Assembly (NCBI GenBank): GCA_003141415.1
Contig: PLLX01000219.1
Location: 1 to 38,284 of the forward strand
DNA length: 38,284 nt
Source: Bacteroidales bacterium
GTDB lineage: Bacteria > Bacteroidota > Bacteroidia > Bacteroidales > VadinHA17
Reading direction: 5' to 3'
Each line of letters opens with the position of its first letter. Position 1 is the stretch's first letter. Below the pieces are notes generated by a model, which did not search any database, had not been told where the DNA came from, and saw nothing but the letters and a program-made list of their open reading frames with translations. Of the stretch, positions 1-38,284 are shown in pieces. Position numbers and translations under genes: made by a program.

Positions 1-89
1 ACCTTTTTTTCAAATCCGCTTTCCATCAATCCATAAATAAATGGATATGTGTTTGCATATTTGACGGCTGAAATTCTGATTTTATCCAT
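1..89 (-). CDS. mqnA: MqnA-like menaquinone biosynthesis protein, N-terminal fragment
   Basis: Only the first 29 codons are inside the window; the gene runs off the left edge. The reading frame starts at the ATG whose complement is 87-89 and begins MDKIRISAVKYANTYPFIYG. The 'ISAV-Y-NT-PF-YG' opening resembles chorismate dehydratase (MqnA) of the futalosine menaquinone pathway, in which MqnA converts chorismate to 3-enolpyruvyl-benzoate in the cytoplasm. The match is by eye over a short stretch, so the family is likely but not certain. The 25-bp direct repeat at 98-122 lies just upstream of its start, in the probable promoter region. Confidence 0.6.
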   Translation of the reverse strand, partial: MDKIRISAVKYANTYPFIYGLMESGFEKK

Positions 90-97
90 ACCCTTTT

Positions 98-122
98 TTT
101 ACAACATCTAAAATAGTACTTT
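98..122. repeat. 25-bp direct repeat, left copy
   Basis: This stretch begins TTTACAACAT and ends ATAGTACTTT. It is identical over 25 bases, in the same orientation, to 3676-3700. The left copy lies directly upstream of the mqnA-like start; the right copy lies in the promoter region of purB. Together they bracket the TIR-TPR and FISUMP genes. The pattern resembles a target duplication or recombination footprint, but no recombinase gene is present. Confidence 0.85.
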
Positions 123-190
123 AGTTTTAGTTCTTAAAAAGGAACATAAAGAAAGCAACCTGAATACCTTAATTCTAAACCATAAAATGC

Positions 191-2563
191 TTATAACATC
201 CCTTGCTCTTCCAGCCATTTCCTTACCCTTTCATGCTCTGCTTGATATTTTGCTTCTATATCTCTTGCTATCTGCTGAAACTCTGGTTCATTTCTGATGC
301 TGTTAAATAAAGGGTCTGTTTTGATTAAATTTGCCATCCATAGGGGTACTTGTTGGATTTGATTAAAAGTTCTTAAATTTTTATACGATTTAACCTTCTC
401 TCCTTTGAATGCATATACACCTCCAAGATCATAATATGCATAAATATTAATTTCCCCCATTCGTTTCAATTCAATCTCCCTGTTACAATATTTTATTTGT
501 TCATTGAAATAGTATTCAGCCTCTTCTTTATAGCCATTTTGCCAGAAAACATATCCTATACGGTGCATTTCGTTTGATTCAAATCCTCCCTGAATTTTCA
601 TTCTTTCAATGAACTTTTTAAAATATTTAAATGATTCTTTATACTGACCAAGCAATGCGTAATCGAATCCTAACAAATTCAATATGTCCACATTGATTGA
701 ATCTGTCGCATAAACTTTTTTTGCAAATTCAATAGATTTACTGAAATTTGCAATCCAGTAATCAGTCCATCCTAACAAATAATAATATGTCAATGAATCG
801 TTATCTAATTTAAATCTGTCAAGATAATATTGCTTAGACTTCTCAGGGAATCCAGCACAAAGATACGCCCAACCAATATCCCCTAATAAAGCAGGTAATT
901 CTGCTCCACGATTAAGGGAAGCAGCTTTTTGAAGATAATTAATATTATTAACAAGATCGGTAGCATAATAGAATGCTCCTTTTTCGTGGTAAGCCATCCA
1001 ATCGTTTGGGTTAAATTTTATGGCTTTATCAAATTCTTCAATAGCTTGTTTTGTTTTCCCGATTTCCGTATAATATCTTCCTCTTAAAGTATATGGTTCA
1101 GACAAATGAGAGTCATGTGAAAGAGCAATATTTGCAAAAATCAGAACAGAATCCATAAAATTTTCTGAGAAATATTCTTTTTCTTTCCAATAATGCTTAT
1201 ACCAATATACCATTGCCAGACCTGAATATGCCTGAGCAAATGTTGAATCATATTTCAATGATTTATGATAGAAATCTTCAGCTTTTTGTAGAGCTGCTTT
1301 ATTACTATTATTAATCCAATATTTAATATATTCTTCTCTTCCCTGTTGGTAAAAATCGTATGCGGTAAGGTTGTTTGTTGGTATTTTCTCAATTAGTTGC
1401 TTTTCTTCAGGGGTAATTATTGCATGCAATTCTTTTGCAATTGTTTGTGCAACTTCACTCTGAACAGAAAATATGTCTTTCCAGTTTCTGTCATATTCAT
1501 TTGCCCAAACATGACTCTCTTTATTACTTGCTTTAATTAACTGGACAATTAACCTTATATTATCTCCCGATTTTTGAAAACTACCTTCAAGCAAATATGA
1601 TACACCAAGTTCCTGACCAATGGCATAAGTGGTTTTCTTAGTCCCACGGTATTGTTCTACTGACGTCCTCGATAATACCCGTAAATCTTTAAACTTTTGC
1701 AGGTGAAGCAGTATTGCATCCATTGTTCCATCAGCAAGGTATTGTTTCTCAGGGTCACTACTTAGTGATTTAAATGGCAAAATTGCAATTGACTTTTCAA
1801 GCTGTTCTTTTGGCTTAGAAAGTGTTGGGATTAAGAAATAACCAAGCACAATCAGTGCCAATATTATAACAGATGATATAATGATTTTGGTTCTCAGATT
1901 CTTTTGGGGTTCAGTTTTTATGTTAAGATCATTTTTTGTAACTTCTCCATCCTTCTGACTATGTTTCTTTAATGCGGCAATAATCTCTTTCAATGCATTT
2001 GCTACCTTGTTGATCTGGTCACGGTAGTAAGTTTTATTTAGATTATCCTGAGGATGATCTTCATTTGCTCTCAAAGGTCTATTAACCCCTGCTGACTTAT
2101 AAATAAACTCAATACATCGAAGCACTCCTCCTATTTCATTTTCAAGAAGAGTTTTATCTTCTGGGTCGAGGTCATTAATCTTAATTAGTAATATCCTGCT
2201 TGCTACATTTCCACTTGCAAGCCTGATATCTCTGCCGAATTGATCTTTCTTTGCCAGTTGGTTAAACTCAACAAACTCATGTTGCCATGCAAAACTTTTT
2301 AAATCACAGTATGTTTGTGAGATAATGGGGATGAAGATCAGGCATTTCAGTTTCTTAGCTAACGATTCATCTACAATATGCGTTTCAAGCAGTCCATCCT
2401 GTGGATTAATATCGAAGTAAATTGATATGTCTTCTTTAAAGGTGGCATGTAGCTCCCGTTTTAAGTTATCCACAAACTCTGTCACCCAACCATCGTATTC
2501 ATTGTCTTTCTGGCGATAGCTGATGAAGATATCATATTCGTAGCCTTGAATGAGACTTGCCAT
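191..2563 (-). CDS. TIR domain, membrane anchor, TolB/FlgO-like domain and TPR protein
   Basis: The 790-residue protein has four visible parts. Residues 8-150 are a TIR-like domain, starting with a YDIFISY strand and carrying S90-x-x-W93-x-x-E96; E96 fits the glutamate that is catalytic in NAD-cleaving TIR enzymes. One hydrophobic segment lies at about 226-247. Residues 257-385 match the TolB/FlgO-like region often found after adenylate cyclase or CadC-type domains (IAILPFKSLS, YLADGTMDAI, YLLEGSFQK). Residues 400 to about 760 are tetratricopeptide repeats. The likely topology is cytoplasmic TIR and extracytoplasmic sensor/TPR region. Signalling or defence by NAD cleavage is inference. The gene is divergent from the FISUMP gene and both lie inside the 25-bp repeat bracket. 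Confidence 0.85.
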   Translation of the reverse strand: MASLIQGYEYDIFISYRQKDNEYDGWVTEFVDNLKRELHATFKEDISIYFDINPQDGLLETHIVDESLAKKLKCLIFIPIISQTYCDLKSFAWQHEFVEFNQLAKKDQFGRDIRLASGNVASRILLIKINDLDPEDKTLLENEIGGVLRCIEFIYKSAGVNRPLRANEDHPQDNLNKTYYRDQINKVANALKEIIAALKKHSQKDGEVTKNDLNIKTEPQKNLRTKIIISSVIILALIVLGYFLIPTLSKPKEQLEKSIAILPFKSLSSDPEKQYLADGTMDAILLHLQKFKDLRVLSRTSVEQYRGTKKTTYAIGQELGVSYLLEGSFQKSGDNIRLIVQLIKASNKESHVWANEYDRNWKDIFSVQSEVAQTIAKELHAIITPEEKQLIEKIPTNNLTAYDFYQQGREEYIKYWINNSNKAALQKAEDFYHKSLKYDSTFAQAYSGLAMVYWYKHYWKEKEYFSENFMDSVLIFANIALSHDSHLSEPYTLRGRYYTEIGKTKQAIEEFDKAIKFNPNDWMAYHEKGAFYYATDLVNNINYLQKAASLNRGAELPALLGDIGWAYLCAGFPEKSKQYYLDRFKLDNDSLTYYYLLGWTDYWIANFSKSIEFAKKVYATDSINVDILNLLGFDYALLGQYKESFKYFKKFIERMKIQGGFESNEMHRIGYVFWQNGYKEEAEYYFNEQIKYCNREIELKRMGEINIYAYYDLGGVYAFKGEKVKSYKNLRTFNQIQQVPLWMANLIKTDPLFNSIRNEPEFQQIARDIEAKYQAEHERVRKWLEEQGML

Positions 2564-2710
2564 GATAGTTATTTATTATGATAAAGTTATGAAAGACAAT
2601 GACAAAAGCCAAATAAAATATAATACTACCCGAATCTAAGGTTGTTGATTAAGTCTAAATTTAATAACTTTAAACCAGTGAATTATGAAGCAAAAGGACA
2701 CGAATTAAAA

Positions 2711-2716
2711 AAGGAG
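2711..2716 (+). promoter_or_regulatory. Strong Shine-Dalgarno site of the FISUMP gene
   Basis: AAGGAG lies 7 bases before the ATG at 2724. Most genes in this window lack a clear Shine-Dalgarno site, as is usual for Bacteroidota, so this one stands out and supports the chosen start. Confidence 0.55.
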
Positions 2717-2723
2717 ATTAAAA

Positions 2724-3386
2724 ATGCAACACAAAAATGTAATATTATTCGCAATAACCTTGTTTTGCTTAGGATTAACTGTATTACAAGCACAGACTGT
2801 GAAAGATATTAACGGTAATGTTTACAAAACTGTTACCATTGGCAAGCAGGTTTGGATGGTGGAGAATTTAAAAACTACCAAATACAATGATGGTAAAACA
2901 ATACCCTTGGTAACTGATAATACTTCATGGACGGACTTATCTACGCCTGCATATTGTTGGAGTAATAATGATGCAATTACCAATAAAAACACTTATGGTG
3001 CTTTGTATAATTGGTACGCAGTTAATACAAATAAATTATGTCCCAGAGGTTGGCATGTACCTACCGATGCAGAATGGACAACACTGACAACCTATTTGGG
3101 AGGCGAAGGTGTTGCTGGTGGTAAACTAAAAGAAATAGGTACAACCCATTGGAAAAGACCAAATACAGTGGCAACCAACATTAGCGGTTTTACTGCTCGT
3201 GCGGGTGGCGGTCGGTACGAAGATGGGAAATTCTACGACCTTGGCAGCAAGGGGTACTGGTGGTCTTCTACACAGGAAGGTGAGGCAAACGCCTGGTGCT
3301 TTGAATTGCAATACGCTATCAGATCGATAAACAGGTTAGGTTCAAGAAAACTGTCTGGCTGGTCAATTCGCTGTTTGCGGAATTAA
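2724..3386 (+). CDS. Secreted FISUMP-domain protein
   Basis: The 220-residue protein has a typical signal peptide (about residues 1-24, ending LQAQT). The rest matches the Fibrobacter succinogenes major paralogous domain: V-x-D-x-D/N-G-N-V-Y-x-T-V-x-I-G-x-Q-x-W-M-x-E-N-L-x-T near the start, then YGALYNWYAV, CPRGWHVPTDAEW, a GG-x-K-L-K-E segment, and a SGFTARAGG / WWSST / SIRCLRN ending. FISUMP proteins are exported and often occur in many copies in Bacteroidota and Fibrobacterota; their function is not established. This copy is complete, has an unusually strong ribosome binding site, and lies inside the segment bracketed by the 25-bp repeats. Confidence 0.85.
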   Translation: MQHKNVILFAITLFCLGLTVLQAQTVKDINGNVYKTVTIGKQVWMVENLKTTKYNDGKTIPLVTDNTSWTDLSTPAYCWSNNDAITNKNTYGALYNWYAVNTNKLCPRGWHVPTDAEWTTLTTYLGGEGVAGGKLKEIGTTHWKRPNTVATNISGFTARAGGGRYEDGKFYDLGSKGYWWSSTQEGEANAWCFELQYAIRSINRLGSRKLSGWSIRCLRN

Positions 3387-3675
3387 TGGATTTTATTGAT
3401 TATTATTGAAGAATAAGCATTTACAGCATTATGCCATTGGATATTTTTTAGTTAGGATTGGTTTTCCCTAAAAAATGCTATTTCTGAAGATGGTAAAAAA
3501 GGTGCTATTACGTGCCAGCAGATGAAAGGAAGAAGTTCTTTGATATGGTCAACAGGAAATAGTAGTTTTTATCTATCTTAGTGCCAGATAAAGTAAATAT
3601 ATAAATAAATGTATATAAACTGTATAGAGAGATGTTAATATAAAATGTAAATAGTTAAAATACAGTTAAATATAG

Positions 3676-3700
3676 TTTACAACATCTAAAATAGTACTTT
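3676..3700. repeat. 25-bp direct repeat, right copy
   Basis: Identical to 98-122 in the same orientation. It overlaps the probable purB promoter: its last six bases are the first six of the TACTTTTG element. Identity stops at 3701, where the right copy continues TGTACG and the left copy continues AGTTTT. Confidence 0.85.
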
Positions 3701-3702
3701 TG
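3695..3702 (+). promoter_or_regulatory. Probable purB promoter, -7 element
   Basis: TACTTTTG matches the Bacteroidota -7 consensus TAnnTTTG exactly and lies 41 bases before the purB start. A partial -33 element (TTTA at 3676) is present, but the spacing of about 15 bases is short. Confidence 0.5.
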
Positions 3703-3743
3703 TACGTATACTTATAACAAGTGAAACCCCAATCTGATAAATA

Positions 3744-5087
3744 ATGGAATTAAATTTTCTTACTGCCATTTCTCCGCTTGATGGAAGATACAGACAAAAA
3801 GTTGATGAACTTGACCTGTATTTTTCTGAATTCGGACTGATAAGATATCGTCTGATGGTGGAAATAGAATATTTCATTGCACTGTGCGGCATTCCTCTTC
3901 CTCAACTTCTTGATTTTAAAAAAGATAATTTTAAAGTTTTAAGATCAATATATGAGGACTTTGATTTAACCGATGCTGAAAAAATCAAAGAAAGAGAGAA
4001 GATCACAAATCATGATATTAAAGCGATCGAATACTTCCTGAAAGAAAAGTTCTTTCAGTCGGGTTGGGGAAAGTGGAGCGAATTCGTTCATTTCGGACTC
4101 ACATCGCAGGATATAAACAACACTGCTATACCGTTATCTATTAAAGATGCGATGATAAACGTTTATTTCCCGATTCTTTATGAGTTGAGAGAGACATTGG
4201 CTGCTTTTGCTGATGAGTGGAAGGAAATTCCAATGCTTGCCAGGACACACGGTCAACCGGCTTCTCCTACCAGGCTGGGAAAAGAAATTGAGGTATTTAT
4301 AGCCAGAATAGATGGGCAAACCAAGTACTTCGGACAGATTCCATATTCGGCTAAATTCGGAGGTGCAACAGGAAATTTTAATGCCCATAAAGTCGCTTAT
4401 CCTGATGTAGATTGGTTCTCCTTTGCCAATAACTTTGTTAATGAAGAACTAGGATTGGAACGCTCTCATCCCACAACTCAGATCGAGCACTATGATAATC
4501 TTGCCGCATTATTTGATAATATGAGGAGGATAAATGTTATACTAATTGATATGGCCCGTGATTTCTGGCTTTATATTTCAATGGATTATTTCAGGCAAAA
4601 GATAAAAAAAGGAGAGATAGGTTCCTCCGCTATGCCTCATAAAGTAAATCCTATCGATTTTGAAAATGGCGAAGGTAACCTTGGATATGCAAATGCAATT
4701 TTTGAACATCTTTCAATGAAGTTGCCAATATCGAGACTTCAGCGTGACCTGACGGATTCAACAGTGTTAAGAAATATTGGCGTTCCAATAGGCCATTCCT
4801 TAATCGCATTCAGTTCTTTATTGAAAGGCCTTCATAAACTGATTGTAAATACTGATAAAATAAAAAGTGATCTTGATAATAACTGGGCCGTTGTTGCAGA
4901 AGCTATTCAGACAATACTGAGAAGAGAGGGGTATCCAAACCCCTATGAAACACTTCTGGAACTGACCCGTACCAATCAGAAAATCACTTTTGAATCAATT
5001 ACAAACTTCATTGAAAATCTGGATCTGAGCGATATGGTGAAATCGGAACTAAAGGCAATCACTCCTTTCAATTATACAGGTTTTTAA
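3744..5087 (+). CDS. purB: Adenylosuccinate lyase
   Basis: The protein of 447 residues catalyses two fumarate-releasing steps of purine synthesis: SAICAR to AICAR, and adenylosuccinate to AMP. It opens with LTAISPLDGRY, typical of PurB. It carries the TSQDIN segment, the ARTHGQPASPT segment with the general acid/base histidine region, and the fumarase/aspartase-superfamily signature GSSAMPHKVNP. The length fits the E. coli-like PurB group (about 450 residues). It is followed after 15 bases by an ABC exporter gene, with which it may be cotranscribed. Confidence 0.96.
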   Translation: MELNFLTAISPLDGRYRQKVDELDLYFSEFGLIRYRLMVEIEYFIALCGIPLPQLLDFKKDNFKVLRSIYEDFDLTDAEKIKEREKITNHDIKAIEYFLKEKFFQSGWGKWSEFVHFGLTSQDINNTAIPLSIKDAMINVYFPILYELRETLAAFADEWKEIPMLARTHGQPASPTRLGKEIEVFIARIDGQTKYFGQIPYSAKFGGATGNFNAHKVAYPDVDWFSFANNFVNEELGLERSHPTTQIEHYDNLAALFDNMRRINVILIDMARDFWLYISMDYFRQKIKKGEIGSSAMPHKVNPIDFENGEGNLGYANAIFEHLSMKLPISRLQRDLTDSTVLRNIGVPIGHSLIAFSSLLKGLHKLIVNTDKIKSDLDNNWAVVAEAIQTILRREGYPNPYETLLELTRTNQKITFESITNFIENLDLSDMVKSELKAITPFNYTGF

Positions 5088-5102
5088 TCAATAACAGTAT
5101 AG

Positions 5103-6926
5103 ATGACTAACATCAGATTGCTGCTTAAATATTTTGCACCTTATAAATGGTCGGCAGTTAAAAATATCCTTTACAACATTTTAAGCGCATTGTTCGCACT
5201 TCTCACGTTTACCCTGATAAAACCCTTTTTAACAGTACTCTTCAGTCCTGCCGGGACAGTCGTTAACAATCCCGGTCCCTTTCATTTAAATTCGGTTTAC
5301 ATTGAAGCTTTTAGCAAATACTATCTTTCAGTTTTTATTGATAAAAACGGCCAATCGGGCGCACTTATGTTAGTGGTAATAATCGTTATAGGTGCAAGCC
5401 TCTTCAAAAACGGTTTCATTTTTCTGGCCAATAACTGCATGGCATTTATCAGGTCAAGTACGGTACGAGATCTCCGTAGAAAACTTTATGACAAAATCCT
5501 CAGACTTCCGCTGTCGTTCTTTACTGATGCAAGGAAAGGTGATGTTATGACCAGAATATCAAATGATGTACAGGAAGTTGAAATTTCTGTAATGTCTTCA
5601 CTTACAATGATGTTCAGAGATCCAATCTTAATTTTGGTTTTTGTGATTTACCTTTTTGTTTCGAGTTATGAGTTAACACTGTCCGCTCTTGCCCTTCTTC
5701 CTGTCAGTGCATGGTTGATCGGACGTGCAAGTCGTACTTTAAGATCATCCTCACTTATGGGTCAACAAAATCTTGGAAGGTTGCTGACAATTGTGGAGGA
5801 GACACTTACAGGTCTGAGAATAGTCAAGGGTTTCAATGCTGAAGAAAAGATGAAGGCTCAGTTTTCTGAATCAAATGAAAAATATGCAAAAGTTTTCAAG
5901 AGGGTAATTCGGAAAGCTTATCTGGCCTCACCAATCAGTGAATTTCTTTCCACAATAGTTGTCATGATTCTCATGTATGTCGGAGGCAATCTTGTCCTGC
6001 ATGGATCAGGTAATATGACACCTCCCAGTCTTATTGTCTATCTGGTTGTCTTTTCTCAGATTATTCAACCTGCAAAAAACATAACAACAGCATATTTCGC
6101 TATTCAGAAGGGGATGGCATCAATTGACAGGATCGACCAGGTACTTGATGCTGAGGAGACTATCACAGAAAAGGAGAACGCAATTTCTGTCAGAGGGTTT
6201 AAAGATTCAATTGAATTCAGAGGTGTATGGTATGCTTATAACAATGAACCTGTACTCAGGGATATCAACCTGAAAATAAGAAAAGGACAGACTGTTGCCA
6301 TTGTAGGCAAATCCGGTGCAGGAAAATCGACCCTTGCAGATCTGCTTCCAAGGTTTATGGACAGCGATAAGGGTAGTATTCTTATTGACGGTGTCGATAT
6401 ACGCGATCTGAAGATAAAGGACCTGAGGTACCTTATGGGTATAGTCAGCCAGCAACCTATCCTGTTTAATACATCATTCAAAGAAAATATTGCTTTTGGA
6501 GTTGAAACAGCTGATATGGAAAAAGTCGAAAATGCCTCTCGCATTGCAAATGCACACGACTTCATTATGGAAACCGATCAGGGTTATGAGTACTATGTTG
6601 GTGAATCAGGCAATAAACTAAGTGGCGGACAGAGGCAAAGAATAAGTATTGCAAGGGCTATTATGGCAAATCCGCCGATACTGATTCTTGATGAAGCAAC
6701 CTCTGCTCTTGATACCGAGTCGGAAAGACTCGTGCAGGATGCAATTCTTAACCTGATGAAAAGCAGAACTTCAATTGTAATTGCACACAGGCTTTCAACT
6801 ATTCAACATGCTGATCTTATTGTAGTCATCGATGAAGGCAGGATTGTTGAGACAGGAACGCACACTGAACTGATGACGAAACATGACGGATTCTATAGCA
6901 AATTACATAGCTTTCAGGCAATATGA
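5103..6926 (+). CDS. MsbA-like ABC exporter, fused membrane and ATPase domains
   Basis: The 607-residue half-transporter has an N-terminal six-helix ABC exporter domain (about 15-330) and a C-terminal ATPase domain (about 365-605). Visible motifs are Walker A GKSGAGKST, the Q-loop region GIVSQQPILF, the ABC signature LSGGQRQR, Walker B ILILDEATSALD and the switch histidine in IVIAHRLST. It would work as a homodimer in the inner membrane. Family members flip lipid A precursors, other lipids or drugs; the substrate cannot be read from the sequence. It lies 15 bases after purB. A heptamer repeat array begins three bases after its stop codon. Confidence 0.9.
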   Translation: MTNIRLLLKYFAPYKWSAVKNILYNILSALFALLTFTLIKPFLTVLFSPAGTVVNNPGPFHLNSVYIEAFSKYYLSVFIDKNGQSGALMLVVIIVIGASLFKNGFIFLANNCMAFIRSSTVRDLRRKLYDKILRLPLSFFTDARKGDVMTRISNDVQEVEISVMSSLTMMFRDPILILVFVIYLFVSSYELTLSALALLPVSAWLIGRASRTLRSSSLMGQQNLGRLLTIVEETLTGLRIVKGFNAEEKMKAQFSESNEKYAKVFKRVIRKAYLASPISEFLSTIVVMILMYVGGNLVLHGSGNMTPPSLIVYLVVFSQIIQPAKNITTAYFAIQKGMASIDRIDQVLDAEETITEKENAISVRGFKDSIEFRGVWYAYNNEPVLRDINLKIRKGQTVAIVGKSGAGKSTLADLLPRFMDSDKGSILIDGVDIRDLKIKDLRYLMGIVSQQPILFNTSFKENIAFGVETADMEKVENASRIANAHDFIMETDQGYEYYVGESGNKLSGGQRQRISIARAIMANPPILILDEATSALDTESERLVQDAILNLMKSRTSIVIAHRLSTIQHADLIVVIDEGRIVETGTHTELMTKHDGFYSKLHSFQAI

Positions 6927-6928
6927 TA

Positions 6929-6970
6929 ATCAGGGATCAGAAATCAGAAATTAGAAATTAGAAATAAAGA
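6929..6970. repeat. Heptanucleotide array, ATCAGAA type
   Basis: Six units of seven bases follow each other without gaps: ATCAGGG, ATCAGAA, ATCAGAA, ATTAGAA, ATTAGAA, ATAAAGA. The array starts three bases after the ABC exporter stop codon. A 24-bp stretch starting ATCAGAAATCAGAAATTAG is identical to the complement of part of the array at 32131-32207, which lies 25 kb away. Confidence 0.85.
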
Positions 6971-6980
6971 AAATCAACTA

Positions 6981-7052
6981 ACCACGGATTGCACAGATTT
7001 ACAAGGAAAAAAACGGATTTAGGACTCCGCGAAACTCAGTGTCTTCTGTGGT
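6981..7052. repeat. Low-complexity intergenic element with inverted ends
   Basis: The stretch begins ACCACGGATTGCACAGATTT, in which the 9-mers CCACGGATT and GCACAGATT resemble each other, and ends CTTCTGTGGT, so its ends ACCAC and GTGGT are inverted. It fills the rest of the gap before the GH35 gene. I see no clear promoter in it. Confidence 0.4.
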
Positions 7053-7066
7053 AAATAAAAAATTAT

Positions 7067-8899
7067 ATGCGAAGTATTTTAGGATCAGTAATAGTCTTAA
7101 TGTTACTGGCTTCTGTTTCAGCTCAGGCTCAGAAACCAAAACATACATTCAAATTAGGAACATCAGAATTTCTTCTTGACGGACAGCCTTTTCAGATAAT
7201 AAGCGGTGAAATGCACCCGGCAAGGATTCCGGCTGAATTCTGGCGACACAGGATTCAAATGGCTAAAGCTATGGGTTGCAATACAATATCAGCATATATC
7301 TTCTGGAATTACCATGAATCTGAAGAGGGAGTTTTCGATTTCACAACAGAGAACCATAATTTAAGTGATTTTTTTAAGATTGTACAGGAAGAGGGGATGT
7401 GGCTAATCCTAAGACCAGGTCCTTATGTTTGTGCAGAATGGGGACTCGGTGGAATTCCGTCATATCTTCTTAAAGTGCCTGATATTAAATTAAGGTGTTT
7501 GGATCCCCGTTATATGGCGGCTGCGGAACGATACATGGCGAAATTATCTGAAGTTATAAAACCGTATTTGATAACAAAGGGAGGTCCTTTATTGATGTTA
7601 CAGATTGAAAATGAATATGGTAGTTTCGGAAATGACAAGAATTATTTACTCAGGTTAAAAGAAGTATGGGCTTCCCTTGGTATAGATGTTCCAACTTTCA
7701 CAGGAGATGGTCCGACAACTGAAATGTTAGAAGCCGGTACTCTTCCGGGAAGTGCTGTTGGCCTTGATTCCGGAAGTTCATTAGCTGATTTTGCACTTGC
7801 AGAGAAGGTGAACCCCGGAGTGCCTGTTTTCAGCAGTGAGACTTATCCAGGCTGGCTTACTCATTGGGGTGAGAAATGGGCAAAGCGCGATTCCGCAGAT
7901 CTGCTTAAGGAGGTGAAATTCCTTATGGACAACAAGAAATCCTTTAATTTTTATGTTATTCACGGTGGAACTAATTTTGATTATACTGCAGGAGCCAACT
8001 CCGGAGGTAAAGGTTATGAACCTGATGTTACCAGTTACGACTACGATGCTCCTATAAATGAGCAGGGACAGGCGACCCCCAAGTACATGGCTCTCAGGGA
8101 ACTTATAGGCTCATATCTTCCAAAGGGGAAGAAGCTTTTTCCTATCCCGATTACGGTTCCTACAATTGAATTAACTTCATTAGAAATGCAGCCATTTTCT
8201 TCTGTCTGGGATAACCTTCCTCAACCTGTGAACTCAATTCAACCTAAAACATTTGAAGCTTATGGTCAGGACCATGGTTTCATTTTATATAAAACTGAGC
8301 TTGTCGGACATAAAAACGGGAAGCTTACCGTAAATGATATTCATGATTATGCAACTGTTTTTCTTAATGGCAATTACATCGGTAACCTCGACAGGAGAGA
8401 GGGAATAAACTCCATTGATATCCCGCCAAGCGATGTCGATGTGCCTGTACTTGAGATATTCGTAGAAGCTATGGGACGTATAAATTTTGGTAAGAACCTT
8501 ATTGACAGAAAAGGCATCACTGACAGTGTGACCCTTAATGGAACAGCATTGACGAACTGGCAGATATATAATCTTCCGATGGACAAAAAATATATCTGGG
8601 ATCTCAGATCCTCAGGAAAGTCACTTAAAAAACCAGGTGTTTTTTTCAAAGGTAATTTTGTTCTCTCCAGGGGAGAAGGGAATTTATATTCTGACACTTA
8701 TATAGATGTTTCAAACTATACCAAAGGAATTGTTTGGATTAATGGACATAATCTGGGACAGTACTGGAATATCGGGCCACAAAAAAGACTTTATTGTCCA
8801 TACATCTGGCTGAGAGAAGGAATGAACGAAATCATGGTATTTGATCTTCATCAGACAGAAGCAAAACCGATCACAGGTGCCAAAACTCTGGAGAATTGA
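7067..8899 (+). CDS. Secreted GH35 beta-galactosidase
   Basis: The 610-residue protein has a signal peptide (about 1-21, ending SAQAQ). A GH35 catalytic barrel follows: F-x-L-D-G-x-P-F-Q-I-I-S-G-E-M-H at 33-52, the segment WNYHE, LRPGPYVCAEW, and the family signature GGPLLMLQIENEYG near residue 180, with the acid/base glutamate in ENE. The probable nucleophile glutamate is in SSETYPGW, near residue 258. C-terminal jelly-roll domains (about 400-600) include GINSIDIPP and WINGHNLGQYWNIGPQ. It should release terminal beta-galactose from plant or algal glycans in the periplasm or outside. It is convergent with uxaE across a terminator. Confidence 0.92.
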   Translation: MRSILGSVIVLMLLASVSAQAQKPKHTFKLGTSEFLLDGQPFQIISGEMHPARIPAEFWRHRIQMAKAMGCNTISAYIFWNYHESEEGVFDFTTENHNLSDFFKIVQEEGMWLILRPGPYVCAEWGLGGIPSYLLKVPDIKLRCLDPRYMAAAERYMAKLSEVIKPYLITKGGPLLMLQIENEYGSFGNDKNYLLRLKEVWASLGIDVPTFTGDGPTTEMLEAGTLPGSAVGLDSGSSLADFALAEKVNPGVPVFSSETYPGWLTHWGEKWAKRDSADLLKEVKFLMDNKKSFNFYVIHGGTNFDYTAGANSGGKGYEPDVTSYDYDAPINEQGQATPKYMALRELIGSYLPKGKKLFPIPITVPTIELTSLEMQPFSSVWDNLPQPVNSIQPKTFEAYGQDHGFILYKTELVGHKNGKLTVNDIHDYATVFLNGNYIGNLDRREGINSIDIPPSDVDVPVLEIFVEAMGRINFGKNLIDRKGITDSVTLNGTALTNWQIYNLPMDKKYIWDLRSSGKSLKKPGVFFKGNFVLSRGEGNLYSDTYIDVSNYTKGIVWINGHNLGQYWNIGPQKRLYCPYIWLREGMNEIMVFDLHQTEAKPITGAKTLEN

Positions 8900-9080
8900 T
8901 TTTCTTTCAACCGTAAAAAAAGCCTGTCTGTCATTAAATCTCATCAGTTCATCCATTGAATTTGTTTTTCAATTGAGGCATATGTACTTTTATAAAAAGT
9001 TGCCGTAAAGGTACATGGTGCAGTCAGGATTAATTTACTTGAACCATAGCAGTTGAGATAGTTAGATTTAGGGTTATTCT

Positions 9081-9113
9081 AAAAAGGTGCAGAGTCTGAA
9101 TTTGCACCTTTTT
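9081..9113. terminator. Bidirectional intrinsic terminator
   Basis: An 11-base stem (AAAAAGGTGCA at 9081-9091 pairing with TGCACCTTTTT at 9103-9113) encloses an 11-base loop and ends in a T-run; the complementary strand also reads into a T-run. It lies between the convergent GH35 and uxaE genes and can serve both. Confidence 0.85.
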
Positions 9114-9129
9114 TCATTTACAGGTCTTA

Positions 9130-10380
9130 TTATATATCAAATAACCTGCATATGTGTCTGTTATAGATGTTCTCATAAACGCAATTCGAAACTGTCTGCT
9201 CATTTGCTTCCAATAACCTTATAAAATCCTTCATTTGTAAGGCTGCAAGCTTATATGCAACATGCATCAATTGCCTCATGTTTGGGTTATAATCTGAATT
9301 TCCGGGTATATGTTTTAGTGTATCTGAAAACTTATTGCTGTTCCAATCAGAAACTTCAAATTTTGAAGGGAGCGATGAGACTTTAATTTCAATAACATCT
9401 GCATACGGAGAGCATAGCTCTTCTATTTTCTCAAGCGATTTTATATAAATCTCTTTAACAAAATCCAAAGCTTCCCCTCCTGATTCGGCAAGACCGATGA
9501 CCTCTTCAAGCCAGGTAGTCCCCGCGGTTTTCAGATGTATCCCCTTGTCATATTTTTTAATTATTGAACAAATGTGCGGATAGATAGCAAACTTATCCGA
9601 TCCTGAATGAATGCTTAATTTCAGGTTCTTTGGCAGACCGAATTCCTTAACAGCAAAGTCAATTACCAAAAGATCAGATTCGAATTCCCTGGCAAACAAC
9701 AGAGGGTCACCCACATAGTCGACTCCTTTATTGAACCTTCCAGAAAACTTCGGAGCTATTGTCTGAACAGGTATGTTTTCATAAGCCAGCATCCTAAGGA
9801 TGAAAAAGAGTTCTACAGGAGTCTGTGGCTGAGTTATCTCATCCATTGAAATTTCAGTGACAAAATTGCCCTTTCCCTTAACTTTTTCAATTTTCCTGTA
9901 AATAACCCGGGCTCTTATTGATGAAAAAAGGTACTTTTCTGCTATTTGTCTTATCTGTGAGATTGAAGTTTTAAAAGATAGTTTTGTTCCCGCGATTTTC
10001 AGTTCACCTGTGTACTTTTCAACACCTGATAAGAATTTAAGGATATCTTCCTCATCAGATTTTTTCCCAATATAAGAGGCAACATCAATTGTAAAAAAAT
10101 CGGAACATTCGATAAAACGATCAACAGTATCGAGGTTAATATGATCAGCATCAACGAAATATGGTTTATTAAATCCAGCATTTTTTGTAACCGAATCAGC
10201 TTCAATCCTGACATCTACAGGTTGTGTTCCTATTGTAGTATGTTCACGATTTGATTTATTCCAGACAGGCGTTATATCAATGTTTTTTTCAGATGCCGCT
10301 ATAATAGCTTTTAATTGAGCACTGCCCTGATGACCGAATCTGTCGCCCAGACCGAATGAGTATTTACCAAGAGTTTTCAA
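9130..10380 (-). CDS. uxaE: Tagaturonate/fructuronate epimerase
   Basis: The 416-residue protein begins LGKYSFGLGDRFGHQGSAQL, which I recognise as the UxaE family, first described in Thermotoga as a C4 epimerase that interconverts D-tagaturonate and D-fructuronate. Other recognisable parts are PYFVDADHINLDTVDRF, ITEISMDE-like and a LSIHSGSDKF segment, with histidines and acidic residues suited to metal binding. The enzyme lets a galacturonate route feed into the fructuronate/mannonate route without separate tagaturonate reductase and altronate dehydratase, neither of which is seen here. It is the last gene of the minus-strand uronate run, 140 bases after the LacI gene. Confidence 0.85.
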   Translation of the reverse strand: MKTLGKYSFGLGDRFGHQGSAQLKAIIAASEKNIDITPVWNKSNREHTTIGTQPVDVRIEADSVTKNAGFNKPYFVDADHINLDTVDRFIECSDFFTIDVASYIGKKSDEEDILKFLSGVEKYTGELKIAGTKLSFKTSISQIRQIAEKYLFSSIRARVIYRKIEKVKGKGNFVTEISMDEITQPQTPVELFFILRMLAYENIPVQTIAPKFSGRFNKGVDYVGDPLLFAREFESDLLVIDFAVKEFGLPKNLKLSIHSGSDKFAIYPHICSIIKKYDKGIHLKTAGTTWLEEVIGLAESGGEALDFVKEIYIKSLEKIEELCSPYADVIEIKVSSLPSKFEVSDWNSNKFSDTLKHIPGNSDYNPNMRQLMHVAYKLAALQMKDFIRLLEANEQTVSNCVYENIYNRHICRLFDI

Positions 10381-10410
10381 GATAATTTTGGTTAAGTCAA
10401 TTTTTCCCCC

Positions 10411-10500
10411 TTTGTGTTACTTTGTGCAATACTTCGAGTTCCTTTGTGGTTATATGATTTTTTTTATCACAAAGGTTATCTCCAAGGCTCACAAAGGAAC
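10411..10500. repeat. CTTTGTG repeat cluster with inverted copies
   Basis: The core CTTTGTG (or its complement CACAAAG) occurs about five times in 90 bases. CCTTTGTG at 10441-10448 and CACAAAGG at 10468-10475 form an inverted pair around a T-rich loop. It lies between lacI-like and uxaE. It could fold into a hairpin, but there is no clean terminator tail in the direction of transcription. Confidence 0.55.
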
Positions 10501-10520
10501 AGAGAGAGATTATATTTGTA

Positions 10521-11576
10521 CTATAAAAAAGAGTCCACATTTTCAGATGTAACAATATCAACGGGGAGATATTCAATTTTGTCAGGTATTTTACGCATCG
10601 ACAGGTATTCAAATAATTTTTTTATCCCCTTATATGTCTGTTCCTCAGGTCGCTGACCGATCAGGAACCGTGTAATTCCAGATTTTAAAAACTTAACATT
10701 TAAGTCCAGAAGATCGTATCCGATCAGGTCGATTGATTTTAGTCCTCTCTTTTCCAGATATAAAGCAATGAGATATGATCTTGACCCTGTAATAAAAACT
10801 GAACCTATTCCGGGGTTATCCATAAGTGCTTTGTCGATAGCATTTTTAACATCATCAGAAGATGGTTCAGGAATGTTTATGATAATCTTCTTGCCTTTAT
10901 TTTTGCCTGATTTTAGGAAATAGCTCAGAAATCCTTCAGTACGGTTGGTGAGGTGATGAACATTCTGGATATTTCTTGCTATAGTCACAACCAACAGATC
11001 ACTTTTTTCCGGAGTGATCATATCAATAAGTTGTCCGGCAACTCTTCCGCTCTGGAAGATATTTTCTCCTATGTAAGCCAGAAAATTTGTATTTTCAATG
11101 TATTCATCAATGAAAACAAATGGTACGTTCTCTTCCTGAAGTCGTGAACAAAAGGAGATAGATTCTGACTTGAAGATTGGTGCTAGAAGTACTCCATCGG
11201 GCTTAAGACCAAGTACAATTACGGTTTTTTTCTGAAAATCATCTTCGCTTTCCATATCAAATGTTACCTGACTAAGCGTGACCGGGAAGGGATCAAGCTC
11301 CTCTATAGCCCGGACCATACCTAGTGGATGCTTTTTCCAAAAAGAATTGTCTTCTGAAGGTGCAGGCAGAAGTGAAACCAGATGGAATCTTTTTTTTGAT
11401 TTCAACGCTTGTGCCATTACATTAGGAGAGTAATTGGTCTCTTTCAGTATTTGCTGAACCTTCAGCCTTGTTTTTTCAGCGACCTCACCTCTTTCATGTA
11501 TTACCCGGTCTACTGTCCCTATTGATACCCCAGCCATCCTGGCGATATCCTTTATCCTTGACTTTTTTGGAGGCAT
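10521..11576 (-). CDS. LacI-family transcriptional regulator
   Basis: The 351-residue protein has an N-terminal LacI helix-turn-helix (about 6-50: RIKDIARMAGVSIGTVDRVI, then the hinge region NYSPNVMAQALKS). A periplasmic-binding-protein-like sugar-binding core follows (about 58-345). Its place inside the uronate gene run, 24 bases after the MFS transporter gene, suggests that it senses a hexuronate or an intermediate and controls this cluster. A candidate operator with a central CG lies upstream of uxaC at 21586-21605. Effector and regulon are inference; the family is clear. Confidence 0.88.
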   Translation of the reverse strand: MPPKKSRIKDIARMAGVSIGTVDRVIHERGEVAEKTRLKVQQILKETNYSPNVMAQALKSKKRFHLVSLLPAPSEDNSFWKKHPLGMVRAIEELDPFPVTLSQVTFDMESEDDFQKKTVIVLGLKPDGVLLAPIFKSESISFCSRLQEENVPFVFIDEYIENTNFLAYIGENIFQSGRVAGQLIDMITPEKSDLLVVTIARNIQNVHHLTNRTEGFLSYFLKSGKNKGKKIIINIPEPSSDDVKNAIDKALMDNPGIGSVFITGSRSYLIALYLEKRGLKSIDLIGYDLLDLNVKFLKSGITRFLIGQRPEEQTYKGIKKLFEYLSMRKIPDKIEYLPVDIVTSENVDSFL

Positions 11577-11600
11577 GATTTTTAATCTTTACTGCTCAGG

Positions 11601-12899
11601 CTAATCAAGTATCACCTTTTTAACTTTTGGTGCAAATACATACATAATGATCCATGCAAGAATATATGCACAGGCCGCAATTCCAAACATGACAGTATAA
11701 CCCGTTTCAACATGGCCGGCCTTTTTAAAGAAGTTAAGAATGTGGCCTGCCAAAACTGAAATGAAAGCACCTCCTATAGCCCCGGCCATTCCTCCGATGC
11801 TGGTAACGGAACTGATAACCCTTTTTGGAAATGCATCGGATACCGTAGTAAAAATATTAGCCGACCATGCCTGATGTGATGAAGCAGCAATACTTATGAG
11901 AGCTACAGCGCCCCAAGTACTTACGCCGGATGATTGTGCGAAGAAAACAGGAGTAACAAGTAATGCAAATATCAGCATTGTGTATTTTCTTGCATTGAAA
12001 GGAGACATTCCTTTTTCTATCAAAAATGAAGAAAGCCAGCCTCCGAAAACACTTCCTACAGTAGTGGATGAGTATATAACTACAAGTGGAATACCAAATG
12101 ATTTAATATCAAGACCTGCTCCCCTTACAGTTGAAAGCCATCCTGGAATCCAGAACAGATAAAACCACCAGATCGGATCAGTCATTGCTTTCCCAATAAA
12201 GTATGTCCATGTTTGACGGTATCTTAGAAGTTGGATCCATGGAACTGGTTTCTCACTTTCATTTTGTTCATCTATATCACTTTTGATATATTCGAGTTCA
12301 CCTGCTGATAGTTTTCTTTTTTTTTCAGGAATCTCATAAAAGATAAACCAGAGAATTATCCAGATGAATCCAGTAGCACCTGTAATAATAAACGCTGCCT
12401 GCCAGCCCCATTTGATTATAATTGCCGGAATTGCAAGAGAAGCGACTATTGCTCCCACATTTGTACCTGAATTGAAAATACCAAATGCGAAAGCTCTTTC
12501 TTTTTTGGGGAACCATGCAGCAATTGTTTTGTTTGCAGCAGGAAAGTTACCTGATTCACCTACACCTAATAAAGCCCTCCAGAATCCAAATCCAATAACA
12601 CCCTTTGCAAGTGCGTGGCCCATTGCTGCAATACTCCAGAGAAGAACTGATATCCCGTAACCAATCTTCGTCCCGAATTTATCTATGAGCCGCCCTGCTA
12701 GCAACATTGATAATCCATAACACAGCTGAAAAATTGTTACAATATTTGCATAAGCAACTTCGCCCATATTAAGATTACTTTCAAGCAATGGTTTAAGAAT
12801 ACCGATCACCTGTCTGTCGAGATAGTTAATAGTCGATGCAAAGAATAACAATGCACAGACAGTCCATCTGTAACTACCAATTTTTTTGATTTCAGACAT
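11601..12899 (-). CDS. MFS transporter, hexuronate (ExuT-like) type
   Basis: The 432-residue protein has about 12 membrane helices. The N-terminal segment STINYLDRQVIGILKP is typical of the anion:cation symporter branch of the major facilitator superfamily, which includes the hexuronate transporter ExuT and glucarate/galactonate transporters. Other family features are the GRLIDKFGTKIGYG loop and the LLGVGESGNFPAANK helix. It should import glucuronate, galacturonate or a related sugar acid across the inner membrane with protons. It lies between gnd (27 bases) and the LacI gene (24 bases), and the three probably share a transcript. Confidence 0.85.
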   Translation of the reverse strand: MSEIKKIGSYRWTVCALLFFASTINYLDRQVIGILKPLLESNLNMGEVAYANIVTIFQLCYGLSMLLAGRLIDKFGTKIGYGISVLLWSIAAMGHALAKGVIGFGFWRALLGVGESGNFPAANKTIAAWFPKKERAFAFGIFNSGTNVGAIVASLAIPAIIIKWGWQAAFIITGATGFIWIILWFIFYEIPEKKRKLSAGELEYIKSDIDEQNESEKPVPWIQLLRYRQTWTYFIGKAMTDPIWWFYLFWIPGWLSTVRGAGLDIKSFGIPLVVIYSSTTVGSVFGGWLSSFLIEKGMSPFNARKYTMLIFALLVTPVFFAQSSGVSTWGAVALISIAASSHQAWSANIFTTVSDAFPKRVISSVTSIGGMAGAIGGAFISVLAGHILNFFKKAGHVETGYTVMFGIAACAYILAWIIMYVFAPKVKKVILD

Positions 12900-12926
12900 G
12901 TTCAGAGTTGATAGAAGTTATGAATA

Positions 12927-14381
12927 TCAGACATTATATGTTGAAGAAGATGTTGTTCCACCCCGGCCTGTCCAATTTGTATGGAAAAATTCACCTCTTG
13001 GTTTATCTGTTCTTTCGTAGGTATGTGCACCAAAATAATCGCGTTGGGCCTGTAAGAGATTAGCCGATAGCTTTTCACAACGGTAGCCATCATAAAAGCT
13101 CAGTGCAGCTGAGATGGACGGGATCGCGATACCATTTATTGCGGTAGCAGACACTACATTTCTCCATCCACTCTGAGCTTGCTCAACTTTATCTTTAAAG
13201 AAAGGAGCAATAAGCAGGTTTGTAATAGAAGGATTGTTATCAAATGCTTCTTTAATTTTACCAAGGAAAGCCGATCTTATTATACATCCCCCGCGCCACA
13301 TAAGAGCAATACCTCCATAGTTAAGTTTCCATTTATATTCTGCAGCGGCAGCTTTCATCAGCATATAACCCTGTGCATATGAAACAATTTTTGATGCATA
13401 GAGCGCCTCTTTTATGCCATTAATGAATTTAACCTTGTCGCCTTTAAATTCCGGACCTGGACCGTGCAGTATTTTTGATGCCTCTACTCTTTCGTTCTTT
13501 TCTGCAGAAAGGCACCTTGAAAAGACAGCTTCTCCAATTAACGTAAGAGGAATACCCTGATCGAGAGCAGTAACAACAGTCCATTTACCGGTTCCTTTCT
13601 GCCCCGCTGTGTCAAGGATTTTATCCACGAGAGGTTTTCCGTCTGAATCTTTAAAAGCAAGGATGTCACTGGTTATTTCAATGAGATAACTGTCAAGATC
13701 ACCCTCATTCCATTCTTTAAAAATGAGGTGCATCTCATCTGCATCCAGATGCAATAGATCTCTCATAATCTGATAAGCCTCGGTAATAAGTTGCATATCA
13801 CCATACTCTATGCCATTATGAACCATTTTTACGAAATGACCGGCTCCATTCTCACCAACCCAGTCACAGCAGGGGGTGCCATCTTCGACCTTGGCCGCTA
13901 TTGCCTGAAAGATTGGTTTCACAAATTGCCAGGCTGCTTTTGATCCGCCGGGCATGATTGATGGTCCGAGTAATGCACCCTCTTCACCACCCGATACGCC
14001 GGTACCGATATAAAGAAGACCTTTGCTTTCAACAAAGGCAGTTCTCCTGATTGTATCAGGAAAATGAGAGTTCCCGCCATCAATAATGATATCTCCCGGA
14101 GTAAGATAGGGGATGAGTGTATTGATCATCTCATCAACTGCATCACCAGATTTGATCATAATCATTACCTTCCTCGGACGTTCAAGAGTTCCGACAAGCT
14201 CCTTAATTGAATGAGTGCCAACAATATTTTTACCGCTGGCTCTTCCAGAGAGGAAATCATCAACTTTCTGTATTGACCTGTTGAAAACAGAAACCCTGAA
14301 TCCCTTACTTTCCATGTTAAGGACAAGATTCTCGCCCATTACTGCCAGGCCAATTAATCCGATATCTGATAATTTATTCAT
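12927..14381 (-). CDS. gnd: 6-phosphogluconate dehydrogenase, decarboxylating
   Basis: The 484-residue protein has the full-length dimeric form of the enzyme, which converts 6-phosphogluconate to ribulose-5-phosphate and CO2 with NADP. Visible are the dinucleotide fold IGLIGLAVMGENL with the NRS-type NADP-binding turn, the substrate segments GVSGGEEGALLGPSIMPGG and KMVHNGIEYGD, GQKGTGKWT, LMWRGGCIIRS, and the C-terminal RDYFGAHTYER segment. Its presence inside a uronate cluster is unusual. Together with the LarA homologue upstream, it suggests that part of the uronate carbon goes to the pentose phosphate pathway through gluconate. A gluconate kinase would be needed and is not in the window. 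Confidence 0.95.
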   Translation of the reverse strand: MNKLSDIGLIGLAVMGENLVLNMESKGFRVSVFNRSIQKVDDFLSGRASGKNIVGTHSIKELVGTLERPRKVMIMIKSGDAVDEMINTLIPYLTPGDIIIDGGNSHFPDTIRRTAFVESKGLLYIGTGVSGGEEGALLGPSIMPGGSKAAWQFVKPIFQAIAAKVEDGTPCCDWVGENGAGHFVKMVHNGIEYGDMQLITEAYQIMRDLLHLDADEMHLIFKEWNEGDLDSYLIEITSDILAFKDSDGKPLVDKILDTAGQKGTGKWTVVTALDQGIPLTLIGEAVFSRCLSAEKNERVEASKILHGPGPEFKGDKVKFINGIKEALYASKIVSYAQGYMLMKAAAAEYKWKLNYGGIALMWRGGCIIRSAFLGKIKEAFDNNPSITNLLIAPFFKDKVEQAQSGWRNVVSATAINGIAIPSISAALSFYDGYRCEKLSANLLQAQRDYFGAHTYERTDKPRGEFFHTNWTGRGGTTSSSTYNV

Positions 14382-14467
14382 AGCTAAAAGTTTGTGTTTA
14401 TAATATTTTGTTTTATGTCAAATTTTTCGTCACTTATTAAATGTTACCCGTTAATCATACTGGTTTT

Positions 14468-14497
14468 GGCCCCAACACCCCTAAGGGGGGCTAATTT
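14468..14497. repeat. CCCC-AAC-CCCC / GGGG palindromic element
   Basis: GGCCCCAACACCCCTAAGGG and the following GGGCTAATTT form a small GC-rich element with a CCCCTAAGGGG core, standing out from AT-rich surroundings. A related element is at 25474-25545. It lies between the Gfo/Idh/MocA gene and gnd. Confidence 0.6.
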
Positions 14498-14517
14498 CCT
14501 CTATATTAGTATATTCA

Positions 14518-14566
14518 CTTTTATCTTTTTACTTTGTTTTTTATCTTTTGCCTTTAACCTTTACCT
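14518..14566. repeat. Heptanucleotide array, A/G-rich type, overlapping a gene end
   Basis: Seven units of seven bases: CTTTTAT, CTTTTTA, CTTTGTT, TTTTATC, TTTTGCC, TTTAACC, TTTACCT. On the sense strand of the oxidoreductase gene this reads as purine-rich AAAGG/AAAGA units. The array covers the stop codon (14541-14543) and encodes the lysine-rich KVKVKGKR tail of that protein. Its sense sequence differs by only one substitution and one indel from a stretch of the array at 23125-23194. Confidence 0.8.
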
Positions 14567-15542
14567 TTTTATAATACTCTGCCACAATATCATCCATAAT
14601 CTTACTGGTTCTGGCTCCCGTTATCCCGGTACTCGGAGATGCACCCTGCCCGTTAAGTGATTGAACTATTTTTTCAATAAGATTGTACTGAACATGTTCA
14701 GGACGTTCATTAACAAATTCCTGACGTCCCGATTCGTTAGTAAGAACAATCGGTTCAAAGCTAAATGTGGAGAATTTAATTGATCCTTCGTCCCCAATAA
14801 TTTCGATAGTATCTCTGCCGTTATCAAGTGAAACACTGAAACTCCATGTACCGGTTCCAACAATATTATTATTAAAAATAAACTCAGCGGAAACAAAATC
14901 TTCTGCTTTATATAACCCCGCCTGATTTACTGCTATCGATTTAACTTTCTGAACCGGACCGAAAAGAAAATCAAGATAATCAAGTTGATGACAGGCCAGA
15001 TCAAAGAAATGTCCTCCGCCTGAAATCTTGGGATAAACCCGCCATGAAGGTTTTCCCGCTTTCTCATCTGCAGAAGGAGACTTGAACAACTGTATTATCA
15101 AAAAACGTACTTTCCCAATTTCCCCATTTTCAATAAGATCTTTAATTAAAAGGAACCCGGGTAGAGCTCTTCTGTAATATGCCACATAAACCGGAACTCG
15201 GTATTTTTCAGCAGCTTTATTTATACTAAGACATTCGGAATAGTTTACCGCCATTGGTTTTTCAATATATACCGGTTTGCGGGCTTTTATAACTTCAAGT
15301 GCATATTCAGCATGATTTCCCGGCGGAGTGGCGATATATACTGCATTGATATCCTTATCGTTAATTAAATCCAAAGCCTTTGAGTAAAACTTTGGAACAT
15401 TATGTCGCCGGGCATAATCCTCAGCCAGGAAGGCATCTCTCCGCATAACGGCTATCAGTCTCGAATCTCTGACTTTATTAAATGCCGGGCCACTTTTTAC
15501 TTCAGTGACATTACCACAACCTATTATTCCCCAGTTTATCAT
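14541..15542 (-). CDS. Gfo/Idh/MocA-family oxidoreductase
   Basis: The 333-residue protein has an N-terminal NAD(P)-binding Rossmann domain (WGIIGCGNVTEVKSGPAF at the start, AVYIATPPGNHAEYALE in the middle) and the family's EKPMA motif with its conserved lysine. The C-terminal alpha/beta domain carries GGGHFFDLACHQLDYLDFL, which contains the usual catalytic-region histidines. It should oxidise or reduce a sugar, sugar acid or inositol; the substrate cannot be read from the sequence. It follows the LarA homologue by 22 bases, so a sugar acid is likely. Its last eight residues, KVKVKGKR, are encoded by a heptamer repeat array, which suggests that the C-terminus was reshaped by repeat growth. 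Confidence 0.85.
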   Translation of the reverse strand: MINWGIIGCGNVTEVKSGPAFNKVRDSRLIAVMRRDAFLAEDYARRHNVPKFYSKALDLINDKDINAVYIATPPGNHAEYALEVIKARKPVYIEKPMAVNYSECLSINKAAEKYRVPVYVAYYRRALPGFLLIKDLIENGEIGKVRFLIIQLFKSPSADEKAGKPSWRVYPKISGGGHFFDLACHQLDYLDFLFGPVQKVKSIAVNQAGLYKAEDFVSAEFIFNNNIVGTGTWSFSVSLDNGRDTIEIIGDEGSIKFSTFSFEPIVLTNESGRQEFVNERPEHVQYNLIEKIVQSLNGQGASPSTGITGARTSKIMDDIVAEYYKKVKVKGKR

Positions 15543-15564
15543 TTTTTGAATTTAATAATAATTT

Positions 15565-16836
15565 TTATGCCAGCCGTTGCTTTGATGTCCATAATCCAAG
15601 TGCGGGATTTGATATGAAGTATATTTCCTCGCCATCATCCATATTATTAAAACCGTCTTTCAGATTTTTTGGATTGTATTTTTTCAACATATCATTAAGA
15701 TTACGATATTTAAAGTTGACTGATTCTATCTCTTCCCTTGTAAGGTATCCCGGGCAATAAGTTATGGAGAATCTCCCTTCTGAACTTCCGTGAATCAGAT
15801 GAGCAGCTGCACTAAGATTATTATTAAGCTCTTCATTTTCATTCAGAGCTTTTAATGTGACTGGTGTACCCCGATATCCATATTTCCTGATCAGTCTGTC
15901 GATCTCTTTATCCTCTCCGAACTCTTTTAAAGCCGGTGCCATGACAATCAATTCCCCGTTATCAGCCATTGCCATACGCGTTCTGTAAATACTTTTGTTT
16001 CCCAACCAGGTGCTTTTAAACTCAGCAGGATCAAGATAGACAATAACTTTCTTTAAAGGTTTTTCAAGCACATTGAAGTTTACCTTAAGGGAAAGATCAG
16101 CTGCAAGTCTGAATACTTCCTCATCATCACCCATAAAAAGCCCCCTGACCACAAGCTTTCCTTCTTCATCACGGCCTATGACAGTATGTACGTAAACAAT
16201 TGGCAAGTGGCTGGTAAAATTTGAAGAGGCATAGTTTAATAGAGACCTGACAGGGTTATCAGCTTTTCCCATGATACGTTCCATGCCATAAACCGCTCCG
16301 ATAAAATGACTCTTATTAATACCTTCAGGTCCCCCTGTCCCAACAAATAAATTCTTATTATAATTGGCCATTCCAATAACCTCATGCGGGACAACCTGTC
16401 CGACTGATAGTATAAGATCATGTCCGCCGTTGAAAACCAGTCTGTTAAGCTGAGCGGGCCATGAATAGTTTAACGCGCCGTCAGTTATTTCAGATACGAA
16501 TGAAGCGGGCACTATACCTGCTGTTATAACATCATTTCTCCAGTCATGAACACGAAATAGTGACTTTGGTACTCCTTTATACATTTCACCAAGCTGGAAG
16601 TCAGTCATTGGAGAGTGGGTACCAAGGGCAGGTAGGATATCTTTCAGATTTTCCTGATAATACTTGTATATATATGAAGTAAGTTCACCGGCTCTTGAAT
16701 GAAAACGGGTACAGTCGGGAGGAACAACAAGTACCTTTTTTCTGACACCCAGATTTTCCAGTGCTGAATAAATTCCGGACTCAAGATCTTTTGAGTTAAG
16801 AACTGTATTCTCTGAACCTGATTTAAAATAAATCAT
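15565..16836 (-). CDS. LarA-family nickel-pincer racemase/epimerase homologue
   Basis: The 423-residue protein matches the LarA (DUF2088) family. It shows D41-x-T43-R44 in PPDCTRFHSR, H74 in GTHSPMT, H151 in VVPHEVIG, K161 in NYNKNLFVGTGG and H177 in NKSHFIG. By alignment by eye, the lysine and histidines correspond to those that hold the nickel-pincer nucleotide in lactate racemase. Family members racemise or epimerise 2-hydroxy acids, including a known D-gluconate 2-epimerase group. In this uronate run the most attractive reaction is D-mannonate to D-gluconate, matching the nearby gnd; this is inference. The cofactor genes larB, larC and larE are not in the window. It heads a pair with the Gfo/Idh/MocA gene, 22 bases apart. 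Confidence 0.82.
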   Translation of the reverse strand: MIYFKSGSENTVLNSKDLESGIYSALENLGVRKKVLVVPPDCTRFHSRAGELTSYIYKYYQENLKDILPALGTHSPMTDFQLGEMYKGVPKSLFRVHDWRNDVITAGIVPASFVSEITDGALNYSWPAQLNRLVFNGGHDLILSVGQVVPHEVIGMANYNKNLFVGTGGPEGINKSHFIGAVYGMERIMGKADNPVRSLLNYASSNFTSHLPIVYVHTVIGRDEEGKLVVRGLFMGDDEEVFRLAADLSLKVNFNVLEKPLKKVIVYLDPAEFKSTWLGNKSIYRTRMAMADNGELIVMAPALKEFGEDKEIDRLIRKYGYRGTPVTLKALNENEELNNNLSAAAHLIHGSSEGRFSITYCPGYLTREEIESVNFKYRNLNDMLKKYNPKNLKDGFNNMDDGEEIYFISNPALGLWTSKQRLA

Positions 16837-16891
16837 TACTTATATAGATTTCAATTTTGTTACAAAACTCCCGGAACCTTATTAATCGTGA

Positions 16892-16962
16892 ATCAGGTGA
16901 TGGGCGTCAGGCATAAGATTAGTTTTTCCTGTCGCCTGTAACCTTCAGCCTGTCGCCTATTT
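16892..16962. repeat. Paired inverted heptamer arrays, CAGG type
   Basis: One arm has four heptamers (ATCAGGT, GATGGGC, GTCAGGC, ATAAGAT at 16892-16919). The other has five in the opposite sense (CCTGTCG, CCTGTAA, CCTTCAG, CCTGTCG, CCTATTT at 16928-16962). GGCGTCAGGC and GCCTGTCGCC can pair with one mismatch, so the RNA could form a hairpin. The array covers the HAD gene stop codon (16957-16959). The same architecture occurs at 24527-24590. Confidence 0.8.
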
Positions 16963-17838
16963 CCAATGTGGATATTCAGGCAGATAAGTTTCAAACTCTC
17001 TTATAAGTTCATCCTCGTAAGAACCCTTGAAAGTTCCGGTAAAGAAAATGTCAAGTCCTTCGTTATAGAGTTTTTCCCACGATTCTTCTTCTTTACCGGG
17101 ATTGATCGGGAAGAAGAGGGCCCCGTTCGATTTCGCTGCCTTCAGATCACCTTTAGCATCACCGATCATCAGAATCTTTTCACCGGGATATTTATCCTTT
17201 GCGGCATATTTAATATGCTCTGATTTAGTTCCATGCTCCTGCCCGGCTATCATCCTCAGAAAATGGTCGATTTTATTTTCTTCCCATTCGCGCTTAAGCG
17301 CTTCAAATGGAGTTTGTGAGACGACCATTATATCAGCTGTTGGTTTTATTTTCTCCAGACATTCTTTTACGAAAGGAAATGGAGTTATTCCGAATACCAT
17401 TTTTTCGATCTCCTCATTTACCTTCAGTGACCATTCGAGTGTCAGTGTAATGAACGGATCATTTATTTCTGCAGCATATTTTTTCAATGCAGGATTCCCA
17501 AGTTTCGTCTCCTTCATTGTCCATTCTATAAGAGGAGAAGAAGAAGGAACCTTGAAGTTTCTGGCTTTAATTTCGGGACGTGTAGTCAGAAGTCTTAGAG
17601 TCTCAATAACTGCAAGGAAACGATTGCATCCCCTGTAAGTTGAATAGAGATTCACGAATTCCCAGGTTTCCCGGGCATACTTCGAAACAGGTTGCATTCT
17701 GAAGTACTTTATGAAGTTAGGGCAAAAACACTCCTTCTGTTTTATCTCCATAGTATCAAAAGCACAGCCATCGGAATCTATTCCTATAAAAAACTCCTTC
17801 TCCGGTTTTAAAGCTAATAAATGTTCCTGTGGACTCAT
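16957..17838 (-). CDS. HAD-superfamily phosphatase
   Basis: The 293-residue protein has the HAD motifs in order: motif I D21-S-D23-G (GIDSDGCAFDTM), with D21 the probable nucleophile; motif II around the serine in IMVVSQTPFEA; a lysine before or near HGTKSEHIKYA; and motif IV GDAKGDLKAA. The large insert after motif I (about 35-150) forms a cap domain and probably sets the substrate. It is likely a cytoplasmic phosphatase acting on a sugar or sugar-acid phosphate. It lies 24 bases after the phosphofructokinase gene, which suggests a linked step or removal of a side product. The exact substrate is unknown. Confidence 0.8.
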   Translation of the reverse strand: MSPQEHLLALKPEKEFFIGIDSDGCAFDTMEIKQKECFCPNFIKYFRMQPVSKYARETWEFVNLYSTYRGCNRFLAVIETLRLLTTRPEIKARNFKVPSSSPLIEWTMKETKLGNPALKKYAAEINDPFITLTLEWSLKVNEEIEKMVFGITPFPFVKECLEKIKPTADIMVVSQTPFEALKREWEENKIDHFLRMIAGQEHGTKSEHIKYAAKDKYPGEKILMIGDAKGDLKAAKSNGALFFPINPGKEEESWEKLYNEGLDIFFTGTFKGSYEDELIREFETYLPEYPHWK

Positions 17839-17862
17839 GTTATAAATAAAGAATGTAAATAA

Positions 17863-19149
17863 TTATTTTTCGTAAGCTTCTAATTTATATCCGGGTAACT
17901 TTTTCTCCGCAAATTTCATTTCAAACCTTGCAAATCTCTGTCTCCCGTTGATCATTGGCACTGACGGCCAGTCTTCACCAACTAGTGGCCTGACATAAGC
18001 AAGGAATTCATCCGTAACATCGTAACGACTTTCGGCAATCCATTTTTCAGGAAATGTTCTTTCAGATAATGCAACTTTCTCAAGGGAAACCTTATCATAT
18101 CTTACATTATATATAAAACCAGGTTCCCTCAGGATTGTTGCCATCCAGCCGTTCCCTTCGTATAAAGATATCTCGACAGCTTTTTGTCCTACTTTATAAG
18201 CTTCATCGAGGTCGACGATTGAGGCGTAAGCTGTGGTATCCCGTTGATCAGTTCCCATAATCTGGCCCCTGGCCGCACCCCTGGTTTTTAATCCTTTGCT
18301 GTTCAGGTAATTAACAACAGTCTGGAAGACGGAATTCTGACTCGATCCGAAGGACGTATGACCAAAAGGATCAATTACCTCACCGATACTGCCAACGTCA
18401 AATCCCTCGCTAACAACTACAATACATCTTCCTTCCTTCTTTAACTGTTCATTGACATTATGAACCAGGTTATCGATAGATACTTTTGACTCAGCCATAT
18501 AGATCTGCAACGGCAAATTTCTCTCCGGATCGGCAAGTCTTGCAGCAGCAGGGATATAGCCAATTCTCCTCCCCATTGCCTGGATAACCAGTACAGGATC
18601 TGCCGGAGCCGAGCCTAAGTTCTCTTCATTGGCATTCTGAATAATATGCGACCAGTATCTTGCAACACTTCCATACCCCGGCGTGTGATCAATAAGTTTA
18701 AATTCATTGTCACCCAAATCATTATCAATTGTTTTTGGCACTCCCACTGCAATCAGATCAAGACCTTTGTTTTTTGCCATTTCACTAACCATAAAAGCCG
18801 TATGTTGTGAATCGTTTCCACCTATATAGAAAAAGTAACCGATATTATGAGCATTAAACACTTCCATGATCCTGTGGAAGTCTTTTTGCTGATTATCTTT
18901 AAGCTTATATCGACATGTACCTATGCTTCCTGCGGCAGGCGTATTTCGTAATAAGGCAATCTCCTCTTCGTTCTGAGCTGACAGGTCAAGTAAATGCTCA
19001 TTCAAAACTCCTTCAATGCCATGCCATCCTCCGTAAACCTTTCCGAATTTGTCAGGGAACATTCTGCATGTCTCGATGATCCCCCGTAATGAACTGTTGA
19101 TAACCGGCGAAGGTCCGCCAGACTGGGCAACTATTACATTCTTTGCCAT
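17863..19149 (-). CDS. Phosphofructokinase, PPi-dependent type
   Basis: The 428-residue protein belongs to the PfkA superfamily: AQSGGPSPVINSS at the N-terminus, the phosphate-donor loop G110-G-N-D-S114, the catalytic segment PKTIDND (138-144) and the substrate segment AMGRRIGYIPAAAR. The lysine in PKTIDND (glycine in ATP enzymes) and the aspartate at 113 (glycine in ATP enzymes) point to pyrophosphate as donor. The asparagine at 112, where aspartate is usual, is also seen in one subgroup as I recall. It makes fructose-1,6-bisphosphate, and such enzymes can also use sedoheptulose-7-phosphate. That would fit pentose phosphate flux created by Gnd in the same run. It pairs with the HAD gene. Confidence 0.85.
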   Translation of the reverse strand: MAKNVIVAQSGGPSPVINSSLRGIIETCRMFPDKFGKVYGGWHGIEGVLNEHLLDLSAQNEEEIALLRNTPAAGSIGTCRYKLKDNQQKDFHRIMEVFNAHNIGYFFYIGGNDSQHTAFMVSEMAKNKGLDLIAVGVPKTIDNDLGDNEFKLIDHTPGYGSVARYWSHIIQNANEENLGSAPADPVLVIQAMGRRIGYIPAAARLADPERNLPLQIYMAESKVSIDNLVHNVNEQLKKEGRCIVVVSEGFDVGSIGEVIDPFGHTSFGSSQNSVFQTVVNYLNSKGLKTRGAARGQIMGTDQRDTTAYASIVDLDEAYKVGQKAVEISLYEGNGWMATILREPGFIYNVRYDKVSLEKVALSERTFPEKWIAESRYDVTDEFLAYVRPLVGEDWPSVPMINGRQRFARFEMKFAEKKLPGYKLEAYEK

Positions 19150-19167
19150 TGTTCTGCTTTATTTATA

Positions 19168-19255
19168 GTTTCGAGTTCCGTGTTTCTCGTTACTCGTTAC
19201 ACGTAATTATTTCTTACGATTTACTTTTGTCTTTTCCCTTTTGTCTTTTATCTTA
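19168..19255. repeat. Two-module heptamer array, GTTNNNN and CTTTTNN types
   Basis: Module one (19168-19202) has five units: GTTTCGA, GTTCCGT, GTTTCTC, GTTACTC, GTTACAC. Module two (19223-19255) has ACTTTTG, TCTTTTC, CCTTTTG, TCTTTTA and a partial unit. Module two begins 18 bases after the SDR stop codon when read on that gene's sense strand. The order of modules and the spacer length resemble the array at 35018-35113. Confidence 0.8.
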
Positions 19256-19273
19256 AAATTCAGCCCTGAGCTT

Positions 19274-20116
19274 TCACACTCCTGAATAAGCACTAAACCC
19301 ACCGTCTACGGGGATAACTACTCCAGTAACGAACTTTGACAAATCAGAAACAAGGTAGATAAGTGTACCTGTTAATTCTTCAGGAATACAATAGCGTTCC
19401 ATCGGTGTACCGTTTAATATTTTTCTTCCTCTCGGCGTGGATCCACCGGTTTTCTCATCAATCAGGAGGAATCTATTCTGATTTGTAAGAAGAAATCCGG
19501 GTGCTATTGCATTTACCCTGACACCTGTTTTTGAAAAATGAACAGCAAGCCATTGTGTAAAATTATTAACGGCTGCTTTAGCAGCAGAATAAGCGGCAAT
19601 TTTGGTCAGGGGCCTGTACGAGTTCATTGAAGAAATGTTAATTATTACTCCTGATTTCTTCTTGACAAGGTCTGTTGCGAAGACCATTGTTGGAATTAAT
19701 GTTCCCTTAAAGTTCAGGTCAAAAACTCTCTCAAAACCTTCAATCTGCAGACCGAAAAATGTCTCTTCAAGGTTTTCCTCTTCCGTGCCTTCCATTTTTT
19801 CAACTATGGTGGTGGCAGCTGGAGCGTTACCTCCGGCGCCGTTTACCAGAATGTCAATAAGGCCAAAGCTCTCATGAACGACTTTCAATGCCTCCTCCAG
19901 TGATGCTTTGTCGAGAACACTGGCATAAACTCCTATGGATGGTGTATTATACTCTTTTTCAATCTGTTTGGCAACTTCAGTTGCTGCATCTTTATTGAGA
20001 TCGAGTAGCACTGTTTTAACTCCGTGGGCGGCAAGTGATTTAGCCATGGTTGAACAAATGATCCCTGCACCACCTGTAATAACTGCAACTTTATCTCTTA
20101 AATTTAATTCGTTCAT
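19274..20116 (-). CDS. uxuB: SDR oxidoreductase, probable fructuronate reductase
   Basis: The 280-residue classical short-chain dehydrogenase has a cofactor motif TGGAGIICS (14-22), the NGAGG segment, the active-site serine in NISSMNS, the YSAAK catalytic pair, and a long lid segment typical of this group. The altered glycine motif (IIC instead of GIG) and the length resemble the SDR-type D-mannonate oxidoreductases, which act in place of the E. coli UxuB family and reduce D-fructuronate to D-mannonate. It lies 27 bases after uxaC, whose product from glucuronate is fructuronate. The gene symbol is functional and tentative, since this is not an orthologue of E. coli UxuB. Confidence 0.75.
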   Translation of the reverse strand: MNELNLRDKVAVITGGAGIICSTMAKSLAAHGVKTVLLDLNKDAATEVAKQIEKEYNTPSIGVYASVLDKASLEEALKVVHESFGLIDILVNGAGGNAPAATTIVEKMEGTEEENLEETFFGLQIEGFERVFDLNFKGTLIPTMVFATDLVKKKSGVIINISSMNSYRPLTKIAAYSAAKAAVNNFTQWLAVHFSKTGVRVNAIAPGFLLTNQNRFLLIDEKTGGSTPRGRKILNGTPMERYCIPEELTGTLIYLVSDLSKFVTGVVIPVDGGFSAYSGV

Positions 20117-20143
20117 TTATAATGTTTTTGATTCGGAGAGGGT

Positions 20144-21541
20144 TTAAAATCCAAAATACTCCTTAGCATTCCTGTATGAAATTCCTTCAATCAGAGGCTT
20201 TAGTAGTTCTTCCTCATCAGGAATAAGACCTTTTTCAACCTCTTCCCCTACAAAATTGCATACCAAACGTCTGAAATATTCGTGACGTGGGTAGGATAGG
20301 AAGCTTCGCGAATCGGTGACCATTCCGATAAACCTTCCTAATAATCCGATTGCTGCGAGATCTTTCAGATGCTTTTCTATACCACTTTTCTGATCGAGGA
20401 ACCACCATGCAGCTCCATTTTGTACTTTTCCGGCTGATGAACCATCATTGAAATTCCCAGCCATGGTTATCATCATCTCATTATCTGCAGGATTTAGATT
20501 ATAAAGGATCGTTTTAGTAAGCTGCTCATTATTATCAAGTTCGCTTAGGAAGTTTGATATTTTCAAAGGATTCTGGGCTATACCGATTGAATCCCATCCA
20601 GTATCAGGACCCATTTGTCTGAATAATCTTGCATTGTTATTTCTCATTGCGCCGACATGAAACTGTTGAGTCCAACCTCTTTTATGATTCAATCTGCAGA
20701 GTTCAAGCATCACAGCTGTTTTATATTTTTCAGCTTCCTCAGATGAGATTATCTCTCCATTAAGCAGATTCTTAAAAATCCTGTCAATCTCAGGGAACGT
20801 GAAAGAAGCAAAATAAAAACGGCCAAGACCATTATCAGATAATCTGCCTCCCATATCATGAAAGAACTTATGTCTTTTATCTAATGCTTCTAGAAGACCA
20901 TTAAAGTTCCTTATTTCGGTTCCGCTCACCAGTTCCAGTTTCATGATGTATGACTTGAATATCTCAGGGTCCTCTGTTTTAATTACATTATCGGGCCGGA
21001 ATGTTGGCAGAACTTTAATTTCGAAGGAACCTTTAAGTTTAATATGATTTTCAAGATTATCAGTAGGGTCATCGGTCGTACAAATGACCTCTGCTTTCAT
21101 CTTCCGGATTATAGATCTGGTACTGAGTTCTTTCGTTTGAAGCATTGCAGAGGCGTCTTCATAAACCATGGCAGCTGTTGAAGGAGAAAGAAGTTCAGTT
21201 ATATTGAAATATCTGGCAAGTTCGAGATGTGTCCAGTGATAAAGAGGATTTCCTGCTGTTACAGGAACTGTTTCTGCCCATTTTTTAAATTTTTCGATGT
21301 CTGAAGCTTTCCCTGTACAATATTTTTCATTGATACCATTTGTTCTCATGGCCCGCCACTTATAATGATCTCCTTCCAGCCATGCCTGGGTAAGATTTGA
21401 AAATCTATGGTCCTCAGCTATCATTGCAGGTGAAAGGTGACAGTGAAAATCTATAATAGGCAGATTCTCAGAATAATTATGATAAAGTTTTTCTGCTGTT
21501 TTATTTCCCAGGAGAAAATTCTCGTGAATAAATGGTTTCAT
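20144..21541 (-). CDS. uxaC: Glucuronate/galacturonate isomerase
   Basis: The 465-residue protein is a full-length UxaC, an amidohydrolase-fold isomerase that turns D-glucuronate into D-fructuronate and D-galacturonate into D-tagaturonate. Visible features are IIDFHCHLSP with the metal-binding H33-x-H35, the WLEGDHYKWRAMRTNGI segment, CTTDDPTDNL, LPTFRPD, and QFHVGAMRNNN and GWDSIG late in the sequence. It is the first gene of the minus-strand uronate run and faces the GH105 gene across a 434-bp gap that holds a candidate LacI operator. Confidence 0.95.
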   Translation of the reverse strand: MKPFIHENFLLGNKTAEKLYHNYSENLPIIDFHCHLSPAMIAEDHRFSNLTQAWLEGDHYKWRAMRTNGINEKYCTGKASDIEKFKKWAETVPVTAGNPLYHWTHLELARYFNITELLSPSTAAMVYEDASAMLQTKELSTRSIIRKMKAEVICTTDDPTDNLENHIKLKGSFEIKVLPTFRPDNVIKTEDPEIFKSYIMKLELVSGTEIRNFNGLLEALDKRHKFFHDMGGRLSDNGLGRFYFASFTFPEIDRIFKNLLNGEIISSEEAEKYKTAVMLELCRLNHKRGWTQQFHVGAMRNNNARLFRQMGPDTGWDSIGIAQNPLKISNFLSELDNNEQLTKTILYNLNPADNEMMITMAGNFNDGSSAGKVQNGAAWWFLDQKSGIEKHLKDLAAIGLLGRFIGMVTDSRSFLSYPRHEYFRRLVCNFVGEEVEKGLIPDEEELLKPLIEGISYRNAKEYFGF

Positions 21542-21585
21542 ATTTTAAAAGGAACAATAAAATTATTTAAATTTGAACATTAGAG

Positions 21586-21605
21586 TTTCGTTAACGATCA
21601 CGAAA
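21586..21605. promoter_or_regulatory. Candidate LacI-type operator upstream of uxaC
   Basis: TTTCGTTAACGATCACGAAA is a 20-base imperfect palindrome, with eight of ten positions symmetric, and has the central CG usual for LacI-family operators. It lies 45-64 bases before the uxaC start and downstream of a possible -7 element, a normal place for a repressor site. The only LacI gene in the window belongs to this same gene run. No second copy was noticed elsewhere in the window. Confidence 0.5.
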
Positions 21606-21742
21606 TTATGAATTACTATTCAATTAATCAAGAAATATACGAAGTGTTTAACAATATTTGAAAGTCCGGCATGATATTCTAAAGCAAGATAAAAATGAAA
21701 CAAAAATATATAGCTATTGGCTGTTGATAATAATAGATCAGA

Positions 21743-21775
21743 AGATTCCTCGCTGACGCTCGGTATGAGGAATCT
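21743..21775. repeat. Inverted repeat in the uxaC-GH105 gap
   Basis: AGATTCCTC (21743-21751) pairs perfectly with GAGGAATCT (21767-21775) around a 15-base loop that itself contains GCTGACGCTCGG. There is no T-run after it on either strand, so an intrinsic terminator is unlikely. It may be a small repeated intergenic element. Confidence 0.55.
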
Positions 21776-21814
21776 CCAGCAGAATTTACATATGCAAAAA
21801 ATAGGAAAGTGAAG

Positions 21815-21979
21815 ATGAATAAATTTATTATTATGAATTTGGACAAGTCAGTGCAGAAACTGAGCCATCCGGAAGTCAAAATAAATAAATTTTTATGCAT
21901 GATTACCGATACTCAAATAGTATATAATTCAAGGATGCAAAATATGCTGCTTAAATCAGATTATAATCAAGATAAATGA
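21815..21979 (+). CDS. Possible 54-codon upstream frame coupled to GH105 gene
   Basis: An ATG at 21815, preceded by AGGAAAG, opens a frame of 54 codons whose TGA overlaps the GH105 ATG in the form ATGA, the arrangement of translationally coupled genes. The peptide (starting MNKFIIMNLDKSVQKL) has no signal and resembles nothing I know. It may be a leader peptide, a small protein or chance. Its composition is AT-driven, so confidence is low. Confidence 0.2.
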   Translation: MNKFIIMNLDKSVQKLSHPEVKINKFLCMITDTQIVYNSRMQNMLLKSDYNQDK

Positions 21980-23124
21980 AAACCAATAAAAGTATTTTAA
22001 CAGCAATTCTGTTAATTATCTCTTTTTCAGTTTTTTCACAGGAGCTAACAATACCTTCATTCAGATCTGATTTAGATAAAACTGATATTAAAACTGTTTT
22101 GAAAGCGGTTGCAGACTGGCAGGTAAGAACTCCTCTTACACATGATCTTGCTGACTGGACAAATGGGGCGCTTTATGCAGGTATGGTTGAATGGGCAGGA
22201 ATAGCAGGTGATAATTCTTATTATGAATGGCTGAGAAAAATTTCGGAGAAAACAGGTTGGACTTACCGGGCCAGAGAAAATCCTCTTGGAAGATATCATG
22301 CCGATGATTATTGTATAGGTCAGACTTATATTGAACTTTACAGGAAATATAAGGATAAGAAGATGATCATACCGATGAGGGCTTACCTTGATAAGATATT
22401 AAAAGACCCTGCAACAGGCGATCTTAAATTTGAAAACACAAATGATTATTGGTCAACCCAGAGATGGTCATGGTGCGATGCTCTTTTCATGGCCCCTGCA
22501 GTCTGGGCGAAAATGGCAAACATAACCGGCAAAAAGAAATACCTTAATTTTATGTATAAGGAATATAAGGCAACTACAGATTATCTTTACGATAAAGATG
22601 AAGAACTATATTTCAGGGATTCAAATTATTTCACAAAAAAAGAGGCAAACGGAGCAAAAGTATTCTGGGGACGAGGTAATGGCTGGGTGTTTGCCGGATT
22701 ACCAATTATCATAAGAGAACTTCCGGCAAAATATAACCGCAAAGACTATTTTGTGACAATATATAAGGAAATGGCTGCAAAACTTCTTAAATTACAATCT
22801 GCTGACGGATTCTGGCATGCAAGCCTTCTGGATCCGTCAAGTTATCCAAATCCTGAAATGAGTGCTACAGCTTTTTTCGTTTATGGTATGGCCTGGGGGG
22901 TAAATAATGGATATCTTGACAGGGCAACATATCTTCCGGCTATAATAAAAGGCTGGAAATCAATGGTTACGGCTGTGTGGCCCGATGGGAAGGTAGGATT
23001 CATTCAATCTATAGGAGCCGATCCTAAAGGTGTTACCAGGGAAATGACTGAAGTTTATGGTGTGGGCGGATTCCTTATGGCAGGAACGGAGATAACAAGA
23101 TTGATTAATAAAGGAATTCTATAG
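21976..23124 (+). CDS. Secreted GH105 unsaturated glucuronyl/galacturonyl hydrolase
   Basis: The 382-residue protein has a signal peptide (about 1-22, ending VFSQE). The alpha/alpha-barrel family GH105 is seen in DWTNGALYAGMVEWA, RYHADDYCIGQTY with the aspartate pair, RWSWCDALFMAPAVWAKM with the probable catalytic aspartate, FWGRGNGWVFAGL and the late segment DPKGVTREMTEVYGVGGFLMAG. Such enzymes hydrate the 4,5 double bond of unsaturated uronyl residues left by polysaccharide lyases and release 5-keto-4-deoxyuronate. That product is the substrate of KduI encoded downstream. It opens the plus-strand block GH105-GH5-kduI-kduD. Confidence 0.9.
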   Translation: MKTNKSILTAILLIISFSVFSQELTIPSFRSDLDKTDIKTVLKAVADWQVRTPLTHDLADWTNGALYAGMVEWAGIAGDNSYYEWLRKISEKTGWTYRARENPLGRYHADDYCIGQTYIELYRKYKDKKMIIPMRAYLDKILKDPATGDLKFENTNDYWSTQRWSWCDALFMAPAVWAKMANITGKKKYLNFMYKEYKATTDYLYDKDEELYFRDSNYFTKKEANGAKVFWGRGNGWVFAGLPIIIRELPAKYNRKDYFVTIYKEMAAKLLKLQSADGFWHASLLDPSSYPNPEMSATAFFVYGMAWGVNNGYLDRATYLPAIIKGWKSMVTAVWPDGKVGFIQSIGADPKGVTREMTEVYGVGGFLMAGTEITRLINKGIL

Positions 23125-23194
23125 AAAATGTAAAATGCAAAATGGAAAAGGCAAGGAAAAGATAAAAGACAAAAGTAAAAAGATAAAAGTAGAT
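23125..23194. repeat. Heptanucleotide array of ten units, AAAATGN and AGNNAAA types
   Basis: The array starts at the base after the GH105 stop codon: AAAATGT, AAAATGC, AAAATGG, AAAAGGC, AAGGAAA, AGATAAA, AGACAAA, AGTAAAA, AGATAAA, AGTAGAT. The 26 bases at 23158-23183 (starting AAAGATAAAAGACAAAAG) are identical to the complement of 35088-35113, 12 kb away. The rest of the gap to 23306 shows no other structure. Confidence 0.9.
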
Positions 23195-23306
23195 TAGATA
23201 AACTAAATATAAGATACTAAATTATACTAGTATAGAGAGAATTAGCCTCTCCTTAGGAAGGCAATAAGTCAGATGATTGATCTTTAATATTAAATAATTA
23301 TACAAT

Positions 23307-24518
23307 ATGAAAAACCACATTATTGCTTTTGCAGTAACTTTTTACCTAATCTTTTCCGGAGATATAGCAGTTAGTCAGGGTTTCCTGAAGGCAGACGGGA
23401 AACAGATTGTAAATGAAAAAGGTGAAAATGTTTTGCTCAGGGGCATTGGACTTGGCGGATGGATGCTGCAGGAACCTTATATGTTTCAACTCTCTGAGGT
23501 AGCGGGAACCCAGACAGAAATAAAATCAAAGATCAGTGAATTAATAGGACAGAAAAATTGTGATGAATTCTACACACTTTTTATGAATAATATGATTTCA
23601 GAGAAAGATATTGATGCACTTAAAAAATGGGGATTTAATTCAATACGACTGCCAATGCACTACAATCTATTTACACTGCCAGTTGATAAAGAGCCTGTTA
23701 AAGATCAAAATTCATGGGTAGAAACAGGATTTAAATTAACAGATAACCTTCTGTCGTGGTGCAGGAAAAACAAAATATATCTGATTCTTGATCTCCACGC
23801 AACACCTGGAGGACAGGGAAATGACCGGCCTATCGCAGACATTGATACTCTTAAACCCAGACTATGGGAGAGTGAAGCAAATCAGAAAAAAACCATAGCG
23901 CTATGGAAGAAGCTTGCTGAACGATATAAAGATGAAGAATGGATCGGAGGATATGACCTTATCAATGAAACCAACTATAAACTTGATGGTAATGAACCTC
24001 TTAAAAAGCTCTTTTCTGAAATAACACAGGAGATTCGTATTGTTGATAAGAAGCATATTATATTCATCGAAGGTAACCAGTTTGCAAATGATTATACCGG
24101 TCTGACACCTCCATGGGATAATAATATGGCTTATAGTTTTCATAAATACTGGAATCCAACCACTGTTGAGACAATTCAGAAGTATCTCGATTTGAGAGAG
24201 AAATATAATGTACCCCTCTGGATGGGAGAATCCGGTGAAAATAATAATGAATGGTTTAAGGCTGCTGTGAATTTGTTCGAGTCAAATAACATCGGCTGGT
24301 CATGGTGGACGATTAAAAAAATAGATTCGGAGAGTAGTTTAATGACTATTTCAAAACCTGCAGGCTATCAGAAAATTATTGATTACTGGGCAGGCAAAGG
24401 GCCAAAACCGTCCGTTCAGGAGGCAAGGGCAACATTCATGGAACTGGCTGAAAATGTGAAATATGAAAATTGTAAAATAAATAATGATGTACTGGAGGCA
24501 TTGTTTGGAAAGAAATAG
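23307..24518 (+). CDS. Secreted GH5 glycoside hydrolase
   Basis: The 403-residue protein has a signal peptide (about 1-24, ending AVSQG). A GH5-type TIM barrel follows: LLRGIGLGGWMLQEPYMF, WGFNSIRLPMHYNL, YLILDLHATPGGQGND, and the acid/base glutamate in YDLINETNY near residue 220. SFHKYWNP comes next, then the nucleophile glutamate in LWMGESGEN near residue 306 and WSWWTIKK. Family members are endo- or exo-beta-glucanases, mannanases and related enzymes; the subfamily and substrate cannot be set by eye. It follows GH105 after an array-containing gap and precedes kduI, so it probably attacks the same uronate-bearing polysaccharide. Confidence 0.88.
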   Translation: MKNHIIAFAVTFYLIFSGDIAVSQGFLKADGKQIVNEKGENVLLRGIGLGGWMLQEPYMFQLSEVAGTQTEIKSKISELIGQKNCDEFYTLFMNNMISEKDIDALKKWGFNSIRLPMHYNLFTLPVDKEPVKDQNSWVETGFKLTDNLLSWCRKNKIYLILDLHATPGGQGNDRPIADIDTLKPRLWESEANQKKTIALWKKLAERYKDEEWIGGYDLINETNYKLDGNEPLKKLFSEITQEIRIVDKKHIIFIEGNQFANDYTGLTPPWDNNMAYSFHKYWNPTTVETIQKYLDLREKYNVPLWMGESGENNNEWFKAAVNLFESNNIGWSWWTIKKIDSESSLMTISKPAGYQKIIDYWAGKGPKPSVQEARATFMELAENVKYENCKINNDVLEALFGKK

Positions 24519-24526
24519 GCTACGGG

Positions 24527-24590
24527 CATCAGGCATCAGGCATCAGGCATTATGTTAATAACTTGCACCTCACGCCTCAAGCCTGTCGCC
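24527..24590. repeat. Paired inverted heptamer arrays, CATCAGG type
   Basis: Three perfect CATCAGG units (24527-24547) are followed by a spacer and by inverted units TGCACCT, CACGCCT, CAAGCCT, GTCGCC (24564-24590). The two arms can pair over about 13 of 17 positions. It begins 8 bases after the GH5 stop codon. Architecture and GGCGACAGG-type wording match the array at 16892-16962. Confidence 0.8.
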
Positions 24591-24627
24591 ATTAATTTTA
24601 TGAAGGAATTATTTTAATCAGAATATT

Positions 24628-25464
24628 ATGAAAGTTGAACTTAGATATGCCGCTCATCCTGACGACGTAAAAATTTACGATACTGCCAGGCTCCGAAAAG
24701 ATTTCCTAATTGAAAACATTTTTATATCAGATGAGATAAGCCTGGTTTATTCGATGTATGATCGTTACATGGTGGGAGGTGCCATGCCGGTTAAAAATGA
24801 GTTAATTCTGGAAACCTCAGAGGAACTTAAATCGGAAAATTTTCTCGACAGGAGGGAGATGGGAATTATCAATGTTGGAGGAGCTGCAATGATTCATACA
24901 AGTGGAAAGAAATATGAAATTGGATTCAAAGAGGCTTTATATCTTGGAAAAGGTACTTATGATGTTGTATTTAAATCGGTTGATCCTTACAAACCAGCTA
25001 AGCTATATCTTAATTCTGCTACTGCCCATCATACCTATCCTTCGAAGAAAGTGACACTTGCTGATGCAGATGTAGTTGTTTTGGGAACAATGGAGTCTTC
25101 TAATCACAGGACAGTTAATAAGTTACTTGTAAACAGTGTTATCGAGACTTGTCAGCTTCAGATGGGAATGACTGAACTTAAGACAGGCAGTGTCTGGAAT
25201 ACAATGCCAGTTCATACTCATAACAGAAGGATGGAAGCTTATTTCTACTTTGAAGTACCTGAGAAACAGACTATCTGTCATTTTATGGGTGAGCCCGATG
25301 AAACAAGACATATATGGATGAAGAATGAACAGGCCGTCCTTTCGCCATCATGGAGTATTCATAGCGCAGCAGGAACATCCAATTACACATTTATCTGGGG
25401 TATGGCAGGGGAAAATCTTGATTACGGGGATATGGATATCCGCCAGCAGGATACTCTGAAATAG
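24628..25464 (+). CDS. kduI: 5-keto-4-deoxyuronate isomerase
   Basis: The 278-residue protein is full length for KduI, a zinc-dependent cupin that isomerises 5-keto-4-deoxyuronate (DKI) to 2,5-diketo-3-deoxygluconate (DKII). Recognisable segments are RYAAHPDDVKIYDTARLR at the start, GGAMPV, MGIINVGG, YLNSATAHHTYPSKK, and the metal-binding MPVHTHNRRMEAYFYFE followed by FMGEPDETRHIWMKNEQAVLSPSWSIH. It stands between the GH5 gene and kduD and would use the product of the GH105 enzyme. Confidence 0.96.
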   Translation: MKVELRYAAHPDDVKIYDTARLRKDFLIENIFISDEISLVYSMYDRYMVGGAMPVKNELILETSEELKSENFLDRREMGIINVGGAAMIHTSGKKYEIGFKEALYLGKGTYDVVFKSVDPYKPAKLYLNSATAHHTYPSKKVTLADADVVVLGTMESSNHRTVNKLLVNSVIETCQLQMGMTELKTGSVWNTMPVHTHNRRMEAYFYFEVPEKQTICHFMGEPDETRHIWMKNEQAVLSPSWSIHSAAGTSNYTFIWGMAGENLDYGDMDIRQQDTLK

Positions 25465-25473
25465 ATCGATTTT

Positions 25474-25545
25474 ACCCCCAACCCCGTGATGGGGGCTTGA
25501 TTATACAATTGCTTTTGACCCCCATTTGGAGGGAAGGGGGGTGAA
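25474..25545. repeat. Two CCCC/GGGG elements before kduD
   Basis: ACCCCCAACCCCGTGATGGG followed by GGCTTGATTA (25474-25503) is close to the element at 14468-14497. A second C-run/G-run block, ACCCCCATTTGGAGGGAAGG and following G-run, lies at 25519-25545. They stand out from AT-rich DNA between kduI and kduD. Pairing of C and G blocks could give hairpins, without a clear terminator tail. Confidence 0.6.
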
Positions 25546-25612
25546 AACTAGAGGAGGCAGAGGCAAAAGTTTAACAGAATTACACAGAGTAAAAAACATA
25601 ATAAATTTTGCT

Positions 25613-26407
25613 ATGAAAGATTTATTTGATCTTACCGGAAAAGTTGCTCTGGTAACAGGCGGTACTCACGGAATCGGTCTTGCAATAGGATTATTGCTGG
25701 CCAAAGCAGGTGCAAAAGTTTGTGTAAATGATCTTCAGGACGATAAACTTCAAAGTTGCAGAGAGAGTTTCAATAAAGAGGGGCTGGATGTATTCACTTT
25801 GAAATTCGACGTAACAGATGAGGATGATGTTGATAAAGGAATATCCCTGATCGAAAAAAGTATAGGTTCCATTGATATTCTCGTAAATAATGCCGGAATT
25901 ATTAAAAGGATTCCGATACTTGAAATGGAAATAACTGACTATAAACAGGTAATTGATGTTGACCTTGTGGCTCCGTTTATTATTTCAAAACGGGTTGCAC
26001 CAAAAATGATTGAAAAACGCAGTGGTAAGATTATAAATATATGTTCTATGATGAGTGTCTATGGCCGGAATACTGTTTCTGCATACGCTTCTGCTAAAGG
26101 CGGTCTTAAACTCCTGACACAAAATATGACCTGCGAATGGGCAAAGTATAATATTCAGATCAATGGTATTGGTCCGGGTTATATTGCTACTTCACAGACA
26201 GCCCCCATCCGCGAAAATGGACATCCTTTTAACGATCTTGTGATGACTCGTACACCGGCAGGCAGATGGGGCGAGCCAGAGGATGTGGCTAATGCAGCCC
26301 TCTTCCTGGCTTCAAAAGCCAGCGACTTTGTCAATGGGCATATCTTATTCGTTGATGGCGGAATCCTTGCTAACTTTGGATATGTAAAAGGGGAAAACGA
26401 CCTTTAA
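25613..26407 (+). CDS. kduD: 2-deoxy-D-gluconate 3-dehydrogenase / KDG-forming SDR
   Basis: The 264-residue classical SDR reduces 2,5-diketo-3-deoxygluconate to 2-keto-3-deoxygluconate. It shows TGGTHGIG (15-22) for NAD(P), the NNAGI segment, the serine in NICSMMSVYG, YASAKGG with the catalytic tyrosine and lysine, and the C-terminal VNGHILFVDGG. I chose the ATG at 25613 because the next 15 residues (KDLFDLTGKVALVTG) start the domain in the usual way. An upstream TTG at 25526 would add 29 residues rich in arginine and glycine that come from repeat DNA and look non-coding. It follows kduI, which makes its substrate. Confidence 0.92.
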   Translation: MKDLFDLTGKVALVTGGTHGIGLAIGLLLAKAGAKVCVNDLQDDKLQSCRESFNKEGLDVFTLKFDVTDEDDVDKGISLIEKSIGSIDILVNNAGIIKRIPILEMEITDYKQVIDVDLVAPFIISKRVAPKMIEKRSGKIINICSMMSVYGRNTVSAYASAKGGLKLLTQNMTCEWAKYNIQINGIGPGYIATSQTAPIRENGHPFNDLVMTRTPAGRWGEPEDVANAALFLASKASDFVNGHILFVDGGILANFGYVKGENDL

Positions 26408-26418
26408 TTGTCTGAACA

Positions 26419-26568
26419 CCTTTAGGTCCTGACATCTTTACGTCCTGCAGACTCTCTTACACTTCGTGCCTGTCTAGGCCTTGGCCTGTCTTTAAGTCAA
26501 AAGTAAAATCCATTGACAGGGCGAGGCACGTAAGGACAGCCCGAGGGGCATAAAGACAGGTAAAGACA
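26419..26568. repeat. Degenerate direct and inverted repeats between convergent genes
   Basis: CCTGTCTTTA (26485-26494) and TAAAGACAGG (26551-26560) are a perfect 10-base inverted pair, and TAAAGACA is repeated in tandem at 26551-26568. Further TTTANGTCCTG copies lie at about 26421-26448. The region separates the convergent kduD and membrane protein genes. No clean intrinsic terminator is seen. Confidence 0.5.
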
Positions 26569-26570
26569 AT

Positions 26571-27497
26571 TTAGACTTTGTTTTCCGGATTATCCGGATG
26601 ATCATCTGAATATGGCTTAGCATACAGGTCTTCAACCCTGACCTTGTTACCTTCAGTACCTATAATTGGTATCGCTTGAATTTGCTCTTCTCCTGCCTTA
26701 CCATTGAAATAGAGAATACACGCAAATATTGTCATCAAAGGAAATGTAAGAGCACTTACAATAGCTGACAGTATGATGAACATCGGTTTGGTTGTGATAT
26801 CAACCATTTTCGTAGCATCGTCCGGTTTTACAATTGTTTTTATAAAATTTCCTGTAAAAGGCAGGAGAATAATTCCAGAGAAAATTACCGAAATAACCAG
26901 CATTATTATAATAAAAACGGCAACCCATCCGATATTTGACCAGAAGTGTTTATGAGCTAGGGTTAGCGTTCTGGTGATTGTAGAGCCAATATTAGTTCCT
27001 TCAATCATCATTACAGGTAGAATGAAAAGGTAAAGTGTCACTATATATAACATCGCAAAGAATGCACCTACTATTAGAGCAAAAATTCCCAGAATAATAG
27101 CTATTGTCCCTGCAAATGCAAGAAGTACCATAATAATAAGATAAGGGATAAAATACTTCAGAGATTTTATAATTGAAATAAAAACTGTATTCTCATTGTC
27201 AACCGGGTTAAAAATTACGTAATATTGAAGGATAGTTGTAAAGAGAAGATTTATGAGAGATATTATTAAAATCGGTATGAGAAATCCCTTTATCTTTTCA
27301 AGCAAAAGCATTGGGTCAGTAATTGATGAGAGTTCCTTCATATTTACCAGAGATGAAGCATATTGAATCACCAGAGACATGACGAATGACATAAGAAATA
27401 ATGACAGAAATTTCTTTTTGTAAAACGCCCATAAAGAGTTCATGACACTATCAATATTATGTCTGCCGTAAAGAGGATGGTTGCTGAACTGGTCCAT
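26571..27497 (-). CDS. Multi-pass membrane protein of unknown function
   Basis: The 308-residue protein has about six hydrophobic segments (near 30-50, 70-95, 110-150, 150-175, 190-220 and 235-265), with a soluble charged C-terminus ending in PYSDDHPDNPENKV. The arrangement resembles the membrane domains found in DUF975 or glycerophosphodiester phosphodiesterase-associated proteins, but I cannot assign a family with certainty. It is the last gene of a minus-strand run with the alpha/beta hydrolase (38 bases upstream) and the UPF0316 protein. No function is proposed. Confidence 0.75.
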   Translation of the reverse strand: MDQFSNHPLYGRHNIDSVMNSLWAFYKKKFLSLFLMSFVMSLVIQYASSLVNMKELSSITDPMLLLEKIKGFLIPILIISLINLLFTTILQYYVIFNPVDNENTVFISIIKSLKYFIPYLIIMVLLAFAGTIAIILGIFALIVGAFFAMLYIVTLYLFILPVMMIEGTNIGSTITRTLTLAHKHFWSNIGWVAVFIIIMLVISVIFSGIILLPFTGNFIKTIVKPDDATKMVDITTKPMFIILSAIVSALTFPLMTIFACILYFNGKAGEEQIQAIPIIGTEGNKVRVEDLYAKPYSDDHPDNPENKV

Positions 27498-27535
27498 GGA
27501 ATAATAATATTAAATGTTTTCAAATTTAGACATTA

Positions 27536-28636
27536 TTACTTTCCATCCTTTTGTTGTTGCAAAAGAATTTCCTTAATTATCATTTCAAACTTTTCAGGTT
27601 CCTCAAAAATCGGGGAATGAGCTGAATTTTCAAATGTGTAAAACTTCTTCACGGGTGCCTGCAGACTGTCAAAGTACCCTTTTGCAACGATGTAAGGTGT
27701 CTCGTAATCTGATATCCCCTGTAGTATATAAACAGGAATTTGTTGTGAAGGAATGGTTTTAAAGAGATTTGTTTTCATTATTACAGTCCATAAATAGTCT
27801 TTTGAGAACTTCATCCCTCTTAAATAATTAATCTTATCAATTAAACTGTATTCCTTACAAAAAAGGAGAGGTTTTATCGCTTGCGGGTAAAAGTTTCCTT
27901 TTTTAACAGCACCTCCATACCTAATGACATACCTTCTCTCCGTCATCATTTTATCGATGGCCTCTTTAGGATCAAAGTAGGGTGGAGAACCTATATTTTC
28001 GAGATTCAGGATAGCTTTCCTGTCCTTTAATTCTCTGGCCCTGTTAAGAACAAAATCGTATGAAATTTTTTCGGCACGTGCCTGATCACCTACCTGTCCG
28101 ACTGAAATAAAAGCATAATAATACTCCGGATACTTATTTACGGTAAATGAACCAAGCATAGTTCCCCACGAATGTCCAAGCAGAAATATTTTTTTGCGGT
28201 TAAATTTATTGATCAGATATTCTGAAACCTTCCCGGCATCATCAATAAATTGTGAAAGAGTCATAGTTTCCGGAGGAATATTTTTTGAATATGACAATCC
28301 TGCTCCACGCTGATCCCAGTAACAAACAACAAACAGATCCTCAATACCTGAATTAAACTGATGTACAAATGGAAACTCAGGATCCCCCGGCCCGCCGTGA
28401 AGATATAAAAGGACCGGTTTTGTTGTATCCCTGCCCCTGATAATTATTCTCTGATTCAAACCATTAATGTTCACGGTTTCGATTTCCGAGATACTACCGG
28501 GAATCTTTTTACCATCCTGACCAGGAAATGGAGTTGGTTTACCAGGACTATTAATAAGAACAAAAATGAGTAGTATTAACAAAAGGAGAATAATGTAACT
28601 GACAATATACAGGCACAAACTCAATATCTTCTTCAT
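27536..28636 (-). CDS. Membrane-anchored alpha/beta hydrolase, prolyl-aminopeptidase-like
   Basis: The 366-residue protein begins with one hydrophobic anchor (about 8-28). An alpha/beta hydrolase fold follows: the oxyanion segment LYLHGGPGDPEF, the YWDQRGAGLS segment, the nucleophile elbow GHSWGTMLG, a probable acid in ISDYETP and a histidine in NSAHSPIFEEP. HGGPG and DQRGAG are typical of the peptidase S33 group (proline iminopeptidase and relatives), but many relatives are esterases, so the substrate is open. It lies three bases after the UPF0316 gene. Confidence 0.85.
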   Translation of the reverse strand: MKKILSLCLYIVSYIILLLLILLIFVLINSPGKPTPFPGQDGKKIPGSISEIETVNINGLNQRIIIRGRDTTKPVLLYLHGGPGDPEFPFVHQFNSGIEDLFVVCYWDQRGAGLSYSKNIPPETMTLSQFIDDAGKVSEYLINKFNRKKIFLLGHSWGTMLGSFTVNKYPEYYYAFISVGQVGDQARAEKISYDFVLNRARELKDRKAILNLENIGSPPYFDPKEAIDKMMTERRYVIRYGGAVKKGNFYPQAIKPLLFCKEYSLIDKINYLRGMKFSKDYLWTVIMKTNLFKTIPSQQIPVYILQGISDYETPYIVAKGYFDSLQAPVKKFYTFENSAHSPIFEEPEKFEMIIKEILLQQQKDGK

Positions 28637-28639
28637 ATT

Positions 28640-29239
28640 TTATTTCCCTTTCCTCCACTGCCTTAGTATATTACTGAAAGGAAATATACTATTTGGTTTT
28701 CTTTGTGTGAAAATGCCTTCATTAACAGCTTTTACGTCCTCGATTGTGTAAAATGCTTTAGGATTTAGTTTGGTTATGATACCCAGAACGTTAGCAAGCT
28801 CATTTCTTTTTACAATCGAATATATAAGATGAATGTTTTCCCTGGCTCCGTGAGCTTCGACAACAGTTGTCCCAAAGCCTTGTATATTAAGAGACTGCAC
28901 GAGTTCGTTCCCTCTCTCATGTGCAAAAATCCTGATCATCAGAATTCCCATTGCTAATTTTTCTTCAATAATCATTCCAACAAGGTTACCGGTTGCAAAA
29001 CCTGCTGCATAAGCAATAAAATTGATATAATGATCGAGGTTTTCCATAATCTTACTTATAGCTGTGATCCAAATCAGAACTTCAAAAAACCCAAGAATCG
29101 GAGCAATATTCCTTTTCCCTTTTGATACGAATATTATACGCATTGTACCTATGGATACATCGCAAATTCTTGCCAGAAATATTAAAATCGGCATCATTAC
29201 ATAACTGAACAGGCTGGAATGAAAGAATGAGGTTTCCAT
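28640..29239 (-). CDS. UPF0316 / DUF2179 membrane protein
   Basis: The 199-residue protein has three or four hydrophobic segments in the first 110 residues, including the family-typical RICDVSIGTMRIIFVSKGKR, then FEVLIWITAISKIMENL and AYAAGFATGNLVGM-EEKLA. A small soluble C-terminal domain of the DUF2179 type follows (about 110-175). The function of the family is unknown. It is the first gene of a three-gene minus-strand run and has a good Bacteroidota -7 element upstream. Confidence 0.88.
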   Translation of the reverse strand: METSFFHSSLFSYVMMPILIFLARICDVSIGTMRIIFVSKGKRNIAPILGFFEVLIWITAISKIMENLDHYINFIAYAAGFATGNLVGMIIEEKLAMGILMIRIFAHERGNELVQSLNIQGFGTTVVEAHGARENIHLIYSIVKRNELANVLGIITKLNPKAFYTIEDVKAVNEGIFTQRKPNSIFPFSNILRQWRKGK

Positions 29240-29262
29240 GAAGGATAGTATTATAAGTTAAA

Positions 29263-29270
29263 CAAATATA
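29263..29270 (-). promoter_or_regulatory. Promoter -7 element of the UPF0316 gene run
   Basis: On the minus strand TATATTTG matches TAnnTTTG exactly and lies 23 bases upstream of the UPF0316 start. A TTTA about 20 bases further up (complement of 29291-29294) could serve as the -33 element. Confidence 0.55.
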
Positions 29271-29276
29271 CTAATA

Positions 29277-29357
29277 ATGGCACAAAGGCATAAAGTCTCA
29301 ACAGCTCAAATTTGCATGATGCAGGCCTTTGCGCCTTTGTGCCATTGTGCCTTTCAT
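29277..29357. repeat. Octanucleotide repeat with 13-bp inverted arms
   Basis: ATGGCACAAAGGC (29277-29289) is the exact complement of GCCTTTGTGCCAT (29333-29345). The right side repeats with period eight: CCTTTGCG, CCTTTGTG, CCATTGTG, CCTTTCAT. It lies between divergent genes, so it is not a terminator for either. The wording resembles the CTTTGTG cluster at 10411-10500. Confidence 0.75.
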
Positions 29358-29455
29358 GTCATCTTTACACCATTTGTCTGCCAAAACCATGAACATTTAT
29401 GCATTCTGTTTGTTAAACTTTCAAGGTAGATGTATCTCCAGATTTAAATAATCAA

Positions 29456-29463
29456 TACTTTTG
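29456..29463 (+). promoter_or_regulatory. Promoter -7 element of the lipoprotein gene
   Basis: TACTTTTG matches TAnnTTTG exactly and lies 31 bases before the lipoprotein start at 29495. No exact TTTG is seen at the ideal -33 distance. Confidence 0.5.
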
Positions 29464-29494
29464 ATAATTAATTTAAACCAAAACAGTTAAGAAT

Positions 29495-30571
29495 ATGAAA
29501 TTGAGCAAAGTGATCATTCCGTTAATCCTGACAGTGGTAGTTGGGATTGGTATTGTTTCCTGTACCGGTAATTCAACAAACAAAAACAAGCACGCCGGTG
29601 TGGAATATTTTAGGAACCTGCAATTCAGTGAAACACCTTATGATATTGAAAAAGGTACCCATCCGTTAACTGCGGATCAGGCAAAAACCATTAACAGTTA
29701 CAAGTTTACTTATGATAAATCAGATCGGCTTTTATCAGTAGAATATGTACGTAATAATGTACTCCTTGGTTACTCTTCAATGCAGGGAGATGCAAAAATT
29801 ACATATGAATATGGAGATCATAAGCAAACAAAGCATTTTTTCGATAAGGATAACCAACCTATTGAATCAGCAGGCGTGTTTGGCCTGGAGTATGCACTTG
29901 ATTCCAATGGAAACCGTGTAGGGCTGATGTGTTTAGGGAAAGACGGATCGATGATCGAGAACAGGAATAAGATCCACTCGTGGCAATGGAATGTACTTCC
30001 TGATGGAATGGTAAGGGAGCTTCGTTATAATCTTAAAGGAGAAGAAACTGTTATGAATCCTTTCTGCCCGTTTTATGAACTCAGGTTTACCTACAATGAT
30101 AAAGGGTATACCACCAGAATGGCAAATTTTAAAGCGGATACGCTCTATAACTGTACTGCAGAGAATTGTGGAGATATAGGGGTTTCTTATTTCTCTTTCA
30201 CTCCCAACCAGTTTGGTGACCTTGAAAACTTTTCTGTTTTTAATGTAACCGGACAGATGTCAAATCTATACTGGGGATGGTCAAAACGTATCAGTAAGTA
30301 TGATGAAAATGGTTATTTAGTTGAAACAAGACTATTCGATCAGGATAATGAGTATGTTGGCGGCAAGCTGATTCCTGTAACACAATCAACATATGATAGT
30401 CATGGCGCTATTGTTGAACTTAAAAATACGGATAAAAACGGGAATTTAATCAATAGTCCGGATAATGGAGTTGCGATTACCGCCTACAAATATGATGGTC
30501 TTGGTAATCGTACTGAGACCCTTTCATTCGACAAAGATAATGTCGCTGTAAATTTAACTGCCCAGAAATAG
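29495..30571 (+). CDS. Lipoprotein with YD/RHS-like repeats
   Basis: The 358-residue protein has a lipoprotein signal with the lipobox cysteine at 23 (GIGIVSC). The mature part is made of short repeated strands such as YKFTYDKSDRLLSVEY, GLEYALDSNGNRVGLM, LRFTYNDKGYTTRM, ISKYDENGYLVETRLFDQD and AYKYDGLGNRTETLSFDKD, with the F/Y-D-x-x-G-N-x pattern of RHS/YD-type beta repeats. It should be anchored in a membrane, facing the periplasm or the outside. No function is known to me. The rhodanese lipoprotein gene starts seven bases after its stop codon, so the two are probably cotranscribed. Confidence 0.8.
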   Translation: MKLSKVIIPLILTVVVGIGIVSCTGNSTNKNKHAGVEYFRNLQFSETPYDIEKGTHPLTADQAKTINSYKFTYDKSDRLLSVEYVRNNVLLGYSSMQGDAKITYEYGDHKQTKHFFDKDNQPIESAGVFGLEYALDSNGNRVGLMCLGKDGSMIENRNKIHSWQWNVLPDGMVRELRYNLKGEETVMNPFCPFYELRFTYNDKGYTTRMANFKADTLYNCTAENCGDIGVSYFSFTPNQFGDLENFSVFNVTGQMSNLYWGWSKRISKYDENGYLVETRLFDQDNEYVGGKLIPVTQSTYDSHGAIVELKNTDKNGNLINSPDNGVAITAYKYDGLGNRTETLSFDKDNVAVNLTAQK

Positions 30572-30578
30572 GATTGAT

Positions 30579-31625
30579 ATGAAGAGACAATCTTTATTAG
30601 TAATCTCTTTGTTTCTTCTTTGCATAATTTCTGTTTCAGGTTGCAAAGGGAAAAAAACAGAGAGTAAACAGGATGTGGTTCAGGCGGTTAATAAAACTGT
30701 TAATAATCCTGTGACAATCGGCAATGAAACTGCTCTTTTGCTAAAAGATCTTAAAGAGAATGGCGATTATGTAAATAGTAAAGTATTCCCATCACTTATC
30801 AAAGCCTCGATTGTAAATGAAAGTCTGGGCAAAAACATACTTGTTGTGGATATAAGGTCTCCAAAACAATTTAGTGAAGGCCATATTAAGGGTGCAGTGA
30901 ACAAAAAATTTGAAGAAATACCTTCTTATTTTGAAACAGGGATAAAGCCATTTGAGTATGATAAGATAATTATGGTTAGTGAAGATGGCCAGGTATCAAG
31001 TTACACGACATGCCTGTTAAGGTTAATGGGATATGGCAATGTATATTCAATGAGATGGGGCATGAGTGCCTGGAATAACAAGTATGCTCAGGACGGATGG
31101 CTTAAAGGAGTCTCCGGAAAGTACGAAACTAATCTTGAAAATTTAGTAAATGAAAGACCTTCTTTACTCAGTATGCCTGAGCTCAAAACAGGGCTGTTGA
31201 CAGGATCTGAGATCGGGGCAGCAAGGTTCAGAAAGTTGTTTGAAGAAGGAACAGCAGATATCCTTATATCAGCCGATGATGTTTTCAGCAATCCACAAAA
31301 GTATTACATAATAAATCTTGACAGGAAAGACAAATATGAGGACGGACATATTCCAGGATCAGTAAGATATAAACCGGAAGGTACTCTGGGATATACAGAT
31401 GAGATGGCCTCGATTCCTAATGATAAACCTGTTGTTGTTTATTGCGGAACAGGTCACAATTCAGGATTTGCGACAGCTTACCTGCGTCTGTTTGGTTATG
31501 ACGCGCATACGCTGAAATATGGTAATAATGGTTTTATGTACAACAAGATGACTAAGCAGAGAACCGCATTATCATGGCTCCCTTTTACTTTAGCAGATGT
31601 TAATAATTTTGAAGTAGTAAAGTAG
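30579..31625 (+). CDS. Lipoprotein with two rhodanese domains
   Basis: The 348-residue protein has a lipoprotein signal with lipobox cysteine 22 (SVSGC). The first rhodanese domain (about 60-170) has DIRSPKQFSEGHIKGAVN, but its active loop reads VSEDGQVSS without cysteine, so it is probably inactive. The second (about 220-340) has NLDRKDKYEDGHIPGSV and the active loop VYCGTGHNSG with cysteine. A two-domain layout with only one active cysteine is common in thiosulfate sulfurtransferases. It would handle sulfane sulfur in the periplasm. It is convergent with a minus-strand run that includes another rhodanese and YeeE/YedE genes. Confidence 0.88.
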   Translation: MKRQSLLVISLFLLCIISVSGCKGKKTESKQDVVQAVNKTVNNPVTIGNETALLLKDLKENGDYVNSKVFPSLIKASIVNESLGKNILVVDIRSPKQFSEGHIKGAVNKKFEEIPSYFETGIKPFEYDKIIMVSEDGQVSSYTTCLLRLMGYGNVYSMRWGMSAWNNKYAQDGWLKGVSGKYETNLENLVNERPSLLSMPELKTGLLTGSEIGAARFRKLFEEGTADILISADDVFSNPQKYYIINLDRKDKYEDGHIPGSVRYKPEGTLGYTDEMASIPNDKPVVVYCGTGHNSGFATAYLRLFGYDAHTLKYGNNGFMYNKMTKQRTALSWLPFTLADVNNFEVVK

Positions 31626-31658
31626 TTTTTCTACCTTTTCTGATATTTATGATTACGG

Positions 31659-32117
31659 TCAGTACTGTAATGTGTCTGGCCGGAATTTGTATTTAAAAAC
31701 CTCATTGTCAGTATTTTTGGTGAGTATGTAAATATTCTTGAAACCCAACTGACTGAGTATCATCCATATCCTTGCTGATAAACCCGGATCTGAAGAAAAA
31801 AGCAATACCGGACCATCATGTTTCATGATCATAGCAATATGGTTTTTACACAGAACTGAATCTGCCGGTATATTTTGTGTATCACTGGTTAACGCCCTGA
31901 CCATGCTGACATCTTTATCAAGATTGATAATCAGGGATTTTCCGGTTAAGGATCCAGCTTGCTCCAAAGTTATCTTATTTGATTGTTTTACTGATGGTTC
32001 AGCCCATTTCTTTGCATCATCTTTGAAATGATATATACCTGATGATCTTATTAGTACCAGAACCAAAATTATAAGAACAATAGCAATAACTCCTTTAATC
32101 TTTTTTATTAACTCCAT
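31659..32117 (-). CDS. Small membrane-anchored protein, possible degenerate rhodanese
   Basis: The 152-residue protein has one N-terminal hydrophobic anchor (about 8-26) and a short soluble domain. The order of segments SLIINLDKDVSMVRAL, HDGPVLLFSSDPGLSARIWMILSQLGFKNIYIL resembles the last half of a rhodanese domain, with FSSDPG where the active loop should be and no cysteine. Catalysis is therefore unlikely; it may bind or present a sulfur carrier. It is the last gene of the YeeE/YedE-rhodanese run. Confidence 0.6.
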   Translation of the reverse strand: MELIKKIKGVIAIVLIILVLVLIRSSGIYHFKDDAKKWAEPSVKQSNKITLEQAGSLTGKSLIINLDKDVSMVRALTSDTQNIPADSVLCKNHIAMIMKHDGPVLLFSSDPGLSARIWMILSQLGFKNIYILTKNTDNEVFKYKFRPDTLQY

Positions 32118-32130
32118 TAATTGTTTTTCC

Positions 32131-32207
32131 TGATTTCTAAATTTCTAATTTCTGATTTCTGATTTCTGATTTCTGATTTCTGATTTCTGATTTCTGATTT
32201 CTGATTT
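32131..32207. repeat. Heptanucleotide array, TGATTTC type
   Basis: Seven perfect TGATTTC units (32153-32201) plus a partial one follow degenerate units that include TGATTTC, TAATTTC and TAAATTTC (from 32131). On the sense strand of the upstream rhodanese gene the unit is GAAATCA. Its end is 18 bases after that gene's stop. The complement shares 24 bases, starting ATCAGAAATCAGAAATTAG, with 6936-6959. Confidence 0.92.
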
Positions 32208-32225
32208 TTTGTTCCTAAACCCTGC

Positions 32226-32837
32226 CTATCCACATCCCCCGTCAAGTTTTTTTGCAGTGATATGTTTCGACTCGATGAATTTTAATTTCAGGCTATCAGG
32301 CATGCTATTCATTTCAGTAAACATTTTTTTTGCTCTTGTCCTGGTTTCAAAAAGTGCATTTTCCTTTGCTGTTATCCTTTCTCCGGTAAAATTACTGTTC
32401 ATAACGGTGTTGAACCACTCATTCAGACCACCTTTCATCACATAGGTGTTTTTAATGTTTAATCCCCTTGCAATTGCAAGAGCATAGTTGGAATCAAAAT
32501 CACCGTTAGAGTAGAAAATATTCATGGTTTTCCCATCATTCAGAATACTGCCCGGGTCACTGTCAAGAAGTTTACTATAAGGAATATTTATTGAACCAGG
32601 GATATTCATTGTTCTGAATTCTTCAGGTGTTCTTAGATCAATAATCTTAACAGAACTATCCTCTGATACTACAAACCGGGCTACCTGGTCGACCGTAAAA
32701 TAAGTATTTTCATCGAGCACTTCAGACAGCAGTTTTTGGGGCCTGACAGTAAAGGACCTGCTACCGGAAAGGGGCAGCAATGCAAGAATGACCCCGATAC
32801 ATAAAAGTCCAACTGAAAATTTTTCCCTCGTATTCAT
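32226..32837 (-). CDS. Membrane-anchored rhodanese-like protein without active cysteine
   Basis: The 203-residue protein has an N-terminal hydrophobic anchor (about 8-24) and one rhodanese domain (about 45-150) with DLRTPEEFRTMNIPGSINIPYS and MKGGLNEWF. The active loop reads FYSNGDFDSN, so serine 110 stands where the catalytic cysteine is expected. The C-terminus ends KKLDGGCG, placing a cysteine close to the end, which might act as a sulfur-accepting tail; that is inference. It lies 11 bases after the second YeeE/YedE gene and probably shares its transcript. Confidence 0.85.
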   Translation of the reverse strand: MNTREKFSVGLLCIGVILALLPLSGSRSFTVRPQKLLSEVLDENTYFTVDQVARFVVSEDSSVKIIDLRTPEEFRTMNIPGSINIPYSKLLDSDPGSILNDGKTMNIFYSNGDFDSNYALAIARGLNIKNTYVMKGGLNEWFNTVMNSNFTGERITAKENALFETRTRAKKMFTEMNSMPDSLKLKFIESKHITAKKLDGGCG

Positions 32838-32848
32838 TTCTTTAATAT

Positions 32849-33451
32849 TTAAATCACCCTGGTTATTTCAGGTCTTGCAAATTTCTTTTCTGCTACCTCT
32901 GCAAGCCAGAACATTGCAACTGCTGCAATTATAAGAAGAAAAGTAAAGAGGCCGGGTGAAATACCCATTACCTCATTGATCTTGACTGGTCCTTTGTATG
33001 AGCCATTTGCCAGTTTTTGTATAAATGGATATGTTTCAGCAAAAAGAAATGCACCCGTAAGTCCACCCAGGAAAAAGACCATTGCGTCTATTTTTCCGAT
33101 TGAAAGTGCACATAATCCGGTACCGGGACAAAACCCTCCCATGATGAATCCGGCTCCCATTATAATTCCACCAACGATCGATGCACCAACATAAAACTCA
33201 TTCACAAATACCAGATTAAGATTAAGAAGGCCAACGTAACTCAATAGTTGTGATCCTGTCAATGCAACAATTGCAGCAGTAAAGAAAACTTTGATCACTG
33301 TAGTATCATATCCATAAAACATCCCTGCAAGCTTACGACTCGATGAGAATCCGGCTTGCTCAAGCGAAAACCCGAAACCGATGCCAATCAGCAGTGCGAT
33401 AAGCAAATCTAGCCATTCGGGCATTGTGAATAATGATGATATAGGTCCCAT
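32849..33451 (-). CDS. YeeE/YedE-family transporter, second half
   Basis: The 200-residue membrane protein has about five hydrophobic segments. It carries the family segments GFGFSLEQAGFSSSRKLAG and GGFCPGTGLCALSIGK with C108 and C114. YeeE/YedE (TsuA-like) proteins import thiosulfate or related sulfur compounds, using cysteines along the channel. Here the family is split into two separate genes, as also seen in other bacteria; this is the partner of the gene at 33568-34077. The nearby rhodaneses support a sulfur role. Confidence 0.88.
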   Translation of the reverse strand: MGPISSLFTMPEWLDLLIALLIGIGFGFSLEQAGFSSSRKLAGMFYGYDTTVIKVFFTAAIVALTGSQLLSYVGLLNLNLVFVNEFYVGASIVGGIIMGAGFIMGGFCPGTGLCALSIGKIDAMVFFLGGLTGAFLFAETYPFIQKLANGSYKGPVKINEVMGISPGLFTFLLIIAAVAMFWLAEVAEKKFARPEITRVI

Positions 33452-33476
33452 TAGGTTGTCTTTTAAGTCTTGTTGT

Positions 33477-33564
33477 CTTGTTGTATTGTTAATCGTTTAA
33501 TGTTTCGCGTTTCGCGTTTCGTGTTCATCGTTCTGCAATGTGCCCTGTGCACTGCGCTCTGAGC
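33477..33564. repeat. Long heptanucleotide array, GTTTCGC and NNTGNGC types
   Basis: The core 33502-33564 has nine consecutive heptamers: GTTTCGC, GTTTCGC, GTTTCGT, GTTCATC, GTTCTGC, AATGTGC, CCTGTGC, ACTGCGC, TCTGAGC. Looser GTT-spaced units with period 7-8 extend to 33477. The array ends three bases before the stop codon of the first YeeE/YedE gene (33568) and fills most of the gap. Confidence 0.88.
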
Positions 33565-33567
33565 CTT

Positions 33568-34077
33568 TTAGATCCAGTTTTTCCTGAAGAACCACGCAAA
33601 AAGATAAGCTGAGCCGAAAATTGCAACCATGGTAACAAATCCGGCAACGGAAAGAACAGCCATTCCTGAGAGGGCAGCGCCACTTGTACATCCCCGTGCT
33701 AGCTGTGCGCCATAAACAAAAAAGATACCTCCCAGGAAAGCGAAGATCAATCGCCTTGTGTTAGAAATATTTGGAGATTTTTCAATTTTAAACTTAAGTC
33801 TCTTAGAGATTGCTCCCGATAAAAATCCTCCTGCTACCACTCCGAATATTTCAATTGTGAGCCAGTTCTTTAAAGGCTTCTTCCCATCTTCAAAATATTT
33901 ACTGTAATAAATTGATCCCTGCGCGTGTGGAGGATCAACGGCACCGACAAGAGATACTACGCAGTATTTGAGGCCACCGCTTGCACCCAGGCCGCGACCA
34001 GCCAGGAACATAGCCAGAAGAAGAACTATCCCTAACATAGTACCTGCCATGTAGGGATTCATGTATTTGTTTTTCAT
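33568..34077 (-). CDS. YeeE/YedE-family transporter, first half
   Basis: The 169-residue membrane protein has three or four hydrophobic segments and a family-typical ARGCTSGAALSG segment with C130, plus C39 in GGLKYCVVS. It is the partner of the YeeE/YedE gene at 32849-33451. The role is likely uptake of thiosulfate or another sulfur compound across the inner membrane; substrate and direction are inference. It is the first gene of the minus-strand run and has a very good promoter. Confidence 0.87.
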   Translation of the reverse strand: MKNKYMNPYMAGTMLGIVLLLAMFLAGRGLGASGGLKYCVVSLVGAVDPPHAQGSIYYSKYFEDGKKPLKNWLTIEIFGVVAGGFLSGAISKRLKFKIEKSPNISNTRRLIFAFLGGIFFVYGAQLARGCTSGAALSGMAVLSVAGFVTMVAIFGSAYLFAWFFRKNWI

Positions 34078-34116
34078 TAATCTGAAATTCAGTTAATAAT
34101 GGATTCCCATTCTCTG

Positions 34117-34147
34117 CAAAAATACGAAATGTAAGTATGTACTCAAA
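34117..34147 (-). promoter_or_regulatory. Bacteroidota-type promoter of the YeeE/YedE-rhodanese run
   Basis: On the minus strand TTTG (complement of 34144-34147), a 19-base spacer and TATTTTTG (complement of 34117-34124) match the -33/-7 consensus TTTG / TAnnTTTG. It lies 40-70 bases before the start at 34077. This is the best promoter seen in the window. Confidence 0.7.
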
Positions 34148-34220
34148 CATTCCGGGGCCAATTAAGTTCATTACGATTAAGGAGACATTTTTCCTACATT
34201 TACAGATTAATATAAATAAC

Positions 34221-34997
34221 ATGAGCAGATTCAAATTGACGATAGAATATGAGGGTACCCGTTACTCTGGCTGGCAGATGCAGAAGGGTGGTAAAACAAT
34301 ACAGGGAGAGATACTGGATGCCTGCAGGGAATTATTTAAAAAAGATGAGATTGATATTTTCGGAGCAGGACGGACTGATGGAGGTGTTCATGCTTCAGGA
34401 CAGGTTGCACATATGGATGTGGAAACGGATCTGGTTCCTTTGAAGATAAAATATGGTATAAACGACCGGCTTCCACCTGATATTTGCATTATTAATGTGG
34501 AAGAAGCTCATCCTAAATTTCATGCCCGACATGATGCAAATGCCAGAAGTTATATTTATCAGATAAGCAGAAGACGAACCGCTTTCGGGAAAAAATTTGT
34601 CTGGTGGATAAAAGATCCGCTTGATATTAATCTGATGAATGAAGCTGCAAAGCATTTTCCCGGACTTAAAGACTACAGGTATTTTACTGACGAAAATGCG
34701 GAGCAGTCATCAACGAAAGTGGAGATATTACACGCAAAAGTGAATGATTTTGGTGATATGCTTGTTTTTCATGTTGTCGGGTCCCATTTTCTTTGGAAAC
34801 AGGTAAGACGTATGACAGGTGTCCTGGTTGAAGTAGGAAGAGGAAAACTCGCTCCTGCTGATGTAGCCACTTTTTTCAAAGTTAAATCAGATATTCCTGC
34901 TAAGCTTACAGCTCCTCCAAGCGGGTTATTCCTTGAGAAGGTTTATTATAAGAAGGAAGAAATCAGCTACGAGACAAAGCCCATAATAAGTATTTAG
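34221..34997 (+). CDS. truA: tRNA pseudouridine(38-40) synthase
   Basis: The 258-residue protein matches TruA, which makes pseudouridine at positions 38-40 of the tRNA anticodon arm. It starts MSRFKLTIEYEGTRYSGWQ, and carries the catalytic motif FGAGRTDGGVHASGQ with aspartate 53, then FHARHDANARSYIYQI, HFLWKQVRRMTGVLVEVGRG and APPSGLFLEKV. I chose the ATG at 34221 because the domain begins there; an ATG at 34137 would add 28 unrelated residues lying across the divergent promoter region. Confidence 0.95.
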   Translation: MSRFKLTIEYEGTRYSGWQMQKGGKTIQGEILDACRELFKKDEIDIFGAGRTDGGVHASGQVAHMDVETDLVPLKIKYGINDRLPPDICIINVEEAHPKFHARHDANARSYIYQISRRRTAFGKKFVWWIKDPLDINLMNEAAKHFPGLKDYRYFTDENAEQSSTKVEILHAKVNDFGDMLVFHVVGSHFLWKQVRRMTGVLVEVGRGKLAPADVATFFKVKSDIPAKLTAPPSGLFLEKVYYKKEEISYETKPIISI

Positions 34998-35017
34998 TTC
35001 TTTTCCACTCTCTGCAT

Positions 35018-35113
35018 GTTGCTGGTTGCTGGTTGCTTGTTCCTCGTTTTGCGTTTCTCATTCAGTGATAACGTTTTTCTACATTTGTCTTTTTACTTTT
35101 GTCTTTTATCTTT
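35018..35113. repeat. Two-module heptamer array, GTTNNNN and TTTNNCT types
   Basis: Module one (35018-35066) has seven units: GTTGCTG, GTTGCTG, GTTGCTT, GTTCCTC, GTTTTGC, GTTTCTC, ATTCAGT. Module two (35084-35111) has TTTGTCT, TTTTACT, TTTGTCT, TTTATCT. It ends at the radical SAM stop codon (35112-35114). The 26 bases 35088-35113 are the exact complement of 23158-23183. The module order matches 19168-19255. Confidence 0.9.
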
Positions 35114-36062
35114 AAGCGTCATTGCATTCACATTTTATTGGGGTGGCTATTTCCTGGCTCATGTTCATCTCAATAAGACGATCCGTTCTCTTTTTAATAC
35201 AATTATTACAATTGGAAAACAGTCCCAGATCCCAAACATCAGCAAAGACCCGTCCTTTATTTAATCCTATTCCATATTCAAGAACCATTTCAAGAGAGTG
35301 AATATCAGGCAAGTTAAAATCGCCTTTTCCCATTAAAAAATCCATTGCTCCGTTTCCTGCCCTGACAGGAATAATAGTGCAACATTCAACCCCTGTATTG
35401 AATGCAAAGTCCATTGAACGTTCAGCCCAATAAATACCTTCTGATTCCGAGAGCAGGGGAGGCCTTAAAAGAATAAATGCCCTTGAACGTATTCCGTGTT
35501 TTGTAAGAAAGCTGACAGAATCCCTGAAATCCTCTATTGTCATTTGCTTATTCAGTGTCCGTAAAATCTGAGGATGCACAGTTTCCAGTCCAAGAGCAAC
35601 CTGTAAATCTGGCTTCAGCATATCCCTGAAAGTCAGACATTTTTCATTGATCAGGCTGGGGTGACTTTCAACAGTAACTGTTTCAAAATTACTTAACAGA
35701 GATGCAATTTCCTTATAGTCTTCCACAGGAATGGCCCTTCTGTCAAAGAAGCTTCCACTGTTATATAGTTTAAGTTGTTTAACACCAGGTATTTGATCCA
35801 ATGCCCAGGCAATTTGTTTTGGAATTGAACCAATAGCAACCGGTTCATCTGTTGTGTTTCTCCACAGGTCGCACATCAGACAATGAAACGGGCACTCCCG
35901 GTTAGTCAGAAAAATAATGCCTGTATCTTCAATCTTCCCGGAAATGGTGCGTTCTTTTTCAACCAGCAATCCATAAGGCTTTTGAGGGTCAACATTATTT
36001 TTATTTCCCCTCATGGATACGATCCAATGGTCATTGACCAATAAATCAGAATCTTCACTCAT
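35112..36062 (-). CDS. Radical SAM protein of unknown substrate
   Basis: The 316-residue protein has the radical SAM cluster motif C57-x3-C61-x2-C64 in NRECPFHCLMCDLW. It also has a barrel with LYNSGSFFDRR, a VTVESHP strand and QVALGLETVHPQIL, as in the Elp3/MiaB-like group of the superfamily. Near the C-terminus are CNNC and CEC, which may bind a further cluster or metal. I chose the ATG at 36062: it overlaps the upstream gene's stop in the form ATGAGTGA, typical of coupled translation, while an ATG at 36143 would overlap by 89 bases. It likely works with the asparagine-synthetase-like protein encoded just upstream. Confidence 0.82.
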   Translation of the reverse strand: MSEDSDLLVNDHWIVSMRGNKNNVDPQKPYGLLVEKERTISGKIEDTGIIFLTNRECPFHCLMCDLWRNTTDEPVAIGSIPKQIAWALDQIPGVKQLKLYNSGSFFDRRAIPVEDYKEIASLLSNFETVTVESHPSLINEKCLTFRDMLKPDLQVALGLETVHPQILRTLNKQMTIEDFRDSVSFLTKHGIRSRAFILLRPPLLSESEGIYWAERSMDFAFNTGVECCTIIPVRAGNGAMDFLMGKGDFNLPDIHSLEMVLEYGIGLNKGRVFADVWDLGLFSNCNNCIKKRTDRLIEMNMSQEIATPIKCECNDA

Positions 36063-37383
36063 AATTAGAAAGAAACTCTTTCCTGTAGTTAATCTCTTTC
36101 CCGGGGAATTGCCTGCTGAAGTCCTTATCAGATGTTGCTCCATGCTGAAAGCGTCTTTTTTGAAAAACAGGCATTTCCATTCCGGTAATTGCCTTTACTC
36201 CTTCAGAAACTATTTTTCCTTTCAGATCATAGAGTTTTTGATGATCCCAGTTGGTTATGTCGATATAGGGAATCCCTTCGGATATTTCTATCACATTTGG
36301 TAATGTATATGGACTAAATCCTTCAAAACCCATCAGATCTCCTGTGGCAAAGGTTCGCATATATCCCCGGCTCAGTCCCCCGGAATAAGTTAAAGAATGT
36401 TTTATTGATTCTACTCCCCAGCCTTCATGATATAGCATCAGGTTATTCAGTACACTGCGAATAGTTAGTTCAGGATTTTCCTCAATCGGATAATCTTTCA
36501 GGTTTTCATCGCCACCGTCTCCGTCAATTATATATTTCCATCCCGGGTAACGTGAACGGATTCCCTGCAAAAGCGATAAATTCATTGTTGCAGACTGAAT
36601 GTCGAGAGCTTTATAGTCTTCTACGACTTTCACTGCTTTTTTCCAATCCAGGGATGAATAATTTACCTCAACTGGTTCAAGAAATAACTCCAGGTTCAAG
36701 GCTTCCAGAAATTTTCTGGCCTGTAACAAATCAGCGCCATCACCATCAATTGACAGTGTGAAAGCTTTTAGTCTTGACGGACTCTCGCCGAGTTTCTTAA
36801 GTGCATGGTAGGTTAGCAGGAAGACAGAACCACTGTCAATTCCGGCAGAAAAAGTTACACCTACCGGTCCCGATTTGGCACGGAACTGCAGCCACTTTTT
36901 AATTTCGTTATATAATGCTCCGATATACTTTTCACCTATCGGTGCTGTGTCTTCACTGGAAAATTTGTTGCGTTCAGGAGTGAAGAAACGCTCATAAACA
37001 GGATTTGGATCGGGGCAGCCTAAAAGTTCAATTTTAGTGATGTAGTGAGCCGGAGCCATTCTTGTATAAGATGGATGGAACTGATGGTCAAGACCTTCCT
37101 TTTTAAGATAATTGAAAATTACATCAATGCGTTCGGCAATAACCAATTCGGGGCCAGCGGGTCGCTTAGCTATGAAATAACGGATCGGACGTCCGATTGA
37201 TCTTGCCATTCTTATTGTCTTACCTTCAACAGAGACAAGAGAAAACTGGCCATCGATACTTCTTACAGCATTGACATCACCTGATCTGACAATATTAACA
37301 GCTTCTTCATGTGTCATATTATAAATGACATTCTTTTCAGGATTTGTTAAATCCGTAACATTGTTTACATATTGGCTATTCAT
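36055..37383 (-). CDS. Asparagine-synthetase-like protein lacking the glutaminase cysteine
   Basis: The 442-residue protein has an N-terminal region (about 1-135) that resembles a reduced class II glutamine amidotransferase domain (RSIDGQFSLV) but has no cysteine after the initiator methionine. The C-terminal synthetase domain has the PP-loop S179-A-G-I-D-S184 and the acidic segment DGDGGDE (287-293), so ATP-dependent adenylation is likely. Loss of the glutaminase cysteine is known from beta-lactam synthetases and lasso-peptide cyclases, which form amide bonds without glutamine. The product is unknown. It lies 28 bases after an ASPIC/UnbV gene and overlaps the radical SAM gene. Confidence 0.82.
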   Translation of the reverse strand: MNSQYVNNVTDLTNPEKNVIYNMTHEEAVNIVRSGDVNAVRSIDGQFSLVSVEGKTIRMARSIGRPIRYFIAKRPAGPELVIAERIDVIFNYLKKEGLDHQFHPSYTRMAPAHYITKIELLGCPDPNPVYERFFTPERNKFSSEDTAPIGEKYIGALYNEIKKWLQFRAKSGPVGVTFSAGIDSGSVFLLTYHALKKLGESPSRLKAFTLSIDGDGADLLQARKFLEALNLELFLEPVEVNYSSLDWKKAVKVVEDYKALDIQSATMNLSLLQGIRSRYPGWKYIIDGDGGDENLKDYPIEENPELTIRSVLNNLMLYHEGWGVESIKHSLTYSGGLSRGYMRTFATGDLMGFEGFSPYTLPNVIEISEGIPYIDITNWDHQKLYDLKGKIVSEGVKAITGMEMPVFQKRRFQHGATSDKDFSRQFPGKEINYRKEFLSNYE

Positions 37384-37411
37384 ACTCCTTGTTTTTAACT
37401 ATTATCTAATT

Positions 37412-38284
37412 TTATTTTGTCACAATTCCTGTTCCTTCTTTGATTGTAATATAACGATCAGAATCAATTTTATTGTATACTTCCTTTTTGCCGTCAGACC
37501 ACCTGATCTCTATAAAGTCGATCTGTTTAGCCTGACCCAGTCCGAAATGCATCCTTGGATCATTATTCGTGAGATAGCTTGTTGCCCATTGATTTATCAT
37601 TACTTGTTTTTTCCCACCTGCAGTAACTCTCACTTTTGCACCAATTGCAGAAGCCGGTCCATTCTTTCCTTTTAGCGTCATCCCCAGCCAATTATTGCTG
37701 TTGCCTCCATCATTTCGCAGGAGTGCCGGTGTTCCATTTTTGTCAAGATGAGAAATTATAAGATCGAGGTCCCCGTCATTGTCAAAATCCCACACAGCTA
37801 CACTCCGTCCGCACCGTTTGGTAGAAAAATAGGCGCCATGTTCCTTGCCTACATCCTTAAAATGCCCTTTGCCATCGTTTTCAAGCAGGAGAGGATATTG
37901 AGGAATAAGCTCTTCTGCTGTCCCGTTTGCAGCTACTATATCCAGGTCTCCATCATTGTCATAATCAAATAATTGTGCCCCCCAGCTGCCTTTACCGGCC
38001 ATAGCTTTGGCCAGACCGCTTTCCTCAGTAATGTCAACAAACAAGCCATTGCCCATGTTTTTATAGAGGGCACCAAAATCGAGATCAGAAACAAGAAGAT
38101 CGATTAATCCATCGCCATCTACATCACCAATTGATCCATGCATCGAACCTGTACCTATCCCCTGACTGTTGGCTGCCACACCACTTTCCACTGCAACTTC
38201 CTTATAAACTCCGTTGTCATTTCTGAAAAGGAAATTCAGCTGATGATCATTTGCCTGAAAAATATCAAGATCACCATCATCATC
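37412..38284 (-). CDS. FG-GAP / ASPIC-UnbV protein, C-terminal part
   Basis: The frame is open to the right edge of the window, so the N-terminus is missing; 290 residues are visible. Several FG-GAP/VCBS calcium-binding repeats are present (DDDGDLDIF at the edge, DVDGDGLIDLLVSD, DYDNDGDLDIVAANG, DFDNDGDLDLIISH). An ASPIC/UnbV domain follows (NNWLGMTLKGKNGPASAIGAKV, HFGLGQAKQIDFIEIRWSDG). Such proteins (CRTAC1-like) are usually exported and are common in Bacteroidota. A GTG at 38191 could be read as a start, but the repeats continue upstream of it, so it is not the true start. It precedes the asparagine-synthetase-like gene by 28 bases. Confidence 0.9.
   Translation of the reverse strand, partial: DDDGDLDIFQANDHQLNFLFRNDNGVYKEVAVESGVAANSQGIGTGSMHGSIGDVDGDGLIDLLVSDLDFGALYKNMGNGLFVDITEESGLAKAMAGKGSWGAQLFDYDNDGDLDIVAANGTAEELIPQYPLLLENDGKGHFKDVGKEHGAYFSTKRCGRSVAVWDFDNDGDLDLIISHLDKNGTPALLRNDGGNSNNWLGMTLKGKNGPASAIGAKVRVTAGGKKQVMINQWATSYLTNNDPRMHFGLGQAKQIDFIEIRWSDGKKEVYNKIDSDRYITIKEGTGIVTK

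Follow-up and report, generated by a model that had tools for sequence, protein, structure and literature searches.

A mannonate-to-gluconate bypass was proposed for Thermotoga by Rodionova in 2012, as described in PMC6978723, and PMC7583248 demonstrated in 2020 that groups 19 and 20 of LarA have epimerase activity, hypothesising that group 18 is a hexonate epimerase. The Thermotoga maritima GntE2/GntK branch comprises uxaC, uxaE, a fructuronate reductase, a LarA-family mannonate/gluconate 2-epimerase and a kinase, and continues from 6-phosphogluconate onwards (PMC6978723, PMC7583248). The route described for Lactobacillus suebicus also joins the upper isomerase pathway to 6-phosphogluconate and ribulose-5-phosphate and is redox-neutral, with a mannonate kinase acting first and a 6-phosphomannonate 2-epimerase afterwards; gluconate-kinase homologues are suspected as the genes (PMC6978723). 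The locus presented here shares these outlines, and the bypass put forward for it by an earlier sequence-only reading is thus not a new idea. The new point of our analysis is the kinase, which is probably encoded within the cluster.

The window, a 38,284-nt stretch from a Bacteroidales MAG that is 81.75% complete (G000), contains one minus-strand run of ten genes from 21541 to 9130, in which all named genes are full length in profile scans with NCBIfam and Pfam. The run begins with uxaC, uronate isomerase (20144..21541; NF002794, 598 bits, cut-off 387; PF02614), and an SDR scored as D-mannonate oxidoreductase of the fructuronate reductase type (19274..20116; NF006132, 386 bits, cut-off 281), followed by a PFK homologue of the PPi-PFK subfamily that we propose as a hexonate (gluconate or mannonate) kinase (17863..19149; NF010675, 369 bits, cut-off 273) and its partner HAD hydrolase, for which a phosphatase role is our guess (16957..17838; PF13419). 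Beyond these lie a group 18 LarA homologue (15565..16836), a Gfo/Idh/MocA oxidoreductase (14541..15542; PF01408, PF22725) and gnd, decarboxylating 6-phosphogluconate dehydrogenase (12927..14381; TIGR00873, 766 bits, cut-off 427). The remaining genes encode an MFS transporter, probably for sugar acids (11601..12899; PF07690; TIGR00893, 223 bits, below its cut-off), a LacI-family regulator (10521..11576; PF00356, PF13407) and UxaE, tagaturonate epimerase (9130..10380; PF16257, 176 bits, gathering score 27). KduI/KduD adjoin the run.

The sequence-only reading had assigned uxaC, uxaE, the SDR, the LarA homologue and full-length Gnd to one run, which the profile scores confirm. Its extent of 12927-21541 holds from uxaC to gnd and leaves out uxaE, which belongs to the same run, and its gene list, correct for the genes it named, passed over PFK, HAD and Gfo/Idh/MocA. 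It also reported the window to be free of uxuA, kdgK and kdgA, and none of these was found among the 32 of 33 open reading frames of at least 120 aa that were scanned with Pfam and/or NCBIfam (the omitted frame is antisense to HAD). Since the same ten-gene order recurs in two other loci, L001 and L002, with 83-92% protein identity, the run is not an accident of assembly. Of 80 LarA18 loci fetched, 79 were counted (L070, for which an antisense ORF had been picked, was dropped); their neighbourhoods contain Gnd in 64, SDR in 64 and UxaC in 48. The immediate upstream neighbour of LarA is PfkB in 33 loci, SDR in 25 and HAD in 11, and the immediate downstream neighbour is Gfo/Idh/MocA in 27. Gnd was not seen in the fetched flank of 15/79 loci, for example L034 and, from Verrucomicrobia, L046, L057 and L080.

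The LarA homologue scores 656 bits against NF052594, 'putative hexonate epimerase' (LarA group 18, hereafter LarA18; curated cut-off 500), and is related to 4nar, with a 130-bit match. All seven NPN-binding and catalytic residues (D41, R44, H74, H151, K161, H177 and K281) are kept in 91 of 91 aligned sequences, and LarA18 retains features of GntE: the loop carries His-Glu, the tryptophan is kept, and an Asn stands where GntE2 has N348. On sequence grounds we propose the window protein as a candidate D-mannonate/D-gluconate 2-epimerase using the nickel-pincer nucleotide. Of the cofactor genes, larC and larE are present in the window's genome, larE at a contig end, and larB was not seen in this MAG; G112, of the same genus, has larC-larE-larB. 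LarC was unmatched in 10 of 29 LarA18 genomes, seven of which are 96-100% complete. A degenerate LarA in LarC-less genomes was ruled out in the five of these ten that were checked, in which the cofactor residues are kept.

The comparison covered 66 genomes from the order to which the window belongs, 29 carrying LarA18 and 37 without it. The LarA18 search matched 30 genomes, 28 over the cut-off; G154 was kept (its LarA is cut by a contig end) and G003, a weak partial match, was excluded. The 37 are the unmatched genomes among G001-G050 minus G009, G011, G013 and G017, which have low completeness; 188 were unmatched in total. Gnd occurs in 27/29 LarA18 genomes versus 3/37 others at E≤1e-60 (26/29 versus 2/37 over the curated cut-off), and in the two LarA18 genomes lacking it the contig ends within LarA or about 1.3 kb past it. 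Gnd without a match to Zwf (glucose-6-phosphate dehydrogenase) was found in 10/29 LarA18 genomes and in 0/37 others. UxuA (PF03786) was not found in the window's genome (81.75% complete), in G112 or in G212, which is of the same family. This LarA18-Gnd co-occurrence, Gnd in genomes without a Zwf match, the presence of larC and larE and the missing uxuA match support the earlier proposal that mannonate passes through gluconate and 6-phosphogluconate to ribulose-5-phosphate, and we regard the bypass in this cluster as well supported. LarA as a strict replacement of UxuA was rejected: UxuA is matched in 11/29 LarA18 genomes (two weakly) and in 9/37 others, with no significant relation (Fisher p 0.29). 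The bypass does not always stand in for UxuA.

The sequence-only reading placed the kinase elsewhere in the genome, a view at odds with two kinase types linked to LarA18, one of which, PFK+HAD, lies between SDR and LarA with HAD next to LarA. A KdgK-related PfkB occurs in 21/29 LarA18 genomes and 0/37 others (E≤1e-60, searched with a Bacteroidota alignment), while HAD occurs in 7 of the 8 LarA18 genomes lacking PfkB, the window's among them, in 0/21 with PfkB and in 0/37 without LarA18. These genome counts rest on the HAD search, and PFK was read next to HAD in the fetched loci: it lies directly upstream of HAD in 7/7 HAD-bearing LarA18 genomes (for G000, read from the window), the two adjoining wherever the contig extended far enough. 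In G006, estimated to be 100% complete, LarA18 and Gnd were found and neither kinase; the PfkB type of Ignavibacteria and Verrucomicrobia could be missed, in G006 for instance, by a search at E≤1e-60 with an alignment from Bacteroidota. PFK+HAD occupies the slot held by PfkB in relatives, and on the LarA tree (91 rows, 32 unlabelled, G043 and G212 on long branches) the two states require 8 changes, at least 5 of them forced by supported branches. Both states occur within each of three families (G000 and G212 versus G112; G154 versus G043; G074 versus G178). LarA-linked PfkB forms a clade separate from KdgK (sequences <300 aa excluded), and the Bacteroidota type has ATSAETNVA where KdgK has GGGEANVA, a motif that we take to have a role in sugar binding.

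PFK (+HAD) fills the PfkB slot, excludes PfkB and, on the LarA tree, trades places with it five times or more, which makes it a candidate kinase for gluconate or mannonate. Possible PPi dependence is suggested by its GGNDS and PKTIDND motifs, which we read as PPi-type. Its nearest solved structures are 3k2q and 3hno. Three arginines (R162, R243 and R252 positions) presumably hold the phosphate of fructose-6-phosphate; the cluster PFK retains the R243 and R252 equivalents and has Pro at the R162 position, as do 15/15 members of the LarA18-linked subgroup, whereas 3k2q and 3hno have Lys. The third arginine is also absent from 2 of the 7 other PFK paralogues of G000, so these residues do not discriminate between substrates. 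HAD keeps its DSDG, VVSQTP, GTK and GDAxGD motifs invariant in 13/13 aligned sequences; no solved relative was found by sequence at E≤0.001, its AlphaFold model is poor (mean pLDDT 56), and a second, cut-off copy lies outside the cluster in G000. A gluconokinase elsewhere was considered and set aside: the P-loop type was over its cut-off in 0/66 genomes, and the FGGY type, to which we take T. maritima GntK to belong, in 0/29 LarA18 genomes. The FGGY test is weak because its cut-off is strict (2/14 control genomes passed) and homologues below it exist in 27/29.

For LarA18, PFK, PfkB and HAD we infer reactions as follows. UxaC and UxaE would convert galacturonate or glucuronate to fructuronate, which the SDR would reduce to D-mannonate; LarA18 would invert C2 to give D-gluconate, and the PFK homologue, for which PPi may be the phosphate donor, would phosphorylate C6 to yield 6-phosphogluconate, a step probably performed by the KdgK-related PfkB in most relatives. 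HAD most likely clears a by-product of PFK, possibly a mis-phosphorylated product, although this role is a guess. Gnd would then decarboxylate 6-phosphogluconate to ribulose-5-phosphate. The cluster's probable role is to convert sugar acids of pectin to pentose phosphates via a nickel-cofactor epimerase, and we give the operon reading as a whole, from hexuronates to pentose phosphates via LarA18, PFK(+HAD) and Gnd, a probability of about 0.6. More tentative, with odds somewhat short of even, is the proposal that a PFK-family enzyme, probably PPi-dependent and with a dedicated HAD phosphatase, became a gluconate/mannonate 6-kinase, repeatedly swapping with a PfkB hexonate kinase beside LarA18. 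The earlier claim that the route gives NADPH is not borne out: Gnd recovers the one reducing equivalent that is used on fructuronate, which leaves the route redox-neutral overall (PMC6978723). At most, NADH would be exchanged for NADPH.

The order of the two middle steps could be reversed, with PFK+HAD or PfkB acting on mannonate and LarA18 epimerising 6-phosphomannonate at C2 to 6-phosphogluconate. Co-occurrence is compatible with both orders, and this one matches the route in L. suebicus extracts (PMC6978723), but the GntE features of LarA18, together with the unphosphorylated mannonate used by GntE2 (PMC7583248), make it unlikely. We also consider it improbable that the cluster PFK is an ordinary PPi-dependent fructose-6-phosphate/sedoheptulose-7-phosphate kinase for downstream pentose-phosphate carbon, gluconate being phosphorylated by another kinase elsewhere, such as one of the widespread FGGY proteins. 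Its NF010675 membership and two retained arginines would fit; yet among the 8 PFK-family matches in G000 it has the lowest score of those at full length, which makes it unlikely as a housekeeping copy, and a downstream role does not predict that its HAD partner avoids PfkB genomes and occupies the PfkB slot.

Much more remote is the idea that PFK+HAD and LarA-linked PfkB are 2-keto-3-deoxygluconate (KDG) kinases of the KduI/KduD branch. PfkB is related to KdgK, KduI/KduD are neighbours in the window and its incomplete genome yielded no KdgK-like PfkB, but KdgK and LarA-linked PfkB fall in separate clades and stand together in loci such as L031, L035, L038 and L052, and neither LarA-linked PfkB nor HAD was found in the 37 genomes without LarA18, though 9 of these have UxuA and should need a KDG kinase. 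We give equally little credence to LarA18 acting on another uronate-derived acid, such as altronate, with an indirect link to Gnd: PMC7583248 gives the hexonate assignment of group 18 as a hypothesis, but the neighbouring SDR belongs to the mannonate type, and Gnd, the only enzyme encoded in the run that is known to act on a compound derived from gluconate, is linked to LarA18 even where Zwf was not found.

If our preferred reading, in which gluconate is phosphorylated by PFK(+HAD) or PfkB, is correct, the mannonate-to-pentose bypass is found beyond Thermotoga in many Bacteroidota and Ignavibacteriota that carry uronate genes, accounting for gnd without zwf there. It would also assign the kinase step that the two gluconokinase models miss in LarA18 genomes, and would show two kinase families, unrelated to each other, recruited into one slot. 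The more tentative proposal of a PFK-family 6-kinase would make these two undescribed gluconate/mannonate kinase families, one PPi-driven. A redox-neutral path from galacturonate to pentose phosphates is relevant to pectin waste fermentation (PMC6978723). In open-licence PMC literature we found no paper tying a PfkB- or PFK-type kinase or HAD to LarA homologues, and the known PPi kinases listed in PMC12632266 include no PPi-dependent gluconate or mannonate kinase. A related case is LguH of Luteolibacter LG18, a sugar-acid kinase able to use PPi, which differs in having KDG as substrate and a matching KDG kinase annotation (PMC12632266).

Compared with known families, the window LarA is a member of NF052594 without any difference, the family function being itself a prediction. 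The cluster PFK shares family and PPi-type motifs with 3k2q and 3hno and departs from them in its LarA18-linked subgroup, its HAD partner and the Pro at the R162 position, while the LarA-linked PfkB of relatives is KdgK-like (131 bits to 2afb, with a common GGGD motif) and differs from it in clade and, in the Bacteroidota type, in the replaced GGGEANVA motif. The Thermotoga-type set of epimerase, Gnd, uxaC, uxaE and fructuronate reductase is complete within 9130-21541. T. maritima combines LarA group 20 with the gluconokinase GntK (PMC6978723, PMC7583248), whereas the window combines group 18 with PFK+HAD, and its relatives with PfkB.

The minus strand of the window carries a run of ten genes in the order uxaC, SDR, PPi-PFK homologue (17863-19149), HAD hydrolase (16957-17838), LarA homologue (15565-16836), Gfo/Idh/MocA, gnd, MFS, LacI and uxaE, separated by intergenic gaps of 22-159 bases. 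The sequence-only reading had named its genes correctly, but the interval it gave excluded UxaE and it omitted the PFK, HAD and Gfo genes; the absence of uxuA, kdgK and kdgA is borne out, none being seen in 32 of the 33 window ORFs (Pfam and/or NCBIfam scan). A KdgK-like PfkB was not found in the window's own, incomplete genome (G000). Upstream of the run, the opposite strand encodes a GH88 hydrolase, a GH5-type hydrolase, KduI and a KduD-like SDR, a pectin setting. The KduD-like SDR, paired with KduI at 24628-26407, scores above cut-off as gluconate 5-dehydrogenase (NF005488, 435 bits). Elsewhere in the window, radical-SAM and asparagine-synthase-like genes overlap (35112-37383).

The LarA homologue belongs to LarA group 18 (LarA18; NCBIfam NF052594), scoring 656 bits where the cut-off is 500. 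It is a distant relative of 4nar, given in PMC7583248 as the T. maritima GntE2 structure, and none of the 91 aligned relatives has lost any of the seven residues for cofactor binding and catalysis. PMC7583248 reports D-mannonate to D-gluconate epimerization as demonstrated for groups 19 and 20, and a hexonate substrate as only hypothesized for group 18. The bypass idea is sound but not new: PMC6978723 credits Rodionova 2012 with proposing that mannonate is epimerized to gluconate and enters pentose-phosphate metabolism.

We searched 218 genomes from the order to which the window belongs, its labelled relatives being Bacteroidales. NF052594 matched 30 and left 188 without a match; we compared 29 genomes taken as LarA18-positive with 37 of the 188. 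LarC is matched in 19/29 (one weakly) versus 2/37. Of the cofactor genes, G000 has larC and larE adjacent at a contig end, and its congener G112 has larC-larE-larB. Pointing the other way, ten LarA18 genomes gave no LarC match (G022, G058, G072, G074, G096, G108, G119, G136, G164 and G178); seven of them are 96-100% complete, and LarA is intact with its cofactor residues in all five checked.

At least 589 candidate stretches passed as relatives; the best 80 loci were fetched, and 79 were readable. Among these 79, Gnd and SDR each occur in 64, UxaC in 48, UxaE in 41, KdgA in 22 and UxuA in 8. Immediately upstream of LarA stands a PfkB-type kinase in 33 loci, an SDR in 25 and HAD in 11, with PFK preceding HAD in nine of the last; the contig starts at HAD in the other two (L003, L049). 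The PfkB slot is occupied by PFK and HAD, as illustrated by L074 (SDR, UxuA, PFK, HAD, LarA, Gnd) versus L076 (SDR, UxuA, PfkB, LarA, PdxB, Gnd), and in none of the 79 loci does HAD accompany a LarA-linked PfkB. In L007, a close relative without PFK and HAD, a PfkB of the LarA-linked type directly follows UxaE.

Across genomes, LarA-linked PfkB occurs in 21/29 LarA18 genomes and 0/37 others, and HAD in 7/29 and 0/37; PfkB is absent from all seven HAD genomes (Fisher p 5e-6 within the 29), and PFK adjoins HAD in each (G000 read from the window). Neither PfkB nor HAD was found in G006. A tree of 91 LarA18 proteins carries a PfkB or PFK-HAD label on 59; the label requires eight changes, of which well-supported branches force at least five. 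Some changes could reflect transfer of LarA between hosts; both states occur within each of three families. Mutual exclusion together with repeated exchange in one slot is a common sign of functional equivalence, and a kinase is the most obvious gap on the way from hexonate to 6-phosphogluconate; we infer that PFK-HAD and PfkB may each fill this putative kinase step.

A kinase encoded elsewhere, as the sequence-only reading supposed, is probably wrong, as swappable candidate kinases accompany LarA18. P-loop gluconokinase was above cut-off in 0/66 genomes and FGGY gluconokinase in 0/29 LarA18 genomes, the latter a weak test that only 2 of 14 controls pass; other FGGY kinases are present in 27/29. 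Gnd is found in 27/29 LarA18 genomes versus 3/37 at E<=1e-60 (26 versus 2 above cut-off) and Zwf in 18/29 versus 4/37; ten of the 29 have Gnd without a Zwf match, against 0/37. The claimed NADPH yield was overstated. UxuA shows no significant link (11/29 versus 9/37); Natronoflexus (L038) lacks it within the LarA locus, and G143, with an identical LarA, encodes it elsewhere. On contig 108 of G000 (L129), a second gnd adjoins a zwf; a mixed bin is a possibility, given three zwf matches in G000 and a size exceeding that of the two relatives searched, G112 and G212.

Of the PfkB sequences placed on a tree (62 from the loci, three from G000), 32 of 33 that adjoin LarA form one supported group, and 20 of 21 adjoining KdgA or KduD, predicted to be KdgK proper, fall outside it. 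The LarA-linked PfkB retains the GGGD motif, and the Bacteroidota type has ATSAETNVA where KdgK has GGGEANVA. Both kinases share loci in Marinilabiliaceae (L031, L035, L038, L052); L035 comes from Alkaliflexus imshenetskii, L038 from Natronoflexus pectinivorans and L052 from Marinilabilia salmonicolor.

The solved structures nearest to the window PFK are the PPi-PFKs 3k2q and 3hno, and it carries PPi-type motifs. At the R162 position of classical PFKs, the LarA18-linked proteins have proline (15/15) and five of seven G000 paralogues have arginine; the equivalents of R243 and R252 are retained (E. coli numbering) and could suit a carboxylate. The catalytic motifs of the HAD are complete, and we would guess at a clean-up role. 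A second HAD copy, about 60% identical, lies outside the LarA cluster at the end of G000 contig 216 (L127:9290-9757), cut by the contig end.

A PdxB-like 4-phosphoerythronate dehydrogenase lies just downstream of LarA18 in 17 of 27 genome loci (L108-L113, L118, L120, L125, L126, L130, L131, L133-L135, L138 and L140), directly followed by Gnd in 16; the contig ends in L112. Since 4-phosphoerythronate inhibits 6-phosphogluconate dehydrogenase, according to PMC6449344, the predicted enzyme may protect Gnd at high pentose-phosphate flux.

A precedent for a PPi-using sugar-acid kinase is LguH, described in PMC12632266. The pathway idea is known; what is new is the variant, in which a predicted group 18 epimerase comes with swappable candidate kinases of its own.
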